The notes below the pieces were generated by a model. It had not been told where the DNA came from. It did not search any database and saw nothing but the letters and a program-made list of their open reading frames with translations. From Roseobacter ponti (GTDB lineage Bacteria > Pseudomonadota > Alphaproteobacteria > Rhodobacterales > Rhodobacteraceae), in contig NZ_CP048788.1 in assembly GCF_012932215.1 (NCBI RefSeq), positions 3,658,001 through 3,722,000 on the forward strand: a stretch of DNA of 64,000 bases. The letters are read 5' to 3'. The position numbers and the translations under genes were made by a program. Shown in pieces: positions 1-64,000 of this stretch (positions are counted from its first letter, which is position 1; each line of letters starts with the position of its first letter).

Positions 1-255
1 CCCGTCGCCCTGCCGAAAGAGCAGGTGGATGTGCTTATGAAAGACGCCGAAAAGGGCGCCAACGCCCGGATGAGCATCGATCTTGAGGCACAGACGATCA
101 CCACCTCGGATGGTGAGGTTTTCAGCTTTGAAGTGGACAGTTTCAAAAAGCACTGCCTGATGAACGGCCTTGACGACATCGGCCTGACCATGGAAAAAGC
201 CGCCGCAATCGACACCTTTGAAGGATCAGCATCCCAGGCGCGCCCCTGGGTCTGA
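1..255 (+). CDS. leuD: 3-isopropylmalate dehydratase small subunit, C-terminal part
   Basis: This is the last 84 codons of LeuD, the small (swivel-domain) subunit of the cytoplasmic isopropylmalate isomerase that converts 2- to 3-isopropylmalate in leucine synthesis. The reading frame is open from base 1, so the gene begins outside the window. The visible tail has the family's ending: a conserved [10 protein letters not shown]-like stretch, then NGLDDIGLT and a final short tail ending in PWV before TGA. leuB follows 3 kb downstream on the same strand with three unrelated genes between. The identification is from the C-terminal signature only. Confidence 0.9.
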
Positions 256-579
256 ACCGGTCCGGGCCCCTCTGCCCGCTGTGCGCCTCTTTTCTTTTGG
301 CAGCATGCGTTAACCTTTCATTGTGGGCGTCCTCGCGCCGCCCACAATATCTTGCGATGTGCCTGTTTTTCGTCACATATTTGATGCAAGAACGCACCAG
401 TCCTTCCCTCAAAACGCCCAACGTATTGCGTCTTGTTAACCGTAACACTTGCGGAACTAAGACGAATGATGGCACAAATGGGGCATAAATGAGGCAGAGC
501 CCACCGCCCCGGTGGCATCAAGTTGGAACAAGATTGCGGCACTGAATCGCATCTGGCCGGTTTGAAGGGAAAGAAACGT
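256..579. other. Intergenic stretch after leuD
   Basis: No convincing gene is present in these 324 bases. The few short frames here have no ribosome-binding site and no recognisable product. The second half (about 300-480) is richer in A and T than its surroundings and probably holds the promoter for the membrane protein that follows, but I cannot point to a clear -35/-10 pair or a terminator. Confidence 0.4.
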
Positions 580-1422
580 ATGTTTGTTCGTATTTCAGGC
601 GCAGTAATGCGTGGCCTGTTGGTGGCACTTCTTATTGCCACGCCAGCGCTTCTGCTGCCTGACGTGGCAACGGACCAGTCCCAGATCATCGTTCTGGTGG
701 CGCTTCTCGCCGCGTTTCTGACCTTTATCGAATATAATTCCGCAGCACCCAGCATTGTCGAATTCCGCGATGCGGCCCCCTTTAACCGCCTGCGGTTTGT
801 CACGCTTTTTCTGACGGTTTTCATGCTGACGGCGATCGCCAAGGGCAAGGTCGAACCAACCTCCCTGACCCAGGCTGTGACCGCCCTGGGCACGATCATC
901 GGCAATGCCATTGATTTCCCCTTCTCTCCGGTGCGGCTGATTGTGCTGATGCTGCCTGCGGATGTGAGCCAGTGGCTGATCCAGGATGTGCGCACAGCCG
1001 CCGGTATTGCCTATCTGATCTCACTGGTTGCGATGGTGTGGTTTTACTTCATCGTGCGCTATGGTCGCTGGCCGGTGCGCTATGGCCCGTTCAATGTCTG
1101 GGTCAATCTGCCGCTTTTCGACCCCACCGCAGGCGGCGATGTGCTCTACCGGCTGCAGCGCGATGCGCGGGTCAATATCGCGCTTGGTTTCCTGCTGCCG
1201 TTTCTCATCCCGGCAGTGGTCAAGGCCACCTCTGATCTGATAGACCCGATCACATTGGCGAACCCGCATACTCTGATCTGGACGATATCTGCATGGGCCT
1301 TTCTTCCTGCCAGCATGATCATGCGCGGATTTGCGATGATGCGCATCGCCAGCATGATCGATCAGAAGCGCCGCCGCGCCTATGCAAGCCAGGCCGAGGA
1401 ACGCGAGCTTCAGCCCGCCTGA
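580..1422 (+). CDS. Uncharacterised polytopic membrane protein
   Basis: A 280-residue integral membrane protein that I cannot assign to a named family. The ATG at 580 is preferred over an upstream GTG-type start at 523 because it has a purine-rich site (GAAGGGA) in front and places a hydrophobic segment right at the N-terminus. Hydrophobic segments lie near residues 10-30, 40-55, 80-95, 150-175, 215-235 and 245-265, and the tail is basic then acidic. The downstream hydrolase gene begins at or before the stop codon, so the two are probably co-transcribed. The leucine-pathway neighbours say nothing about its role. Confidence 0.6.
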   Translation: MFVRISGAVMRGLLVALLIATPALLLPDVATDQSQIIVLVALLAAFLTFIEYNSAAPSIVEFRDAAPFNRLRFVTLFLTVFMLTAIAKGKVEPTSLTQAVTALGTIIGNAIDFPFSPVRLIVLMLPADVSQWLIQDVRTAAGIAYLISLVAMVWFYFIVRYGRWPVRYGPFNVWVNLPLFDPTAGGDVLYRLQRDARVNIALGFLLPFLIPAVVKATSDLIDPITLANPHTLIWTISAWAFLPASMIMRGFAMMRIASMIDQKRRRAYASQAEERELQPA

Positions 1423-2477
1423 TCACAGCAGCTGCGGCGCTTTGCCTGAGTGCTGCCGGTCTTTATGCCGATACCCTGCGTATTGCTACCTACAACACCG
1501 AACTTCAGCGCGACGGGCCGGGCCTGCTGCTGCGTGATATCCTGAGAGGCGAAGACCCTGACATCGTCGCCGTCATGTCGGTTCTGGCGGAGACAGCACC
1601 TGACATCGTTGTGTTGCAGGGGTTCGACTATGATCTCACGGGGGCCGCGCTCAATGCCTTTGCGGACCGTCTTGCCGGAACCGGACCCTCCTACCCCTGG
1701 CGCTTTGCCGCACGGCCCAATACCGGCTACCAGAGCGGCATTGATCTGGACGGGGACGGGCGTGCCGGTGATCCGCGCGATGCACAGGGATACGGGCGTT
1801 TCAGCGGCCAGGGCGGTATGGCCGTGCTCTCGCGTTTTGAGATCATCGCATCGGACGTGCAAACCTTCACCGACCTGCTCTGGCGCGATTTTCCCGGGGC
1901 ACTGCTCCCGGAAACCGATGCCAGGCCTTTCCCGTCACCCGAGGCTCAGGCCATTCAGCGTCTGTCCACCACCGCCCATTGGGTGGTGCCGGTGCAGGTC
2001 CCGGGCCTGGGGCGGCTGTCCCTTCTGACCTTTCACGCCAGTCCGCCGGTCTTTGACGGCCCCGAAGACCGCAACGGGCGGCGCAACCATGATGAAATTC
2101 TTTTCTGGCAGTACTACCTCGACGGCACCTTCGGGCCTGCACCTGCGGAGAAGCTTGTCCTGCTGGGCGACACCAATCAGGACCCGCAGGACGGCGAAGG
2201 ACGCAAGGCAGCCATTCGCGGACTTCTGAATAACCCGCTGTTGCAGGACCCTGCTCCGCGCAGCACCGGCAGCGTCATCATCAGCGACGATCCTTTTGAC
2301 ACCGCTGACTGGGACGATCCCGTGCCCGGAAATCTGCGGGTGGATTATGTGCTGCCCTCACGCGATCTCACGGTGACCGGCAGTGGTGTCTGGTGGCCTG
2401 ACCCGGCGAGTGAGGCCGGTGAAACCGCAGCCACAGCCAGCCGTCACCGCCTCGTCTGGGTCGATATCGCGCGCTGA
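1293..2477 (+). CDS. Endonuclease/exonuclease/phosphatase-fold hydrolase, probably exported
   Basis: The protein has the EEP fold: IATYNTE near the mature N-terminus, a metal-binding acidic residue in the DIVVLQG strand, LLGDTNQDP, the RVDYVLP strand, and a terminal SRHRLVW that supplies the catalytic His. These metal-dependent hydrolases cut phosphodiesters; the substrate here is unknown. A hydrophobic, alanine-rich segment just before IATYN looks like a signal peptide, so it probably acts in the periplasm. The start is doubtful. The only ATG in frame (1293) would overlap the previous gene by 130 bases and add about 40 unlikely residues. A CTG at 1419 overlaps the previous stop as CTGA and would start the protein at the signal peptide. 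Confidence 0.75.
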   Translation: MGLSSCQHDHARICDDAHRQHDRSEAPPRLCKPGRGTRASARLITAAAALCLSAAGLYADTLRIATYNTELQRDGPGLLLRDILRGEDPDIVAVMSVLAETAPDIVVLQGFDYDLTGAALNAFADRLAGTGPSYPWRFAARPNTGYQSGIDLDGDGRAGDPRDAQGYGRFSGQGGMAVLSRFEIIASDVQTFTDLLWRDFPGALLPETDARPFPSPEAQAIQRLSTTAHWVVPVQVPGLGRLSLLTFHASPPVFDGPEDRNGRRNHDEILFWQYYLDGTFGPAPAEKLVLLGDTNQDPQDGEGRKAAIRGLLNNPLLQDPAPRSTGSVIISDDPFDTADWDDPVPGNLRVDYVLPSRDLTVTGSGVWWPDPASEAGETAATASRHRLVWVDIAR

Positions 2478-3133
2478 ACCGTCACCGGTCTGCGACGCAT
2501 CCAGAGTTCCAGCACAATGAGATAGGGCAGGTAAAACGCCACGTTCTGCACCAGATCGAAGGAGCTGCGAAAATCCGTGGCCATGCCGGCCTCGTACCCC
2601 AGCATGTCCCAGATGCCGTAATGCACCCGGTAGAGCCACGAGCCGATCGCCAGCACAAAAAGGCGCAGCGCCCAGCGGCGGTGCCGGTCATAGCGCCCCG
2701 CATGCGCGTGACGCAGAACCTCACAGGCTGCGAGGATCATCAGCGCGCCGTAAAGCGCAAACCCGGCATTCATCGGAGGCCCGCCGATCGTGCCGCGCCC
2801 GGCGATAAAGATCAGCCCGCCCGCCCCGGTGATCAGCGCCGCCGCAATGAGCAGACGACCCGTAAGCCGGTGCACCAGTGGCCAGCGCAGTCTGATCCCG
2901 GGCACCAGTTGCAAAAACACCAGCAATGACAGCAACCCGCCGGCCATCATATGCACGAATACCGCCCCGTTCAGCAGCGGTGCGCCCGGTGTGAAGAAAC
3001 GCCCGCGCGGCGCGTCATCCGGCACGAGCCCGGACAGACCGGTCACCAGCGCATAGAGCGCAAAAGGCAGGATCATCAGCGCCAGCAGGAAGAGAGCGGC
3101 AAGACGCAGCAGTTGCGGCGCGGTTCGGGTCAT
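2444..3133 (-). CDS. DUF2306-like membrane protein
   Basis: A 229-residue membrane protein with about seven hydrophobic segments. It has conserved histidines in HMMAGGLLSLLVFLQL and HRLTGR and an arginine-rich loop before the sixth segment, a pattern I associate with the DUF2306 family of predicted membrane proteins with unknown function. The ATG at 3133 is chosen over 3202 because GGGAGG stands five bases upstream of it and the extra residues look non-coding. The gene converges on the EEP hydrolase and their 3' ends overlap by 34 bases. Biochemical role unknown. Confidence 0.65.
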   Translation of the reverse strand: MTRTAPQLLRLAALFLLALMILPFALYALVTGLSGLVPDDAPRGRFFTPGAPLLNGAVFVHMMAGGLLSLLVFLQLVPGIRLRWPLVHRLTGRLLIAAALITGAGGLIFIAGRGTIGGPPMNAGFALYGALMILAACEVLRHAHAGRYDRHRRWALRLFVLAIGSWLYRVHYGIWDMLGYEAGMATDFRSSFDLVQNVAFYLPYLIVLELWMRRRPVTVQRAISTQTRR

Positions 3134-3309
3134 CCGGGCCTCCCTTGTGAACATTCCGACAGCGTTGCAGCCAAGTATAACGCGCCGGCAGCGGCCTTTC
3201 ACGTGGCATCACAGCGCGCCCCGGCAAACGCGACCCTGTGCGCCGCTTCTTGACCCTTGCCGCGCGCCGATATACGCCGCTGGCAGCTTAAATTCGCAGG
3301 AGATGACGC

Positions 3310-4416
3310 ATGGCCAACCCTTCCCTTCTTATCCTTCCCGGCGACGGGATCGGCCCGGAAGTCATGCAGGAGGTCAGACGCGTGATCACGTGGTTCAGCG
3401 AAAAGCGCGGACTTGCCTTCGACATCACCGAAGATCTGGTTGGTGGCGCTGCTTATGACGCGCATGGTACGCCGCTGCATGACGACACGATGGCCAAAGC
3501 ACTTGATGTCGATGCGGTGCTGCTGGGCGCTGTGGGCGGACCGAAATACGATAATCTCGATTTCAGCGTAAAGCCTGAGCGCGGCCTGTTGCGGCTGCGC
3601 AAAGAGATGGATCTGTTCTCTAACCTGCGCCCGGCCCAGTGTTTCGACGCGCTGGCCGATTTTTCGTCACTGAAAACAGAACTGGTCTCCGGGCTCGACA
3701 TTATGATCGTGCGCGAGCTGACCTCGGGTGTCTATTTCGGAGAACCGCGCGGCATCTTTGAGGAAGGTAACGAACGCGTGGGCATCAACACCCAGCGGTA
3801 CACCGAAAGCGAGATTGACCGCGTGGCACGATCCGCCTTTGAGCTGGCGCGCCGGCGCTCGGGCAAGGTATGCTCCATGGAGAAGGCCAATGTGATGGAG
3901 AGCGGCATTCTGTGGCGCGAGGTCGTGCAGAAAGTGCACGACGAGGATTATCCGGACGTCGAGCTCAGCCACATGTATGCAGATAACGGCGCGATGCAGC
4001 TGGTGCGCGCGCCCAAGCAGTTCGACGTCATCCTGACCGACAACCTCTTCGGCGATATCCTGTCGGATTGTGCCGCGATGCTCACCGGTAGTCTCGGGAT
4101 GCTGCCTTCCGCAAGCCTCGGCGCGCCGAATGCGGACGGCCGGCCCAAAGCGCTTTACGAGCCGGTCCACGGGTCAGCCCCCGACATCACCGGTCAGGGC
4201 AAAGCCAACCCGATTGCCTGTATCCTCAGCTTTGCCATGGCTCTGCGCTATTCCTTTGACCAGGGCGATGAAGCCACGCGCCTTGAGACTGCGATCGAAA
4301 AGGTTCTGGCCGACGGCGCTCGCACGGCTGACCTGATGGGTGAGGCCGGCGGGACGCCGATCAGCACGACGCAGATGAGCGACGCCATCCTGAGCGCACT
4401 CGACGCGAGCCTCTGA
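3310..4416 (+). CDS. leuB: 3-isopropylmalate dehydrogenase
   Basis: LeuB oxidises and decarboxylates 3-isopropylmalate to 2-oxoisocaproate with NAD+, the third step of leucine synthesis. At 368 residues it has the normal family length. Visible signatures are the N-terminal [10 protein letters not shown], the substrate-binding [15 protein letters not shown] stretch, the Mg-binding region [10 protein letters not shown], and the NAD-binding [14 protein letters not shown] near the C-terminus. A purine-rich site (GCAGGAGAT) precedes the ATG. It sits alone on its strand, with a divergent membrane-protein gene upstream and tRNA-Pro 114 bases downstream. Confidence 0.97.
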
Positions 4417-4529
4417 AGGCGCTGTGTCATCCAACCCGGCGTGCTCCGGTGAGGGCGGCAGAACGAAGGCTCGCGTGATGCGGGGGCCTTGCCAAGCGTC
4501 TGTGTTAAGAGTATCCGGGCGCACACGGT

Positions 4530-4606
4530 CGGGCTGTAGCGCAGCCTGGTAGCGCACCTGCTTCGGGAGCAGGGGGTCGGAGGTTCGAATCCTCTCAGCC
4601 CGACCA
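4530..4606 (+). tRNA. tRNA-Pro(CGG)
   Basis: A complete 77-nt cloverleaf. The acceptor stem CGGGCTG pairs with CAGCCCG, the anticodon stem CCTGC/GCAGG encloses TTCGGGA (anticodon CGG), the T arm contains GGTTCGAATCC, and CCA is encoded at 4604-4606. It reads codon CCG. No duplicated 3' end lies nearby, so it does not appear to be an integration site. Confidence 0.97.
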
Positions 4607-4634
4607 GTTTTCCATCAGTTAAGATTATGAGCGT

Positions 4635-5084
4635 TCAGCGCAGTTTCAGCCCGAACTTTCGTTTGCGGTGCATCAGCGGCGCGCCGTATTCGGTGGACTT
4701 TGCGCTGCTCCCTGAGGCAAAGCCGCTGTGGAACGGTCCACCGTATGCTTTTCCGTGTCCGGAAATCTGCGGCAGCGTCGAGGCCTTATGCGGATGTGTT
4801 TTATCCTCGTGAATGATGTCCCGGGCGATGCGGCCAAAGTGCGAGTTACGCCTGAACTTGCGATACGCGCGGTTCTTGTACCCTTCCTGCCGGTATCCGT
4901 GGTGGCGATATCCCGGGTGGCGTCCATAACCGTGCCCGTATCCTCTTGAGGGGTTCACCGAAATCACAACGCTGCCCCCGCCAAGCACGACTTTGCCGCT
5001 GACATAGATATCTGATGCCGCAGCAAACCCCGGCGCGAGACATCCCACGATCACCAGCAGGCATATTCTGACAGTTACCCGCAT
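4635..5084 (-). CDS. Small exported glycine/histidine/tyrosine-rich protein
   Basis: A 149-residue protein with a clear Sec signal peptide: a short basic start, a hydrophobic core around residues 6-20, and an AAA-type cleavage region before SDIYVSG. The mature part has a short hydrophobic strand (VVISVN), then a low-complexity block rich in Gly, Tyr, His and Arg, and a basic C-terminus. I recognise no family; the composition suggests a small periplasmic or outer-surface protein. The ATG at 5084 is preferred because GAAGAGGAG precedes it and it starts the signal peptide directly. It converges on tRNA-Pro. Confidence 0.6.
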   Translation of the reverse strand: MRVTVRICLLVIVGCLAPGFAAASDIYVSGKVVLGGGSVVISVNPSRGYGHGYGRHPGYRHHGYRQEGYKNRAYRKFRRNSHFGRIARDIIHEDKTHPHKASTLPQISGHGKAYGGPFHSGFASGSSAKSTEYGAPLMHRKRKFGLKLR

Positions 5085-5214
5085 TTCACACTCCTCTTCA
5101 CCGGTACCTTCACAGTCTGTCACGATAACAGAATTGCCGGGTAAGGCAAAATGTCCGCCTTCACGACCGCGCGATGGCGCGTGTTCACGGCAGAATGGCA
5201 TGGTGCAGCAGAAG

Positions 5215-5260
5215 TGGTGATCCCGATTGGATTCGAACCAATAACCTGCCCCTTAGGAGG
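5215..5260 (-). repeat. Displaced 3' end of tRNA-Arg (outer island junction)
   Basis: On the minus strand this reads as the anticodon loop, T arm, acceptor 3' strand and CCA of a tRNA-Arg(CCT), with no 5' half. An 18-base block (5243-5260) is identical to 10472-10489 inside the intact tRNA-Arg, and GGATTCGAACC (5229-5239) matches 10458-10468. The T stem and acceptor strand differ between the copies. It marks the far end of an element integrated in tRNA-Arg. It cannot fold as a whole tRNA. Confidence 0.88.
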
Positions 5261-5275
5261 TAACCGTTCATAGCG

Positions 5276-6355
5276 CTATTCCTTCTGTGATTTCTGTTGT
5301 TTGGGTGTTTGTACGGGGTCCTCCTGTACATGGTTTGTACGAAAGCGTGCCCTAATATCGGCCTCATCCGTTTCAGCATGGGCATAAATGCGCATGGGTA
5401 AATTGGGGTCTGACCAGCGTCCGGCTTCAGCGGCGGTGACTGGATCAACACCTTGGCGAACGACCAATTCAGTGAAGTAGCCATGTCGCCCTGCCGGATG
5501 GGCCGACAGGTACGGGATGCCGGCCCGCTTGCAGATCGTCTGCCATCGGGTGTTGTAACCGGTCGAACTACCATAGCCAAACACGCGGGGGCTCATGAAC
5601 CTACCAGTCTTGCGGTTTTTCGGCCTTTTCGGCGGAAGAGCTAACATCTCACCCATGGTTTCTGGTGAAACTGTAACCCAGTCTTCGGGATGGCCCTTTT
5701 TTGCCTTTAGCCGCACCTTGTTCTCAGCGGGTTTCAAGTCTTCAGCTGTTAGCGAAACCGCTTGATCTATCCGCGCTGCAGTTTCGAACATAAACCGCAC
5801 CAAGGCGGCGTTATATGGATCAGCAGCCATACAGAACGCCTCAATCCAATCCTTCTCTGCTGGTACTCGTTCGACGCGACTTATCTTACCACGCAACTTG
5901 TCCTGAGCGATCCGTTCCATTTTGCTATATGGCTTCACTCGGATCAAAGGTGTGCCGATCAACTCGTGCGCATTGTTGATTACTGATCTGGCGGGCGTCA
6001 CTATTTCGCGCCACCAGGTATCGGTAGACGCCATCGGCTTCCATTGTGCTCCAAACGACTTCAGCAGCGCGCCTGAGATAGCCTGCAACGGCATGTCGCC
6101 AATCTCTTCGACAATTGGGATCAGCTGTTTCGCGGTCTTTGGGGAGGCGTTGTACAGCATGATCGCATCTGAGAAGGTTTTGCTCGGCTCTCCAATGCTA
6201 TCACGGTAATAGCTTAGCCATCTCTTAAAGCGGAAGACGGCAAGGACAGCATTTAAGGAGTTCAAATCTCCAGCTTGGATGGCTGCTCCATACACTTCAT
6301 CAAGGTCATCGTCGTCACCAAAAGGTAGCAGACGCTCTATCTCTTCCCATGACAT
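5276..6355 (-). CDS. Tyrosine recombinase / integrase
   Basis: A 359-residue site-specific recombinase that probably inserts and excises this island at tRNA-Arg. The C-terminal catalytic domain shows the first Arg in ETAARIDQA, a Lys in KAKKGHPEDW, the HxxRH-type box as HPAGRHGY, a Trp in place of the second His (GRWSD), and the nucleophilic Tyr in MRIYAHAE. The N-terminal 170 residues would be the arm/core-binding part. The stop codon lies only 15 bases from the left tRNA fragment. The start codon overlaps the start of the divergent peptidase gene by 7 bases, so both promoters must lie inside the neighbouring coding sequence. Confidence 0.93.
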   Translation of the reverse strand: MSWEEIERLLPFGDDDDLDEVYGAAIQAGDLNSLNAVLAVFRFKRWLSYYRDSIGEPSKTFSDAIMLYNASPKTAKQLIPIVEEIGDMPLQAISGALLKSFGAQWKPMASTDTWWREIVTPARSVINNAHELIGTPLIRVKPYSKMERIAQDKLRGKISRVERVPAEKDWIEAFCMAADPYNAALVRFMFETAARIDQAVSLTAEDLKPAENKVRLKAKKGHPEDWVTVSPETMGEMLALPPKRPKNRKTGRFMSPRVFGYGSSTGYNTRWQTICKRAGIPYLSAHPAGRHGYFTELVVRQGVDPVTAAEAGRWSDPNLPMRIYAHAETDEADIRARFRTNHVQEDPVQTPKQQKSQKE

Positions 6356-7029
6356 TTCGGGTTCAACAAAAGTTACGTAAAACTAGAACTGAGAGAACCA
6401 ATGCAAAGACGGACTTTTCGGCACTCGAAGCGTGGTGTGCCGCCGTTCTTGCAAAGGCGGACAAAGTAAAAATTGAACCTTGCAAGGGCTTTGATCCAGA
6501 AGCGACGGCAAGGCGAATTGCCAAAGTTAGCGCTAGAGCCAATTGGGCTAGAGAGATCGCAGATGAGCTCAACAAGATCGGTATTGTCCTAATAGTCCTC
6601 GAACACTTGCCAGGCACTTACCTCGACGGTGCTGCAATGCTCCGCAGTGATGGCGTACCCGTGATCGCACTAACCATAAGACACAATCGGATAGATAATT
6701 TCTGGTTTACGTTAATGCACGAATTTGCACATGTTTGCCTACACTTGAATAGCGGCCGTGACATCATCCTAGACGATCTAGACGTCAGCTCAGCCGACGA
6801 GATTGAGGCAGAGGCAGACGCTTTTGCAAGCGAAGCATTGATTCCTGGGAAACTTTGGTTGGAGAATATCGATGGTCGAAGTCGAACTGACGACATCAAG
6901 AGGGTAGCAACTAGGGCGGGTGTGCATCGCGCGATTGCCGCTGGCCGATGGCAACACACTTTCGGAGACTATCGCCGATTCAGCAAACTGTTGGGTAGGG
7001 GTGAAGTCAGAGAATTGTTCTTTGGGTGA
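6349..7029 (+). CDS. ImmA/IrrE-family metallopeptidase lacking its HTH domain
   Basis: A 226-residue protein with the zinc-peptidase motif HEFAH, a downstream acidic residue block (IEAEADAFASEALIP) that supplies the third ligand, and the LPGTYLDGAA region typical of the C-terminal half of XRE-ImmA fusion regulators. ImmA-type proteases cleave repressors or antitoxins. Relatives as I know them carry an N-terminal helix-turn-helix of about 100 residues; here the frame begins in the linker (residues 1-25 are basic and low-complexity) and no HTH is encoded. Its ATG overlaps the integrase start. It may be a 5'-truncated remnant or a stand-alone protease acting with the higBA genes downstream. Confidence 0.8.
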   Translation: MTFRVQQKLRKTRTERTNAKTDFSALEAWCAAVLAKADKVKIEPCKGFDPEATARRIAKVSARANWAREIADELNKIGIVLIVLEHLPGTYLDGAAMLRSDGVPVIALTIRHNRIDNFWFTLMHEFAHVCLHLNSGRDIILDDLDVSSADEIEAEADAFASEALIPGKLWLENIDGRSRTDDIKRVATRAGVHRAIAAGRWQHTFGDYRRFSKLLGRGEVRELFFG

Positions 7030-7184
7030 AACGACTTAGAAAATATGACCAAGCAGCTAACAGATAATCACCTACTGTTTTTTTTAGCATCCGGAAAGTA
7101 AAGCCGCGACATCAAAATCTCATTTCCATGCAAAACATGGCCGCTAACAGATCCAGGGACGTGATCGATGAGCCTGTTCAATAT

Positions 7185-7223
7185 GTATCATGAATTGACA
7201 CACGTATCTTTCCGTGATACACG
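7185..7223 (+). promoter_or_regulatory. Probable higBA promoter with autoregulatory inverted repeat
   Basis: A consensus -35 box TTGACA (7195-7200) is followed after 17 bases by a weaker -10 (7218-7223), ending seven bases before the higB start. The half-sites GTATCATG (7185-7192) and CGTGATAC (7213-7220) form an imperfect inverted repeat that brackets the -35 box and reaches the -10 box. This is the arrangement expected for repression by HigA or the HigBA complex. Inferred from sequence only. Confidence 0.55.
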
Positions 7224-7229
7224 GCTAGC

Positions 7230-7511
7230 ATGATCCAAAGCACTAAGGGCAAACTCGCTGCCAATGCTGTGAAAGGCAAGTACGGCAAAGGCTTCCCCGG
7301 TGACTTGGTGAAGCGCACTCGGGCGATGCTTTCGGCGCTGGATGCTGCGGTTGTTGTCGAGGATTTGCGGTTCCCACCCGGCAACCACCTGGAAGAACTG
7401 AAAGGGGATCGTGCCGGGCAACACTCCGTCCGTATCAACGGGCAATGGCGCATCTGCTTTGTCTGGACGCCGAACGGCCCCACCGAGGTCGAGATTGTGG
7501 ACTACCATTGA
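7230..7511 (+). CDS. higB: HigB-family toxin (RelE/ParE fold)
   Basis: A 93-residue toxin of the HigB type, a ribosome-dependent mRNA interferase in characterised members. It starts with the short MIQS helix region and has VEDLRFPPGNHLEELKGDR followed by QHSVRINGQWRICFVW and a terminal VEIVDYH, the familiar HigB endings with the basic residues on the active-site face. Toxin-before-antitoxin order and a 12-base gap to higA are characteristic. The pair would stabilise the island. Confidence 0.92.
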   Translation: MIQSTKGKLAANAVKGKYGKGFPGDLVKRTRAMLSALDAAVVVEDLRFPPGNHLEELKGDRAGQHSVRINGQWRICFVWTPNGPTEVEIVDYH

Positions 7512-7523
7512 GAGGATACGCTG

Positions 7524-7814
7524 ATGAGCTTGCTTGAAAACCCGATGCACCCCGGTGAAGTCCTGAAAGAGCTTTACCTCGATCCCCTAGATATGGGGGC
7601 CATCGCGTTTGCCAGGCGTCTGGGTGTGCCTCGTACGCGGATCGAGCGGTTGATCAAAGGCACGACCGGGATCACGCCTGACACGGCGCTGCGCTTTGCC
7701 CGTGTGTTCAACACGACCCCGGCTTACTGGGTGAACTTGCAGACGAACTACGACATGGCGTTGGCGGCTAAAGAGATCGACGTATCTGATATTGAACCCT
7801 TGATTGCTGCTTAA
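7524..7814 (+). CDS. higA: HigA-family antitoxin
   Basis: A 96-residue XRE-type DNA-binding antitoxin. It opens with the HigA signature NPMHPGEVLKEL, followed by a helix-turn-helix (FARRLGVPRTRIERLIKGTTGIT) and the conserved TTPAYWVNLQTNYD. It neutralises HigB and, as in other HigA proteins, should repress its own promoter; an inverted repeat at 7185-7220 is the likely operator. It is translated just after higB from its own GAGAGGA-like site. Confidence 0.94.
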   Translation: MSLLENPMHPGEVLKELYLDPLDMGAIAFARRLGVPRTRIERLIKGTTGITPDTALRFARVFNTTPAYWVNLQTNYDMALAAKEIDVSDIEPLIAA

Positions 7815-7846
7815 TTCACGATTCTGCGCTAAGTGGTGAGTAGCAC

Positions 7847-8917
7847 TCACCCTAGGCGTTGGGCGGCATATCGATCATGTATCGTCCCAATGGTCGTGAT
7901 CATACGTTCAAAGAACGAATCGTAGATTCTGGGGAGATCGAGATTGATTTTCTGATCTTTCCCGTAAAAATTCGTTCGGTTCTTGAAAGTCTCAAACCGA
8001 CCATCAGACATGTCAGGGATCAAGATGAAACGCTCGATCAAACGATGCCGTTTGAAGTGTTCGTAGACTCTGGCGCTTATGTCGAGATGACCATCATGAA
8101 CGATCCGATCTCTTATGGAGCAGATCATCCAAATTAGTTCGTCTTTCGCGAACAATGTACCGGCCCGTTCATCGAGCTTTAGACTTTTCTTGTCGCTGTA
8201 CTGTTTTGATCGCCCTCTGAGTCTGACGATCTGCGAATAGTCGATCGCATCCCGCTCAAATTCAAATGCCAACTTCACAGCATAGTCCAGAAGGCTTCTC
8301 ATCCTGACAAATATGGTTTCCAGATGAGCATGGATCAGAGATGTTTCCGCCGAAACCGATGAACGCAAGCCTACTCTTTCTTCCTTCTGGTAAACGTAGG
8401 GTTCGCAATCATTGAACAAGCCATAAAACTCGCCGATGACCTGACTAATTTGCGCGCTTGTCCTTTGGATGTTTGTCAGCAGTCCCTGCACATCTTGCAG
8501 ATACATGAACTTATGCAACACCGGATCTGGATGCGATCCGGCAAGAAGCTGTTCAAATCTCTTCTTTGTTACGCGGCTCTCAGGTTCGATCCCAGCCATA
8601 TGTACCCAGTCAGGTATCTTATCATGGTAAATCTTGAATTCTATATCGGAAATAATCGATCTTCGGATATGCCCGTGTGTCGCGGCACACAAATCGTCCA
8701 GCTCAACATCCACATTCGTGTCTGTTCGACGCCAGTATTTTTGTGAGTCCTGGAAAAAAGCTTTGGGCTCTTTTTCCCTCACTTCTTTGGAGGGCTTACC
8801 ATTAAGGTTCTTTATTGGCTTTTCATCGTCTCCAGAAACCGGCCAGCCGCAAATCTTGCCAACACCCGTAGAGGCTTGAACGGAAATTTGGCGATAGCCC
8901 CTTCGCAACTTCGACAT
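7847..8917 (-). CDS. HEPN-like protein of unknown function
   Basis: A 356-residue protein I cannot name. Its central-to-C-terminal part is helical and carries a HEPN-style arrangement: a long helix with RSLLDYAVKLAFEFERD (about 207-223) and later R269-x4-H274 in SIRDRIVHDGH, the Rx4-6H motif of HEPN ribonucleases and toxins. The first 90 residues are charged and include a predicted flexible stretch. The coding sequence is more A+T rich than the backbone and convergent with higA. HEPN proteins in islands often serve in RNA-targeting defence; that role is an inference from one motif. Confidence 0.5.
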   Translation of the reverse strand: MSKLRRGYRQISVQASTGVGKICGWPVSGDDEKPIKNLNGKPSKEVREKEPKAFFQDSQKYWRRTDTNVDVELDDLCAATHGHIRRSIISDIEFKIYHDKIPDWVHMAGIEPESRVTKKRFEQLLAGSHPDPVLHKFMYLQDVQGLLTNIQRTSAQISQVIGEFYGLFNDCEPYVYQKEERVGLRSSVSAETSLIHAHLETIFVRMRSLLDYAVKLAFEFERDAIDYSQIVRLRGRSKQYSDKKSLKLDERAGTLFAKDELIWMICSIRDRIVHDGHLDISARVYEHFKRHRLIERFILIPDMSDGRFETFKNRTNFYGKDQKINLDLPRIYDSFFERMITTIGTIHDRYAAQRLG

Positions 8918-9079
8918 TCCAAACCTTCTGTACTGACAAACAGTTCCCGGCTATCGCTCTCAAACCCGCGATTTCTGCGCAAGCCCTACCGCCAAAATTT
9001 GTGCCTCTTGTCATTCCAGAAGTCATTTGAATTGAGCCCTAATGCCGCAACCCCTTTTCCGCATGCGCCTCCTGGCTGT

Positions 9080-9379
9080 CTAGCTGTCCCTCAATCTCTC
9101 GGCGGCGGCTGTCGCTAAGGTCAAGCTCTGCTGCAAGCTCTTGTCCAGCGTCTTGTAGCTCGCCTCGTCGTTCAGCAATCCGCTCAAGGCCTGCATGGAT
9201 GCGGCCTGTGAACGAATGAGCAAGGTCACGCAGTCTTTCAAGCCAGCCAGCTCCCTCTCGATCCTGCCGGTCGAGCGTGTCTCCAAGGCGGTCAAATCCT
9301 TCGCGGAGGCCTCTGAGGCCGTCACCAACCGCTCGACGCAGGCGAGCAAGTCGCGTTCCAAGGCTGTCAACTGGGTCAT
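9080..9379 (-). CDS. Small helical (coiled-coil) protein
   Basis: A 99-residue protein made almost wholly of predicted helix, with heptad-like Leu/Ala spacing (LTALERDLLACVERL, then repeated ALETR and LLNDEA blocks). Its ATG follows the stop codon of the HTH gene with no gap, and GAGGAGGAT at the end of that gene serves as ribosome-binding site, so the two are translationally coupled. Small coiled-coil proteins in this position occur beside plasmid replication or mobilisation genes. No specific family is recognised. Confidence 0.55.
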   Translation of the reverse strand: MTQLTALERDLLACVERLVTASEASAKDLTALETRSTGRIERELAGLKDCVTLLIRSQAASMQALSGLLNDEASYKTLDKSLQQSLTLATAAAERLRDS

Positions 9380-10288
9380 CTAATCCTCCTCGATCCTGAT
9401 GCAGGTGACGGGTCTCTCGGCCATCGTGCAGGTGCGTAGGCGCGTCTTCGAAGGGTCCAGGATCAGCCAGGTCCCCTCGGGCCGCTCGATCCGTGTAAGG
9501 CCCATCTCCGTCAGTTCCGAGCGTGTCAGATGCACCGTCCAGAAGAAGCTCGCGGCCAACCGTGCATGGTGATCGGCCTCCAAGGCCTTCGCCTTCTCTC
9601 GGTCTTCCGCTTGCTTCTCGACATAGGCCAGCCAGCGCCGCGACTGGAACCAGTTATCAGAAAAGCAGACCTTGGAGCGGGTGAAACTTGCGCTATCGGT
9701 CGCGTAGGCTTGGACGGCCTGCAAAAAGTCCTCCGGCGCAATCCCTTCCTTCATGGCCCCTTCGATTTGGGCAAGGCAGGCCGCTTTGCCCCGCAACCGG
9801 TCGGGCGGATAAGCCGCCAAAATCTTCTCAGCTGCTTCGTCCACCGCCGCCTCGCGCCTGCGCGTAGGTGGTTTATGGATGGTTTTAGGATGGTTTGGGG
9901 GCCGTGGTGGCCCCGGTACCCCGGCCACAGTGGCCCCCGTACCGGGGCCAGACTGGACGGGGGCCACTGTGGACCCCGTCTCAATCTCGGGCTCTAGCGT
10001 GGGTTCCAGCGCCTCGACTTTGGTCAGATCGATCCGGTAGACGACGGTGAAACCATTCTTGCAGGTGCGTGCGCCAGTCTCAACCAGGATGCCTTCCTTC
10101 AGGAACTCGCGGACAGTTCGCTTGACTGTGGTCTCCCCCAACTCGGTGTGCCGCTGGATCGTTCCCTTGGAACACCAGATGCCTGACCCATCGTCGGACG
10201 CCTTGTCCGCCAGAAACATGATGATCTGCTTGCGGGTGGCGCTGCCGAACTTCCGTTCCGCGCATGTGTTCGCGACCCGCCAGCTCAT
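9380..10288 (-). CDS. Helix-turn-helix replication/mobilisation-type protein
   Basis: A 302-residue DNA-binding protein. A winged HTH (HTH_36-like) occupies roughly residues 10-95, with SATRKQIIMFLADKASDDGSG leading into the recognition helices. A Pro-rich linker follows (GPPRPPNHPKT and a run of TVAPV-type repeats), then a helical C-terminal domain with DNWFQSRRWLAYVEKQ that resembles DnaD- or replication-initiator-associated segments. The start at 10288 begins just before the HTH; an in-frame extension to 10408 looks non-coding. It is the first island gene next to the intact tRNA-Arg. Whether it initiates replication of an excised form is not shown. Confidence 0.6.
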   Translation of the reverse strand: MSWRVANTCAERKFGSATRKQIIMFLADKASDDGSGIWCSKGTIQRHTELGETTVKRTVREFLKEGILVETGARTCKNGFTVVYRIDLTKVEALEPTLEPEIETGSTVAPVQSGPGTGATVAGVPGPPRPPNHPKTIHKPPTRRREAAVDEAAEKILAAYPPDRLRGKAACLAQIEGAMKEGIAPEDFLQAVQAYATDSASFTRSKVCFSDNWFQSRRWLAYVEKQAEDREKAKALEADHHARLAASFFWTVHLTRSELTEMGLTRIERPEGTWLILDPSKTRLRTCTMAERPVTCIRIEED

Positions 10289-10443
10289 TGGAAGGCCCCG
10301 AATTGCGTAAAGACGTGTGAATTTTGTACAGGTTTTGTACGAGATTTCCGCCGTTTCAGCAGAATTCGGCGCGAAAGCTCGCGGGACTTTCTGCAAGCTC
10401 CTGCACAAAGCCCTGTAAATAAGCCATATTTTTCAGGTGTTTT

Positions 10444-10520
10444 TGGCGACCCCGGCAGGATTCGAACCTGCAACCTGCCCCTTAGGAGGGGGCTGCTCTA
10501 TCCAGTTGAGCCACGGGACC
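10444..10520 (-). tRNA. tRNA-Arg(CCT), island attachment gene
   Basis: A complete 77-nt cloverleaf on the minus strand: D arm GCTC/GAGC, anticodon stem GCCCC/GGGGC around CTCCTAA (anticodon CCT), T arm GCAGG/CCTGC, and encoded CCA at 10444-10446. The 7-bp acceptor stem contains one G-T and one T-G pair. The half from the anticodon loop to the 3' end is the segment duplicated at 5215-5260. Confidence 0.96.
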
Positions 10521-10641
10521 GCCGCGACAGCTTTAGACCAGTCTGGCGCGCTTGTCATCGCCTGATCACGATTACCCTGGCAAGTGCTTGAACGTTGCGA
10601 ACAGGGTGCGCTAACATCGACCAGCAGTACAGGAAATTCAT

Positions 10642-11685
10642 GTGACAAGACCAAAGCAGCGGCCCCTCACCTTGCGAGATGTATCAGAAGCCTGCGGGGT
10701 GTCAGAAATGACGGTCAGCCGCGTGCTCCGCAATCGCGGCGATGTGTCGGTCGCGACCCGCGATAAAGTCCTGCAGGCCGCGAAATCGCTGGGATATGTG
10801 CCCAACCAGATCGCCGGGTCGCTGGCTTCACAGCGGGTCAACCTGGTGGCGGTGGTCATTCCGTCACTCTCGAATATGGTCTTTCCCGAAGTTCTGACCG
10901 GCATCAACGAGGTGTTTGAGGAAACCCCCCTGCAGCCGGTCGTTGGCGTGACCGATTATATGCCTGAAAAAGAAGAACGCGTGCTTTATGAGATGCTGTC
11001 CTGGCGTCCGTCGGGGGTAATCATCGCCGGACTGGAGCATTCGGACGCTACCCGCGCTATGCTCAAAAATGCAGCGATCCCGGTGGTTGAGATCATGGAC
11101 ACAGACGGCACGCCTGTGGATTCGGTCGTAGGGATTTCCCACCGGCGCGCGGGCCGGCAGATGGCAGCGGCGATCCTGAAACAGGGGTATCAGCACATCG
11201 GCTTTATGGGTACCAAGATGCCGCTTGATCACCGGGCGCGAAAACGGTTCGAAGGCTTTACCGAAGCCCTTGCCAAGGCCGGTGTTGAGATCGAGGACCG
11301 TGAATTCTATTCGGGCGGCTCAGCGCTTGCCAAGGGCCGCGAGATGACAGCCGCGATGCTGAAACGCTCGCCCGATCTCGATTTTCTGTACTATTCCAAC
11401 GATATGATAGGTGCGGGCGGCTTGCTCCACCTGCTCGATCAGGGCATCGACGTACCTGGTCAGATCGGGCTTGCCGGGTTTAACGGCGTGGAGCTTTTGG
11501 ACGGGCTGCCCCGCCAGCTCGCGACAATGGATGCCTGCCGCAAAGAGATCGGAACCCTCGCGGCGAAGATCATCCTGGAACGCTCAGCCCTGCCCGAAGA
11601 TGCAGAGCCCGACAGCTCCGGACATATCACGCTGAAGCCTAAAATCACCTTCGGAGACACGCTGCGCCGTTACCGGCGGGGATGA
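10642..11685 (+). CDS. LacI-family transcriptional regulator
   Basis: A 347-residue repressor. The N-terminal HTH plus hinge reads LTLRDVSEACGVSEMTVSRVLRN then LGYVPNQIAGSLAS, the LacI/GalR signature, and the rest is the periplasmic-binding-protein-like effector domain. It looks closest to the gluconate-type (GntR) subgroup by general pattern, but the ligand cannot be read from the sequence. Translation starts at GTG 10642 with AGGA upstream. Its stop overlaps the start of the DNA glycosylase gene by four bases (ATGA), so the two are one transcript, and no sugar-catabolic gene is adjacent. Confidence 0.92.
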   Translation: MTRPKQRPLTLRDVSEACGVSEMTVSRVLRNRGDVSVATRDKVLQAAKSLGYVPNQIAGSLASQRVNLVAVVIPSLSNMVFPEVLTGINEVFEETPLQPVVGVTDYMPEKEERVLYEMLSWRPSGVIIAGLEHSDATRAMLKNAAIPVVEIMDTDGTPVDSVVGISHRRAGRQMAAAILKQGYQHIGFMGTKMPLDHRARKRFEGFTEALAKAGVEIEDREFYSGGSALAKGREMTAAMLKRSPDLDFLYYSNDMIGAGGLLHLLDQGIDVPGQIGLAGFNGVELLDGLPRQLATMDACRKEIGTLAAKIILERSALPEDAEPDSSGHITLKPKITFGDTLRRYRRG

Positions 11686-12893
11686 ATACGCTCACCCTGA
11701 CGAACGCACAGGCGCGGCGTCTCTTTCTCGACCGGCACGCGCTCAGCGAGGCACCACAGGGTGCCGCACATGGCCGGGAGCTGTTGTCGATGATCGAGCG
11801 ACTGGGGTTTGTGCAGCTCGACAGCATCAACACGGTCGCCCGCGCGCACGACCTGATCCTCTTTTCACGGCGTCCCCGCTACCGGCCTGAGGCGTTGAAA
11901 AAACTCTACGAGAAAGACCGCGCGCTCTTTGAGCACTGGACCCATGACGCCGCCGTGATTCCGGTCAGCTATTACCGCTGGTGGCAGCTGCGCCGCGAGC
12001 GCGATGCTGAAAAGCTGCGACGGCAGTGGCGCGACTGGCGCCGCGACGGCTTCGAGGATCAGTTCCAGGTGGTGCTGGACCAGATCCGCGAAAACGGACC
12101 CGTCAGCACCTCGGATGTGGGCACAGGTGAAAAGCGCGGATCGGGCGGCTGGTGGGACTGGCACCCTTCTAAAACCGCGCTGGAGTATCTCTGGCGCAGC
12201 GGCGCGCTCTGCGTGGTCGGTCGCGAAGGCTTCCGCAAACGCTATGATCTGACCGAACGGGTGATTGATGAGGCGCTCTGTACGCCGCTGGCCACGCCGG
12301 AGGAGACCGCAGAGGTGATCGGCTGGTGCTGTGCCGGGGCGCTCGACCGGCTCGGGTTTGCCACGCCGGGAGAACTGGCGGCCTTCTGGGACCACGTGAG
12401 CATTGCAGAGGCCAGAGACTGGTGTGCAGCAGAGCTTGCGGCGGGCCGGTTGCAGCCTGTGAGGCTCACCGGCGCGGATGGTACCCTGCGCGACAGTTTT
12501 GCGCGGCCCGGGATCGGCACAGACCCCGCACTGGAGCTGGCGCCGACGTCGCGACTTCGGGTGCTCAGCCCTTTCGATCCGGCACTGCGCGATCGCAAAC
12601 GGGCCGAACGGCTTTTCGGCTTTGACTACCGCATCGAGATTTTCGTGCCCGAGGCAAAACGCAGATACGGGTATTATGTCTTTCCGCTGCTCGAAGGCGA
12701 CCGTCTGGTCGGCCGGATCGACATGAAGGCTTTCCGCGACCGCGACGAACTGGTGGTCAAAGCGCTCTGGCCAGAGCCAAAGGTGCGCTGGGGCAAGGGC
12801 CGCATCGCCGCCCTTGAGGCCGAACTGGAGCGCATCATCCGCCTTGCCGGCGTCAGCAGATGGCGGTTTGAGGACGGCTGGCTGCGCAGCTAA
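11682..12893 (+). CDS. Winged-helix DNA glycosylase of the YcaQ/AlkX (HTH_42) family
   Basis: A 403-residue member of the HTH_42 family, whose E. coli member YcaQ unhooks interstrand DNA crosslinks and excises bulky N7-alkyl purines. The catalytic QxD motif is present in GFVQLDSINTVARAH, followed by the HYSRRP-like loop (ILFSRRPRYRP), FEHWTHDAAVIP, and the late LSPFDPALRDRKRAERLFGFDYRIEIF block. Length matches the family. Overlap with the LacI gene suggests co-regulation, which is unexpected for a repair enzyme. Confidence 0.88.
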   Translation: MNTLTLTNAQARRLFLDRHALSEAPQGAAHGRELLSMIERLGFVQLDSINTVARAHDLILFSRRPRYRPEALKKLYEKDRALFEHWTHDAAVIPVSYYRWWQLRRERDAEKLRRQWRDWRRDGFEDQFQVVLDQIRENGPVSTSDVGTGEKRGSGGWWDWHPSKTALEYLWRSGALCVVGREGFRKRYDLTERVIDEALCTPLATPEETAEVIGWCCAGALDRLGFATPGELAAFWDHVSIAEARDWCAAELAAGRLQPVRLTGADGTLRDSFARPGIGTDPALELAPTSRLRVLSPFDPALRDRKRAERLFGFDYRIEIFVPEAKRRYGYYVFPLLEGDRLVGRIDMKAFRDRDELVVKALWPEPKVRWGKGRIAALEAELERIIRLAGVSRWRFEDGWLRS

Positions 12894-13588
12894 GACGCCG
12901 GGAAAACCGGCGGCTGCAGGCTTTCGTGAAACCATAACAGATAAGTGTAAACCGAAAAGACGGGCCGCCCCGTGGCCCGGGTGATGTCCGCCGCATAAGG
13001 CACCATATTGGTGCACTCCAGGATGATCGCACCGGTCTGCGGTGCGCGCGCCACAAGCTGCCGGGCCGCTGAACAAAGATCACGCCTGGCCGCGTCGGCA
13101 TCCAGCACGGTCTGATTGCCCAGAATGCTGCGGGCAAAGGTCGTATCCTCTACGCCTTCGATGGCGCAGGTATCGGGCACACCTGCCACGGCAAGATGGC
13201 GCGGGCTCAGGCTGGCAGCGGAAATTGTGAGCACCCCGATGTTCTGATCCGGCGGCAGGGCGGCCTGAATCTGTGCGGCCTGCTCAAGCGCCGAGGCCGC
13301 AACCGGCGCGCCCAGTTCTGCCGCCAGCCGGGGCCGGATCAGCGCGAGAAAGCCACAGGTGGTGGCAATGCCGGTGCAGCCCGCGTCAATCAGCCCCCGC
13401 CCGGCTGTGATGAAATCCTGCACCAGCGGTTCGGGGTCTTCGCAGACCACGGCCTGCGGTGTGGCACCGGGCACCACGGCGTAGCGCACCGGAAAGGGCC
13501 ATGTCACGGGATTGCCCACATCGCCCGGTATGCGCGGAAACTGCGTGTCGAGCATCAGGATACCAAGGCGGGCGGCAGGACCGGTCAT
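12890..13588 (-). CDS. Aspartate/glutamate racemase-family protein
   Basis: A 232-residue protein of the Asp/Glu/hydantoin racemase superfamily. The two catalytic cysteines are visible, one in ATTCGFLAL and one in LECTNMVPYA, at the usual separation of about 105 residues. The substrate is unknown. It lies convergent with the glycosylase gene and on the same strand as the MarR-like regulator, close to an operon that encodes a D-amino-acid-dehydrogenase-like flavoprotein and 5-oxoprolinase. A role in D/L-amino-acid interconversion for that pathway is plausible but unproven. Confidence 0.85.
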   Translation of the reverse strand: MTGPAARLGILMLDTQFPRIPGDVGNPVTWPFPVRYAVVPGATPQAVVCEDPEPLVQDFITAGRGLIDAGCTGIATTCGFLALIRPRLAAELGAPVAASALEQAAQIQAALPPDQNIGVLTISAASLSPRHLAVAGVPDTCAIEGVEDTTFARSILGNQTVLDADAARRDLCSAARQLVARAPQTGAIILECTNMVPYAADITRATGRPVFSVYTYLLWFHESLQPPVFPAS

Positions 13589-13619
13589 ACCTGGTGATAG
13601 CCTCGGATCGCGCCCGCGA

Positions 13620-14135
13620 TCAATAGGTGGTGGCAGCCCGCGCGGCCTGGTCGTACTGGCCCGACATCAGCCGCAACAGCCCCGCCGCACGGCTCACCTG
13701 TTCCGGCTCAAGCCCCAGATCCGCCACGGCGCGCAGCAGCAGCCCTTCCCGGATCTCGCGATAGCGCTCGCAGGTCTCAGCGCCCCTGTCGGTGGTGGCC
13801 ACGGTTTTTTCCTTGCCCTGACGCCCGTCTTTGACAAGGCCCGCTTTCTTGAGTTTGCGGATCGCGTAATTGACCGTATGCGTATCCTCTACATTCAGCA
13901 CCAGACAGATATCGGCCAGCTTTTTCGGCCGGTCGCGGTGATATACCGAATGCAGCACCAGCACATCCAGCGCGCCAAGCTCAGGGTATCCCGCCATGGC
14001 AATTGCGCGTACCATCCAGCGCTCGAAAGCATGATTGGCGAGGATCAGCCCGTATTCCAGCTCAGACACCTCCGCAAAGGAGCCGCTGGCCAGATGAGCG
14101 GATGAAACGACGGGTCCGAGAAAGCTGTCTGTCAT
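13620..14135 (-). CDS. MarR-like winged-helix regulator
   Basis: A 171-residue winged-HTH protein. DNA-binding elements are KLADICLVLNVEDTHTVNYAIRKLKKAGLV with the wing DGRQGKEKTVATTDRG, a MarR-type layout, flanked by dimerisation helices. It is divergent from the flavoprotein-TRAP-oxoprolinase operon, and a perfect 6-bp inverted repeat stands in the shared intergenic region. It is therefore the likely local repressor, releasing on binding a substrate of the pathway. The racemase gene follows 31 bases downstream on the same strand. Confidence 0.85.
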   Translation of the reverse strand: MTDSFLGPVVSSAHLASGSFAEVSELEYGLILANHAFERWMVRAIAMAGYPELGALDVLVLHSVYHRDRPKKLADICLVLNVEDTHTVNYAIRKLKKAGLVKDGRQGKEKTVATTDRGAETCERYREIREGLLLRAVADLGLEPEQVSRAAGLLRLMSGQYDQAARAATTY

Positions 14136-14164
14136 AGCAGCAGACTGCCTGACGCTGACAATTT

Positions 14165-14181
14165 GTCAACATTTTGTTGAC
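14165..14181. promoter_or_regulatory. Inverted-repeat operator candidate between the MarR-like gene and the dadA-like operon
   Basis: GTCAAC-ATTTT-GTTGAC is a perfect 6-bp inverted repeat with a 5-base spacer, 29 bases upstream of the MarR-like gene and 88 bases upstream of the divergent operon. Its size and place fit a MarR-family operator controlling both directions. Confidence 0.55.
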
Positions 14182-14269
14182 GTATTGTGAGAACTGGTCA
14201 GGATAAGAACAGGGAATCAGCTCCCGGGGGAAATTTGCACATGGTCTTCTGTACCGGCGGAGCCGTGAA

Positions 14270-15511
14270 ATGACACAGCATGTGGCCGTCATTGGTGCCG
14301 GTATTGTTGGTGTGTCCACCGGCATCTGGCTGCGCCGAGCCGGTTTTGATGTGACGATTATCGATCGCTCGGGCCCGGGCAGGGGCACATCGCACGGCAA
14401 TGCGGGGATACTTGCGGCCTGCGCCATGGTGCCCGTCACGTCGCCCGGTCTCATCCGCAAAGCACCCGGCATGCTGATGTCACCGGATTTCCCGCTTTTT
14501 CTACGCTGGGCCTATCTGCCGAAACTGGCGCCCTGGCTGGTGAAGTATCTCGCCAACGCCAATGATGCCGACACCCGGCGTATCGCTGCCGGGATCGCAC
14601 CCATTGTCACCGACAGCGTGTCTCAGCATAAAGCGCTGACCGGAGATGCGGGCCTCGGACACTGGGTCACCGAAAGCGATTACTGCTTTGGCTATCGTGA
14701 CCGGGCGGCCTTTGACGCGGAGAGCTATACCTGGGGCCTGCGCCGCGAGGCAGGCTTTGCGCCCGAGCTTATCGAGGGCGATGCCGTGCGCGAGTACGAG
14801 CCCGGTGTGAGCCGTGAGATCAGCTGTGTCGCAGTGGTGAAGGATCACGGGTTTATCCGCGACCCGGGCGGGTACGTCGCCGCACTCGCTGCAGCGTTTG
14901 AGGCGGGGGGCGGTAGAATCCTGATCGCTGATGTCAAAGACTTCGATCTCAGCGGCGGTAACATCAGCGCCGTCGAAACCAGCGAAGGCCGGATAGACTG
15001 CGACCAGGCTGTGCTCGCCACCGGTGTCTGGTCAAAACCGCTGATGCGCAAACTGGGGCTGAATGTCCCGCTCGAATCCGAACGCGGCTATCACATCGTT
15101 TTTGAGGCCGCTGAGAACGGTCCTACCCGGCCCATGATGATCGCCTCCGGTAAATTTGTCGCCACCCCCATGGCGCAGGGTGTACGCTGCGCCGGTGTGG
15201 TGGAACTTGGCGGGCTCGATGCCGGCCCGTCGAAGGCCCCGCTGAAGATGCTGCGCCGCCAGGCAAAAGCCGCTTTTCCGCGGATGACAGCGACGCAGGA
15301 AATCGAATGGCTGGGGCACAGGCCCGCCCCCAGTGACAGTCTGCCCCTGATCGGGCAGATCGGAAAAACAGGAGTCTGGACCGGCTTCGGGCACCACCAC
15401 ATCGGCCTGACCGGCGGTCCGAAAACAGGCCGGCTGCTGGCCGGGCTGATGTCCGGTCAACCGACAAACATGGACATGGCGCCTTATGCGCCTGAACGGT
15501 TCCGGAACTGA
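14270..15511 (+). CDS. FAD-dependent D-amino-acid-dehydrogenase-like oxidoreductase
   Basis: A 413-residue DAO-fold flavoprotein of the DadA type, which oxidises D-amino acids (or related imino acids) to 2-oxo acids. The N-terminal dinucleotide-binding motif GAGIVGVSTGIWL and following IIDRSGPGRGTSHGNAG (the flavin-contacting part) are clear, and the C-terminal GFGHHHIGLTGGPKTGRLLA is the second FAD-contact region. It opens the operon with the TRAP genes (31 bases to dctP) and the oxoprolinase genes. The actual substrate is unknown; an imported D-amino acid or cyclic amino acid is suggested by the neighbours. Confidence 0.85.
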   Translation: MTQHVAVIGAGIVGVSTGIWLRRAGFDVTIIDRSGPGRGTSHGNAGILAACAMVPVTSPGLIRKAPGMLMSPDFPLFLRWAYLPKLAPWLVKYLANANDADTRRIAAGIAPIVTDSVSQHKALTGDAGLGHWVTESDYCFGYRDRAAFDAESYTWGLRREAGFAPELIEGDAVREYEPGVSREISCVAVVKDHGFIRDPGGYVAALAAAFEAGGGRILIADVKDFDLSGGNISAVETSEGRIDCDQAVLATGVWSKPLMRKLGLNVPLESERGYHIVFEAAENGPTRPMMIASGKFVATPMAQGVRCAGVVELGGLDAGPSKAPLKMLRRQAKAAFPRMTATQEIEWLGHRPAPSDSLPLIGQIGKTGVWTGFGHHHIGLTGGPKTGRLLAGLMSGQPTNMDMAPYAPERFRN

Positions 15512-15541
15512 ATTAAACAAAAAACCAGCAAGGAGAGATAC

Positions 15542-16528
15542 ATGACACTGACAACAAGACTTATGGCAGGTGCGGCGACAGCGGCACTGACCCTGGGCGC
15601 CGCTCTGCCGGCGGCTGCCGCGGAAAAATGGGATATGCCGATGGCCTATTCCGCATCGAACTTTCATTCCGAGAACGGCGTGACCTTCGCCGAGTGCGTG
15701 GGCGCAGGAACGAATGGCGAGATCACCATCGAAGTGCACCCGGGCGGCTCGCTCTTTGCCGGTGCAGACATCAAACGCGCGATCCAGACCGGTCAGGTGC
15801 AGATCGGCGAGCGACTGCTCTCGGGCCACCAGAACGAAAGCGCTGTGTTCGGATTTGACAGCGTGCCTTTCCTCGCCCCGTCGTTTGACGACAGCGAAAA
15901 GCTCTATGACGCAGCCAAACCAAAGATCGAAGCGCTGCTCGATGAGCAGAACCTTGAGCTGCTCTATGCCGTGCCATGGCCGCCGCAGGGTCTCTACTTC
16001 AAGAAAGAAGTGAACTCGGTGGCCGATATGGAAGGCGTGAAGTTCCGCTCTTATAACAACACCACAAGCCGGCTTGCGGAACTGACCGGCATGCTGCCCG
16101 TCACCGTCGAAGCCGCTGAGATCAGCCAGGCGTTTGCCACCGGTGTGGCAGAATCCATGGTGTCGTCAGGGGCCACGGGCTATGATCGCAAGGTCTGGGA
16201 GAGCCTCACGCATTTCTATGAGGTCGATGCCTGGCTGCCGCGCAACTACGTGATGGTCAACCAGGACGTCTGGGCCGATGTGTCCGACGCCAACAAGCAG
16301 GCCATCATGACCTGTGCGGCCGAGGCCGAGGCCCGCGGTCTGCAGGCGTCCAAGGACTATACCCAGTTCACAATGGACGGGCTTGCCGAGGGGGGCATGA
16401 CCGTGCAGCCCGCAGGCGATGCACTGATGGGCGAGCTGCGCGAGATCGGCGCCACCATGACGTCGGAATGGCTCGAAGCCGCAGGTGACGAGGGCAAAGC
16501 CATCGTCGATACCTTTAAAGCTCAGTAA
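15542..16528 (+). CDS. dctP: TRAP transporter substrate-binding protein DctP
   Basis: A 328-residue periplasmic binding protein for a tripartite ATP-independent transporter. It has a signal peptide (hydrophobic alanine-rich segment ending AAAA before EKWDMP), the DctP-type VHPGGSLFAGADIKRAIQTGQVQIGE region, and the conserved MEGVKFRSYNN and substrate-contact VSSGATGYD. It captures an organic-acid-like solute for DctQM. GGAGAG precedes the ATG. A strong hairpin follows the gene, which could keep its level above that of the membrane subunits. Confidence 0.93.
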   Translation: MTLTTRLMAGAATAALTLGAALPAAAAEKWDMPMAYSASNFHSENGVTFAECVGAGTNGEITIEVHPGGSLFAGADIKRAIQTGQVQIGERLLSGHQNESAVFGFDSVPFLAPSFDDSEKLYDAAKPKIEALLDEQNLELLYAVPWPPQGLYFKKEVNSVADMEGVKFRSYNNTTSRLAELTGMLPVTVEAAEISQAFATGVAESMVSSGATGYDRKVWESLTHFYEVDAWLPRNYVMVNQDVWADVSDANKQAIMTCAAEAEARGLQASKDYTQFTMDGLAEGGMTVQPAGDALMGELREIGATMTSEWLEAAGDEGKAIVDTFKAQ

Positions 16529-16536
16529 CTGAGCCT

Positions 16537-16565
16537 GCCCGTCCCGCGTATCGCGCGGGGCGGGC
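16537..16565 (+). terminator. Intra-operon stem-loop after dctP
   Basis: A 12-bp GC-rich stem (16537-16548 with 16554-16565, one G-T pair) closes a 5-base loop and is followed by CCTTTTCCC. It lies between dctP and dctQ and is best read as a partial terminator or as an RNA-stabilising 3' end for dctP. Confidence 0.7.
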
Positions 16566-16594
16566 CCTTTTCCCGAGACGACCGGAGACCGGCC

Positions 16595-17119
16595 ATGACT
16601 GATCTGCGCAAAACGCTCGACTTTCTTTATATGGCAGCCGGCGTGCTGGCCGCTCTCTGCCTCGTGGCCATTCTGGCGCTGATCGTGGCGCAGATGGTCG
16701 CGCGCTGGACCGGCGAAATCTTTCCGGGTGCACCCGATTACGCCGGCTATGCCATGGCCGCCGCCAGCTTTCTTGCCTTTGCCAATGCGCTCAATCATGG
16801 CGCGCATATCCGGGTTTCAATTCTACTTAATGCTGTCCCCGCGGGGACAAGACGGTTGCTTGAGATCTGGTGCTTCGGGCTGGCAGCGGCAGTTGCCTGG
16901 TACTTCACTTATTACGCTTACTGGTTCGTTTACTGGTCCTGGAAGTTCAACGAGGTGAGCCAGGGGCAGGACGCCACCGCCCTGTGGATCCCGCAGTCGG
17001 TCATGGTCATCGGTGGCGGCCTGCTCGCCATCGCGCTGACCGACAACCTGCTGCATGTCATCTTCAAGGGTGAGCACCGGATCGTCCGGGACACCGTCGA
17101 CGAAACATTCGAGGTGTGA
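16595..17119 (+). CDS. dctQ: TRAP transporter small permease DctQ
   Basis: A 174-residue inner-membrane protein with four hydrophobic segments (about 12-35, 50-67, 88-110 and 133-152), the size and pattern of DctQ. The conserved loop with FLAFANALNHGAHIRV and the LEIWCFGLA segment are typical. It bridges the binding protein and the large permease DctM, whose gene starts 4 bases downstream. Confidence 0.92.
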   Translation: MTDLRKTLDFLYMAAGVLAALCLVAILALIVAQMVARWTGEIFPGAPDYAGYAMAAASFLAFANALNHGAHIRVSILLNAVPAGTRRLLEIWCFGLAAAVAWYFTYYAYWFVYWSWKFNEVSQGQDATALWIPQSVMVIGGGLLAIALTDNLLHVIFKGEHRIVRDTVDETFEV

Positions 17120-17123
17120 GCAG

Positions 17124-18434
17124 ATGACCGAGATATATGCAATCATCCTCTTTCTGGTCGTGCTCTTTCTGCTGCTGGGCACCGGCGTCTGGGTCGGCCT
17201 GGCACTGATGGGCGTGGCCTGGGTGGGCATGGAGCTTTTCACCACCCGCCCTGCCGGCGACACGATGATCACCACGATCTGGGCGTCTTCTTCAAGCTGG
17301 ACGCTGACGGCCCTGCCGCTCTTTATCTGGATGGGCGAGATCCTTTATCGCACGCGATTATCGGAGGATATGTTCAGGGGTCTGTCGCCCTGGCTGGCAA
17401 AGATGCCCGGCGGTCTGGTGCATACAAACATCGTCTCCTGCACGATCTTTGCTGCCGTCTCCGGCTCGTCGGCCGCGACGCTGACAACCGTCGGCAAAAT
17501 GGCCATCCCGGAACTCAGGGCCCGCAAGTACCCCGAAAAGATGGTGATCGGCACGCTTGCGGGCGCCGCGACGCTGGGGCTGATGATCCCGCCCTCCATC
17601 GCGCTTATCGTCTATGGCGTCACCGTCAACGAAAGCATCACCAAGCTCTTTTTCGCGGGCGTCTTTCCGGGGCTCATTCTGGCGTCGATGTTCATGGCCT
17701 ATGTGGCGATCGTCTCAAAGACATCCTCGAGCTGGAATCCGGATATGGAAACCGGCATGAGCTTTTCTGAAAAGCTGCGCAACTCGCGGTTCCTGCTGCC
17801 GGTGCTGATCCTGATCACGGTGGTGATCGGGTCTATGTACGGCGGCTACGCCACTGCAACCGAGGCCGCAGCCATCGGTGTGCTGGGCGCGCTCGCCCTT
17901 GCGGCGGCACAGGGGTCGCTGACGGCGGGCTCGTTCCGCGAAAGCCTGATGGGGGCAATGCGCACCTCTGCGATGATCGCGCTCATTCTGGCGGGCGCTG
18001 CCTTCCTGAAGCTTTCGATGGGGTTTACCGGCCTGCCCCGCGCCCTTGCTGACGGCATCGCCGCGATGGAACTCGGGCGGTTTGAGCTTCTGATGGCACT
18101 GCTGGTTTTCTATATCGTGCTGGGCATGTTCCTTGACGGGATCTCAGCTGTGGTGCTGACCATGGCAATCGTCGAGCCGATGGTGCGCGAGGCGGGCATT
18201 GATCTGATCTGGTTCGGGATCTTCGTCGTTGTGGTTGTCGAAATGGCGCAGATCACGCCGCCAATCGGGTTTAATCTCTTTGTGCTGCAGGGAATGACCG
18301 ATCATGAGATGGGATACATCACCAAAGCGGCCCTGCCGATGTTCCTGATCATGGTGCTGATGGTCTTTATCCTGATCTGGTTTCCGGAGATCGCGACCTG
18401 GCTGCCGGATAATCTGCGGCAGACACCGGGCTGA
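17124..18434 (+). CDS. dctM: TRAP transporter large permease DctM
   Basis: A 436-residue, about 12-helix secondary transporter that uses the sodium gradient. Family motifs include PLFIWMGEILYRT, the SGSSAATLTTVGKMAIPEL loop, LGLMIPPSIALIVYG and the late QITPPIGFNLFVLQG. The ATG at 17124 directly follows dctQ; a longer in-frame start inside dctQ is rejected. The solute is probably a carboxylate such as an amino-acid derivative, given the enzymes in the operon. Confidence 0.94.
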   Translation: MTEIYAIILFLVVLFLLLGTGVWVGLALMGVAWVGMELFTTRPAGDTMITTIWASSSSWTLTALPLFIWMGEILYRTRLSEDMFRGLSPWLAKMPGGLVHTNIVSCTIFAAVSGSSAATLTTVGKMAIPELRARKYPEKMVIGTLAGAATLGLMIPPSIALIVYGVTVNESITKLFFAGVFPGLILASMFMAYVAIVSKTSSSWNPDMETGMSFSEKLRNSRFLLPVLILITVVIGSMYGGYATATEAAAIGVLGALALAAAQGSLTAGSFRESLMGAMRTSAMIALILAGAAFLKLSMGFTGLPRALADGIAAMELGRFELLMALLVFYIVLGMFLDGISAVVLTMAIVEPMVREAGIDLIWFGIFVVVVVEMAQITPPIGFNLFVLQGMTDHEMGYITKAALPMFLIMVLMVFILIWFPEIATWLPDNLRQTPG

Positions 18435-18437
18435 TAT

Positions 18438-19373
18438 GTGGAGCGTTTCCTTTGGCTGATTTCAGACAATGCGCGGTGGTGCCTGATTGCGGGGCTGGTG
18501 GCGGGGCTGTTGCTCCCCGGCACTGCCGCCGCGATGGCGCCATGGCTGCCGCAGATGGTGGCAGGACTGCTCACCATCACGGCGCTGCGCATCGGGCACC
18601 GCGCGGCGGCGGGGGCACTGTCGGATCTGCGCTGGGGCCTCGGGTCCGTCATGGTGATGCAACTGGGGTTGCCGGTGAGCCTGCTGAGCCTCTGTGCGGT
18701 TGCGGGGATCGCCGGCACGCCCGTCGCGATGGCGATGGTGCTGGCAACGGCCGCGCCGGCGCTGTCGGGCTCTACCAATATCGCGCTGCTGCTGCGGCAG
18801 GATCCAGGACGTATGATGCAGATCCTGGTGCTGGGAACGGCCTGCTTTCCGCTGACGGTACTGCCGGTGCTGGCACTGATGCCGCAGCTGGGAGAGGCCC
18901 GCGATGTGATCCGGCCGGCTCTGACATTGCTTGGGGTGATCCTCGGCGCGACATCGCTGGGGTTTTTTCTGCATGCAAAGTTCTTTCCTGCGCCCGCACC
19001 GGGCACCGTCAAAGCGCTCGACGGGCTCTCGGTACTGGCGTTCTCGGCGATTGTGGTGGGCCTGATGGCAGCGCTGAACCCTGCACTGCGCAGCGATCCG
19101 GGGGCGGTTGCAGGCTGGGCCATGCTGGCGTTCGTGCTCAGCTACGGAGTGCAGTTTCTGACCCTCACCATCCTGCGGCGCTCCGCGCTCAGCTGGATCG
19201 CGGGCCCGCTGGCCATCGGTGCCGGCAACCGCAACATCGCGCTCTTTCTGGTGGCGCTGCCCGCCGAGACGATCGCGCCGCTGATGGTCTTTGTCGGCTG
19301 CTGGCAGCTGCCGATGTATCTGACGCCGGTGCTCCTCCGGCGGCTCTATCTGGGAAGGCCGGTTCATGAGTGA
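18438..19373 (+). CDS. BASS (bile acid:sodium symporter)-like membrane carrier
   Basis: A 311-residue protein with about ten hydrophobic segments. The closing SWIAGPLAIGAGNRNIALFLVALP resembles the GNRN core motif of BASS/SBF transporters, and the middle helices (VMVMQLGLPVSL, PALSGSTNIALLL) fit that fold. Start is GTG 18438, three bases after dctM. Next to a complete TRAP system it may export a product or carry a second substrate. The last codons overlap the pxpB start by 8 bases, which ties it to the oxoprolinase genes. Confidence 0.7.
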   Translation: MERFLWLISDNARWCLIAGLVAGLLLPGTAAAMAPWLPQMVAGLLTITALRIGHRAAAGALSDLRWGLGSVMVMQLGLPVSLLSLCAVAGIAGTPVAMAMVLATAAPALSGSTNIALLLRQDPGRMMQILVLGTACFPLTVLPVLALMPQLGEARDVIRPALTLLGVILGATSLGFFLHAKFFPAPAPGTVKALDGLSVLAFSAIVVGLMAALNPALRSDPGAVAGWAMLAFVLSYGVQFLTLTILRRSALSWIAGPLAIGAGNRNIALFLVALPAETIAPLMVFVGCWQLPMYLTPVLLRRLYLGRPVHE

Positions 19374-20103
19374 CTATCCGATCATCCGGACGGTGGGCCT
19401 GTCGGGCATCCTCGTCACTTTCGCGGGCGCGATGGACGATCACGCCAACCGCGTGGCGCTTGCGTTCCGCGCCGCAGTGGAGGCTGAAGCCTGGCCGGAG
19501 GTCTCCGAGACCAGCATGTCGCTGGTCTCGGTGTTTGTGGTCACCGATCTGGTCACATATCCCGCAGAGGAGATCATCGCGCGGCTTCAGGATCTGCTGG
19601 ATGCGCGCGACTGGAGCGATCCCGCGCTGCCCGAGGGACGCACCCTCTGGCATGTGCCCACGGTTTACGGCACCGATCTGGCCCCGCAGCTTGAGGAGGC
19701 CGCAAAAGCCGTCGGCATCGACCCTGATGAGGCCATCCGGCAGCTTTCAGCCTCACGCGTGCGGGTGCTGACCATCGGCTTTTCGCCCGGCCAGCCCTAT
19801 CTGGGGCAGCTTGATGCGCAATGGAACATCCCGCGCCAGCAGGATCTGACCAAAAGCGTGCCCTCCGGGGCGCTGGTGCTGGCGATCCGGCAGATGTGCC
19901 TTTTCACCAATGCCACGCCTACCGGCTGGCGGCACGTCGGACAGACCGCATTCCGGACATTCAGCCAGCAGAGCGACGCGCCCTTTGCGCTCTCGCCCGG
20001 TGACGAGCTGATCTTTCCGTCGGTCAGCGCGGCGGAGCTGGAAAAGATCCGCGCGGGCAGCACCGCGTCCTTTGGTGGCGCGGACAGGGAGGTGATCGCA
20101 TGA
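19366..20103 (+). CDS. pxpB: 5-oxoprolinase subunit PxpB (KipI family)
   Basis: A 245-residue member of the KipI/PxpB family, one of three subunits of the ATP-dependent bacterial 5-oxoprolinase that opens 5-oxoproline (pyroglutamate) to glutamate. Signatures are VVTDLVTYPAEE-like central strands, LTIGFSPGQPYLGQLD, the proline/serine-rich PRQQDLTKSVPSGALVLA and the TPTGWRHVGQT cyclophilin-like core. The gene overlaps its neighbours at both ends (8 bases with the carrier, ATGA with pxpC). Confidence 0.93.
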   Translation: MSDYPIIRTVGLSGILVTFAGAMDDHANRVALAFRAAVEAEAWPEVSETSMSLVSVFVVTDLVTYPAEEIIARLQDLLDARDWSDPALPEGRTLWHVPTVYGTDLAPQLEEAAKAVGIDPDEAIRQLSASRVRVLTIGFSPGQPYLGQLDAQWNIPRQQDLTKSVPSGALVLAIRQMCLFTNATPTGWRHVGQTAFRTFSQQSDAPFALSPGDELIFPSVSAAELEKIRAGSTASFGGADREVIA

Positions 20104-21119
20104 GTGGCGCGCTCAAAGTGCTCTCGGCGGGGCCGGCGCTGAGCCTGCAGGATCTCGGCCGGCGCGGGTATCTTGCGTTCGGGCTGACGCGGGGCGGGGC
20201 GGCGGATACGCTGGCCCTGCATGAGGGGGCCGCACTGCTGGGCCAGAGCGCGGAGCTTGCCGCCATTGAGATGACCGGGATGGGCAGTACCTTTGAGGCC
20301 ACGGCAGACACGGTGATCGCCCTCACGGGTGCGCGGATGACCGCCACGCTTGACGGTGCACCGCTGGTCTGGAACGCGAGCCATGCGCTGCCCGCCGGCG
20401 CAAAGCTTGCCATCGGCGGGGTGCAGGCGGGCACCTGCGGCTATCTGCATGTGGCCGGCGGCTTTGATGTCCCGGTGCAGATGGGTGCGCGGGGCAGCCA
20501 CCTCAACGCCGGCATCGGCGGTCTGCTGGAGGCCGATGACGCGCTGCCGCTCACAGATGCCTCTGCACGCAGCGGATATTTCCTGACACCCGACAACCGG
20601 CTCGCAGGTGGCACGATCCATGTGATCGAATCGATCCAGACCACCGAGTTCTCCGAAGAGACGCGTGCGCGTTTTGCCGCGACCCCCTTTCGGCGCGACC
20701 CGCGCGGCAACCGCCAGGGCGTGCGCATGGATTCCGACGGCGACGGGTTTTTCGCGCGGGACGGGCTTTCGATTGTCTCCGAGGTGATTGTGCCGGGTGA
20801 CATCCAGATCACCGGTGACGGCGCGCCCTTTGTGCTGATGTGCGAGAGCCAGACCACGGGCGGGTATCCGCGGATCGGCACTGTAATCCCCTCGGATCTG
20901 CCAAAAGTGGCGCAGGCGCCGGTAGGCGCGCCTTTGAAGTTTGAATTTGTGAGCCATGAAGAGGCCCGCGCGCTGGAGACCCGCGCGCGGGCCGCGATAA
21001 AGGCGCTCGCAGGGCAGGTGCAGCCGCTGGTCCGCGACCCTGCCGATATCGCCGATCTGCTGAGTTATCAGCTTGTGAGCGGCGTCGTTTCCGCGTCCGC
21101 CGACCCGTTTGAGACATGA
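20100..21119 (+). CDS. pxpC: 5-oxoprolinase subunit PxpC (biotin-dependent carboxyltransferase-like)
   Basis: A 339-residue KipA/PxpC subunit with the allophanate-hydrolase subunit 2 fold. It has the family opening LSAGPALSLQDLGRRGYLAFGLTRGGAAD, the CGYLHVAGGFDVPVQMGARG block and the late MCESQTTGGYPRIGTV. It overlaps pxpB by four bases and is followed after 13 bases by pxpA, giving the same B-C-A order as in E. coli. Confidence 0.95.
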   Translation: MSGALKVLSAGPALSLQDLGRRGYLAFGLTRGGAADTLALHEGAALLGQSAELAAIEMTGMGSTFEATADTVIALTGARMTATLDGAPLVWNASHALPAGAKLAIGGVQAGTCGYLHVAGGFDVPVQMGARGSHLNAGIGGLLEADDALPLTDASARSGYFLTPDNRLAGGTIHVIESIQTTEFSEETRARFAATPFRRDPRGNRQGVRMDSDGDGFFARDGLSIVSEVIVPGDIQITGDGAPFVLMCESQTTGGYPRIGTVIPSDLPKVAQAPVGAPLKFEFVSHEEARALETRARAAIKALAGQVQPLVRDPADIADLLSYQLVSGVVSASADPFET

Positions 21120-21132
21120 AAAGGAGGGCATC

Positions 21133-21903
21133 ATGACCCGTGTGGATATCAATGCCGATATGGGCGAGAGCTTCGGACCCTGGAATATGGGCGACGACGC
21201 GTCGCTGCTGAAAACCGTGACCTCGGCCAATATCGCCTGTGGGTCGCATGCGGGGGATCCTGATGTGATGGCCGCCACAATGAAGTTGGCGATGCAGAAC
21301 GGTGTCGGCATCGGCGCACATCCGGGGTTTGCTGATCTGCAGGGCTTTGGCCGGCGACGCATGACCGTGCCGCGCGCGAGCCTGCAGAATTCCGTGCGTT
21401 TTCAGGTGGCTGCGGCAATCGGGATGGCGAAATCGCTGGGCGGTCATGTGCGGCATGTGAAGCTGCACGGCGCGCTTGGCAACATGACCTCGGAGGATGA
21501 GAGCCTCGCGCGGGACTGCTATGAAGCGGCCCTTTCGGTCGATCCGGACCTTATTGTGATGGTGCTTTGCGCCACTGCACAGGAGGCTGCGGTCCGTGAT
21601 CTGGGCTGCGCCTGGGCCGGCGAGATATTTGCCGATCGCGCCTATAATGATGATGCGACCCTGGTCGACCGCAGCAAACCCGGCGCGGTCATCCATGACG
21701 CCGCTGAGGCCGGGCGCCGCATGGTCGAAATGGTGCAGGCCGGCGCGATCATCACCGCCTCGGGCAAGCGTATTGAGACCAGCATTGACACCATCTGTTG
21801 TCATGGTGACACGCCTGAAGCGGTCGAGATCGCCGCCTCCGTACGCCGCACGCTGGAAGCAGAAGACATCACGGTACAGACACTGGAAGGGCGCTGGGGC
21901 TGA
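21133..21903 (+). CDS. pxpA: 5-oxoprolinase subunit PxpA (LamB/YcsF family)
   Basis: A 256-residue LamB/YcsF-family protein with the N-terminal VDINADMGESFGPW, ANIACGSHAGDP, GIGAHPGFADLQGFGRR and HVKLHGALGNM motifs that form the metal- and substrate-binding face. The ATG at 21133 follows a strong AAGGAGG; an upstream in-frame start inside pxpC is rejected. With PxpB and PxpC it completes 5-oxoprolinase. It is the last gene of the operon that begins at 14270. Confidence 0.96.
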   Translation: MTRVDINADMGESFGPWNMGDDASLLKTVTSANIACGSHAGDPDVMAATMKLAMQNGVGIGAHPGFADLQGFGRRRMTVPRASLQNSVRFQVAAAIGMAKSLGGHVRHVKLHGALGNMTSEDESLARDCYEAALSVDPDLIVMVLCATAQEAAVRDLGCAWAGEIFADRAYNDDATLVDRSKPGAVIHDAAEAGRRMVEMVQAGAIITASGKRIETSIDTICCHGDTPEAVEIAASVRRTLEAEDITVQTLEGRWG

Positions 21904-22014
21904 GACCGGTCTGACATCTGAAGGCGGCCGCGGCAATTGCGCCTCTGCGGTCGGCGCGATATGGATGACATCAGAATGCCCGGTCGTCACGGGCCGTTGC
22001 CCGGCAAGGATCCC

Positions 22015-23523
22015 ATGGCCCGCTCAATGCTTCAGGCGTCGCTGCTCGTAAGCTTTGCTCTGCTGCTGAGCCGGCTGTCCGGGCTTTTTCGCGAACAGGC
22101 GCTGGCCGCGCGGCTGGGCATCGGGGCGCAGACCGACGCCGTTGTGGTGATCCTGACACTGCCTGATCTTCTCACCGCGATCCTGATGTCCGGTGGCTTC
22201 AGTGCGGCCCTGGTACCGGCGCTGGCAAGGGCGGATCCTGCGGTGCGCGTGGCGCTCCTGCACCGTATTGCCGTTTTCACCCTCGGCGTCTCTGCCGCAC
22301 TGGCTTTTGGCATCTTTCTGAGCTCCGGCGCGGTTGTCTCGCTCCTTGCACCCTCGCTGGACCCGGCAGGCCTGCCGGGGTTCCGGGCGGGGTTCACACT
22401 GTCGCTTGTCGCGGTGCCCGTGGCGGCCGTCATCGGCGTCTCAGCCGCCTGGTTGCAGGCCGAAGGCCGGGCCGCAGTGCCGGGTCTGGCAGTGCTGGTC
22501 TTTAACGGGGTGCTGATCGTCTTTCTCGCGTTGCTGTCAGGCAGCGGGGCCATCAGCTTTACCGCGCTGGCCATCGCCCTGCTCATCGCAAATCTGCTGC
22601 GCCTGGGGTGCATGCTGATCCCGATGCGCAACACATTTGTGCGGCCCGCGGTGCAGTCGCGCTTTGAAAGCGGGTTTGCACGTCAGTTCGCGCAGGGGGT
22701 TCTGGCAGTCAGTCTGATTTCCCTCACCCCAGTGATTTTTCGCTCTCTCGCCTCTCTTGCGGGCTCCGGCGAGCTGGCCGCTTACAATTTCGCGATGCGC
22801 CTTTTCGATCTGCCCGCAGGTCTGCTGACCGCACCGGTGAACATCCTTTTCCTGCCGCTGCTTTCCCGTCTTGCCGGGGCGCAGGACAGCGGGTTTGCGG
22901 ATCACGCGCTGATGGCCATCCGCTGTACTTTTGCGCTCACCCTGTCAGCAGCCATCACCTGCTGGTTCTTCTCCGGTGAAATCGCGGCACTTGTGTTCGG
23001 CTATGGCGCACTGGCCGGTGGCGGCACCGAAGCCATCGCAGCAACCCTGCGCATCATCATCCCGGGGCTGCCCTTTCTGGCAGTTTTTCAGTCCTGCACC
23101 ACCGCGCTCAATGCGACACGCCGGACCGGCACCGCCTTTATCTGCGCGGCCGTGGCGCTACCGCCCGCGGTGGGCATCTGGTGGCTGCTTGACCGCGGCG
23201 GCCTGAACAGCGCCACAGCGGCGACATCAGGCTTCATCGCGTTTCAGGGCTTCGCCGCCCTTTTTGCACTGCTTAAAGTCGGCGGGGTGCCGTTTTTCGT
23301 CCGCGCTCTGACCGCGCTGGCTTTGATTTTTCTGCGTGCGGTGCCCGTCGCGCTGGCCGCCGGCGCCCTCATCTGGTTTACTGGAGCCGAACCCTCCGTC
23401 GTGATGGCAATTCCTGCCATGGGTCTGTTGAGCCTGCTGCTCGTTGCAGTTAATGCGCCTGTTATACGTGATCTGGCGACCGTTCGCAGCCATCGGAGCG
23501 ACGTGCAAAGTGAAGGCCCGTAA
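22015..23523 (+). CDS. MurJ/MviN-family lipid-linked glycan flippase
   Basis: A 502-residue polytopic protein of the MurJ (MOP superfamily) family, with about 14 hydrophobic segments and the N-terminal SRLSGLFREQALAARLGIGAQTDA motif. The ATG at 22015 has AAGGA upstream and starts the first helix; longer in-frame starts add unlikely residues. Housekeeping MurJ flips lipid II, but the position as first gene of a glycan locus, one base overlapping the dehydratase gene, suggests it exports the undecaprenyl-linked repeat unit in place of a Wzx. No other flippase is visible in the locus. Confidence 0.8.
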   Translation: MARSMLQASLLVSFALLLSRLSGLFREQALAARLGIGAQTDAVVVILTLPDLLTAILMSGGFSAALVPALARADPAVRVALLHRIAVFTLGVSAALAFGIFLSSGAVVSLLAPSLDPAGLPGFRAGFTLSLVAVPVAAVIGVSAAWLQAEGRAAVPGLAVLVFNGVLIVFLALLSGSGAISFTALAIALLIANLLRLGCMLIPMRNTFVRPAVQSRFESGFARQFAQGVLAVSLISLTPVIFRSLASLAGSGELAAYNFAMRLFDLPAGLLTAPVNILFLPLLSRLAGAQDSGFADHALMAIRCTFALTLSAAITCWFFSGEIAALVFGYGALAGGGTEAIAATLRIIIPGLPFLAVFQSCTTALNATRRTGTAFICAAVALPPAVGIWWLLDRGGLNSATAATSGFIAFQGFAALFALLKVGGVPFFVRALTALALIFLRAVPVALAAGALIWFTGAEPSVVMAIPAMGLLSLLLVAVNAPVIRDLATVRSHRSDVQSEGP

Positions 23524-25421
23524 TGTCCGGACAACTGGCTGAGTATTTTATCAACATGAAAAGACGGCATAAGGCCCTCCTTTTCCTGCTGATCGATATG
23601 CTGCTGGCGACGCTGGCAGTCTATCTGGCCGTGGCGCTGCGTCTGAGCAGTTTTGATATCTTTCCCTACTGGCAGGGCTGGCTGACATCGCTTCTGGTGC
23701 TGCTGCCGCTGACGGCGCTTTTTTCCATGATGCTGTCTGTGCCCTGGATCGCCGCCCGCACGCTCAATACCGCCGGTATCCTGCGGCTTACGCAGGTCAG
23801 CCTGCTTCTGGGGGGCGTATTTTTTCTGATCAACACCTGGATCACCTGGGACATCCCACGGTCTTCTCCGCTCATCTTTATCCCGATCGTTCTGGTCTTC
23901 TGGGTGGCTGTCCGCATTCTGTCGGGTTCCCTGCTGCAGAAAACCGATCCGGCTCAGGAGACGCGCCAGAGGGTACTGATTTACGGAGCGGGTGCCGCCG
24001 GTGTGCAGCTGGCAAATGCGCTGCGCGGATTTGGCGGCGCCGAGGCGGTTGCCTTTGTGGATGACAGCCCCTCGATGCGTCGGGCGCTGCTCGGCTCTTT
24101 GCGGGTGCACAGCCCGGCGGATATCGGGCAGCTGATCGCGTCAAAGCGTGTGACGCAGATCATTCTCGCGATGCCGTCCGTGTCGCGCTCGCGCAAGCAG
24201 AAGATCCTGCAGGACCTGCAGCAGTATAACGTCACGCTGCAGACGCTTCCGCATTTCATCGATTTCATCAGCGGCGAGCCCCTGACAGCGCAGCTGCGCA
24301 CGGTCACCAGCGAAGACCTGCTCGGGCGCCTGCAGGAGAGCCTGAACACGCCGGAGATCACCGCCGACTACAAAGACCGCTCAGTAATGGTGACCGGCGC
24401 GGGCGGCTCGATCGGATCAGAGCTCTGTATGCAGCTTGCCTCGGTCCCGGTCGCGAAACTGGTACTTTTCGAGAACAGTGAGGTTGCGCTTTATAACGTC
24501 GAGCGCAAACTGCGTGAGGCGAACGTTGCCTGCGAAATCGTGCCCGTTCTCGCCTCCGTCCTCGATCAGCCGCGCGTGCGCCGCACGATGGAAGAGAACA
24601 GAACCGAAATTGTACTGCATGCGGCGGCCTACAAACACGTGCCACTTGTGGAGCACAACGAAATAGTAGGTGCCCGCAACAATTCTGTCGGCACGCATCT
24701 TGTGGCCGAGACCTGCGGCGTGATCGGCGTGAAGCGGTTCATCCTGATTTCGACTGACAAAGCCGTGCGTCCGACCAATGTCATGGGGGCCACAAAACGC
24801 ATGGCCGAAGTGCTGGTTCAGGATCTGCAGAAAAAGCATCCCGCGACCGTTTTCTCGATGGTCCGCTTTGGCAATGTGCTGGGCAGTTCGGGCTCTGTGA
24901 TCCCGCTTTTCCGTGAGCAGATCGCCCGTGGCGGACCGCTGACCGTGACTCATCCTGAAGTCACACGCTTTTTCATGACGATCAGCGAGGCGGCGGGCCT
25001 TGTGCTGCTTGCCGGCACCTTCGCGCGCGGTGGAGAGGTGTTTCTGCTCAACATGGGTGAGCCCGTGCGGATCATGGATCTGGCCCGCAATATGCTGGCG
25101 TTCTGCGGGCTGAGCGAGCGGACGGATGACAATCCTGACGGAGACATCGCGATTACCATCACCGGTCTGCGTCCCGGCGAAAAACTCTATGAAGAGTTGC
25201 TGATCAGCAAAGACGAAATACCCACGCCGCATCCTAAAATCATGTGCGCGCGCGAGACATTTGACGTTGCCACCGATGTATCATCTGCCCTGCAGCGCCT
25301 GCGGCAGGCAATCGAAGAGAACGATGCGGGTGCCCTGCGCGCCGTGCTTCAGGATTATGTGGAAGGGTACCACCCGGCCCGGCACGATGTCACCGCTGCA
25401 GGCGTTCCGGAAAAAGTCTGA
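23523..25421 (+). CDS. Membrane-bound nucleoside-diphosphate-sugar 4,6-dehydratase (FlaA1/WbpM/PglF type)
   Basis: A 632-residue enzyme with four N-terminal membrane helices (about 15-130), a CoA-binding-like Rossmann domain (IYGAGAAGVQLANALRGFG), and a C-terminal extended SDR domain with VTGAGGSIGSEL and STDKAVRPTNVMGATKR. Such proteins make UDP-4-keto-6-deoxy-GlcNAc, the entry point to bacillosamine- and legionaminate-type sugars. It is the full-length membrane form, not the short soluble PseB/LegB form. It overlaps the flippase by one base and is followed by the FAD protein after 115 bases. Confidence 0.9.
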   Translation: MSGQLAEYFINMKRRHKALLFLLIDMLLATLAVYLAVALRLSSFDIFPYWQGWLTSLLVLLPLTALFSMMLSVPWIAARTLNTAGILRLTQVSLLLGGVFFLINTWITWDIPRSSPLIFIPIVLVFWVAVRILSGSLLQKTDPAQETRQRVLIYGAGAAGVQLANALRGFGGAEAVAFVDDSPSMRRALLGSLRVHSPADIGQLIASKRVTQIILAMPSVSRSRKQKILQDLQQYNVTLQTLPHFIDFISGEPLTAQLRTVTSEDLLGRLQESLNTPEITADYKDRSVMVTGAGGSIGSELCMQLASVPVAKLVLFENSEVALYNVERKLREANVACEIVPVLASVLDQPRVRRTMEENRTEIVLHAAAYKHVPLVEHNEIVGARNNSVGTHLVAETCGVIGVKRFILISTDKAVRPTNVMGATKRMAEVLVQDLQKKHPATVFSMVRFGNVLGSSGSVIPLFREQIARGGPLTVTHPEVTRFFMTISEAAGLVLLAGTFARGGEVFLLNMGEPVRIMDLARNMLAFCGLSERTDDNPDGDIAITITGLRPGEKLYEELLISKDEIPTPHPKIMCARETFDVATDVSSALQRLRQAIEENDAGALRAVLQDYVEGYHPARHDVTAAGVPEKV

Positions 25422-25536
25422 GGGTGCTGCGGCATGTGACACTGTTGCACCGATTACAATCTTGCTACCCTGAATGAGATTTGGCACTAGGACATGACCG
25501 TCACGGCTTCTGGTTACGTCTGGAAAAGGATCGGAA

Positions 25537-26883
25537 ATGAAAAAACGCGTCATGATCGTCGGGTCAGGTTTTCGCGGGTTCTGCGACGCCCTGCACCTGA
25601 TGAAGAACCCGGATCTGGAGATCCACATCGTCGACAGCGCACCGTTTTTTGGCGGAGTGATGCACTCGCTTGATATCAATGGATTTTCTGTTGATAAAGG
25701 TGTTCATATTTTCGACTCTATCCCGGTGTCACTCGCGGAAACGGTGACGGAAATAATGGACGGAAAAGTGCATGAGATAGATTTTGTCTCGGCTTCGGCA
25801 TTCAACAATAAAGTGACCGAAGGATTCTCGCTGCCCGATCTGAACTCGCTGGATGATACCGCGATCAAGAAACAGATCCGCGAGGAGCTTCTGGCGCTTG
25901 CCCGCAACCCTGCTACGGATGCGCCGGCAACTCTTGAGGCACTTTTTGATCAGCGCTACGGCAAGACGGCCGGCCGGATTTTCTGCGATATCTTCCGGAA
26001 AGTATACGGTATTTCCGCTGACGAAGTGGAGCCCACAGCAATCGCGCAGACTTCCATGGGGCGCCTGAAGTTCCTTGACGATCCGGATATGCTGGACCTC
26101 AAAAAGGATCCCTTCCTCGACACGGTTCTTGCCGCCCGCCGCAAGGCCGTCGGCAAGGTTGATGATTTCGTCTCTATTTACCCCAGCGACGGGGATGCGA
26201 TGCGCGGCTGGTGCAAACGGGCCGTGACCTGGCTTGAAAGCAAGGGCGTCAGAATTTCTCTGGGTACAAAAATTTCAAAAATCACCGAGCGGGCCGATAC
26301 TGTCGAAGTTGAAACCGATAAGGGCACCTTTGAGGTCGAGACCCTGATCTGGTCGAATGACAGCCTTCGCGCCCTGGGCTCAGCGCTTAATATCGAGCGT
26401 GATGTGGATGGATTGCAGTACGGCACACCGATGCTGTTTGCGACGCTTTTCACCCAGGCCGACAAGGTGCGCGATTTCACATACCTGCAGAACTTTGATC
26501 CCGACCAGCTTACCTATCGCAGTGCTGCATCAGGTCGTTTCAGCCATCAGGTCCGTGAAGACGGCGTTTCATTCGTTACCTGCGAATGCCCGGCGGACGT
26601 TAATGGCACTTACTGGAACGATACTGATAAGCTTGCCGCAGATGTCTGGGACGAAATCAGATCGCTTGGTGTCGTCGAAAAGGATGCGGAACTGGCAGGG
26701 TTCGACGTCAAGCGCATCCCGGTCTCGTTCAAACTGGCCAGGCTGGGATATGCTGCGGCTTTCCGGGATTTTCACACCGATGTGGCATCACGGCACAAGC
26801 GGGTCATTCTGCGGGATGTGGTGCCGTTTTTCCGCCGCGATATTTATCTCGATTCCGCGCATCTGACCAATCTGGTCGCCTGA
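25537..26883 (+). CDS. NAD(P)/FAD-binding oxidoreductase, UDP-galactopyranose-mutase/amine-oxidase-like
   Basis: A 448-residue flavoprotein-like protein. The N-terminal nucleotide-binding motif is MIVGSGFRGFCDALHL, with an acidic residue ending the second strand (IVDSAP) and FFGGVMHSLDINGFSVDKGVHIFD as the usual NAD_binding_8 continuation. The middle (residues 100-200) resembles UDP-galactopyranose mutase or protoporphyrinogen-oxidase-like enzymes. Its substrate is unknown; a sugar-nucleotide or glycan-modifying redox step is likely from its place. The Gfo/Idh gene starts 4 bases downstream. Confidence 0.7.
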   Translation: MKKRVMIVGSGFRGFCDALHLMKNPDLEIHIVDSAPFFGGVMHSLDINGFSVDKGVHIFDSIPVSLAETVTEIMDGKVHEIDFVSASAFNNKVTEGFSLPDLNSLDDTAIKKQIREELLALARNPATDAPATLEALFDQRYGKTAGRIFCDIFRKVYGISADEVEPTAIAQTSMGRLKFLDDPDMLDLKKDPFLDTVLAARRKAVGKVDDFVSIYPSDGDAMRGWCKRAVTWLESKGVRISLGTKISKITERADTVEVETDKGTFEVETLIWSNDSLRALGSALNIERDVDGLQYGTPMLFATLFTQADKVRDFTYLQNFDPDQLTYRSAASGRFSHQVREDGVSFVTCECPADVNGTYWNDTDKLAADVWDEIRSLGVVEKDAELAGFDVKRIPVSFKLARLGYAAAFRDFHTDVASRHKRVILRDVVPFFRRDIYLDSAHLTNLVA

Positions 26884-26887
26884 CAGA

Positions 26888-27898
26888 ATGGCGCGTCGCA
26901 TACTGCTCATTTCTCTTGGCAGCATCGGGCGCCGTCACCTCAGAAACGTCAGAAAAATGTTGCCGGATGCAGAAATCTGCATCTGGCGTCACCGCCCCGG
27001 CGACACACCATCCGAAGCGGACGGCGCGGCCTTCGTGTATTCAGCTGAAGACGCGCTGAGTTTCGCACCGGACGCGGTCCTGATCTCGTCGCCTGCCAGT
27101 TTTCACGCCGAACAATGCGCCCTTTTTTGCGCCAGGGGTATTCCTGTTTTTGTGGAGAAACCGCTGGAAGTGTCGCAGTCCCGCCTCGCCCCGTTGCACG
27201 CGGCGCTGAGCACAGGCGGTGGCAAGCTCTTTGTCGGGTATGTTCTGCGATTTCAACCTGTTATGGCCGCGCTGCGGCAGGCCCTCGACGATGGTGTCGT
27301 GGGCAAAGTACGGCTGGCGCATATTGCGACCGGTCAGTATCTGCCCGACTGGCGAGCGGATGCAGATTACCGCGACGGGGTGAGTGCGCAGGCGGCACTG
27401 GGCGGCGGTGTTCTTCTGGAACTCAGTCACGAGGTTGATTATGCGCGCTGGTTCTTCGGGCAGCCACAAAGCGTGACCGCCGAAACCGGCCGGTTCAGCG
27501 GGCTTGATATGGATGTGGAGGACGCAGCCACTATGGTGCTTGGTTATCCCGATAAACAGGTCAGCATCACCGTTGATTTTCTGCAACGGGTGCCCGCGAT
27601 GACGCTGAAAGTCACCGGTTCAGAAGGCACCCTTCACGCGGATCTGATCACTGAAACCGCCCGTATTTCCACGCCCGCGGGAGAGCAGGTACCGGACCTG
27701 CCAAAGATGGAGAGCGGCAACGAGATGTATCTGCGGCAGCTTGATGCGTTTCTTTGCGAGGCTTTCGACGATTACGCACCGGCTTTCGAGGGTAGCAGAA
27801 ACAGCCCGCATGCCGGATTTGAAGACGCCGGCGCAGTTCTTGGCATTGTGGATGCTGCGCGCCTGTCCGCCCTTGAGGGCAGGAGGATCAGCCTGTGA
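26888..27898 (+). CDS. Gfo/Idh/MocA-family oxidoreductase
   Basis: A 336-residue NAD(P)-dependent sugar oxidoreductase. It has an N-terminal Rossmann motif in LISLGSIGRRHLRNV, the family's FVEKPLEV motif with the catalytic Lys, and a C-terminal GFO-like sheet with GGGVLLELSHEVDYARWFFG. It overlaps the CMP-sugar synthetase gene by four bases. The order oxidoreductase, cytidylyltransferase, SDR resembles the Campylobacter ptm (legionaminate) cluster as I remember it, which suggests it handles a precursor or modified form of the nonulosonic acid. Confidence 0.85.
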   Translation: MARRILLISLGSIGRRHLRNVRKMLPDAEICIWRHRPGDTPSEADGAAFVYSAEDALSFAPDAVLISSPASFHAEQCALFCARGIPVFVEKPLEVSQSRLAPLHAALSTGGGKLFVGYVLRFQPVMAALRQALDDGVVGKVRLAHIATGQYLPDWRADADYRDGVSAQAALGGGVLLELSHEVDYARWFFGQPQSVTAETGRFSGLDMDVEDAATMVLGYPDKQVSITVDFLQRVPAMTLKVTGSEGTLHADLITETARISTPAGEQVPDLPKMESGNEMYLRQLDAFLCEAFDDYAPAFEGSRNSPHAGFEDAGAVLGIVDAARLSALEGRRISL

Positions 27899-28596
27899 GT
27901 AATGGCGCATATACGGCATTTATCTTCTGCCGGGGCGGGTCCAAAGGCATTCCGGACAAGAATATCCGTGTGGTCGCAGGAAAACCCCTGCTGACCCGGG
28001 CCGTCGAAGGCGCTCTGGTCTCCGACCGCATCGGTCGGGTGATCGTCTCTACCGACAGTGAGCGCATTGCTCAGACCGCCCGGGATGCCGGCGCAGAGGT
28101 ACTGATGCGGCCCGATGAGCTGGCGACAGATACAGCCTCTGAGGTGCTGGCCTGGCGTCATGCAATCGACGCGCATCGCGACAGTCTCAACGGTGTGTTC
28201 ATATCGCTGCCTGCGACGTCCCCGCTGCGCGCGACAGAAGATATCGACGCGGCAATCGACGTTTTCGAGGACGGCGGTTGCGACATTGTTTTCGGCATCA
28301 GCCCCAGTCACCGATCCCCTTTTCTCAACATGGTGCGCCGCGATAACGCCGGTCTGATCTCACTGGTTAATCCCGGTGCGGGAGCCGTGCGCCGGCAGGA
28401 CGTTCCTCCGGTTTTTGACGTGACCACATGCGTTTATGTCGGTGATACGCAGTATATCGACACCTGTGAGGGCCTGATGTCCGGGCGCGTGGGATCAGTC
28501 GTCATCCCGCCTGAGCGGGCTCTGGACATCGATACACCCTTTGATCTGCATCTGGCCGGGCTCCTGCTTTCACGACCTTTCGGAGATCCGTTATGA
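27895..28596 (+). CDS. CMP-nonulosonic-acid synthetase (NeuA/LegF/PseF family)
   Basis: A 233-residue cytidylyltransferase that would couple CMP from CTP to a nonulosonic acid. The N-terminal CTP-binding loop is CRGGSKGIPDKNI, followed by AGKPLLTRAVE, IVSTDSE and the LPATSPLRATEDID region; DIDTPFDL near the end provides metal-binding acidic residues. Which sugar (legionaminate, pseudaminate or sialate) cannot be decided from sequence alone. It overlaps both neighbours by four bases. Confidence 0.92.
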   Translation: MSNGAYTAFIFCRGGSKGIPDKNIRVVAGKPLLTRAVEGALVSDRIGRVIVSTDSERIAQTARDAGAEVLMRPDELATDTASEVLAWRHAIDAHRDSLNGVFISLPATSPLRATEDIDAAIDVFEDGGCDIVFGISPSHRSPFLNMVRRDNAGLISLVNPGAGAVRRQDVPPVFDVTTCVYVGDTQYIDTCEGLMSGRVGSVVIPPERALDIDTPFDLHLAGLLLSRPFGDPL

Positions 28597-29375
28597 GCGA
28601 CAAAATGAAAGACCATGTGGCACTGATCACCGGTGGTGGAGGTCATATCGGACGTGCAACCGGCCGGGCGCTGGCGGAGGAAGGTTGCAGCCTCGCGATC
28701 CTCGACAAGGCCAGCGAAGGCGTGACGGATTTCTGCACAGAGATGAAAGACCGCTTCGGCGTGCGCGCTGAGCTGATTGAGGCTGATCTGCAGGACAAAT
28801 CCTGCTTTGACCAGGTGTGCGGGCAGATTGCGGACAGCTTCGGACGTCTGGACTGCCTTGTGAACAACGCCGCCTTTTATGATGACATGCCCGGCTGGGG
28901 CGTTCCCTTTGAAGAAGAGGGCTATGACGCCTGGCTCGCCGTGATGCAGGTCAACCTGCTGGCGCCTTTCTTTCTGACCCAGAAACTGGCGCCGATGCTG
29001 CGCGAGCGGGGGTCAGGTGCTGTGGTCAATGTCGCTTCGATCTATGGCGTGGTCGGACCGGACCACGGGCTTTACGAAGGCACGGTAATGACGAACCCCG
29101 CCGCCTATGCGGCCTCAAAGGGCGGTCTGATTGCCATGGGTCGCTGGGCGGCAACGGTGCTCGCGCCTGATATCCGGGTGAATACAGTCACACCGGGCGG
29201 GGTCGAGCGCGGGCAGAACTCCGAATTCCTCAGCCGCTATGAAAAGAAAACGCCCATGGGCCGGATGGCTACGGAAAACGATGTCGCCTATGCAATCGTG
29301 TCGCTGCTTGATCCGCGCGCGGATTATATCACCGGGCAGAACCTGATCGTCGATGGCGGCTGGACGGCCTGGTAA
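28593..29375 (+). CDS. Short-chain dehydrogenase/reductase
   Basis: A 260-residue classical SDR: TGGGGHIGRATGRAL cofactor loop, LVNNAAFYDD, the catalytic Ser in VNVASIYGVV, the YxxxK as YAASKGG, and a C-terminal DGGWTAW. A sugar-oxidising or reducing role in the nonulosonate pathway is likely from the overlap with the CMP-synthetase gene; the substrate is unknown. Its stop codon is 9 bases from the convergent amidotransferase gene. Confidence 0.9.
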   Translation: MSDKMKDHVALITGGGGHIGRATGRALAEEGCSLAILDKASEGVTDFCTEMKDRFGVRAELIEADLQDKSCFDQVCGQIADSFGRLDCLVNNAAFYDDMPGWGVPFEEEGYDAWLAVMQVNLLAPFFLTQKLAPMLRERGSGAVVNVASIYGVVGPDHGLYEGTVMTNPAAYAASKGGLIAMGRWAATVLAPDIRVNTVTPGGVERGQNSEFLSRYEKKTPMGRMATENDVAYAIVSLLDPRADYITGQNLIVDGGWTAW

Positions 29376-29384
29376 GGCCTTTTG

Positions 29385-30680
29385 TCATTCAAATACTTTA
29401 TGGCGCAGCTTCCACGCGCCTTCCTCATGCTTCCAGAGATGCGGAGAGCGGAAGCTGTCGCACAGATCAAAAAAGTAGTCCCGGTCCATGACGGGCGTGT
29501 CAAATTTCCCGGCAATCCCGGCGCCGAATTCTGATTCACGAATCGACATATATTCGAACAGTTCATTTTCGAAACGGTCCGGATATTCGCCATCAAACTT
29601 ACGAACAAGCGCCACCGCTTCGTCACGATCTATGTCGCCAGATCGGACCTCTTGTGCCGCATCATAGGTCGCGCGCCCAATTCCGAATTTGATGTAGGTG
29701 GTGTAGTAATGCAGGTCATCCATCTTATCATCGATCGAATTGTATTTGGAGTATGTTCCGAGGGTCCGCTCAGGTGCTGCTTCAAAACCGCCATGTTCAA
29801 CCGCGTAGTAATAGGCCGACTGGGGATGCCACTTCACGTAGTAACCAAGGTAGTGCACCTCAAGACCCTGGCGTTCCACGACCGCGGGATCAATCGGCAT
29901 ATAGGGTTCGAAATCGGTCTTTGTGAACCCAAAGTCTTTTTTCAGCTCCGCAAAGGAGGTTCCCCCAAGAAAAACGTCTTCGTCGCTGGAACTTGTGAAG
30001 TACTCGTACTCCGCAAACTCACGCTTTGCATTTTCATTCTCGGTCGAAGGATTGCCGTATTCCGCGCCGCTTTCGCCATAAAAAATCAGCTTGATGTCAT
30101 GCATGGCGGCAAGCTTTGCAGCCAGGTGACGCTGTCCGATGATGAACGGCTGGAACGGGTGCAGAAGCCGGTCGGTCGAAAGACGCGTCAGCAACCGATG
30201 CACCCGCCCGTTTGGGGTCACAAGAATATTGTCAAAACCGGAATGAATCCATTTCTGAAAATTGCGCCAGCCCCAGTCGGTGTAAATATGCGGCGCCCAG
30301 GTGATTGTTAGCGGGTTCATGCCATATTTGTATTTCAGCAAGTGCGATTGCATGAAACTGTCTTTGCCCCCGGAGCCTGGCACGAGACAGTCAAACGACC
30401 CGTCCTTTGACCTATGCATGTCGCAAAGCTCGATAAGCCTGCGCTCCCGCTCGTCCCAGTCAACCTTGTCTTTCCAGTCTTTGGTCAGGCAGGCGTCACA
30501 GATCCCGTCATGAAATGCGATCACCTTCTTTTTAGTTTCCCGCGTATGCTTTTGCTCAATTGTTGAATTGGGCCGCTGGTTCGAGATCACACAGGATTTG
30601 CAGAATTCCACTTCCTGCGGCAGTCCGAAATAAGCTTCGTTCGGGCTGTCTGTCTCATATTTTGCAAATCTGTTCGTCAT
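29385..30680 (-). CDS. PP-loop N-acetyl-sugar amidotransferase (WbpG/PseA family)
   Basis: A 431-residue ATP-PPase with the PP-loop VPGSGGKDSF and cysteine pairs that suggest a zinc knuckle (CKSCVISNQRP, then CDACL). WbpG and PseA convert an N-acetyl group on a sugar to an acetamidino group, with ammonia delivered by dedicated HisH and HisF homologues. Both partners are encoded on the opposite strand at 32078-33444. The stop of the glycosyltransferase-like gene upstream overlaps its start. This is the strongest evidence that the locus makes an amidino-modified sugar. Confidence 0.9.
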   Translation of the reverse strand: MTNRFAKYETDSPNEAYFGLPQEVEFCKSCVISNQRPNSTIEQKHTRETKKKVIAFHDGICDACLTKDWKDKVDWDERERRLIELCDMHRSKDGSFDCLVPGSGGKDSFMQSHLLKYKYGMNPLTITWAPHIYTDWGWRNFQKWIHSGFDNILVTPNGRVHRLLTRLSTDRLLHPFQPFIIGQRHLAAKLAAMHDIKLIFYGESGAEYGNPSTENENAKREFAEYEYFTSSSDEDVFLGGTSFAELKKDFGFTKTDFEPYMPIDPAVVERQGLEVHYLGYYVKWHPQSAYYYAVEHGGFEAAPERTLGTYSKYNSIDDKMDDLHYYTTYIKFGIGRATYDAAQEVRSGDIDRDEAVALVRKFDGEYPDRFENELFEYMSIRESEFGAGIAGKFDTPVMDRDYFFDLCDSFRSPHLWKHEEGAWKLRHKVFE

Positions 30681-31960
30681 ACGCCGGTTTCATCTTTCGC
30701 CAGTTTTTGCGTTGCACGATCGAGAATAAGCTCTGCGATTTTCTGCGACGCCGGGTTTTGCGGAAACGCCCGGACAAATCTATCTCGGCGACGTTCACGT
30801 GCTGCTGTATCTTTTAGACATTCTACCAGCACAGGTTCAAGCTTTGCCATATCCGGAACGCCGATGGCCAGCCCCATTTCCGCCAGTGGCATATCCGCAT
30901 GGCGCTGCGGTTCAGGCTGGATAACGGTCTGTCCCAGATAAACGGCTTCCAGTGCCACGGTCGTCGAGCGTGCGATGACAGCATCCACCCGCTCTGTCAG
31001 CTCATAAAGGTCCGGTTCTGCGGCCATCAGGACATTGGCATTATCCTGTGTGAAACGTTCGTATATTCCGCGCTGTTGCGAGGGATGCGGACGCACCAGT
31101 AACCAGACGCCGGCCGCCCGGCATGCCGCAGCACAAAGCGACATTTCCTCAACGATCTCTGAACTGGTTCTGGTATGGGTGGTGCCGCTCACGGCATCCA
31201 GCCAGGCTGGCATGTCGGCATAAAGCACAAGCGCTTCGCCCGCCACCTGAGGAAACGTCCGGGCAACCCACGCCGGATCGGAGACGACGGCGCGCGGTAT
31301 CAGGCGGTCAAACGCCGGGTTTCCGGTGATGTGAGCCTGCGTGATGCCGGGATCGAAAAACCCCTGCCGCCGGCAGCTGTCCACGGCGGCCTCAGTAAGA
31401 AACGTCGCATCGGACGCCTCAAGGGTGTATCCGTCGATTCCTGAAAAGAGATCAATCATCGCGATGCCGGGGATGCCGCGGGCACGCGCGACACGAAGCG
31501 CTGCGGCTTCGGCGCGGGGCGAGCTGGTGGTGACAATCACATCGGGTCTGACGCGCTCCACCACACGCTGCAGCACGCCGAGGGGCAGAAATGCCTGCCG
31601 TCCCCGTGCCGCAAGTGCAGCACCGGCGGCTTCCTCGCCGGTGCGCTGCACAAGATCCGCATAGGAAAGCCCGAGATAGGCAACTGATTCCTGGCGCGGA
31701 ATTCCGGTGTGATCAGAATGGTGGGCGTTTGCCAGTTCCTCACCATACTCCAGCGCCCGGTCGTCTGAGGGAAGTTCGATCAGGTCCCGGAAAGTCAGAA
31801 CCTCGGCGCCTGTATTGTTAAAGTGCGCTATCGCAGCCGGCATGGCCAGTACGGTGATCCCGATGCATCCGCGCAATGCCTCTATAACCGGGGTGACCAT
31901 CTGTGCATGGCCGCCACCATAAGTGACAAACAGTACCCGCCGCCCGGCAGTCTCAGGCAT
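30677..31960 (-). CDS. GT-B-fold glycosyltransferase or epimerase-like protein
   Basis: A 427-residue two-domain Rossmann protein. The opening VLFVTYGGGHAQMVTPVIEAL has the glycine-rich loop seen in MurG-like glycosyltransferases and UDP-GlcNAc 2-epimerases, and the second half has VRPHPSQQRG and the donor-site-like ARSTTVALEAVYLGQTVIQPEP. It most resembles surface-polysaccharide glycosyltransferases of the GT-B fold, possibly one that adds the nonulosonic acid. It is co-transcribed with the amidotransferase through a four-base overlap. Confidence 0.65.
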   Translation of the reverse strand: MPETAGRRVLFVTYGGGHAQMVTPVIEALRGCIGITVLAMPAAIAHFNNTGAEVLTFRDLIELPSDDRALEYGEELANAHHSDHTGIPRQESVAYLGLSYADLVQRTGEEAAGAALAARGRQAFLPLGVLQRVVERVRPDVIVTTSSPRAEAAALRVARARGIPGIAMIDLFSGIDGYTLEASDATFLTEAAVDSCRRQGFFDPGITQAHITGNPAFDRLIPRAVVSDPAWVARTFPQVAGEALVLYADMPAWLDAVSGTTHTRTSSEIVEEMSLCAAACRAAGVWLLVRPHPSQQRGIYERFTQDNANVLMAAEPDLYELTERVDAVIARSTTVALEAVYLGQTVIQPEPQRHADMPLAEMGLAIGVPDMAKLEPVLVECLKDTAARERRRDRFVRAFPQNPASQKIAELILDRATQKLAKDETGV

Positions 31961-32077
31961 TGCCTTTCCTCTCAGAATGTCTGATCAAATGACTGATCCC
32001 CCCTGCATCTTCAGAACAATGCTTTTAGCATCCGTTTCGGTGCTTTAGAACAGATGTGTCATACTGTGGAAGGCCCC
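31961..32077. promoter_or_regulatory. Divergent intergenic promoter region
   Basis: This AT-rich 117-base gap separates the leftward glycosyltransferase/amidotransferase pair from the rightward HisF-HisH-NeuC operon. It must hold promoters for both. I cannot pick out clear boxes or an operator. Confidence 0.4.
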
Positions 32078-32836
32078 ATGAAAAATCTCCGCTTCATAGC
32101 AAGGCTTGATGTCAAAGGCGAACATCTGGTGAAAGGAATCCAGCTTGAAGGTTTACGCAAGCTGGGCCGGCCGAATGACTATGCGCGCCGGTACTTCGCC
32201 GAAGGAATCGATGAAATCCTGTATATTGATATCGTCGCATCCCTTTATGAACGCAATTCACTGCTTCCGATCATTGAACGCGCGACCAACGACATATTTG
32301 TGCCGATCACCGTCGGCGGAGGCATCCGCTCGCTGGATGACGCACGCAATGCGCTTGAGGCCGGCGCAGACAAAGTGGCCATCAATACTGCGGCCCTGAG
32401 ACGCCCTGAGCTGATCAGCGAAATCGCTGAAGCTTTTGGCAGTCAATGCATGGTTCTGGGGATTGAAGCCAAGAGCAAGGGCCCGGGCCAGTGGGAATGC
32501 TATTTTGACAACGGTCGCGAAAAGTCAGGTCGCGACGTGCTAGACTGGGCAAGTGAAGGTGCCGAGCGGGGTGCAGGAGAAATCCTGCTGACGTCTGTTG
32601 ATCGCGAAGGTGGTCAGAAGGGGATGGATACAGATCTTATCCGCGCGATCTGCGATACCGTACCAGTGCCCGTGATCGCGTCCGGTGGGGTCGGCACGCA
32701 TGAACATGTGGCGGATGCGATCGGTGCAGGTGTTGACGCAATCGCCATGGCGCATGTGCTGCATTACGAAAAAATCGGCGTGGCCTCAATCAAGGAGCGC
32801 GCGATTTCCGAGACCGGCCTGGATATTCGCGCATGA
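32078..32836 (+). CDS. HisF-type ammonia-channel partner of the sugar amidotransferase
   Basis: A 252-residue (beta/alpha)8 protein of the HisF family. Visible features are ARLDVKGEHLVKG at the start, VPITVGGGIRSLDDA, the LLTSVDREGGQKGMD loop and PVIASGGVGTHEH. The context (adjacent HisH, nearby WbpG/PseA, no other his gene) shows it is the sugar-pathway paralogue, not the histidine-synthesis enzyme. It should pass ammonia from HisH to the PP-loop enzyme. Start at 32078 is chosen because the preceding in-frame codons (from 32054) do not look like HisF. Confidence 0.9.
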   Translation: MKNLRFIARLDVKGEHLVKGIQLEGLRKLGRPNDYARRYFAEGIDEILYIDIVASLYERNSLLPIIERATNDIFVPITVGGGIRSLDDARNALEAGADKVAINTAALRRPELISEIAEAFGSQCMVLGIEAKSKGPGQWECYFDNGREKSGRDVLDWASEGAERGAGEILLTSVDREGGQKGMDTDLIRAICDTVPVPVIASGGVGTHEHVADAIGAGVDAIAMAHVLHYEKIGVASIKERAISETGLDIRA

Positions 32837-33444
32837 CGAAAGTTTCTGTTCTCAACTATGGCATCGGCAACCTCAAAAGCGTCGTTCGCGCCCTTGAGCA
32901 TGTCGGGGCGGATCTGACCATAATCACCGATGCGGCGGAAGTTCGCGCCGCAGACCGTCTGGTTTTGCCAGGTGTCGGGGCGTTCAGCCACTGCACCGGA
33001 CGCCTCAGGGAGCTTGGTTTATGGGATGCGTTGTCGGACTATGTTGCTGGTGAACGTCCGTTTCTCGGGATCTGCGTTGGAATGCAGCTGATGATGCAGG
33101 CCAGTGAAGAATTCGGCCTGCATGAGGGGCTGGGCCTTGTTCAGGGACGCGTGGCGCGCCTGCCGGATGAGTTAGGACAGAAAATACCCATGGTGGGATG
33201 GAAAACGACAACGCCGTGTGCTCCCTCTGCGCTTCTGCCGCAAGGAGAGAATCCGTCTTTTTACTTTGTGCACTCCTTTGCGGCGACAGGCGTGCCTCCT
33301 GAGAGTGTTCTTGCAACGTATCGCTATGGCGCGTCAGATATAGTCGCGGCGGTCGGAACCGGAACAAAATTCGGAACACAGTTTCATCCCGAAAAAAGCG
33401 GCAGGGCTGGCCTGGCCCTGCTCGAACGATTTGTTGCGCTGTGA
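32833..33444 (+). CDS. HisH-type glutaminase partner of the sugar amidotransferase
   Basis: A 203-residue class I glutamine amidotransferase. The nucleophile is the Cys in FLGICVGMQLMM, the oxyanion loop follows at LPGVGAF, and the His-Glu pair is in TQFHPEKSG. It overlaps the HisF-like gene by four bases. As in WbpG-HisH2-HisF2 of Pseudomonas O-antigen loci, it should supply ammonia for acetamidino formation. Confidence 0.92.
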   Translation: MTKVSVLNYGIGNLKSVVRALEHVGADLTIITDAAEVRAADRLVLPGVGAFSHCTGRLRELGLWDALSDYVAGERPFLGICVGMQLMMQASEEFGLHEGLGLVQGRVARLPDELGQKIPMVGWKTTTPCAPSALLPQGENPSFYFVHSFAATGVPPESVLATYRYGASDIVAAVGTGTKFGTQFHPEKSGRAGLALLERFVAL

Positions 33445-34652
33445 CGGTCCGTCGCATCGCCTTCGTTACAACAGCGCGCAGCGATTACAACACCATGTAT
33501 CCGGTGATGCGCGCGGCAAGCGTCGATCCGGAAATTGACGCCCGTATCTTCTGCGCAGGCATGCATCTGGTGCCGGCCTTCGGCAACACCTGGCAGCAGC
33601 TTGAGGCCGATGGTCTGAACATCGCGGAAAAGGTGGACTTTCTGACTGACAGCGACCGCGCACAGGACTTCTCCGAGGGTCTGGGACTGGGCGTTGCTGC
33701 TTTCACCCGGGCACTGTTACGGCAGAAACCCGATATCATCTGCGTGTCCGGCGACCGGATCGAGAACCTGTCGCTGTTTGTGGCAGCGACCGCACTCGGC
33801 ATCCCCCTTGCGCATATGTGCGGCGGAGACATCACAGAAGGGGCGCTCGACAATCAGATCCGGCATGTGATGACCAAGCTCGCGCATCTTCACTTTGTCT
33901 CGATGCCGGAGCACGCCCGGCGGGTCATACAGATGGGCGAGGAGCCGTGGCGGGTGACGCTGACCGGAGACGCGGCGATCGACGTGATTGTGGAGCAGCC
34001 CGTGCTCAGCCGCGCGGCACTTTCTGAAAAGATCGGTCTTTCCGGGGACGAGCCGTTTTTTCTTTCCACCTATCACCCGCAAACCCTTGGCGAGGATACG
34101 GCAAAGGAACAATATACGCTTCTGCTCGACGCGCTCGCAGACGTGCCCGAGCGCCCGGTGATGATCCGGCCCAACATTGACCCCGGCTTTCGCGTGCTGG
34201 CGGAAATGCTGGAGGATTTCCGCGCGCGCCGCCCGGATGCAGTTATCCGTACCTCCTTTGACCGCGGGGATTTCTACGGGCTGATGGCGCATGCGCGGTT
34301 CATGATCGGCAATTCCTCATCGGCACTCTGGGAGGCGCCGAGCTTTGCACTGCCGGCGATCAACGTAGGCAAGCGGCAGGCCGGCAGGGTTGCGGGCGAA
34401 AACGTCATTCACATAACCGGGCTCGACAGGGGCGAGTTGCAAACCGCGCTCGCACGGGCACGCTCGCCTGATTTCCGTGGCAGTCTGCAGGGCATGACGA
34501 ACCCCTACGGCGAGGGAAAGGCATCTGAACTGACCCTTGAGTGCCTGAAAAAAACGCCACTCGGCCCGGCGTTGACGTTCAAAAAATTTCATGAGATCGA
34601 ATTTGATCCGATGGCTCTCGGGCTGGGCCTTGCATCACGAAAGGACACCTGA
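33441..34652 (+). CDS. NeuC/LegG-type UDP-sugar 2-epimerase (hydrolysing)
   Basis: A 403-residue hydrolysing UDP-HexNAc 2-epimerase, which would free a manno-configured sugar from a UDP-linked GlcNAc or diacetamido-bacillosamine precursor. Signatures are FVTTARSDYNTMYP, the DIICVSGDRIENL strand, AHMCGGDITEGALDNQIRH with the catalytic Asp/Glu region and GNSSSALWEAP in the UDP site. GTG start overlaps the HisH stop. Presence of this enzyme favours a legionaminic- or sialic-type route over the pseudaminic route, which uses PseG instead. Confidence 0.9.
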   Translation: MTVRRIAFVTTARSDYNTMYPVMRAASVDPEIDARIFCAGMHLVPAFGNTWQQLEADGLNIAEKVDFLTDSDRAQDFSEGLGLGVAAFTRALLRQKPDIICVSGDRIENLSLFVAATALGIPLAHMCGGDITEGALDNQIRHVMTKLAHLHFVSMPEHARRVIQMGEEPWRVTLTGDAAIDVIVEQPVLSRAALSEKIGLSGDEPFFLSTYHPQTLGEDTAKEQYTLLLDALADVPERPVMIRPNIDPGFRVLAEMLEDFRARRPDAVIRTSFDRGDFYGLMAHARFMIGNSSSALWEAPSFALPAINVGKRQAGRVAGENVIHITGLDRGELQTALARARSPDFRGSLQGMTNPYGEGKASELTLECLKKTPLGPALTFKKFHEIEFDPMALGLGLASRKDT

Positions 34653-35311
34653 TGGATGAAGTCTGGGAAAACCTGCATGCGTCGCGGCACTGGGGAAAAT
34701 ACCCTGCAGAACCGCTGATCCGCAAATGTATGCGTACCTGGCGTGACCCTGCCGCGCGTGCGCAGACCCGGGTGCTGGAACTGGGTTGCGGCGCCGGTGC
34801 CAACCTGAGTTTTTTCATCGCCGAGGGGTTTCAGACCAGCGGTCTTGATGGTGCACCGACCGCGATCCGGAATGCCCGCGCGCGGCTCTCTCCCATAGTT
34901 TCAGAGGGGCAGACGCTTGATCTGCAGGTGCAGACCTTTGACGATATCCGGTTTCCCGACGGCGCCTTTGATCTGGTCGTCGATCACTATGCTATCTACG
35001 CGAACCCGGTTGACACCATCACCACCACCTATGCCCGCGCCCGAGACCTGCTGACCCCGGGCGGGTATCTTTATTCAAACGTCTGGGGTCGGGAAACCAC
35101 GGGTGCGGCAACCGGCGCGATGATCGAACCCGGGACCTCGAAAAACCCGGAAACCGGCCCCTGCGCCGATATGGGGATCTCGCATTTCTTTACGCATGCT
35201 GAGATCGAAGAGCAGTTTGCCGGCTGGAGCGGTCTGGAGATCACCCGGCGCACGACCGAGGAGCCGGACGGCACCTTTATCGAGGAATTCACAATCTGGG
35301 CACAGAACTGA
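34652..35311 (+). CDS. Class I SAM-dependent methyltransferase (first)
   Basis: A 219-residue methyltransferase with motif I VLELGCGAGANLSFF, an acidic residue at the end of strand 2 (GLDGAP) and FDLVVDHYAIYA as motif IV. It overlaps the NeuC gene by one base, so it belongs to the nonulosonate operon. A sugar hydroxyl or the amidino nitrogen could be its target; N-methylated acetamidino legionaminates are known in other bacteria. Target not determined. Confidence 0.85.
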   Translation: MDEVWENLHASRHWGKYPAEPLIRKCMRTWRDPAARAQTRVLELGCGAGANLSFFIAEGFQTSGLDGAPTAIRNARARLSPIVSEGQTLDLQVQTFDDIRFPDGAFDLVVDHYAIYANPVDTITTTYARARDLLTPGGYLYSNVWGRETTGAATGAMIEPGTSKNPETGPCADMGISHFFTHAEIEEQFAGWSGLEITRRTTEEPDGTFIEEFTIWAQN

Positions 35312-35312
35312 A

Positions 35313-35654
35313 ATGGCGGCGGGCGATCAGGTTATGAACGACGCGCTGAGCATTCTGCACAGGATGCCCGGGCTTAGTAAGATCCGCGCGCCGGGTGCGA
35401 CGCTCAGTACCGATCTGAACGGCCCGCTGGTTATGGAGGCTGAAACGCTCGCCCGGCTTAAAACCGGCAGTGAGCCGGCGCGCGAGGACCTGCAGGCAGT
35501 AATTTTTGCGCTGGACCTGCTGGCCGCCGGTGCGCCTGACAATGATCTGATATCTTATGATGCGGACATTCAGCGCGTCGCCGGAAAGCTGCGCGAACGG
35601 TATTCAAGGCGCTTTAAGACATCGGCCTACGCGGATCCGGTCACCCCGGCCTGA
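35313..35654 (+). CDS. Small hypothetical protein at the end of the NeuC operon
   Basis: A 113-residue, mainly helical soluble protein starting one base after the methyltransferase stop. It has no signal peptide or membrane segment and I recognise no family. A hydrophobic helix (LQAVIFALDLLAAGAPDN) sits in the middle and the tail is basic (RERYSRRFKT). It overlaps the convergent second methyltransferase gene by 14 bases. Possibly an accessory subunit of an enzyme in this operon; function unknown. Confidence 0.55.
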   Translation: MAAGDQVMNDALSILHRMPGLSKIRAPGATLSTDLNGPLVMEAETLARLKTGSEPAREDLQAVIFALDLLAAGAPDNDLISYDADIQRVAGKLRERYSRRFKTSAYADPVTPA

Positions 35655-36381
35655 CCGCTTCAAAGAAAAGCTGGCCTTGTGTCGGATCGGCGCTGACCGC
35701 GCCGGTTGTATAGTCAACAGCCAGCGATGAGGCGATGTCAAAACCCGCGGTTGTGAGCAGATCGCGCATTTCCGCGGGTGTAAAGAAATGCCCCGATGCA
35801 GGGTAATCAGTGCCGTCGATCTGCCAGTTGAAGCGGACGTCCCCGCGCGCGTAATCCGGCGAGATCCTGTCCACAAAGCGCCGCCACAGAGATTGCAGCC
35901 GCCCGTAGCCCGCGTAGTGGCGGTTGTTGACGTCGATGAAGAGCCGGCCACCGGGTTTCAGCAGGGAAAAGAGCTCTGCCAGCAGTTCCCGCCGCACCTG
36001 CGTACCCGGCACATGGCCCAGAACATTCCAGAGGCAGATGATCGTATCGACGGGCGGCAGATCCTCGGACCAGTCCGCGCGGTCCACCAGAAATACACGC
36101 TCCGCCGCGCCGAGCGTCTCGCAGCGTGCGACCATTTCCGGACTGACATCCGCCTGGAAAAAGACCGCGGGCCGGGTTCGGGCCGCAACGGAAGCTCCCC
36201 GCACCCCGTCGCCCGATCCGTAATCGAGCATCGCGCCGGCGCCGTTTATGAGAGCATCACAGACGAGGTTATCCACCGACGAGATATAGGCCGCTTTGCC
36301 GGCGCTGTAGTCGCGGTACTTTTCGGCAAAGGCGTCGTAAACGACTGCGGCCTCGCTGTACCTCCCTGGCGTTTCGTTCAT
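35641..36381 (-). CDS. Class I SAM-dependent methyltransferase (second)
   Basis: A 246-residue methyltransferase: AMLDYGSGDGVRG is motif I, FFQADVSPEMVARC follows, and TIICLWNVLGHV occupies motif IV. LLKPGGRLFIDV is the usual post-motif strand. It overlaps the NeuB-type synthase gene upstream by four bases and so is part of the same leftward operon. As for the other methyltransferase, its target in the glycan is unknown. Confidence 0.85.
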   Translation of the reverse strand: MNETPGRYSEAAVVYDAFAEKYRDYSAGKAAYISSVDNLVCDALINGAGAMLDYGSGDGVRGASVAARTRPAVFFQADVSPEMVARCETLGAAERVFLVDRADWSEDLPPVDTIICLWNVLGHVPGTQVRRELLAELFSLLKPGGRLFIDVNNRHYAGYGRLQSLWRRFVDRISPDYARGDVRFNWQIDGTDYPASGHFFTPAEMRDLLTTAGFDIASSLAVDYTTGAVSADPTQGQLFFEAVRPG

Positions 36382-37427
36382 AAATCAGACCATTGCAGAG
36401 GTGCGTCTTCGTCCTTGTCGTTCTTCAGTGCACGGCCAAGAACTTTATCAAGATCAAAGGGCTGGATACCGTTCAGCGGTCGTTTGAAGGCCAGATCCGC
36501 CTCAGTGATCACATGGCCCGCGCGCAGGGGGTGCCGCGCGACGATGCTTTTGCGAATGAGCGGCAGCTGCGGCAGCTCGGAGGGAACGGGCACTTTGATG
36601 CCGTCGCCCAGAGCCGCGCGGGCCCCCTTCATCGCCGCCGTCATGGCGGAAAGCTCATCGGGTTCAATGGAGGCACGGTGATCGGGACCTTCCATGGTGC
36701 GATCAAGCGTGAAGTGTTTTTCGATCGCGCAGGCCCCAAGTGCTGCGGCGGTGATGGGCGCGGTGATCCCGCGCGTGTGATCTGAATAGCCGACGGGATA
36801 TCCGAAAGCACGTGCCATCGTGTCCATCGCGCGCAGGTTCACCTCTTCCAGCGGCGCAGGGTATTCGGAAACGCAGTGCAGAATGGCAAGCTCCGGATCC
36901 GGTTTCGCCTGCTCAATCACGCGCACGGCGGCGGCCACTTCTTCCAGCGTGCTGGCCCCTGTTGACAGGATCATACCCACGCCCGAGCGCGCAATCTCCG
37001 CCAGAAACGGGTGATGCGTCACCTCGGAGGAGGCAATCTTTACCGCCTGTACACCCAGATCATTCAGCAGGAATGCGAGGCTTTTGCTCTCAAAAGCAGT
37101 GCACAGAAACGGGACCTGCATCTCGCGGCAAAAATCACGCATGGCGGTCAGCTGTCCGTGGGACAGCTCCAGCGCTTTGGCCATTTCAAGCTGGCCGACC
37201 TCTGAACCGGTGGTGTCTTTCTGATAATTGGCCTTCTCTGCATGCACCGAAATTTCTTCTTCCGAGATGAAGGCCTGGAATTTGACGATATCGCCGCCCC
37301 GCTGCGCGATCTCACGCACCATCTGCTTTGCAAGATCGATGTCGCCGTTGTGGTTCACCCCGATTTCGATGATCGAAACCGCCCGGTCCGTGGTGGCAAA
37401 GTCATAGCTGATGGTATCAAAGTTCAT
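36378..37427 (-). CDS. Nonulosonic-acid synthase (NeuB/LegI/PseI family)
   Basis: A 349-residue PEP-dependent synthase that condenses phosphoenolpyruvate with a 6-carbon acetamido sugar to a 9-carbon nonulosonic acid. IEIGVNHNGDIDLAKQM, VKFQAF, LSTGASTLEEV, LHCVSEYPAPLEEVNL, GYSDHTRG and the AIEKHFTLDRTMEGPDH catalytic region are all present, and the C-terminal 60 residues form the antifreeze-like SAF domain (SIVARHPLRAGHVIT). It works between the NeuC-type epimerase and the CMP-synthetase. Length is normal. Confidence 0.94.
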   Translation of the reverse strand: MNFDTISYDFATTDRAVSIIEIGVNHNGDIDLAKQMVREIAQRGGDIVKFQAFISEEEISVHAEKANYQKDTTGSEVGQLEMAKALELSHGQLTAMRDFCREMQVPFLCTAFESKSLAFLLNDLGVQAVKIASSEVTHHPFLAEIARSGVGMILSTGASTLEEVAAAVRVIEQAKPDPELAILHCVSEYPAPLEEVNLRAMDTMARAFGYPVGYSDHTRGITAPITAAALGACAIEKHFTLDRTMEGPDHRASIEPDELSAMTAAMKGARAALGDGIKVPVPSELPQLPLIRKSIVARHPLRAGHVITEADLAFKRPLNGIQPFDLDKVLGRALKNDKDEDAPLQWSDL

Positions 37428-37437
37428 ATCTCATCTT

Positions 37438-38541
37438 TCAGGTCTGCAGGCGATAGCGTGGAAAAAAATCTGTCTGCCGCGGCGCGCCGGTTTTCCGGAT
37501 TTCCTGCTCTTTTACAGCGTGTGTAAGCGCGTCGTAAGCCGACCGGTCAAGGATCCGCCGGGTACTGAATAATGGAAGTGTCTGTCCGGAGAAAGCAACT
37601 TTGAAGCGGTAGAGCGGATCGTCCTCATCGGTGCGCCCGCCGCCCATGTGAAACCATGAAAATCCCTGCGCATGAGCCCAGATCAGACTGTCGAGCAGCA
37701 GGAGCGTCGTGCCGTTCAGTTTGCGCGCGTCCGGGTCCGAACAGGAAAAGTGGTAATAGACCGTGTCGTACATGTGGATGTGAAACACCGATGCAATGAT
37801 CTGTCCTCCGGCCTCAGCATGAAAAAGGCTGACGTGCTCCGCGCCCAGCGCATCACGGCAGTTGTGAAAATAATTTTCCGGAAAGTGCCAGAACGCGCGG
37901 GCACCCACCGTCTGCATCGTAGCAAGGTAGCGGTGATGATAAGCGTCAAGATCCCCGTCCGAGAGGTCTGACATGACTACGCGCACGCCCGCCTTGCGCG
38001 CGGCCAGTGCGGCCTTGCGCTGGCGCTCGTCGATGGCGGCCCAGATTGCGGAGAGCGGCTTTCTGAGATCCGCCACGACGACTTCTTTGCGATAGTCAAA
38101 CTCTGTGCCGTCCGCACAGAGAGCTTTCTGTGCGTCAGCAAGCATCGGATGCAGCAGGCAGAACTCCGCCACGGCCCCGGTATCGGACGCGTGCTGCTGG
38201 AAAAACGCGGCGAAATCAGCGCGGTCCTGAGCGTCGGGCGTACCCGTGCAGAGCGGGCCGCCGTACCCATAGACCGACGACATGTCATGATAGTCGGTGT
38301 CGGGCACCGGACGCACCATAACGGGCTGAAACATCACACCATTCGCGGTTTCCAGAACAATCAGGCGTGCCTCATCCGAGGGATACGTCAGCTCATAAAT
38401 ACGCATGTAATCAGGGTGATAGTGGATATCGCGCTGCCCGGGCGGCAACCGGGCGAGCAGGTCAAGCCATGCTGTACGGTCCGCACCCCGCGTGCTCAGA
38501 ACGCGACCACTCATGGCCGCAGCACCCGGGTCAAGCGGCAC
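37438..38541 (-). CDS. GNAT/FemAB-like acyltransferase
   Basis: A 367-residue protein with the double-GNAT layout of FemAB-like and BioF2-type transferases: a first half with HYHPDYMRIYEL and YGYGGPL, and a second with the helix RQRKAALAARKAGVRV and LLLLDSLIWAHAQGFSWFHMGGG. Such enzymes move acyl or aminoacyl groups onto amines. In this locus it could acylate an amino sugar, filling the place of the missing PglD-type acetyltransferase, or attach an amino acid to the glycan. ATG 38541 or 38514 may be the start. It lies 11 bases upstream of the NeuB-type gene. Confidence 0.7.
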   Translation of the reverse strand: MPLDPGAAAMSGRVLSTRGADRTAWLDLLARLPPGQRDIHYHPDYMRIYELTYPSDEARLIVLETANGVMFQPVMVRPVPDTDYHDMSSVYGYGGPLCTGTPDAQDRADFAAFFQQHASDTGAVAEFCLLHPMLADAQKALCADGTEFDYRKEVVVADLRKPLSAIWAAIDERQRKAALAARKAGVRVVMSDLSDGDLDAYHHRYLATMQTVGARAFWHFPENYFHNCRDALGAEHVSLFHAEAGGQIIASVFHIHMYDTVYYHFSCSDPDARKLNGTTLLLLDSLIWAHAQGFSWFHMGGGRTDEDDPLYRFKVAFSGQTLPLFSTRRILDRSAYDALTHAVKEQEIRKTGAPRQTDFFPRYRLQT

Positions 38542-38649
38542 GAGGCAGCGGCCACAGGCAGGTGTCGACGATCTGAGGGCAAGGGTATCAAGGGAGCGGA
38601 CAAAACATGTTGCTGAATATCACCTCCTTGATACGGGGCCGCCGGACGG

Positions 38650-39378
38650 ATGGCAAACGCCGGCATAGCGCATATTCACATTCACCCGCCGTTTGGCTAT
38701 GCACGCGCTCAGACGCCGGGAAAAAGAAAGACCGCTCTCGTGACGCAAGACACATTTACAACCCGCCCGTCCGACCTGCTCATGAGGCTGACCGATATTG
38801 TGATCAGCCTCGTTTTGCTGCCGTTTTTTCTGCCTGTTCTGTTGGTGGTTACGTTCTTAATCCTGCGCGAGGACGGCAAACCGGTGTTTTTCCGCCAGAC
38901 GCGGATCGGGCGGGGTTGCCAGCCGTTTGATATGCTGAAATTCCGGACCATGCGACATGACCCGGCGCGCGCCTCGGGCGCGGTTGCCGAAGGGGCTGAC
39001 CTGAAAAGCGCGCGGGCGCAGTTTCAGACCGCTTCAAAGTCAGACAACCGGATCACGGTTACCGGGCGCATTCTGCGCTCCACGCATCTTGATGAGCTGC
39101 CGCAGCTTCTGAATGTGCTTAAAGGCGATATGTCGCTGGTGGGCGTCCGGCCGGATGTGCCGGTGCAGCAGGCCGATTACACCCCTGAGGAGTGGGAAAT
39201 GCGTCACCGTCTGCGCCCGGGCATCACCGGCCTCGCGCAGACCGATCCGGGCGGCACAACAGCGCCGGGCAGCCGCACCCGTCTGGATCTTGAGTGGGTC
39301 CGGACCCGGTCATTCGGCCTTTACGTAAAGATCCTCTTGCGCACCTTCCGCAATGTGCAGGGCCGCAAAGGTATCTGA
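38650..39378 (+). CDS. Initiating sugar-phosphate transferase (polyprenyl-phosphate hexose-1-P transferase)
   Basis: A 242-residue membrane protein of the bacterial sugar transferase family (WbaP/PglC/WecA-unrelated type), which starts a repeat unit by moving a sugar phosphate to undecaprenyl phosphate. One hydrophobic helix (LTDIVISLVLLPFFLPVLLVV) is followed by FFRQTRIGRGCQPFDMLKFRTM, the LDELPQLLNVLKGDMSLVGVRP catalytic region and RLRPGITGLAQ. A GTG at 38740 would give a shorter protein starting nearer the helix and may be the true start. It is monocistronic, divergent from the GNAT-like gene. Confidence 0.9.
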   Translation: MANAGIAHIHIHPPFGYARAQTPGKRKTALVTQDTFTTRPSDLLMRLTDIVISLVLLPFFLPVLLVVTFLILREDGKPVFFRQTRIGRGCQPFDMLKFRTMRHDPARASGAVAEGADLKSARAQFQTASKSDNRITVTGRILRSTHLDELPQLLNVLKGDMSLVGVRPDVPVQQADYTPEEWEMRHRLRPGITGLAQTDPGGTTAPGSRTRLDLEWVRTRSFGLYVKILLRTFRNVQGRKGI

Positions 39379-39389
39379 GGCTTCAGGCC

Positions 39390-40208
39390 TCAGCCAAGAG
39401 CAGCAACGCGCGCCCGGAAGAGTTTTCTGTTTTCCTCAAGCTGCCCGGGATGCCCGACAAAATCGTGATAGATCCGGCGCAGCTTTGCGATCTCGGCCGG
39501 GAAATCCATCGTCCGCTGCAACGTCTCCGGATCAGGGGCGCGGCGATGAAAAGTGCGCGACAGGATTGCAGCCGTCGATCCGAGCCGGACATGCTCGCCC
39601 AGCACCAGTTCAGGAGGAACAGCACCCTCACCTGCCCGTGCGACACCACCCAGACCGAAGGGGATGCCGGCACCCCTCAGTGCAGCAGCTGCCTCTTCCA
39701 GAACGCCTTCGGCGAGGGGGGTAAACATCATCGGATCGCCGCGCTCAAGGTGCAGGTCGTTCAAACCGATGTGCAGATCCGTCAGGGGCACTTTTCCGAT
39801 CATCTCCGGGAGGGCGTCAACCGCGCCAACGGTCTCGAAAAGCGGCACCGCCTCTGCGCGACCGCCCAGAAGATCGAAGAACCGGCTGAGCGTGTCTGTG
39901 TCATGGAACATCGGGAGCATCACAGCATCAGCGCCCCGCGCCAGCACCTCGTCAATTTCATTGCCTGAGCCCTGGTGCAGCGGATTAATCCGCACCAGCA
40001 GATTTGCATCCGGCGCCGCCTCGCGCAGCGGGGTGATATCCGCGCTGCGCAGTACCGACTGCACCGTATCCAGATGACCCTGCCGGTCCGCTTTGCCCAT
40101 CACCTCAAGATCAACAAAGAGCCGGTCCACCCCGTGTGCTGCGACAAAGGCCGCAATCCCGGGATGCTCCACGATCATCAGGAACCTGAGCTCAGGTGTC
40201 GGCATCAT
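39390..40208 (-). CDS. HpcH/HpaI-family aldolase/lyase-like protein
   Basis: A 272-residue TIM-barrel protein with family features: FVDLEVMGK, the metal-site-like AVMLPMFHDTDT, VPLFETVGAVDALPEM and DLHIGLNDLHLERGD. Members cleave or form C-C bonds between pyruvate or related 2-oxo acids and aldehydes. Here it is the last gene of the long leftward operon with asnB and the glycine decarboxylase-like gene. It could act on pyruvate-derived units or degrade a nonulosonic acid; its reaction is not predictable. Confidence 0.8.
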   Translation of the reverse strand: MMPTPELRFLMIVEHPGIAAFVAAHGVDRLFVDLEVMGKADRQGHLDTVQSVLRSADITPLREAAPDANLLVRINPLHQGSGNEIDEVLARGADAVMLPMFHDTDTLSRFFDLLGGRAEAVPLFETVGAVDALPEMIGKVPLTDLHIGLNDLHLERGDPMMFTPLAEGVLEEAAAALRGAGIPFGLGGVARAGEGAVPPELVLGEHVRLGSTAAILSRTFHRRAPDPETLQRTMDFPAEIAKLRRIYHDFVGHPGQLEENRKLFRARVAALG

Positions 40209-40250
40209 AGGGCCTCTGTTCCGGTGATCAGCTGCGCCACATCTGCGTCC

Positions 40251-42008
40251 TCAGCCCGCCGCAGACAGGTTCTGCATCCATCTTGCGGTCATCAGCAGGG
40301 TGCGCAGTTCCCGGGTGTGGTTGGCCTTTTCCGCAATGTGATCCGCCAGCATCTGCTGCGCGCCTGAGACATTGTAGCGGCCCGGATCGAGCGTTGCGAT
40401 CGTGTCTTCTGCCCAGCCTTTCAGCGGGCCCTTGATCCATTCGCCGATCGGCATTGTCGGCATGGATTTCTGGCGGAACATCAGGTCGCGCCCGTAGTGC
40501 CGCAGGCCGTAGTCCTTGAGGAAATACTTGCTGACCCCGTCGCGAATTTTGTCCTGCAGCGGCATCCGTGCAAAGGCCTCGGAGATGCGGTGATCCATGA
40601 AGGGCGAGCGCCCCTCAATCGATTGCCCGGCGCCCATGCGGTCGGTCTTGATCAGGTTGTTACCCGGCGAGAGTGAGGTACATTCATAGGCTGCGATCTG
40701 ATTGACCGGTTCCAGATGGCGCCAGGGGGCGAGGATTTCCTCAAAGACATCGATGGGTGTGGCCATGGTGGCCTGAAAATCAGGAGTAAGCACCCGTTGG
40801 CGCGACGCTTCCGGCATGAAACAGATGCGCGAGAAGTAGTCTGTAAGCGGAAAGTTCGTGCGGGTCCGGGAGGCAAAAAACGCCTGATTGTGCGAAAAGC
40901 CCGAGAGCACCTCGTCAGGACCGTCGCCGTTGAAGGCAACGATGACACCGGCATTATGGGCCGCCTGACAGAGCTTGCGGATCAGGAAAAACGAAAAATC
41001 ACCATGCGGCTGGTCGGCGTGGTGCAGTACCGCATCAATGTTTTCCGGCACGATCGAATTGTCATAGGTCAGTGGCTCCAGATCGATCATGTCGAACTGG
41101 CTGGCGACCTGGCGCGCCAGGTGAAATTCGCCGTACCCTTCTTCGCGGCAATCCAGACCGAATGCGAGCATGCGCGGCTCGTTCCAGCGCCGGTGCAGGT
41201 GGGATGCAATGACCGAACTGTCGACACCGCCGGAGAGAAAAAGGCAGCCCTTCACGTCAAAACGCATCTGAAGGCGGATCGCATCGTCGAGAAGCTCGCC
41301 GAAAGCATCATGGCTCATCGTCTCATTTTCGGTGCTGAGCGGCCAGGACCACCATGAATGCGCCGTGCGCGACCCGTCCGGGCGCAGCTCCAGCCATGTG
41401 CCTGGCGCCAGATGGGTGATGCCCTTGTAGCAGGTGCGCGGCGGCGGGCAGTAATTGAAGCTGTGCATCAGGTTCAGGCCGACGTCATCAATGACCGGCT
41501 CGACACCGGGCAGCGACAGGATCGATTTGATCTCCGAGGCAAAGGCAAAGCCCCCCTCCGGCAGATCCATCAGATAGCAGGGTTTGATCCCCTGGCGGTC
41601 CCGCGCCAGCATGCCGCGGTTCTCTTTGGTGTCCCAGAGGCAGAAGGCGAACATCCCGATCAGGTCTTCCAGCATCGCCGGGCCCTTTTCACGCCACAGA
41701 TGCACCAGCACTTCGGTGTCGCAGCGGGATTTGAACTTATACCCTTTTGACTTCAGGTCCTCGCGCAGTTCGATGAAATTATAGATCTCGCCGTTGAAGA
41801 CCACCCAGACGGTATCGTCTGTGTTCGACATCGGCTGGCCACCGTTTTCGGGGTCAACAACCGCCAGACGCGCATGTCCCAGCAGCGCCGGACCGATCTC
41901 CACCACGTCCTGCTCATCAGGACCGCGGTAGGATATGCATTCAATCATCCGGGCGACGTCATCCGCGGTGTACCGCGGGCTCCCGATCACACCTGCTATT
42001 CCGCACAT
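40251..42008 (-). CDS. asnB: Asparagine synthase (glutamine-hydrolysing) family
   Basis: A 585-residue two-domain enzyme. Cys2 begins the N-terminal glutaminase (MCGIAGVIG), with YRGPDEQ, ARLAVVDPENGGQPM and VFNGEIYNF lining the glutamine site. The synthetase domain carries the PP-loop in FLSGGVDSSVIASHL. Homologues in glycan loci amidate carboxyl groups, such as those of uronic or nonulosonic acids, more often than they make free asparagine. Its place between the aldolase and the P-protein gene suggests the former. Gaps are 42 and 21 bases. Confidence 0.88.
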   Translation of the reverse strand: MCGIAGVIGSPRYTADDVARMIECISYRGPDEQDVVEIGPALLGHARLAVVDPENGGQPMSNTDDTVWVVFNGEIYNFIELREDLKSKGYKFKSRCDTEVLVHLWREKGPAMLEDLIGMFAFCLWDTKENRGMLARDRQGIKPCYLMDLPEGGFAFASEIKSILSLPGVEPVIDDVGLNLMHSFNYCPPPRTCYKGITHLAPGTWLELRPDGSRTAHSWWSWPLSTENETMSHDAFGELLDDAIRLQMRFDVKGCLFLSGGVDSSVIASHLHRRWNEPRMLAFGLDCREEGYGEFHLARQVASQFDMIDLEPLTYDNSIVPENIDAVLHHADQPHGDFSFFLIRKLCQAAHNAGVIVAFNGDGPDEVLSGFSHNQAFFASRTRTNFPLTDYFSRICFMPEASRQRVLTPDFQATMATPIDVFEEILAPWRHLEPVNQIAAYECTSLSPGNNLIKTDRMGAGQSIEGRSPFMDHRISEAFARMPLQDKIRDGVSKYFLKDYGLRHYGRDLMFRQKSMPTMPIGEWIKGPLKGWAEDTIATLDPGRYNVSGAQQMLADHIAEKANHTRELRTLLMTARWMQNLSAAG

Positions 42009-42029
42009 CTGGTTCTTCCTTACCTTACT

Positions 42030-44708
42030 TCAGACCACCAGCCGGGCAACCGGGCTGGTGTGGGGGGCATTTCCGGCAACTGATGCGTCTTCGCGGGCCT
42101 CTTTGAGGATATCCGTGATGATCCGCACAAGCCGGTCAAGATCCGCCTTGCTTTCCGTTTCCGTCGGCTCAAACAGCATCGCCTGAGCCATGTCCTCGCC
42201 ATAATAGACACAGCCGGCGCCAACAAGGGTCGGCGGGTGCACGTCAAAATCGATCATGCGTTTCGCCAGATCAAGAGTGGACACCGGCAGCCTGCTGCCG
42301 TCCAGAAGCGCCTCGTGCATGCAGGGTCGGTCAAAGACCGGCGGGATGACCGGTTCCAGCGCCCGCATGAGGTAATTGGCATTGAGCACCGCATCTGCCG
42401 AGGCCTGTTTCAGCCCGTCCGCACCCAGCGAGCGGATATAGGCCCAGGCCCGCAGCAGCACTGAGACATGCCCGTACCACAGCTTGATCCGCAGAGGATC
42501 CGGCGCCAGCGGGTCGCTGAGGCCAGGTGTCAGATATTTCGCCAGAAAAGCGCGCACGCTGATCGGACCTGCACCCGGGCCACCGCCCCCGTGCGGTGTC
42601 GAGAATGTTTTATGCAGATTGATGTGAGCGATATCAAAGCCCATGCGCCCGGGCGATGTGTGCCCCATCAGCGCGTTCATATTGGCCCCGTCGTAGTAAA
42701 GCAGCGCGCCGGCCTCATGCACGGCCGCTGCCAGATCGCCGATTTCTTCCTCAAAAAGGCCAAAGGTCGAGGGATTGGTGGTCATCACGACGGCGGTACG
42801 CTCCGAGAGTACTTCACGGAAAGCCTGTGCATCCATCAGCCCGTCGGCGCGGGTCGGCACGATCCGGCAGGTAAATCCGACCATCGAGGCGCTGGCGGGG
42901 TTGGTGCCATGGGCGCTGTCAGGAATAATCACTTCGGTCCGCAAGGTTTCTCCGCGGTCTTCGAAGTACCGCCGGGCAATTGTAAGACCTTTGAGTTCGC
43001 CATGCGCCCCCGCCGCAGGCGTCAGATCCACCGCGTCAAGACCTGTCAGAGCAGCGATCGCAGTTTTCAGTTCATCGTAAATCCGGCACAGACCAGACAG
43101 GGTTTCCGGTGGCTGCAGGGGGTGCAGCGCCTGAAATCCGGGCTGTTCGGTCAACAGGTCATTGCGCTTTGGATTATATTTCATCGTGCAGGAGCCAAGA
43201 GGGTAAGACCCTGTATCCACGCCGAAATTATTCCTGCTGTACATCGTATAGCGCCGAACGAGCCCCACTTCCGGCACCGGCTCAAGATCGGGGTGGCTGT
43301 AAAAGCCATCGTCGGTTGCCGGCACTTTGACGGGCTCAGCCAGTGCTTTATGCGCGATATTCAGGGCGTCACATACGGCCGCGACATAGGCCCGGACCGT
43401 CTCGGCGCCCGTGGTTTCGGTTGTCGCAATAAGAAGCTGCGATGGCGTCAGCCGGGGGTGTCTCTCCATCGGAACACCTGCGAAAATGCCGGCTGCGCCG
43501 AGACCGTCCACGACTTTATTCCGACGCTCAAGGGTTCCGAAATCGGCAACAAATTCGTTAAAGACTGCGCCACTCAGGGGCAGCGAAACGCCCGGCAGTG
43601 CTGCAAGAGCTGAGCGCAGTGTCTGTGCCGCCCGGGCAGCGCGCGCGGCGAACCCCGCGATCCCCTGACTGCCGTAGAGCGCCATATAGGCGCCTGCCCG
43701 CAACGCATTAAGCGCCTGATTCGAACAGATGTTAGAGGTTGCCCGGTCTCGCGCCACATGCTGTTCGCGGTCTTCGTAAACGAGGGCCAGCGCCGGCCGC
43801 CCGAAGATGTCACTGACGCGGCCGATCAGTCTTCCGGGAGTGTAACGGCGCAGTTCATCGCGACAGGCGAGGATACCAAGATGAGCGCCACCGGCGAACA
43901 TATGCAGCCCCAGCGGCTGGCCTTCAAAGACCAGAATATCGAACAGGTCCGCAGGCCTCGGGCCGTCCCGGAACACCAGATGCGGATGCATCGCGCCGAT
44001 CATCAAAGCGCCGGTATCCCGCGCGATCGCGCTCAGTTTCTCTGCGCGCTCCAGCACGCCGAAAGCATTGGGACTCTGCAGAACGATGGCAGCAACATCA
44101 TCTCCGGGCGCATCATCACGGGTTTCGCCGGTCACCGGGTCCGCATCAAGCGGCACGATCTGCACCGACCTGCCGCGGCAATAGGTATCCAGAACCTCGC
44201 GGTACTGCGGCAGCAGGTTCGGGGACACTGCAATTTTCTGCCTCCCGGTTTTCTGAACGGCCATCCAGGTCGCTTCGGCCAGCGCTGTCGCACCGTCGTA
44301 ATGAGAGGAGGTCACGACCGGCAGCCCTGTGACGGCGCTGATCTTTGTTGTAAAATCATTGAGGGCGGAGAGCAGGCCCTGGCTCATTTCCGGCTGGTAA
44401 GGGGTGTAGGCCGTCAGAAACTCACCGCGCGCCGCGATGGCGTCAATGACCGCCGGAACATGGTGTGCGTAAACGCCGGCCCCCAGAAAACAGGCGTATT
44501 CGAGGCAATCAGTGTTTTCCTGCGCCCGGGCGCGCATCTCGCGGGTCAGCTCCCATTCGCTCAGGGCCGGCGGCATATCGGGTAACTCGCTGAGCCGGAA
44601 CTCCGTTGGGATCTGGCGAAAGAGAGCATCGCCATCGGGGAGCCCCAGCGCTTCAAGCATCACCTGCCGGTCAGCGTCGCTTACCCCCTGCAAGGCCTGA
44701 TCCCACAT
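42030..44708 (-). CDS. Glycine decarboxylase P-protein, GcvPA-GcvPB fusion
   Basis: An 892-residue PLP enzyme. The N-terminal half is of the GcvPA type (FLGAGVYAHHVPAVIDAI, EFLTAYTPYQPEMSQG, SHYDGATALAEA), and the second half is of the GcvPB type (NFGVDTGSYPLGSCTMKYNPK, then HINLHKTFSTPHGGGGPG with the PLP lysine). Normally the P-protein decarboxylates glycine and hands the aminomethyl group to lipoyl-H protein. No gcvH, gcvT or lpd is near. The fused two-subunit type differs from the usual single-chain GcvP. ATG 44708 is chosen; an extension to 44792 looks non-coding. Within a glycan operon it may serve a specialised C1 or amine-forming step. Confidence 0.88.
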   Translation of the reverse strand: MWDQALQGVSDADRQVMLEALGLPDGDALFRQIPTEFRLSELPDMPPALSEWELTREMRARAQENTDCLEYACFLGAGVYAHHVPAVIDAIAARGEFLTAYTPYQPEMSQGLLSALNDFTTKISAVTGLPVVTSSHYDGATALAEATWMAVQKTGRQKIAVSPNLLPQYREVLDTYCRGRSVQIVPLDADPVTGETRDDAPGDDVAAIVLQSPNAFGVLERAEKLSAIARDTGALMIGAMHPHLVFRDGPRPADLFDILVFEGQPLGLHMFAGGAHLGILACRDELRRYTPGRLIGRVSDIFGRPALALVYEDREQHVARDRATSNICSNQALNALRAGAYMALYGSQGIAGFAARAARAAQTLRSALAALPGVSLPLSGAVFNEFVADFGTLERRNKVVDGLGAAGIFAGVPMERHPRLTPSQLLIATTETTGAETVRAYVAAVCDALNIAHKALAEPVKVPATDDGFYSHPDLEPVPEVGLVRRYTMYSRNNFGVDTGSYPLGSCTMKYNPKRNDLLTEQPGFQALHPLQPPETLSGLCRIYDELKTAIAALTGLDAVDLTPAAGAHGELKGLTIARRYFEDRGETLRTEVIIPDSAHGTNPASASMVGFTCRIVPTRADGLMDAQAFREVLSERTAVVMTTNPSTFGLFEEEIGDLAAAVHEAGALLYYDGANMNALMGHTSPGRMGFDIAHINLHKTFSTPHGGGGPGAGPISVRAFLAKYLTPGLSDPLAPDPLRIKLWYGHVSVLLRAWAYIRSLGADGLKQASADAVLNANYLMRALEPVIPPVFDRPCMHEALLDGSRLPVSTLDLAKRMIDFDVHPPTLVGAGCVYYGEDMAQAMLFEPTETESKADLDRLVRIITDILKEAREDASVAGNAPHTSPVARLVV

Positions 44709-44748
44709 CAGTGACACCCTTTTTGCGCCATGCGGGCCGCCCAGGCCA

Positions 44749-45243
44749 TCATGATGAAAAACCCTGTCCGTAAAGCGACAGAACGCTGCCAATCAGGGGG
44801 CGGAAGGTATCCTGCAACAGCGCTGTGCGGTCGGTTCCCTGCGGCAGCCGGTCCAGAACCTGGCCGATCTCTGATGCCGAAAACGGACCGGGCAATCCGG
44901 CATCCGCACGTCCGGTAATCAGCGTGACATTATCACTTCCGGCCAGTTCTTTCAGCGCAGGCAGGTGATCAGTGCCCGGCGCGCCGGCCGCCCTGACAGT
45001 CTGGTGCAGGGCGCCGAAACGTACGCTGGCACTCAGAGCATCCGTGTCGCTGGCCAGGGCATAGCTGTGTACCGGGTCGGTCTGATAGAGGCTCAGAAAC
45101 CCGAGAACCACGATATCTTCCGGGCGGCCGGCGAGGGCGACACCCATGCGCGGCGCGGTGATCGCCTGGCGCGTCAGATCGTCAAGCAGACAGATCAGCT
45201 GCGCCTGAACAGCGGAGGGCATCACAGGGCCAACCGCGTTCAT
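44749..45243 (-). CDS. Unrecognised 164-residue protein
   Basis: A soluble, mostly helical protein between the P-protein and aminotransferase genes, overlapping the latter's stop codon as ATGA, so it is certainly in the operon. It has no signal peptide or membrane helix. The middle (about 40-70) is LAGRPEDIVVLGFLSLYQTDP and a second strand-like piece NVTLITGRADAG follows at about 105-117. No known fold is evident to me. ATG 45243 is preferred to 45333 because of the overlap. Confidence 0.6.
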   Translation of the reverse strand: MNAVGPVMPSAVQAQLICLLDDLTRQAITAPRMGVALAGRPEDIVVLGFLSLYQTDPVHSYALASDTDALSASVRFGALHQTVRAAGAPGTDHLPALKELAGSDNVTLITGRADAGLPGPFSASEIGQVLDRLPQGTDRTALLQDTFRPLIGSVLSLYGQGFSS

Positions 45244-46724
45244 GCGGCGATCCTGTGGGTCAGTACGTCGCGCACGGAGGCAATGACACCGTCCTGCTGA
45301 CGCGCAGTCATGGCCGAGCCGGAAGGCAGGCAAAGAGTACGCAGAAAGAGCCCCGGGCCCACGGCAAGCGTCTCACTGTGGGGCTCAAACTCCGCACCGC
45401 GCAGAAGCGGCTGCATCTGCATCGGTTTCCAGGCGGGTCTGGTCTCAATGCCGCTGGTCCGGAGCGACCGCATCAGCTGATAGGCGTGCACGCCGGTTTC
45501 GTCAGGATCGAGAGAAATGACTGTCAGCCAACGGTTTCCAAGGGTCCCGGGCAATTCGGACTGAAAGGAAACGCCCGGAATATCTCCCAGCCCGCTCACA
45601 TACCTGTCGTGAATTTCGCGGCGGGCGGTCACGCGATCGCGCAGCACTTCCAGCTGGCCGCGACCAATGCCGGCCAGCACATTGGACATCCGGTAATTAT
45701 AGGCGATTTCGGAATGCTGATAGTGCTCTGCCGGATCGCGACCCTGCGTGGCCAGCTTTTGCGCACGGCGGATCAGATCGGGACGGTCCGACACCAGCGC
45801 TCCGCCCCCGGATGTCGTGATGATTTTATTGCCGTTAAACGAGTAAACACTGAGCAGCCCGTGCGCGCCCGAGGCCAGGTTTCCGCAGGAGGCACCAAGG
45901 CTTTCTGCGGCATCTTCGATGACCGGCACATCGTATTGCGTTGCGAGCGCCATGATCGCGGCCATGTCCGCGGGCTGGCCGTAAAGGTGCACAACGACAA
46001 TAGCTTTGGGCAACTGCCCGGCTTTTGCGTCACGCGCGAGGGCCCGCGCAAGGGCCTCCGGTGACATGTTCCAGCTGACCGGTTCCGCGTCGATCAGCAT
46101 CGGTGTGGCACGTTCATAAAGCACCGGCTGAACCGTCGCTACAAATGTCAGATCGGATACGTAGACGCGATCACCCGACCCGATATCGAGGACGCGGAGC
46201 GCCAGATGCAGGCCGGCTGTCCCGGAGGATACCGCAAGCGCGTGGGCGCGTCCGGATACCCGGCACAGCGCTGCTTCAAACTCCACAAGATTAGAGCCCG
46301 CCGGGGCCACAAAGTTCTCATCAAAAGCCAGTTTGACATAGGCAGCTTCGGCATCACCCATATGCGGCGGCGACAAAAACAGCGTCCGGGTCAGGCTGGT
46401 GCGGTCGGCAAGACCGGTCGGGCGACCGTCCTCATCGGTCAGAACGATCACATCGATACCTTTGTTGTCCAGCTCCATGATCAGGTCGGCCTTGCCCGTC
46501 CCCTGCAACATGGTGACCGGCGATGTGCCCTGCAGGTCTGAGATCGGGTCAGTCATGGCAAGCCCGGCAATCAGCCCGCGCCGGATATCTCCGTCGGTGA
46601 CAGTTCTGAGAACGCGACCGTTGTCGTCCACCACAATGCAGAGCTTTACACCGGCTTTCTCAAGCGCCGAGACCGCAGCCCGCAGATCATCACTCTGACG
46701 CAGGAGATTACTTTCAGGACGCAT
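45240..46724 (-). CDS. CBS-domain / DegT-DnrJ-EryC1 sugar aminotransferase fusion
   Basis: A 494-residue fusion. Residues 1-120 hold two CBS repeats (KLCIVVDDNGRVLRTVTDGDIRRGL and IDVIVLTDEDGRPTGL), the kind that precedes the nucleotidyltransferase PtmE in Campylobacter legionaminate loci. The rest is a PLP-dependent sugar aminotransferase of the DegT family (SSGTAGLHLALRVL, VVVHLYGQPADM, IEDAAESLGA, and SFNGNKIITTSGGGAL with the PLP lysine). The enzyme probably aminates the 4-keto sugar made by the membrane dehydratase (the LegC/PglE step); the CBS pair may sense a nucleotide. Confidence 0.88.
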   Translation of the reverse strand: MRPESNLLRQSDDLRAAVSALEKAGVKLCIVVDDNGRVLRTVTDGDIRRGLIAGLAMTDPISDLQGTSPVTMLQGTGKADLIMELDNKGIDVIVLTDEDGRPTGLADRTSLTRTLFLSPPHMGDAEAAYVKLAFDENFVAPAGSNLVEFEAALCRVSGRAHALAVSSGTAGLHLALRVLDIGSGDRVYVSDLTFVATVQPVLYERATPMLIDAEPVSWNMSPEALARALARDAKAGQLPKAIVVVHLYGQPADMAAIMALATQYDVPVIEDAAESLGASCGNLASGAHGLLSVYSFNGNKIITTSGGGALVSDRPDLIRRAQKLATQGRDPAEHYQHSEIAYNYRMSNVLAGIGRGQLEVLRDRVTARREIHDRYVSGLGDIPGVSFQSELPGTLGNRWLTVISLDPDETGVHAYQLMRSLRTSGIETRPAWKPMQMQPLLRGAEFEPHSETLAVGPGLFLRTLCLPSGSAMTARQQDGVIASVRDVLTHRIAA

Positions 46725-46779
46725 AAAAACTATCCGCTAGAGGTGAAGGAAGCCTACCGTGGCGCGAAATTGAGCGCAA

Positions 46780-47556
46780 TCATCCAGTCCACTTATTCCA
46801 GAATGCCCGCGATATCGCACGGGACTGCCGGCGCACTTCGGCCGACTTTTCCTGCCATGCCGGCGTTTTGCCGCGTTTGTTTTTCGCACCGGATGAAACA
46901 GACGCCAGATGGATATCGCTTTCGACACCGAGGATCGTGAAAGGGGCCTGGTCATACCCCAGCCCTTTCCCGCTGTCCGACATCAGCCGACGGAACATGT
47001 GATCGACGGGCGCGACGGGTTGCGAAGCCTCCTTGAGGAACCTCTGAGCTCCGGCGCGCGACCACAGCAGCGCAGTGGCGATCACCGGGAAATAATAGGC
47101 GCGGCGCAGCACACGTCCGGAGGGCAGTGTGGCAATATCGCGAATGACCAGCCGCGGGGGCCGCACAAGATTGACGCATTCCCAGCCGGGCAGATCGCCG
47201 CGGAGAAGGAAATCAGCCGTTTCTGCAACAGTGTCCCAGGCGTTTTCGAGCGCGCGGAAGTCATCTTCGAAAATGAGACCGGCCGGGGCACCACTGTCCA
47301 CGAGCGCACGCGCAGCCGCGACATGGGACAGATAGCAGCCGATCTCACCGCTGTTCATGCCGGATCCGAAAAACCGCCGGGCATGCGCGTCGTTATACTC
47401 TGCAAACTCTCCGGGACTGCGCCCGCGACCATCCACTGCCTCGATGCGCTCGAACGTCAGGCCGGCCTGCGCAAACTGACCGGTCGCCGAGGCAAGCCGC
47501 GCATCGCTGCCCTGCAAGTTGATCACATACCCCGGGATTTCGCTGAGACTGGTCAC
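46780..47556 (-). CDS. Family 25 glycosyltransferase
   Basis: A 258-residue LPS-type glycosyltransferase. The GT25 features are the start GYVINLQGSDARL, ERIEAVDGR, GEIGCYLSHVAAARALVDS and the LIFEDDFRAL metal-binding acid pair. Members usually add galactose to lipooligosaccharide cores. It overlaps the ligase/polymerase gene by four bases and is 55 bases from the CBS-aminotransferase gene. Acceptor and donor unknown. Confidence 0.88.
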   Translation of the reverse strand: MTSLSEIPGYVINLQGSDARLASATGQFAQAGLTFERIEAVDGRGRSPGEFAEYNDAHARRFFGSGMNSGEIGCYLSHVAAARALVDSGAPAGLIFEDDFRALENAWDTVAETADFLLRGDLPGWECVNLVRPPRLVIRDIATLPSGRVLRRAYYFPVIATALLWSRAGAQRFLKEASQPVAPVDHMFRRLMSDSGKGLGYDQAPFTILGVESDIHLASVSSGAKNKRGKTPAWQEKSAEVRRQSRAISRAFWNKWTG

Positions 47557-48770
47557 GAGGTTTCCCCATGGCGAAGAGCTTCAAGGAAGACAAGGGACCA
47601 CAAGAGGGTCAGCGTGGTTGTAAAAGCGGAAATATCAACGAAATAGACGTTGTTCACCGCCGCCGTGCCCAGCAGACCCAGGGATGCCAGCAGCCCGACC
47701 TGTCTGCGCTGGTGCGCGCGCGTGGCCGTGAGGGCGCCGTTGTTCCGCCATCCCGCAATGGCAGGCGACAGCAACAGCAGCGTCATCAGGAGGGCAGCCG
47801 GCAACCCGCCGGCAACCGCATGTGTCAGAAATTCGTTGTGCAGATGTGACAGTTCGATCGGGAGTTGTTCTTTACCCTCAAATGCCGCTGAGAACCGGTT
47901 CTGGGGGCCATAGCCGAAAAGAGGTGCGGCACCTGCTGCGTCAACGCCCTCTCGCAGCATGGTCCGGCGCAATCCGACCGACCATTCGGGCACTTCCTGA
48001 GAACCGGAGATACCGTCGACGAGAGCGGTGTATCGTGCCGACTGTGAGGGCAGTGCATACATCGCCACCACCGCCAGTGCCAGGGCCGCGGCAATGGCGC
48101 CCGCTGCCGGCATCCGCACGCGGACACCCGGCCCTTCGAGAAGTGCACCGGCAACCCGTAGGACGCCGAGGACAATAATACCCAGAAACAGGCTTCTTGT
48201 CTGAACCAGAGCCCCAAGGCTCCAGACCATAAAAGCGAAGCCTGTAAGTCCTGCGATGAACCACCGCGTATCAGGTGCAAAGCGGTCAAAGGTCAGCAAA
48301 AGAGCCGGTAACAGCAGCAGAACCGCCAGATTGAACGGGTTCCCAAGCGCGAGTTCCGCCTCTGCGATGCCTGTCGCGCGCACTTCGACCCACATGACCG
48401 CGAACAGCGTGAAAACCAGCAAGACAAGACCCCGGTAAAGCAACCTGACGTCGATCCTGACAGGACGACGGATGAAGAGGTATGCCATGACCGGCAGAGC
48501 CATAACCGGCAGCGTGTCGAGCACCGGTTCCGCCGCACCCTCCCCTGCAGCAACCGATCGCAGGCAGATGTACGCTCCATAGACGATGCTCAGAAGCATA
48601 AAAGCACGCAGCGCGCCGATGCGATCGCCGGTTTTATCCCGGGTAAGTGGCAGCAGAAAAACAGAAAGAAATGCAAGCGCCTTGCCGACAAGCGGTATGC
48701 CCAGCCAGATCAGCGACAGCATCGCGGTGCCGGTCAGAAAACCCGGCTTTCTCGGACGTGTCATCGGCAT
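47553..48770 (-). CDS. O-antigen ligase/polymerase-like membrane protein
   Basis: A 405-residue inner-membrane protein with about ten to twelve hydrophobic segments and the large periplasmic loop typical of WaaL/Wzy_C proteins. The loop contains an arginine- and glycine-rich piece (GLRRTMLREGVDAAGAAPLFGYGP) and the near-invariant HLHNEFLTHAVAGG. It joins polysaccharide to lipid A core or polymerises repeat units; sequence does not tell which. It heads the seven-gene leftward operon that ends at 39390. Confidence 0.85.
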   Translation of the reverse strand: MPMTRPRKPGFLTGTAMLSLIWLGIPLVGKALAFLSVFLLPLTRDKTGDRIGALRAFMLLSIVYGAYICLRSVAAGEGAAEPVLDTLPVMALPVMAYLFIRRPVRIDVRLLYRGLVLLVFTLFAVMWVEVRATGIAEAELALGNPFNLAVLLLLPALLLTFDRFAPDTRWFIAGLTGFAFMVWSLGALVQTRSLFLGIIVLGVLRVAGALLEGPGVRVRMPAAGAIAAALALAVVAMYALPSQSARYTALVDGISGSQEVPEWSVGLRRTMLREGVDAAGAAPLFGYGPQNRFSAAFEGKEQLPIELSHLHNEFLTHAVAGGLPAALLMTLLLLSPAIAGWRNNGALTATRAHQRRQVGLLASLGLLGTAAVNNVYFVDISAFTTTLTLLWSLVFLEALRHGETS

Positions 48771-48932
48771 TTCTGCTCCGGCCCCATGAATAAAAGCTTC
48801 CTAGAACAGGCCAAAGGAAACCACCAGAGCATCTGTTACCAATTCCGCAAGGGGATTTCTGATGGTGGCAGTCTGGACCTGTTGCTCTATCAGTGCCATT
48901 TTCGTCCGGAACGCATTTGAGAGAGAACAGAT

Positions 48933-49973
48933 TTGGGGGTTTCTTCCATCAGGGCAATTTCCGCCCCGCTGATCCTGGGGCTCATCTGTTTTGCCCTGCA
49001 CACCATCCTTGTGCTTGCCGGTCTTTCGGATCTGCATCCGTGGAGCCAGGTAACATATCTTTACGACGCAGGATGGAGCGTTCGGAACTGGGGCTTCGCT
49101 CCTGAAGATCTGCCCGCAGAACTGCAAAACTGGGACGGGATCCGGCCTGACGCACATAAGGCGCGGTTTTTCCTGATGTGGCCGTTCATGGCGCTGGCGG
49201 ACGAGGCCGGCCTGCAGACTGCGGAGCTTCTGACCTTTCTGAAACCGGTTTTTGCAGCGATCACAATCTGGGCCGTAGCGAGGGTGGTCAGGCACAAAAA
49301 CGGCGCAATCAGCTTTTTGTCCGCCGGTGCGCTGTTGCCGCTGGCCGGACTGATCGCTGTCATGGACGGCAGACTGGTTTTTGCGCTTTGTGGATATGCA
49401 CTGCTGATATCTGTCTTTTTCGGGCCCGGAATGCAGGTGCTGTCTGCCTCTCTGCTAAGCCTTCTCGCGATCTGGCTGACATCTGTCACCAGCGGCACAT
49501 TCTGGTGCGCGACCCTGACACTTTTGCTGGTGAGCCTGCTGGGGATACGTCAGGAAGGCAGCCTGAACGAAAGGCTCAAAGGTCTGATCCCACTGGCCAC
49601 GGTGCTGATGGTATTCTCAGGCGGCCTGCTGGATGCGCTTAAAAAAGTAACTGAGTATTATGGCGGTGTGTCCGGTCTTCTTTCCGGCGCCATCAGCCAC
49701 GGACCAGCACAGTTTCTGGGTCAACACGCTGCCGTCGGCGCGGTACTTGTAATCGTTTGCGTTACAGCAGCAGTATCTGCCCTTATCTGGCTGAAAATAC
49801 TGCGCGTACCCAGATCAGAACCGCTGCTTCTGGTCGCAGCCGTGCCGCTGATACTCGGGGTGACGGGTCTCTCCGTTCTCGTTCTCGCAGCGGTACCGGT
49901 CACGATGGTTATTGCAGTATTTGTCCCGCGGCTGGTGTCCGGACAGAAACCCGATGCCCACAGACTGCCATAA
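48933..49973 (+). CDS. Uncharacterised polytopic membrane protein in the glycan locus
   Basis: A 346-residue protein with about nine hydrophobic segments and a long first external loop rich in Trp and Asp (PWSQVTYLYDAGWSVRNWGF, PAELQNWDGIRPDAH). The general look is of a glycan-locus membrane protein such as a GT-C-like glycosyltransferase or polymerase, but no motif confirms it. The start is TTG 48933 with GAGAG upstream; no ATG precedes the first helix. It is divergent from the O-antigen-ligase-like gene and is the last backbone-like gene before the accessory region. Confidence 0.6.
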   Translation: MGVSSIRAISAPLILGLICFALHTILVLAGLSDLHPWSQVTYLYDAGWSVRNWGFAPEDLPAELQNWDGIRPDAHKARFFLMWPFMALADEAGLQTAELLTFLKPVFAAITIWAVARVVRHKNGAISFLSAGALLPLAGLIAVMDGRLVFALCGYALLISVFFGPGMQVLSASLLSLLAIWLTSVTSGTFWCATLTLLLVSLLGIRQEGSLNERLKGLIPLATVLMVFSGGLLDALKKVTEYYGGVSGLLSGAISHGPAQFLGQHAAVGAVLVIVCVTAAVSALIWLKILRVPRSEPLLLVAAVPLILGVTGLSVLVLAAVPVTMVIAVFVPRLVSGQKPDAHRLP

Positions 49974-50017
49974 TCCGCCCGGTCACAGCATCCGGAACGA
50001 CTGGCGGGCCGCATTCA

Positions 50018-50401
50018 GTGCACGTAGGAAAGCCCGGCGGCGATATCGGTCCCGTTCTGGACAGCCCTGCAAACAAGGTAATTGAAATTGTCGTTCGCAT
50101 TGCTGCTGCCAAACACGGCGGCGCAATGGGAGGCAGCTCTATGGGCGGGAGCATTCAGACTGCGAATATTGCCTCAGAACGCGCTCGAAACATGCTGCGC
50201 AATCTCAGAAATGACCGGGCGCGGCAGTTGCTCATGGATGCGATTGAAGACCCGGATTTATTCAAGACGCTGTTAAGGACGCCGGAGAGCATCCGTTTAT
50301 CAAAACCACATCAGAACAGGCTTGCTCCCTATTTGATTGCAGCCATTGCCGCCGGTGTTGGGCCGGAAGAGCGAGCAAGAGAAATCTCTGAAGCCCATTG
50401 A
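50018..50401 (+). pseudogene. Truncated gene fragment, phage-like or element-derived
   Basis: An open frame, with a possible GTG at 50018, encodes a low-complexity Gly/Ser patch (GGAMGGSSMGGSIQ) and a well-formed helical C-terminus (SERARNMLRNLRNDRARQLL, then RLAPYLIAAIAAG). It reads like the C-terminal end of a larger protein of a phage or plasmid whose front part is missing. No ribosome-binding site is evident. I cannot name the parent gene. Confidence 0.35.
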
Positions 50402-50444
50402 GCGCATTTTATGTACGAATGACCTTTCGCCCTGCCTCTGTGAT

Positions 50445-50657
50445 TCAGTATCCGACACCGCCGCTCCACCTGTAAGGTCCCTTGGATATCAGTCCAAAAT
50501 CTTCAAGCTGACCCAAAGTCTTTTCGCCAATCCCGGGAGGAAGAGAGCCCCTCATTATAAAGTTATTTGTCCCTCCCACGCGGCCATCTTCATAATCGCA
50601 TTCATACCGGAGCGCGTTGAGCGCCTTAATCATTCTTTTTGTCAATTCAGCTTTCAT
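50445..50657 (-). CDS. Short hypothetical ORF
   Basis: A 70-residue basic and acidic soluble protein. The sequence (MIKALNALRYECDYEDGRV, then TLGQLEDFGLISKGPY) looks like a small winged or helical domain and has normal amino-acid composition, but only a weak ribosome-binding site. No family is recognised and no partner gene is evident. Confidence 0.35.
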   Translation of the reverse strand: MKAELTKRMIKALNALRYECDYEDGRVGGTNNFIMRGSLPPGIGEKTLGQLEDFGLISKGPYRWSGGVGY

Positions 50658-50929
50658 CTAAACATCCACATTTCAGCGGCGATTGGGCAGCGATATGCAC
50701 AACGCGATGACCTGAGCTCTACCCACATTTCCTAAGCTCTCCAAAGAGCTATTGGTCAGTCCATAATGAAGATGCGCCCGAAACGGAACGCATCTTGGAC
50801 CTCCCGTGCAGGGACAAGGTTCTTGGCCGCTCACGATTACAGGTTCTGACAACCACTAAACCGTGCTCGCCAGAACCGCTTTTGGGATGATGGGGATTGG
50901 GCTACAACACATTAGGCGCCCGCTCAGGA
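50658..50929. other. Non-coding stretch in the accessory region
   Basis: About 270 bases with no supported gene and no repeat that I can see. It lies downstream of the leftward sigma-like operon and may hold its terminator, but no clear hairpin with a T-run is visible. Confidence 0.35.
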
Positions 50930-52099
50930 CTAATTTGAAAAACTGGCTAGTTCCGTTAAGTCAGAGCAATGCGTGACAAAGCCCTGTCCTCGCTTCAAAA
51001 GCCAGTCGCGTAGCTGATCCGGAGCTTGCGCACAGCTTAGCGCTTCCTTTTTCAGCCCCGCCTCGGCCTGAACGTAAACTAATCCGGTGAACACTGCCTC
51101 GTTATCGAAAGAAGTGTCTGTCACTCCGAGAACAACATCATTGATTTGCTGGTTATTAGGGTCAAAGGACGGAACCAACTCTTCAAGTGCGGTTGCGATG
51201 CGCTCTATCATCTGATCGTTAATCCCCACTTCACTGGCGCGGGTCCAAAAATTGTCTCCGGATTCCAAGATGGGGACAGCGAAGGCTTCGCGGCTGACAT
51301 TACCTACGATAACACGCTCAACGAAACCTTGCGCCACATGACTTAAGTGTAACACGTTCTGGGGTGCTGCCATCTCTTCCATGACAGCGCCGGAAACTAC
51401 ACTTTCGCGCCGGGCAGCAGGCCGCTCGCCGTACTCGTGCACCGCCAGTTGAGCGTATAAACCATAATCCTCTTGAGCAAATATATCATACTGCCGGTCG
51501 AAGGCTTCGAGGTTCCAGCCCGCACTCACAACTTGTGCAACGGGGTTCCGGTAAAGCGGGTCAGCGGGGCCGACGATATCTTCCTCAATGCCCTCTTTCT
51601 TGTGCATCAGATCCTCGTTCTCAAGAAACTCCGGGCCAAATGGCAGGAGGCCCGTACCCCTCAACGGAATCGAATTATTTGCATCGTCAGAAGGTTCGGA
51701 AGTACCTATGTAAAATTCGCGCCCGTCACCCTCGCTTTGCAGCTCATGTGACAAGACAAATCCGCCGACTATACACGCTGCCAAAGCCCCGGTTTTGCAG
51801 TGCTCAAAAATCTGCGCTAACCTGCCTGTATTGACCGGCTCGCCCAAAGGCTTTTTCGCAAAATCGTCTACGGCACGCAATTCTTCTTCTCCCCAGATTT
51901 CTCTGACACGAACGCGAACTCCTTCATGATTGTGCTCATAGAGTTCCTCCGCACTCATGCCGGGGGCTGGCTTCTTCTCGGGCGAAAAAATGTCGTCAAG
52001 GAGGTCAAGTGCTTCTGCCACCTGTTCGTCCGCCAGCAATGACATCTTAGATTTCTTGTCATCTTCACTGGTGATGATTTCTTTCAGGACTTCAAACAT
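50930..52099 (-). CDS. Unrecognised partner protein of the sigma-like gene
   Basis: A 389-residue acidic protein with no named domain. The first 70 residues are charged and helical (EVLKEIITSEDDKKSK, LLDDIFSPEKKP). A short hydrophobic segment (TGALAACIVGGFVLSHEL, near residue 105) could be a buried helix or a weak membrane anchor. The remainder alternates strands and helices. The ATG at 52099 overlaps the stop of the sigma-like gene by 8 bases, so the two are translationally coupled, which suggests a functional pair such as sigma/anti-sigma or sensor/effector. An in-frame ATG at 52141 is less likely. Confidence 0.55.
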   Translation of the reverse strand: MFEVLKEIITSEDDKKSKMSLLADEQVAEALDLLDDIFSPEKKPAPGMSAEELYEHNHEGVRVRVREIWGEEELRAVDDFAKKPLGEPVNTGRLAQIFEHCKTGALAACIVGGFVLSHELQSEGDGREFYIGTSEPSDDANNSIPLRGTGLLPFGPEFLENEDLMHKKEGIEEDIVGPADPLYRNPVAQVVSAGWNLEAFDRQYDIFAQEDYGLYAQLAVHEYGERPAARRESVVSGAVMEEMAAPQNVLHLSHVAQGFVERVIVGNVSREAFAVPILESGDNFWTRASEVGINDQMIERIATALEELVPSFDPNNQQINDVVLGVTDTSFDNEAVFTGLVYVQAEAGLKKEALSCAQAPDQLRDWLLKRGQGFVTHCSDLTELASFSN

Positions 52100-52679
52100 T
52101 GTTCGAACCTTCCCCTTTATTTTCGACTGTCTGGGTTTCATTACTCAAGAGCACGGACAACATTCGTTCCTTCCTGTCAAAAAAGGTACTTTCCGGTATC
52201 TCCCAATACACAGCAATTTCCTTTTGACTTTTGCAGCCTCGTTTCAGAACTGCTTCGAGTATCTTGAGATACAACTCAGCCAGCGTGTCACCGTTGGCAG
52301 CATCGTAGCTCTTCAAAGTTCGGAACTGATCTCGTCTCTCAAATGCTCTGTTTAAGGTTTCATGGTTAAAGTCTCTGCGTTCTTCCAAGCGCTTGGTAAG
52401 TTCCGGGACAGAGCCAACGCGCACCGCCTGAGACATTCTTTCGCTGGAAATTAAGCTTTTGGCGGTCTGGATAAGGTGGGCTTCCAGTTTTACCGTTTGA
52501 AATTTCCAAGGCCTTTCGCCGGACAACGTCTTCGTGACGGCGGCACTGGAAATGTCATCTGGGTCAACAGCGCCCCGGCTCTTTGAATAGACACGGACTT
52601 TCGCTTTGTATTCCATCCATTCTTCTGGAGAGACATCTTCCAGTGCTTTCTGATAGTCGGTCACTTTCATAGATTTCAC
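52092..52679 (-). CDS. Sigma-factor-like DNA-binding protein
   Basis: A 195-residue protein with an ECF-like arrangement. Region 2 resemblance is in DPDDISSAAVTKTL followed by LEAHLIQTAKSLISSERMSQ, which matches the pattern of alphaproteobacterial ECF-type sequences ending in an ER pair. The C-terminal part LYLKILEAVLKRGCKSQKEIAVYWEIPESTFFDRKERML looks like region 4 (HTH). Start may be 52679 or 52670. The gene is richer in A and T than the backbone. Whether it still contacts RNA polymerase core is unknown; it may be a sigma-derived regulator of the overlapping gene. Confidence 0.5.
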   Translation of the reverse strand: MKSMKVTDYQKALEDVSPEEWMEYKAKVRVYSKSRGAVDPDDISSAAVTKTLSGERPWKFQTVKLEAHLIQTAKSLISSERMSQAVRVGSVPELTKRLEERRDFNHETLNRAFERRDQFRTLKSYDAANGDTLAELYLKILEAVLKRGCKSQKEIAVYWEIPESTFFDRKERMLSVLLSNETQTVENKGEGSNNV

Positions 52680-52891
52680 TCCGACTGAAGTTGCAGATCC
52701 TTCTGACTAAGTATGCTCTGAACAACGCGGAAAATCCGGGCAAAACGAAAAAATATTCTCCCGGATAATTTTTCGACTCAGAGACATACCCCTTTGAGAA
52801 CGCAATTTTCAGAATGCGTCTGCACCGCGAACAGGCTCCTTTGCAGAGAACTGCCGCTGTTTGCAGACGCTGACAAAGGAGCAAGTCAACT
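52680..52891. promoter_or_regulatory. Divergent intergenic region, sigma-like gene and small membrane ORF
   Basis: This AT-rich region lies between divergently oriented genes and must contain promoters for both. I see no convincing operator. A purine-rich site (AAGGAG) near 52876 belongs to the rightward ORF. Confidence 0.35.
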
Positions 52892-53134
52892 ATGAAATCA
52901 CCTGTCACATCAGCATTAGAAGTCGGATCAAAGTCCGTGTATCTGGCACTCGGCATGGCAAAAACCAGCGCAATGGAAATGGCCATCTCACCGATCAATG
53001 AAACCGCAGGCTCAGTTGTTGAGCTGGAGGATTTTATCTCTGTGGGATACGAGGTTGCGTTCAGCGCTTACGTCGTGCTGTGTCTTTCGAAGGCAATCGC
53101 TCACTGGAGGAAGAGTAAGTCAGCACAAAAATGA
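52892..53134 (+). CDS. Small single-pass membrane protein
   Basis: An 80-residue protein preceded by AAGGAG at good spacing. It has an N-terminal amphipathic part with a hydrophobic patch and a C-terminal helix YEVAFSAYVVLCLSKAIAHW followed by a basic tail (RKSKSAQK), so it is probably a small inner-membrane protein. No family is recognised. It is divergent from the sigma-like/partner pair and could be part of the same module. Confidence 0.45.
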   Translation: MKSPVTSALEVGSKSVYLALGMAKTSAMEMAISPINETAGSVVELEDFISVGYEVAFSAYVVLCLSKAIAHWRKSKSAQK

Positions 53135-53303
53135 AGCCTGAAGCATCGGTTGCGACGCTAGCAATACCGTGCCTGAGGCAGGCGGGAGCGAGCACCAGCA
53201 GGTTCCAGACCGCGATACCGGCCCCCGGAGTACCGTCGGCAATGGAATTCAGCCTTACATGATGCCGCGTAGTGTTTAATTTGTGGCAAAGCCGTGGAAA
53301 TTA

Positions 53304-53510
53304 CTACGGCTGGCTTGGCGGTTTTATGGCGACACCGTCTCCGACTGAAACATCACCTGATCGAAGAAACTGGATTCCCCGGCCTTCCAGGGCAATGCGA
53401 ATTGCCTCCGCACTGGAGTGGTGCAGGCCACCTTTGCCGGTTTCAAACCTGCTGACGGTCGTAAACGATACGCCCGCCATTTCGGCCAGATCCCGCACTC
53501 CAAGCCGCCT
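53304..53510 (-). pseudogene. XRE-family regulator, N-terminus lost
   Basis: The frame encodes the second half of a XRE helix-turn-helix (LGVRDLAEMAGVSFTTVSRFE) and an XRE tail rich in Gly and His (GKGGLHHSSAEAIRIALE). The preceding helix that should read like an ARAALG-type start is missing: upstream of about 53510 the sequence instead belongs to the divergent Fic frame. It is a broken gene produced by a rearrangement. Confidence 0.65.
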
Positions 53511-53512
53511 AA

Positions 53513-54109
53513 TTGATACTGCATGAGATCACAGGCAGCGAAGCCCATCCGCTGTACAAGGCGCTCGAAGTATCTAATGGTGATAGTCACTACAGTTTTT
53601 TGCAGTCGATAGTTGCAGTCAGCATTGAGTCTGGCAGGCCGTTTCTTTCCCAAACGATTTTGAAGGCGATCAACTTTCACGCCATAGCTTGCTTGCATTC
53701 CAACGCTGGTCAGTATCGCCCGGGCCCCGTTCAAGTTGGCGAGTACCTGCCTCCCGCGCACTATCGAGTGCCGGACCTGATGGACGACTTTGTTAATCTC
53801 ACAAACAGGCAATGGGACGCGTCCGACCCTGTCGAGCTATCCGCATTCGTTCTATGGAAGCTGAACCACATCCATCCATTTGTGAATGGAAACGGTCGCA
53901 CTGCAAGAGCGGCCTCATATTTTGTCCTATGTGTAAAGCTTGGCGGATGGCTAGAGGGCGATACAATCTTACCTGAACTTCTACGAGCGAACCGAGAAGA
54001 ATATGTCGAAGCACTGAAGCTTGTGGATGAGTCTGCCGACAATGGGTCGGTGGACTTGAGCCCGCTCCACAAAATTATCGCCGATCACCTTACTACACAG
54101 TTGAAGTAG
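53513..54109 (+). pseudogene. Fic-domain protein, probably N-terminally truncated
   Basis: A 198-residue frame with the Fic core HPFVNGNGRTAR, which differs from the canonical HPFxD/EGNGRxxR by Asn at the acidic position. The helices around it (KAINFHAIACLHSNAG, VELSAFVLWKLNHIHPF) fit a Fic AMP-transferase. A stop codon (TAA) immediately precedes the only upstream start (TTG 53513), and roughly 100 N-terminal residues usual for Fic proteins are absent, so it is probably a fragment created at the same junction as the XRE remnant. If expressed it would be a reduced Fic domain. Confidence 0.65.
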
Positions 54110-54262
54110 ATTGCTGATGGCTAAACTGGGACAAACACATGAGCGGGCCGCGAAGCAAAATGCCGAAAACCGACATCTTTGTCCCCCATATGTCCCCCAC
54201 AAGGCCGCAATGACGCTTGCGTTCACATAACGGATCGCAAGTCACTTATTTTAAAGAGAAAA
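54110..54262. other. Island-tail sequence beside tRNA-Lys
   Basis: These 150 bases between the Fic remnant and tRNA-Lys hold the direct repeat GTCCCCCA (near 54180 and 54189), in the motif TGTCCCCCATATGTCCCCCAC. Read on the other strand it is the GGGGGACATATGGGGGACA type of sequence I associate with the end of integrase genes beside tRNA sites. No full integrase is present. Confidence 0.4.
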
Positions 54263-54338
54263 TGGTGAGCCGTGCAGGGTTCGAACCTGCGACCCGCTGA
54301 TTAAAAGTCAGCTGCTCTACCAACTGAGCTAACGGCCC
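54263..54338 (-). tRNA. tRNA-Lys(TTT)
   Basis: A complete 76-nt cloverleaf on the minus strand. Acceptor stem GGGCCGT/ACGGCTC, D arm GCTC/GAGC, anticodon stem CTGA/TCAG around CTTTTAA (anticodon TTT), T arm GCAGG/CCTGC, and encoded CCA at 54263-54265. The accessory region at 49980-54262 ends just beyond its 3' end, which is where an integrated element would sit, but I find no duplicated tRNA fragment at the other side. Confidence 0.96.
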
Positions 54339-54436
54339 CACTAGGGCGCCTACTTAGAAAGGAGCCGTGGCCGGGTCAAGCCCCAATCCGGTGTTTTCGC
54401 AAGCACATACTGGATAGTTTCGCCGCATCAGCATAT

Positions 54437-55279
54437 ATGCCCGCCATGCGCCATGACGACCAAACCGGTTTGCCCTTTATGAAAATGCACGGGCTGGGAA
54501 ACGACTTTGTCGTGCTGGACGCGCGCGCGCAGGAGTTTGTCGTAACACCGGCGCTCGCGAGGGCTCTCGGGGACCGGCATCGCGGTGTCGGATTTGATCA
54601 GCTTGCAGTGATGACTGCGGGTCCGGACGACCTGCATCTGACCTTCTACAATGCCGACGGGTCGCTGTCGGCGGCCTGCGGCAACGCGACCCGCTGTATC
54701 GCCCGCTATGTGATGGATGAGACCGGCAGCGACCGCCTCGACCTGACCACCGACCGCGGCCGGCTTTTGGCGACTGATGCCGGGAATGGCATGACTGCGG
54801 TCAATATGGGCGCGCCGCGAACCGGATGGGCGGAGATTCCGCTGGCGCATGAAACTGATACCCTCTCGCTGCCCATAGGCGGCAATCCGGTGGCCACGAG
54901 CATGGGCAATCCGCACTGTACGTTCTTTGTCCCCGACGCCGAGGCTGTCGATCTCGCGGCATTTGGCGCGGCACATGAGCATCATCCGCTGTTTCCGGAG
55001 CGCACGAACGTGCAGGTGGCACATCTGGCGGGCCCGGATCACCTGCGCATGCGCGTCTGGGAACGCGGCACCGGGATCACACTTGCATCCGGGTCGTCCA
55101 GCTGCGCTGTTGCGGTGGCCGCATCGCGGCGCGGGCTTACGGGGCGTTCTGTACGCATCGATCTTGACGGCGGCACGCTGCAGGTGGACTGGCGCGATGA
55201 CGGCGTCTGGATGACCGGGCCGACGGCGCATGTCTTCAGTGGCCGGCTGACGCAGGCATTCATGGAGAGTATCGCATGA
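54437..55279 (+). CDS. dapF: Diaminopimelate epimerase, Cys-to-Ser at second catalytic position
   Basis: DapF interconverts LL- and meso-diaminopimelate with two catalytic cysteines and no cofactor. The 280-residue length is normal. The opening [37 protein letters not shown] with the first catalytic Cys81 and NPHCTFFV are right for the family. The second active-site loop, ACGSGACA in E. coli, reads ASGSSSCA here, so the catalytic Cys is replaced by Ser218 with a Cys five positions later. ATG 54437 or 54446 may be used. The gene overlaps mtaB by four bases. Confidence 0.9.
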
Positions 55280-56529
55280 GCGCGCCTGTCTTCTCCACGC
55301 TGGGCTGCCGGCTGAACGCCTATGAGACCGAAGCGATGAAAGACCTCGCGGCGGAAGCGGGGCTCACGGATGCCGTGATCATCAACACCTGTGCGGTGAC
55401 TTCCGAAGCGGTGCGCAAAGCCCGTCAGGACATCCGCAGACTGCGCCGGACGCATCCGGACGCCCGCCTGATTGTAACCGGATGTGCGGCCCAGACCGAG
55501 CCTGAGACATTCTCGGCCATGCCGGAAGTTGATGTGGTCATCGGCAATACCGAAAAGATGCAGACCGGGACATGGAAAGGGATCGCCGCGGATTTCATCG
55601 GCGAGACAGAGACGGTTCAGGTCGATGACATCATGTCAGTCACCGAAACGGCCGGTCACCTGATCGACGGGTTCGGAACCCGCAGCCGCGCCTATGTTCA
55701 GGTCCAGAACGGTTGTGATCATCGCTGCACTTTCTGCATCATACCCTTCGGACGCGGCAACTCGCGCTCCGTGCCGGCAGGGGTTGTGGTCGATCAGATC
55801 AAACGCCTGGTGAACAAAGGGTTTAACGAGGTCGTTCTGACCGGCGTTGATCTTACAAGCTGGGGCGCGGACCTGCCCGCAACGCCGAAACTGGGTGATC
55901 TGGTGATGCGCATTCTGCGCCTCGTGCCCGATCTGCCCAGGCTCAGGATCAGCTCGATCGACAGCATCGAGGTCGATGACAATCTGATGCGGGCGATCGC
56001 CACCGAGCCGCGGCTGATGCCACATCTGCATCTGTCGCTGCAACACGGCGACGATATGATCCTCAAGCGGATGAAGCGCCGGCATCTGCGCGATGATGCG
56101 ATTGCCTTTGCTGCTGAGGCGCGCCGGCTGCGGCCTGATATGACATTTGGCGCGGATATCATTGCAGGCTTTCCGACCGAGACCGGCGCAATGTTTGAGA
56201 ACAGCCTCAGGCTCATTGCGGAGTGCGACCTGACATGGCTGCATGTGTTTCCCTACTCTGCGCGGCAGGGCACGCCTGCTGCACGTATGCCTGCGGTAGA
56301 TGGCGGCCTGATCCGCGAACGTGCTGCGCGCCTGCGGACCGAAGGCAACGCGCAGGCTGCGCGCCACACCGCCCGCCAGGTCGGGGTGCGCCACAGTATC
56401 CTCATGGAGACCCCGACCATGGGGCGCACGGAGCAGTTCGCCGAGGTCCACCTGGACCATCCTCAGCAGGAAGGCAGCATCACCGAGCACACCATTCGCG
56501 CAGCCTCCGGCGGCCGCCTTTTCGCCTGA
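55276..56529 (+). CDS. mtaB: tRNA (t6A37) methylthiotransferase MtaB
   Basis: A 417-residue radical-SAM enzyme that adds a methylthio group at C2 of t6A37 in ANN-reading tRNAs. The UPF0004 N-terminal domain has the cluster cysteines in [20 protein letters not shown] and VTGCAAQ. The radical-SAM Cys triad is in [16 protein letters not shown]. The remainder follows MtaB in ELF-like order with [11 protein letters not shown] and [13 protein letters not shown]. It overlaps dapF as a two-gene unit. Confidence 0.93.
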
Positions 56530-56622
56530 CCGAAGGCAACGCCTGCGACCTCGCCACAAAAATTATCGTGACAATACTCCACAGCGGTCGTTACTCTCTG
56601 AACACCTTGTGGGAGAGGTCGT

Positions 56623-56982
56623 ATGCACGGGCAGATCGAATGGGTTCTGATCATGGACATCCGGGAGGGGCAGTCGCACGCAGTGCAGCCGCTGATCGAT
56701 GAAATGGTCGCAGCAACCAGGTCAGATGAAGCCGGTGCACTGGTTTACGAGTATTTTCTGAATTCTGAAAAAAGCCGCTGCACCGTTCTGGAACGGTACA
56801 AAGACACCGATGCCGCGATGATTCATCTGGATAGCTTCGGCAAAAAATTCGCAGACCGGTTTTTTTCACTCTTCATACCCGTCAGCTTTACGGTCTTCGG
56901 GCCGGCGGGTGCTCCGCTGCGTGAGGCGCTGTCAGGCTTCGGGGCGACATTCGAAGACCGCATCGGTGGTTTTGCCCGCTGA
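56623..56982 (+). CDS. ABM-domain (antibiotic biosynthesis monooxygenase-like) protein
   Basis: A 119-residue small dimeric alpha/beta barrel protein of the ABM/YgiN type: strands and helices in the order IEWVLIMDIREG, a helix LIDEMVAATRSDE, ALVYEYFLNSE, CTVLERYKDTDAAMIHLDS, then VSFTVFGP. Such proteins include quinol monooxygenases and haem-degrading enzymes. GGGAGAGG precedes the ATG. It is a stand-alone gene; substrate unknown. Confidence 0.8.
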   Translation: MHGQIEWVLIMDIREGQSHAVQPLIDEMVAATRSDEAGALVYEYFLNSEKSRCTVLERYKDTDAAMIHLDSFGKKFADRFFSLFIPVSFTVFGPAGAPLREALSGFGATFEDRIGGFAR

Positions 56983-57110
56983 CAGGTCGTGCGAAACGCG
57001 TGGCCCCGCCGGCGCTGACCGGAAGTTCCCGCTTTAAGTGAGCGGCTTTCTCCCTCAGAATGACTGAATGAACCGGGCGTTCAGACGCCGGAGAAAGGAC
57101 GACGATCAGA

Positions 57111-57785
57111 ATGGAGACCAGTGCGCTGCCCAAAACAGGTTTTCTTGCGAATGCATCGCGGGATCTGTCGGTTCTGCTGAACTCTGTTGCGTCAGAGGTT
57201 GAGCTTGCCGAGGGTGATGTTCTGTTCGAGCAGGGCGATCCGGGTGACGCGCTCTATGCCATCGTGTCGGGTTCGCTGGAATTCAGCATCCTGTCGCGGG
57301 AAGGGCGCAAGCTGTCACTGGACGTGATGCGGCCTGGCGCGCTCTTTGGCGAAATAGCTCTTTTTGATCCGGGCACGCGGACTGCCACGGTGACTGCTCT
57401 CGAAAAATCCCGCGTGCGCGGCGTGAAAAACGCAGACGTTATTGCGGCCATCCGCAAGACACCGGAACTGGGCATCGATATGATCCAGCTTGCCGGAGAA
57501 CGCATGCGCTGGATGAGCAGTCAGCTTAACGAACAGGTCTTTCTGCCTATGCCGGCGCGGCTGGCACGCAAGATCCTCTACCTCACGCTCGACGGGTCCG
57601 AACATCTGTCTCAGCTGTCATTTTCACAGTCTGAGCTGGCTGAATTCGTCGGCGCCACACGCGAGGCCGTTTCGAAAACACTGGCCCTGTGGAAACGTGC
57701 AGGCGTCATTGAGTCCACGCGGGGCGGTGTCAAAGTGCTGGACCGCGAGGCGCTTCAGGTTATGGCTGATCTTCATCAGATTTAA
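57111..57785 (+). CDS. Crp/Fnr-family transcriptional regulator
   Basis: A 224-residue regulator with an N-terminal cyclic-nucleotide-type beta barrel (GDVLFEQGDPGDALYAIVSGS, then GALFGEIALFDPGTRTATVTAL, a good phosphate-binding cassette with Glu and Arg/Thr) and a C-terminal Crp-type HTH (LSFSQSELAEFVGATREAVSKTLALW). It has no cysteines, so it is not an Fe-S FNR; cAMP or another small ligand is more likely. Its targets are not visible. It stands alone, 128 bases after the ABM gene. Confidence 0.92.
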   Translation: METSALPKTGFLANASRDLSVLLNSVASEVELAEGDVLFEQGDPGDALYAIVSGSLEFSILSREGRKLSLDVMRPGALFGEIALFDPGTRTATVTALEKSRVRGVKNADVIAAIRKTPELGIDMIQLAGERMRWMSSQLNEQVFLPMPARLARKILYLTLDGSEHLSQLSFSQSELAEFVGATREAVSKTLALWKRAGVIESTRGGVKVLDREALQVMADLHQI

Positions 57786-57890
57786 TGCGCCGGTGTGAAC
57801 ACCTTCACAGACCGCGATTCGATTCTTCTGCATAACGGGCGCAGTTAATAACGCAGTTTTGCGCATTTGGGTGCTTCCCGGAAAGGGAAT

Positions 57891-58061
57891 ATGATGCAGA
57901 AGGATCACAAAATGGAAGACCAGAAAACTGAACTGCCCTGCCAGACCAGGACGACAACCGCGCCCTCACCGGTGCGCGCGGTGATCACCTGGCTTGTTGA
58001 AGCTGACCGTGAGTTCAGGGTCGCACAGAGCATGGTTGACGAAACCAAACGGCGGGGCTGA
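57891..58061 (+). CDS. Small hypothetical ORF
   Basis: A 56-residue charged protein (KDHKMEDQKTELPCQTRTTT, then a helix VRAVITWLVEADREFRVAQ) with GGAAAGGGAAT directly upstream of two ATG codons (57891 and 57894). The helical C-terminal part and the ribosome-binding site support it; no family is recognised. It lies downstream of the Crp/Fnr gene. Confidence 0.45.
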   Translation: MMQKDHKMEDQKTELPCQTRTTTAPSPVRAVITWLVEADREFRVAQSMVDETKRRG

Positions 58062-58198
58062 AATGCCTGCATGAAGCCTCGCGCCAGGGCGGTGCGGGGC
58101 CAGGCGACGGCCCGGAAACGGGCCTTGTGTGAAGAAGATCACATACAGAATTTCGCGATTCGATTATTCTTGGATTATTGTACGACAGGTGGTGAGTA

Positions 58199-58220
58199 AA
58201 ATGTCCGGCAACGGACATTT
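58199..58220. repeat. Perfect inverted repeat AAATGTCC / GGACATTT
   Basis: An 8-bp perfect inverted repeat with a 6-base spacer (GGCAAC). It could be an operator or an RNA hairpin; it lies between a small ORF and the petABC terminator with no gene starting just beside it. Confidence 0.5.
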
Positions 58221-58357
58221 CAGGTAAACAGGAATTTCAGAGATCAGGCCGGAGCGGTGCGGATACCATAGCTATTTGCTGCCACTGCCGTTTATTTCTA
58301 CCGGCTGAATATAACTCTCCCCAGGGTCTGTCATTTGCCGCTTTAGTGGCGCAGACG

Positions 58358-58395
58358 GAAAACCCCCCGCGCTGATACAGCCGGGGGGTTTCTTC
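58358..58395 (-). terminator. Rho-independent terminator of the petABC operon
   Basis: A G/C-rich stem (AAACCCCCC with GGGGGGTTT) around a 14-base interval that itself partly pairs (GGC...GCG). On the minus strand it follows petC by 25 bases and ends in a T-run (GGGGGGTTTTCC). It is symmetrical enough to act in both directions. Confidence 0.85.
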
Positions 58396-58419
58396 ATTCT
58401 GCTAAAGCTAAGCGCCGGA

Positions 58420-59214
58420 TCAGCCGGACTTTTTGCCTTTCACAGGCGCCCAGATACGCTTGTTGGTCAGATAGAGCAGCACCGACAGGATGGTCAGGAA
58501 CAGCACGCCCGCGAAACCGGCCTGTTTACGGGCCATCATCTTGGGCTCTGCGGTCCACATCAGAAAGGCAGATACGTCCTCTGCCAGGTGATGCATGTCG
58601 TTCTCGTGACCATCAGCGAACTCCACCTGCTCATCATAAAGCGGCGGGGCCATTGCGATGTAACCGCCCGGATAGGCGGTGTTTTCATAAAGGATCACGC
58701 CGGCCTCTTCTTTCTCTTTGCCGGTATAGCCGGTCAGCAGAGACGCGATGTATTCCGGACCGCCGATGCCTTTGAAAAACTGGTTGATCCCGAGACCATA
58801 GGGCCCGTGAAAGCCCGCACGCGCCTTTGCCATCAGGCTGAGGTCAGGTGCGTTCTCCAGCGCGGAACCCGGGAAGTGATCGGCCGGCTTGGCCGGACGG
58901 AAATCGTCCAGTTCAGCGTCGAACACTTCGTAGTTCTCGGCATAGGCGCGGACCTGATCCTCGGGCATTGAGGGGCCGCCATCTTCGGACAGCGACCGGA
59001 TCGGCACGAATTTCAGGCCGTGACAGGCAGAGCAGACCTCTGTGTAGATCTGCAGACCGCGCTGCAGCTGGTTCTGGTCGTAGGTGCCGAAGGGGCCTTC
59101 AAACGAGAAGTCGAAGTCCTCGACATGCCCTGCAGCACCGGCAGCGAAAGCTGCCCCGCTGCTGAGGCCCAGTACCGTCGCGGTCGCAAAGGCAAGTTTC
59201 TTAATCATTGTCAT
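58420..59214 (-). CDS. petC: Ubiquinol-cytochrome c reductase, cytochrome c1
   Basis: Cytochrome c1 of the bc1 complex, 264 residues. An N-terminal signal peptide (hydrophobic alanine-rich ending AFA-AG) is followed by the haem motif [14 protein letters not shown], and by the C-terminal membrane anchor [23 protein letters not shown] with a basic tail. The haem's Met ligand probably lies in the [10 protein letters not shown] stretch. ATG 59208 has better ribosome-site spacing than ATG 59214. Third gene of petABC, 6 bases from petB. Confidence 0.96.
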
Positions 59215-59220
59215 TGTCCT

Positions 59221-60561
59221 TTACTCCGCAGGAGTTGCTACTGTGTCACCGCTGCCGGATTTAGCTTTCTTGGCGGCATAGGCTTCCTCGATCGTTGCCG
59301 GTTGCGGCAGCGGTTTCTCGATCACGCCAAGCAGTGGCAGGATCACCAGGAAGTAGGCAAACCAGTAGGCCGAAGCGATCAGCGAGAAGGTCGCATAGGG
59401 CTCTTCGGCGGGCATGGCACCAAGCCACATCAGCGCAAAGAAATCGACGACCAGCAGCGCAAACCACCATTTGAACATCGGGCGATACCGGCCGGAACGC
59501 ACTGAGGATGTGTCCAGCCAGGGTGCCAGCGCCATCACAACGATTGCGCCGAACATCGCCAGCACGCCGAAGAACTTGGCATCGATGATGCCACCGGTAA
59601 GTGCCGATGCGATCTGGACCACCCAGACCTCGCTCGTGAAGGCCCGCAGGATTGCGTAGAACGGCAGGAAGTACCATTCGGGCACAATGTGTGCCGGGGT
59701 CGCCAGCGCGTTCGCCTCGATGTAGTTATCCGGGTGGCCGAGGTAGTTGGGCATAAAGCCCACGACCGCAAAGAATACCGCGAGGATCACTGCAAGCGCG
59801 AAGAGGTCCTTGATCACGAAATAGGGCCAGAAAGGCAGCGTGTCTTTTTCCGCATCTTCCTTGGATGTGCGCCGCACTTCGACACCGGTCGGGTTGTTGT
59901 TGCCCGTTGTGTGGAAGGCCCAGATGTGCACGATCACGAGGCCCGCAATCACAAAGGGCAGCAGATAATGCAGCGAGAAGAAGCGGTTCAGCGTCGCATT
60001 ATCAACAGCTGGTCCGCCCAGAAGCCAGGTCTGGAGGCCCTCACCGATGAACGGAATAGCGCCGAAGAGGCCGGTGATCACGGTCGCACCCCAGAAGGAC
60101 ATCTGCCCCCATGGCAGAACGTAGCCCATGAACGCGGTCCCCATCATTGCCAGATAGATCAGCATACCGATGATCCATGTGATCTCGCGCGGCGCCTTGT
60201 AAGAGCCGTAATAGAGGCCCCGGAAAATGTGCGCATAGACCGCGATAAAGAACAGGGACGCCCCGTTTGCGTGCATGTACCGCAGCATATAGCCGCCGTT
60301 CACGTTACGCATGATGTGCTCAACTGAGGAGAAGGCATAGTCAACGTGCGGCGTATAATGCATCACCAGCACGATGCCGGTCACGATCTGCAGTACCAGC
60401 ACGAATGTCAGAACGATGCCCCAGATCCACATCCAGTTCAGGTTTTTCGGCGTGGGGATCATGATTGTGTCGTACATCAGCCCGATGATGGGCAGACGGC
60501 GCGCCATCCACTTCTCGGCGCCGGACTTTGGTTCGTAATGGTCGTGAGGAATTCCAGCCAT
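59221..60561 (-). CDS. petB: Ubiquinol-cytochrome c reductase, cytochrome b
   Basis: A 446-residue eight-helix cytochrome b. Haem-binding histidine pairs occur in helices B and D ([11 protein letters not shown] and [22 protein letters not shown]; then [23 protein letters not shown]). The Qo-site motif is [15 protein letters not shown], and [16 protein letters not shown] is also present. Its C-terminal extension after residue 420 is charged. It forms the core of quinol oxidation in aerobic and anaerobic electron transport. Confidence 0.98.
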
Positions 60562-60573
60562 CAGGTTTCTCCC

Positions 60574-61134
60574 TTAACCGAGTTGAATTGTTGTATCGTC
60601 GACAAATACTGCGACGGGCACCGGCAGGTTGGTCGGTGCGGGACCTTTGCGGATGCGGCCGGCGGTATCGTAGTGCGAGCCGTGGCACGGGCAGAACCAG
60701 CCGCCGAAGTCACCCGCATCGCCCAGAGGCACACAGCCAAGGTGCGTACACACCCCCATCATCACCAGCCATTCGCCGGCTTCATCGAGGGTACGGTTTA
60801 CGTCGGCAGCATCGGCGCCGGCCTGAATGTTGGCGTTTTCGGCGCTGTTATCAGGCAGAGCGGACAGATCAACGTCGCGGGCCGCTTCGATTTCTTCTGC
60901 AGAGCGGCGGCGGATGAACACCGGCTTGCCGAGCCATTTCACAGTAAGCTGTGTGCCGGGTTCCAGCGCGCCTACATCAACGCGGATAGAGGCAAGTGCC
61001 AGCACGTCCGCGGAGGGGTTCATCTGATTTACCAGCGGCCAGATCGCGGCACCTGCTGTTACAGCGCCCGCACCGGCGGTGGCGTAATAAAGGAAATCCC
61101 TGCGGGTGCCTTCCTGGTCTTCTGCATGCGACAC
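60574..61134 (-). CDS. petA: Ubiquinol-cytochrome c reductase, Rieske iron-sulfur subunit
   Basis: A 186-residue Rieske protein. A twin-Arg motif ([10 protein letters not shown]) precedes a single membrane helix; the 2Fe-2S cluster ligands are in CTHLGCVP and CPCHGSHYD. The start is GTG 61134 ([13 protein letters not shown] as N-terminus), which agrees with the N-terminus typical of Rhodobacter PetA; the longer in-frame ATG at 61200 would add about 22 residues. First gene of petABC, read leftward; GGAG stands upstream. Confidence 0.97.
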
Positions 61135-61330
61135 GGGTTCACTCCATTTTTCGGGGCCGGGTCCGGCCAAAAGATGTTCCGACCGCGCGCGCGCAGTCAT
61201 AGTCTGGCCGGATACTTAGCCTTGTGGCGCGCATACGTCCAGTGATGGTACGCGCGCAAACCGTCGCAGGCGGCGCGCATCGGGCATTTCCGGCGCTCTT
61301 TGCACCCGAATCTGTTAAAGATCCGGAAAT

Positions 61331-61942
61331 TCAGGCAGCTGGTGGCTGTGTGGCCTGCATCGAGGCGCGCGAATCAAATTCCTTATGCCAGGCGGCGAGG
61401 GCGTCGTTGCCGTCGCGCCAGTTCCGCGCATCGTGCCGGAAATCCAGATACGACAACGCGCAGCCGACCGATATGTGCGCCATGCTCAGCGGACCGGACA
61501 GATGGCTCATCCAGCGGGCATTGAGGACATCCAGTGTGCGGCTTACTTTACCCCACTGCGCCTCGACCCAGCCGTCGGACTGTTCGTTCTCGGGCCGCAG
61601 CCGTTTTTCGTAAGACATGGAAACCGAGGCGTCCATGATGCCATCGCCGGTGGCTTCAAGCGTCAGGTTCTCCCAGCGGCCGGCGCCCTGCGGATACATG
61701 CCGCCGCCAAAATGCGCGTCGAGGTATCCGGTGATCACCCGGCTGTCATAGAGCGTCACACCGTCGTCGCGCTGCAGGGCGGGCAGCTTGCCCAGCGGGT
61801 TTGCCGCCTTGAGCCCCTCATCGGAGGCAAAAGCCGTGGTTGCCACCGTTTCCAGCAGCACCGCGTCTGTTTTGTCGAGCTCGTGCAGGAGAACGACAAC
61901 CTTGCGCACATAGGGAGAGGCGGGGGAGTGGAAAAGCTTCAT
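61331..61942 (-). CDS. Glutathione S-transferase family protein
   Basis: A 203-residue GST: N-terminal thioredoxin-fold domain with SPASPYVRKVVVLLHEL and the cis-Pro loop LGKLPALQRDDG, then LYDSRVITGYLD, and an all-helix C-terminal domain. The class cannot be told by eye. It is the first gene on this side of petABC and is convergent in no way with it; the two lie on the same strand 200 bases apart. Confidence 0.9.
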   Translation of the reverse strand: MKLFHSPASPYVRKVVVLLHELDKTDAVLLETVATTAFASDEGLKAANPLGKLPALQRDDGVTLYDSRVITGYLDAHFGGGMYPQGAGRWENLTLEATGDGIMDASVSMSYEKRLRPENEQSDGWVEAQWGKVSRTLDVLNARWMSHLSGPLSMAHISVGCALSYLDFRHDARNWRDGNDALAAWHKEFDSRASMQATQPPAA

Positions 61943-61985
61943 TTCAGCATCCTTTGCAAAACCTCACCGACAGTCGCACGGGGTA

Positions 61986-62612
61986 TCATCCCTGTCCATC
62001 CACGGCGCGCATCAGACCGGAGAGCACAGCGATATCAACGCCCTGCCCGTATGCTGCCACGTGATCCGCGGCGCGCAGGCGCACGTCATCCGGCTTGTTC
62101 TGGTTGAGCTTCCAGGTGCCGTCCACTCCGGTCACGCTCATCCGGCAGGGCACGATTGAGCGCATCATCCGATCCATGACACCCGCGCTCATTTTAGCCG
62201 TTGTCCAGGGCGTCTTCGGTGCCAGCCGGTCTTCAAAGAGTTTCGACTGGCGGTCCAGCAGGGCGTGCAGCTCTTCGGCCGGGCGCAGTTCCAGCGTGCC
62301 GGTCAGGTGCACTGCCACATAGTTCCAGGTCGGCACCTGATCGGGCACTCCATACCAGTCGGGCGACACATAGCTGTCCGGGCCGGAGACCGCGATTTTC
62401 GCCCCGAGCGGCGATTTCAGCGCCCGGGCGATCGGGTTAGAGCGCAGGAGGTGCAGCCAGGCCGTCTCCCCGTCGTCATCAAGCAGAAACGGCACATGTG
62501 CCAGCAGCGGGCCATCGTCGCCGCAGACCGCCAGCACGCCAAACGCCCGTTCGCGGGCGTAAGCGAGGTTGGTTTCTGCCTCCTGGGTATGGAAAACCGG
62601 ATTGGGGTGCAT
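61986..62612 (-). CDS. PaiB-like FMN-binding protein
   Basis: A 208-residue protein of the PaiB/FMN-binding split-barrel family. The start MHPNPVFHTQEAETN, the LAHVPFLLDDDG strand, HLLRSNPIAR, GPDSYVSPDWYG, WNYVAVHLTGTLE and the QNKPDDVR end are characteristic. In Bacillus PaiB acts with PaiA in regulation; others are annotated as FMN-binding negative regulators. It is divergent from the FMN riboswitch and ribH2, 68 bases away, a suggestive flavin-related neighbourhood. Confidence 0.9.
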   Translation of the reverse strand: MHPNPVFHTQEAETNLAYARERAFGVLAVCGDDGPLLAHVPFLLDDDGETAWLHLLRSNPIARALKSPLGAKIAVSGPDSYVSPDWYGVPDQVPTWNYVAVHLTGTLELRPAEELHALLDRQSKLFEDRLAPKTPWTTAKMSAGVMDRMMRSIVPCRMSVTGVDGTWKLNQNKPDDVRLRAADHVAAYGQGVDIAVLSGLMRAVDGQG

Positions 62613-62680
62613 CGTTTTGCCCTCACGTTCTGTCGCTTCCGCTCTTGCAGGCTTTTGCGGCCACTGGCAAGCTCAGGGCA

Positions 62681-62820
62681 TTCTCAGGGCGGGGCGGAAT
62701 TCCCCACCGGCGGTATGGGAGCAGTAGCCCCCGAGCCCGCGAGCGCAACAGGTCTCCTGTTGGTCAGCAGATCCGGTGCAAGGCCGGAGCCGACGGTTAA
62801 AGTCCGGATGGAAGAGAATG
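62681..62820 (+). ncRNA. FMN riboswitch (RFN element)
   Basis: The sequence has the RFN core: TCTCAGGGCGGGGCGGAATTCCCCACCGGCGG at the 5' side, then a variable arm around AGCCCGCGAGC, the invariant CAGATCCGGTGCAAGGCCGGAGCCGACGGTTA-type 3' side and the closing GGATGGAAGAGAA. It stands 90 bases upstream of ribH2 on the same strand, and its job is to lower expression when FMN is abundant. A G/C-rich sequence near 62835-62860 (GCGGGGCCCCGTGGGGCGCC) could form the alternative terminator or anti-RBS hairpin. Confidence 0.95.
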
Positions 62821-62909
62821 CGCAGATGTGTGCGGGGCCCCGTGGGGCGCCGGTCGGATCTGCGTGATCACCCTGGGTGGACGTGTCTGTTAACCAGAGG
62901 AGATCACCT

Positions 62910-63356
62910 ATGACACACACCCGTTTCGCCTTCGTCAAAGCACAGTGGCACGCTGATATTGTGGACCGCGCCTATGACGGATTTATCCAGAGCATACCCG
63001 CCGGGCAGGTTGATGCCTTTGATGTGCCGGGCGCTTTCGAGATGCCGCTTATGGCACGCGATCTGGCCGCAACAGGGCGCTATGCCGCTGTGATCTGTGC
63101 GGCTTTCGTCGTCGATGGTGGCATCTACCGTCATGATTTTGTAGCACAATCCGTTGTGGACGGGCTGATGCGTGCGGGCCTCGATACCGGCGTGCCGGTC
63201 CTGTCGGTCTCACTGACGCCGCACCATTATCAGGAGACGGATCATCACAACGCGATCTATCGAGCGCATTTCGTGACCAAGGGGGAAGAAGCGGCGAGCG
63301 CCGCCCTCGGCATCCTGCGGGCCCGCGAGGGTCTGCGCGCGGCTGAAGCTGCTTAA
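62910..63356 (+). CDS. ribH2: 6,7-dimethyl-8-ribityllumazine synthase, RibH2 type
   Basis: A 148-residue lumazine synthase, which condenses the ribulose-phosphate and pyrimidine precursors of riboflavin. FAFVKAQWHADIVDRAYDGFI, FDVPGAFEMPL, VVDGGIYRHDFVAQSVVDG and VLSVSLTPHHYQE follow Brucella RibH2 (decameric type II) closely, rather than RibH1/E. coli-type RibH. AGAGGAG precedes the ATG at 62910. No other rib gene is adjacent. Its 3' end overlaps the convergent thiQ by four bases. Confidence 0.93.
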   Translation: MTHTRFAFVKAQWHADIVDRAYDGFIQSIPAGQVDAFDVPGAFEMPLMARDLAATGRYAAVICAAFVVDGGIYRHDFVAQSVVDGLMRAGLDTGVPVLSVSLTPHHYQETDHHNAIYRAHFVTKGEEAASAALGILRAREGLRAAEAA

Positions 63357-64000
63357 CCGAGGTACGCCTTCAGCGCCGGTGGCGGGTTTTTCAGAAGCTC
63401 AGCCGCCGGCCCGGGCGCATGGGCGATGCCGCCTTCGACAAAAATAACATCGTCTGCAATGCGCCGGACATCCTCGGGCGCATGGGTGACCATCATCAGC
63501 GTGGCACCGGTGTCTGAAATCAGCTCTGCGACCAGATCGAGCATTTCGCGCCGCAGCGCCGGCCCCAGCGCGGCAAAGGGTTCATCCAGCAGCACGAGGG
63601 GACGGTCGCGGACCAGAACCCGCGCCAGCGCCGCGCGGCTTTGCTGGCCGCCCGAGAGATCACCGGGCCGCCGGTCTTCCATTCCCTTAAGGCCCACGCG
63701 CTCAATCGCGGCCTGCACCCGGGCATTTTCCTCTGCTGTCAGACGCCAGGCCGGGCGCAGCCCGAGCGCCACATTCCGCGCGACCGTAAGATGCGGGAAG
63801 AGGTTATTATCCTGAAAGAGCATCGACACCGGCCGCGCGCCGGGGGCTGCTTCGGTGATGTCCCTTCCTTGGCAGATCAGTCGTCCGCCAGTGACCGGCA
63901 CAAAACCGGCAATTGCGCCAAGCAGCGTTGATTTGCCCGCACCCGAGGGGCCGATAACGGCAACGCGGCGTCCTTCGCCAACGCTAAAATCCGCAGCGAG
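63353..64000 (-). CDS. thiQ: Thiamine ABC transporter ATP-binding protein (partial)
   Basis: The frame is open to the window edge, so the N-terminal first strand lies outside. It has Walker A GPSGAGKST (63915-63945), a Q-loop FQDNNLFPHLTV, ABC signature LSGGQQSRAALARVL with the ThiQ-typical GGQQSR, Walker B PLVLLDEPFAAL and the H-loop VTHAPEDV. ThiQ powers uptake of thiamine or its phosphates through ThiBP. The rest of the operon must lie to the right. Confidence 0.9.
   Translation of the reverse strand, partial: LAADFSVGEGRRVAVIGPSGAGKSTLLGAIAGFVPVTGGRLICQGRDITEAAPGARPVSMLFQDNNLFPHLTVARNVALGLRPAWRLTAEENARVQAAIERVGLKGMEDRRPGDLSGGQQSRAALARVLVRDRPLVLLDEPFAALGPALRREMLDLVAELISDTGATLMMVTHAPEDVRRIADDVIFVEGGIAHAPGPAAELLKNPPPALKAYLG

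Follow-up and report, generated by a model that had tools for sequence, protein, structure and literature searches.

The stretch of DNA analysed here, called the window, comprises 64,000 nucleotides of Roseobacter ponti (contig NZ_CP048788.1, positions 3,658,001 to 3,722,000). Its positions 42030..44708 encode, on the minus strand, a glycine decarboxylase-like protein of 892 aa in which a GcvPA and a GcvPB half are fused in frame, as the preliminary description of the locus, which gave no strand, had read it. The N-terminal half (residues 10–448; 43365..44681, minus strand) reaches 504.3 bits with the NCBIfam model PRK00451 (GcvPA, cut-off 364) and the C-terminal half (residues 473–890; 42039..43292, minus strand) 574.3 bits with PRK04366 (GcvPB, cut-off 441). 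The lysine for pyridoxal phosphate (PLP) is kept as Lys700 in the motif HKTFST (42609..42611, minus strand). In the list of open reading frames the gene begins at a TTG (42030..44792, minus strand, 920 aa); the ATG at 44708 gives the stop-free frame of 892 aa, and the plus-strand reading of 42030–44708 contains four stops. The model for long-chain GcvP, TIGR00461, is failed by the fused protein (495.1 bits, cut-off 859.2). The ordinary long GcvP of the same genome passes TIGR00461 (1408.4 bits) and also exceeds the cut-offs of PRK00451 and PRK04366 (434.6 and 483.6 bits), so that the two subunit models alone do not discriminate between both kinds. Fusion of PA and PB is rare: among the best 80 loci a single one (L018) has both in one stop-free frame, and in two (L066, L077) the PB half alone was seen.

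The fused gene is flanked by asnB (40251..42008), coding for an AsnB-like amidotransferase of 585 aa (TIGR01536, 347.7 bits), and by a 164-aa ORF (44749..45243). Beyond the ORF follow genes for a CBS-DegT (LegC-like) sugar aminotransferase (45240..46724; TIGR04181, 333.7 bits, below the cut-off of 420; 62 % to its counterpart in locus L087), a GT25 glycosyltransferase (46780..47556) and a Wzy_C/O-antigen ligase-like membrane protein (47553..48770). All genes from asnB to Wzy_C lie on the minus strand and are spaced by 21–55 bases or overlap by 4 bases. A conserved neighbour on the other side of asnB is an HpcH/HpaI (CitE)-like aldolase homologue of 272 aa (39390..40208, minus strand), assigned by alignment and tblastn with a PF03328 score of 21.6 bits, below the cut-off of 25. 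It is followed by a WcaJ-like initiating sugar transferase (38650..39378, plus strand; PF02397, 188.9 bits). Two methyltransferase genes also belong to the locus.

A separate gcvT-gcvH-gcvP operon exists elsewhere in the genome (locus L003, 5659–10092; names by NCBIfam), and the fused protein agrees with the long GcvP encoded there at 36 %. As the fused protein also stands apart from long GcvP in the trees described below, it is neither the only P-protein of the genome nor a member of the housekeeping group, and the assumption of a housekeeping copy elsewhere was correct. Equally, H- and T-proteins are absent nearby: the window contains no gcvH-like match at E ≤ 1 and a single match resembling gcvT (E 0.008, 78 aa), which lies antisense inside asnB and is taken as noise. 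Apart from this match, neither gcvT nor gcvH occurs beside the P-proteins of the special clade, in the window or in the related loci. Among the other 79 of the best 80 loci, 71 carry gcvT or gcvH at E ≤ 1e-8.

The fused protein belongs to a long-stemmed clade whose other members, among the matches listed, come from four betaproteobacterial genomes, where the halves are two genes; four of the five genomes in all are from one family. A quick tree places the four special rows on one side of a branch with SH-aLRT 100 and a stem of 0.77; its label control is weak, since 60 of 500 shuffles came out as low and few rows are labelled. In an equally quick PB tree, in which row ph_L084, a fragment, has a very long branch, five special rows are separated, with a support of 99, from 14 ordinary PBs of the order of locus L043. 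The genome of this locus (G1107) has both kinds of P-protein; one TGA occurs within its match to long gcvP.

All five special PB sequences share a 6-residue insertion, LVGAGC, after HPPT (residues 828–833 of the window protein; 42210..42227, minus strand, codons checked). It occurs in none of 71 other two-subunit P-proteins, which are the best 80 loci minus the special L043 and minus eight partial or broken loci left out of the alignments (L036, L037, L038, L039, L044, L046, L066, L077); in five of these 71 (L007, L013, L022, L028, L040) gcvT and gcvH are absent from the fetched stretch. An AlphaFold model computed from an 8-row alignment was poor (pLDDT 58.7, pTM 0.44), so that the position of the insertion relative to the active site is unreadable from it. 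Arg373 and Lys376 of human GLDC are predicted to contact the H-protein in an interface that is a docking model (PMC7259800). By alignment to 6i33, the Arg373 place is taken in the window protein by Ala319 (43752..43754, minus strand, codon checked). Alanine stands there in 4/4 special PA sequences, and in the 71 others there are 66 arginines and 5 lysines; one of the two predicted contacts is lost in the clade. The Lys376 place is still basic, being Arg322 in the window protein, arginine also in L127, and lysine in L043 and L129. Just before REQH the special PA sequences have Glu-Asp instead of the usual Gln-Ala/Thr. Besides the insertion, 24 residues are found in this clade only.

Further copies were sought in genomes at thresholds of 1e-150, 1e-145 and 1e-145, which cover fused or same-frame copies only and miss PA and PB in different frames. 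In the order of L043, 15 loci were fetched from 68 matching genomes of 300, and the insertion is absent from the 14 besides L043's own. At class and phylum level the next matches were G475, G833 and G795 (43–44 %, each with an internal stop), none of which has the insertion. The signature pattern had no match in viral contigs. P0001 found 144 records in plasmids, with two-subunit places at 38–44 % among the 25 listed.

The three long betaproteobacterial loci (L043, L127, L128/L129) have the same gene order, ALD-WcaJ-GcvPA-GcvPB-AsnB-GmaS, in which a homologue of the WcaJ-like sugar transferase of the window stands beside the cassette. The fourth, L126, is a 6.5-kb contig with PB-AsnB-GmaS-GT. 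The adjacency of PA, PB and AsnB is common to alphaproteobacterial and betaproteobacterial genomes, and GmaS is present in 4/4 betaproteobacterial loci. The cassette ligase is, judged by PDB matches and catalytic residues, a glutamate-methylamine ligase: the L126 protein matches 9qur, an enzyme of this kind, with 502.8 bits, GmaS 7cql with 341.0 bits and the best glutamine synthetase with 240.9 bits. According to the available part of PMC7948447, Asp177 and Glu186 of GmaS are catalytic and Gln175, Glu179 and Asn188 line the pocket. All five residues are kept in the four cassette proteins, which are 77–81 % identical. In the L126 protein, the only one compared in this way, the alignment to 7cql shows Trp300 and Ala48 of GmaS in place of the Glu and Asp of glutamine synthetase. 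A frame picked automatically from L135 is not a glutamine synthetase and was left out. The window contains no GmaS, since none of the six matches in the genome falls there. Genes resembling mgsABC-gmaS are located about 1.07 Mb away, where GmaS adjoins genes with glutamate-synthase, GXGXG and class II amidotransferase domains.

The AsnB of the window is likewise of a special type. It agrees with the four cassette AsnBs at 52–55 % and with those of L087, L114 and L124, stretches without GcvP, at 33–35 % (32–35 % for the special type as a whole); these three are the whole non-cassette sample. L047 yielded no AsnB row. The protein starts with MCGI, keeps the nucleophile Cys2 and has PF00733 and GATase_7 domains. 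Its top PDB match is the hydroxyamidotransferase 7ylz, linked to TsnB9, with 167.4 bits, ahead of E. coli AsnB with 113.1 bits. The 164-aa ORF on the other side of the fused gene, the unknown gene of the preliminary description, is probably what erosion has left of an AsnB of the other type, its PP-loop being lost: aligned with the AsnB of L087 at 77 positions, it shows 39 % agreement and 48.9 bits, the highest score among 200 shuffles being 26.9. The AsnB of L114 gave no significant match, and tblastn found none in plasmids at E ≤ 0.01. In the window the fused P-protein and the special AsnB seem to have replaced the older AsnB type of similar loci that lack GcvP.

Since its nearest known relatives stand beside a methylamine-handling enzyme, the probable role of the fused P-protein is to convert glycine to methylamine, to be attached to a sugar. 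P-protein alone releases methylamine, slowly. In the proposed route, the fused protein would bind glycine on PLP, release CO2 and protonate the carbanion, so that methylamine leaves and no aminomethyl group is handed to the H-protein. GmaS would then join methylamine to glutamate, giving gamma-glutamylmethylamide. The ligase is encoded in the cassette in the betaproteobacterial loci and in trans in R. ponti, where this step rests on the gene about 1.07 Mb away. Finally, the special AsnB would take gamma-glutamylmethylamide in place of glutamine and pass the methylamine on to a sugar or a precursor of one, at a carboxylate activated by ATP, yielding an N-methylcarboxamide. Gamma-glutamylmethylamide is suggested as amide donor by analogy to hydroxyamidotransferases, which, according to the available part of PMC13418202, take a substituted amine off glutamyl hydroxamate and attach it to a free acid. 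We consider it rather probable that a two-subunit glycine decarboxylase has been re-purposed as a stand-alone source of methylamine for a surface glycan, via GmaS and AsnB. The wider scheme has about an even chance: glycine is converted to methylamine on purpose, gamma-glutamylmethylamide is a safe carrier for it, an AsnB relative makes a glycan N-methylamide, and ammonia-amidated and methylamidated states of one glycan machinery are switched by exchange of AsnB and gain of the decarboxylase.

The spare copy and the special task in a glycan locus, both part of the preliminary description, agree with these data, as the gene set recurs in four more genomes. The supply of an aminomethyl or C1 unit via the H-protein, also suggested there, is disfavoured by GmaS and the distinct AsnB, which point to methylamine, and by the lost contact. 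It survives as a rather unlikely alternative, in which a second ordinary P-protein works in trans with the H- and T-proteins of the housekeeping system and raises the supply of C1 units or of CO2 and NH3, e.g., for the two methyltransferases of the locus. The genome contains both gcvT and gcvH; the cell still makes H-protein, which the fused protein could use in trans. The basic residue at the Lys376 place and the docking nature of the P–H interface also speak against the loss of H-protein use, which the clade may have undergone. The Arg373 equivalent is nevertheless missing in all four special PA sequences, gcvH lacks any match beside them, and their partners are GmaS and AsnB rather than C1 genes. 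A little more credit, while still unlikely, is due to the same cassette logic with another amine, alanine or serine being decarboxylated and ethylamine or ethanolamine handled by GmaS and AsnB; the use of another amino acid, as raised in the preliminary description, is conceivable. The insertion and the clade-only residues leave room for it. GmaS-type ligases accept ethylamine too. In a Campylobacter jejuni capsule locus, moreover, Cj1436/Cj1438 decarboxylates serine phosphate on the way to an amide substituent (available part of PMC12409886). The three complete betaproteobacterial members, however, keep 148 of 154 columns conserved in other P-proteins, departing from 6, and the cassette ligase matches methylamine enzymes best.

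Less credible again is a plain carboxamide made by AsnB from glutamine, with GcvP and GmaS serving separately, e.g., in the use of glycine or methylamine nitrogen, and sharing an operon rather than a pathway. The score above the ordinary asparagine synthase model TIGR01536 and the retained Cys2 would suit this view. On the other hand, the AsnBs of GcvP loci form a type of their own, the other type seems to have eroded beside that of the window, and AsnB adjoins PA-PB in both classes, with GmaS in every betaproteobacterial locus. Very improbable is a decaying, inactive hitchhiker, although the window protein is fused, lies next to an AsnB remnant, has the longest branch of the clade (1.58) and differs at 18 of the 154 conserved columns, so that it could be drifting. 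It retains an open frame of 892 aa, the PLP lysine and the remaining 136 columns, and the base composition of the gene is similar to that of its neighbours.

Glycine decarboxylase is usually viewed as the partner of a lipoyl H-protein. If the methylamine route is true, a clade seemingly without H-protein provides a dedicated path from glycine to methylamine and an example of a central enzyme recruited to a secondary pathway. The searches brought up no such pathway, in which a glycine decarboxylase would act outside the glycine cleavage system: among the literature matches listed, with few subscription journals, there was neither a GcvP in a glycan locus nor an N-methylamide formed by such a route. 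The predicted N-methylamide on a bacterial surface glycan can be searched for directly by mass spectrometry, and the AsnB may accept substituted amine donors. The gene gmaS is used as a marker of methylamine-using bacteria (PMC7948447, available part) and would become ambiguous as such if GmaS belongs to a biosynthetic cassette.

Several known systems resemble parts of this arrangement. With the GcvPA/GcvPB type (1wyt) the window protein shares both halves above the family models, the PLP lysine and most conserved columns, but it is fused, carries the 6-residue insertion, lacks one predicted H-protein contact and is encoded with AsnB in a glycan locus instead of next to gcvT or gcvH. Long-chain GcvP also has PA and PB domains in a single chain; the window protein fails its model and is distant from it in identity to the own copy and in the tree. 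Two Roseobacter plasmid loci (NZ_CP049039.1 and NZ_CP106737.1) likewise have a CBS-aminotransferase, AsnB, aldolase, NeuB, sugar transferase and MurJ, but no GcvP among the annotated genes of 40.8 kb, and their AsnB is of the other type (34 %). The hydroxyamidotransferase 7ylz, of the TsnB9/SaHAT kind, is AsnB-related and works on a free acid, with a substituted amine supplied by a gamma-glutamyl donor. That donor carries hydroxylamine, and a polyketide acid or benzoic acid serves as acceptor (PMC13418202, available part); in sequence the enzyme is remote from the AsnB of the window. In the capsule amide pathway of C. jejuni (Cj1436, Cj1437, Cj1438), a decarboxylase of the capsule locus supplies the amine that becomes linked to a uronic acid, but the ligase is a different one and ethanolamine or serinol phosphate takes the place of methylamine (PMC12409886, available part). 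In the N-methylglutamate pathway (GmaS, MgsABC), GmaS makes gamma-glutamylmethylamide, and the MgsA-like gene codes for a class II glutamine amidotransferase domain resembling the N-domain of AsnB. In that pathway methylamine is a nutrient; in the route proposed here it would come from glycine and end up in a product.

The gene at 42030-44708 on the minus strand is a single open frame of 892 amino acids starting at ATG, whose N half passes the NCBIfam model for GcvPA and whose C half that for GcvPB, and the PLP lysine is kept as Lys700. This agrees with the preliminary description of a GcvPA-like half joined to a GcvPB-like half. The Pfam domains are GDC-P and the GcvP2 C-terminal domain, and all six solved relatives are glycine decarboxylases. 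Both subunit models are also passed, with lower scores, by the long GcvP of the same genome, which passes the long-chain model too; the window protein stays far below passing the latter and is placed with the two-subunit kind because of this failure and its position in the tree. At the 154 columns that are at least 97 % conserved among 71 other two-subunit P-proteins it keeps 136 residues, and three complete betaproteobacterial relatives keep 148 each. A fusion of both subunits is rare: among the best 80 loci kept from a scan of genome contigs just one further single open frame exists, at 10001-12667 of a locus from a candidate division FCPU426 genome. This locus also has gcvT and gcvH matches, and its fusion is apparently independent.

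The genome (3.96 Mb, 99.94 % complete) contains two P-protein matches, namely the window protein and a copy of 949 amino acids with 36 % identity, which is found in the gene order gcvT-gcvH-gcvP. A housekeeping gcvP thus exists elsewhere, as had been supposed; the window protein is neither the sole gcvP of the genome nor does it group with housekeeping GcvP. No gcvH match was found within the 64-kb window and the only gcvT match, weak, antisense and inside the asnB stretch, is noise, so that the described lack of nearby H- and T-protein genes holds.

At the order level (390 genomes) the own genome alone matched at E<=1e-150. At E<=1e-145 the counts, own included, were 2 of 385 genomes for the class and 3 of 398 for the phylum. 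These limits would overlook split PA and PB genes in different frames. The additional class and phylum matches have an internal stop and are devoid of the insertion LVGAGC, which follows HPPT in the PB part of all five proteins of the special clade, i.e. the window protein and its betaproteobacterial relatives, and of none of the 71 others. Among the best 80 loci, L043 from an uncultured beta proteobacterium (CAIQOO010000083.1; PA 46 %, PB 54 %) was singled out, where an AsnB 54 % identical to that of the window comes after PA/PB, and aldolase and sugar-transferase homologues come before. With the window AsnB (40251..42008, minus strand) as query, 5 of 115 genomes of the L043 family matched at E<=1e-100. 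In four of them, L043's genome and three more, the AsnB (53-56 %) adjoins PB; around the fifth (38 %) no P-protein motif was found within 20 kb. The same query gave no match beyond the own genome among 117 genomes of the window's phylum. The clade is known from five genomes, four of them in one family.

A quick PA+PB tree has a branch (SH-aLRT 100, stem of 0.77) that separates the window protein, a long-branched row, and the three complete beta pairs from all other rows, with label shuffles as low in 60/500 and labels on six rows only. A likewise quick PB-only tree, to which 14 ordinary PBs of L043's order were added, unites the five special PBs with a support of 99 (shuffles as low in 0/500). 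Thirty positions, insertion included, are common to the four complete members and found in at most two of the 71 others. Furthermore, the usual PA motif Gln-Ala/Thr-REQHI-Arg/Lys is changed to Glu-Asp-REQHV-Ala. In the alignment with 6i33 (chain Lys711 = Lys754) this Ala maps to Arg373 of human GLDC, a place occupied by Arg or Lys in 71/71 others; the place of Lys376 is basic in the special proteins too. A salt bridge of Arg373 and Lys376 with the H-protein is predicted by a docking study (PMC7259800). Because the Arg373 equivalent in this modelled contact is Ala, a poor or absent docking of H-protein to the special P-proteins is suggested.

By tblastn and ORF reading, the gene order aldolase, WcaJ (initiating sugar transferase homologue), GcvPA, GcvPB, AsnB and a glutamine synthetase (GS)-like gene is conserved in the betaproteobacterial loci L043, L127 and L128/L129, and the 6.5-kb contig L126 comprises PB, AsnB, the GS-like gene and a glycosyltransferase-like gene. 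L127 has a NeuB homologue and L128 homologues of NeuB, NeuC and the CBS-aminotransferase. Like the window, which contains NeuC, NeuB, a cytidylyltransferase and a WbuX-HisH-HisF set, these loci are therefore of the nonulosonate glycan type. In the window, the WbuX, HisF-like and HisH-like genes (29385-33444), beside NeuC, form an N-acetyl sugar amidotransferase set, pointing to a possible additional acetamidino group on the locus's nonulosonate. L128 (the G1412 locus) possesses at 12687-15140 a methyltransferase gene and a gene weakly resembling arginine deiminase, under the Pfam cut-off. Close to the L127 cassette, at 544-3951, lie genes for an AMP-binding ligase and an FkbH-domain protein, which hint at an unusual acyl group on the glycan of that locus.

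Pairwise identities among the four GS-like cassette proteins are 77-81 %. Among solved structures, the L126 protein matches best the glutamate-methylamine ligase 9qur (502.8 bits), followed by the gamma-glutamylmethylamide synthetase (GmaS) 7cql (341.0 bits), whereas glutamine synthetases reach at most 240.9 bits. Residues that tell GmaS from glutamine synthetase are given in PMC7948447; Gln175, Asp177, Glu179, Glu186 and Asn188 are kept in all four proteins, and that of L126 has the Trp and Ala of GmaS where glutamine synthetase has Glu and Asp. NCBIfam names both this protein and the GmaS of the window's genome 'type III glutamate-ammonia ligase', and therefore the name conceals the GmaS identity. 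No GmaS lies within the window; the genome has one elsewhere (631.6 bits to 7cql), closing a gene run with class II amidotransferase, GXGXG and glutamate-synthase domains. Judged from these domains, the run is of the mgsABC-gmaS make-up. The names gmaS and mgsC occur in PMC5023228. The cassette partners of the P-protein, as identified by homology, point to methylamine.

Two types of AsnB can be distinguished. Those of the GcvP loci are 52-55 % identical between alpha and beta, and 32-35 % identical to the AsnBs of L087, L114 and L124, stretches where no GcvP was seen; L087 and L114 share 63 %. Two Roseobacter plasmids carry CBS-aminotransferase, AsnB, aldolase and NeuB without an annotated GcvP, and the window order is CBS-aminotransferase, an ORF of 164 amino acids, GcvPAB, AsnB and aldolase. 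This ORF can be aligned to the plasmid AsnB over residues 240-316 of the latter (39 %, 48.9 bits, against 26.9 for the highest of 200 shuffles). It shows AGRPEDIV in place of the PP-loop SGGLDSSS and has no significant match to the AsnBs of L114, L124 or the special clade. In our reading it is what is left of an AsnB of the other type, beside which the GcvPAB-AsnB pair probably arrived. A glycan-locus stretch of about 40 kb, with mostly identical protein accessions, is nearly the same in L087 and L088 (NZ_CP049039.1, NZ_CP106737.1), plasmids from different genera of the Rhodobacterales, which marks a recent exchange of a surface-glycan locus. The aldolase homologue of the window (39390-40208, minus strand) is under the Pfam cut-off with its conserved motifs nonetheless kept, and no NCBIfam model matched it. 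Of 292 genomes from the order, 7, own included, carry homologues in varying gene settings; the six others have no GcvP match within the 20 kb taken, so that the aldolase module occurs more widely than the added GcvP.

P-protein by itself releases methylamine, slowly. What the sequences themselves show is the identity of the genes, the fusion, the marks of the clade, the conserved gene order, the GmaS residues and the existence of two AsnB types. In the proposed route, glycine decarboxylation by GcvPAB would finish in protonation and methylamine would be released, which GmaS would put on glutamate; AsnB would take this loaded glutamate as donor, and the product would be an N-methylamide on an acid of the glycan. 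Among the matches listed from the open-licence literature this pathway is not named. In hydrogenase maturation, the glycine cleavage system lends its aminomethyl group via H-protein (PMC11736057). A precedent for a decarboxylase feeding an amide is the capsule of C. jejuni, as described in PMC12409886. Among solved structures a hydroxyamidotransferase matches the window AsnB best. Such enzymes use ATP and pass a substituted amine on from glutamyl hydroxamate to a free acid (PMC13418202); the proposed AsnB chemistry would be alike, but with methylamine instead of their hydroxylamine.
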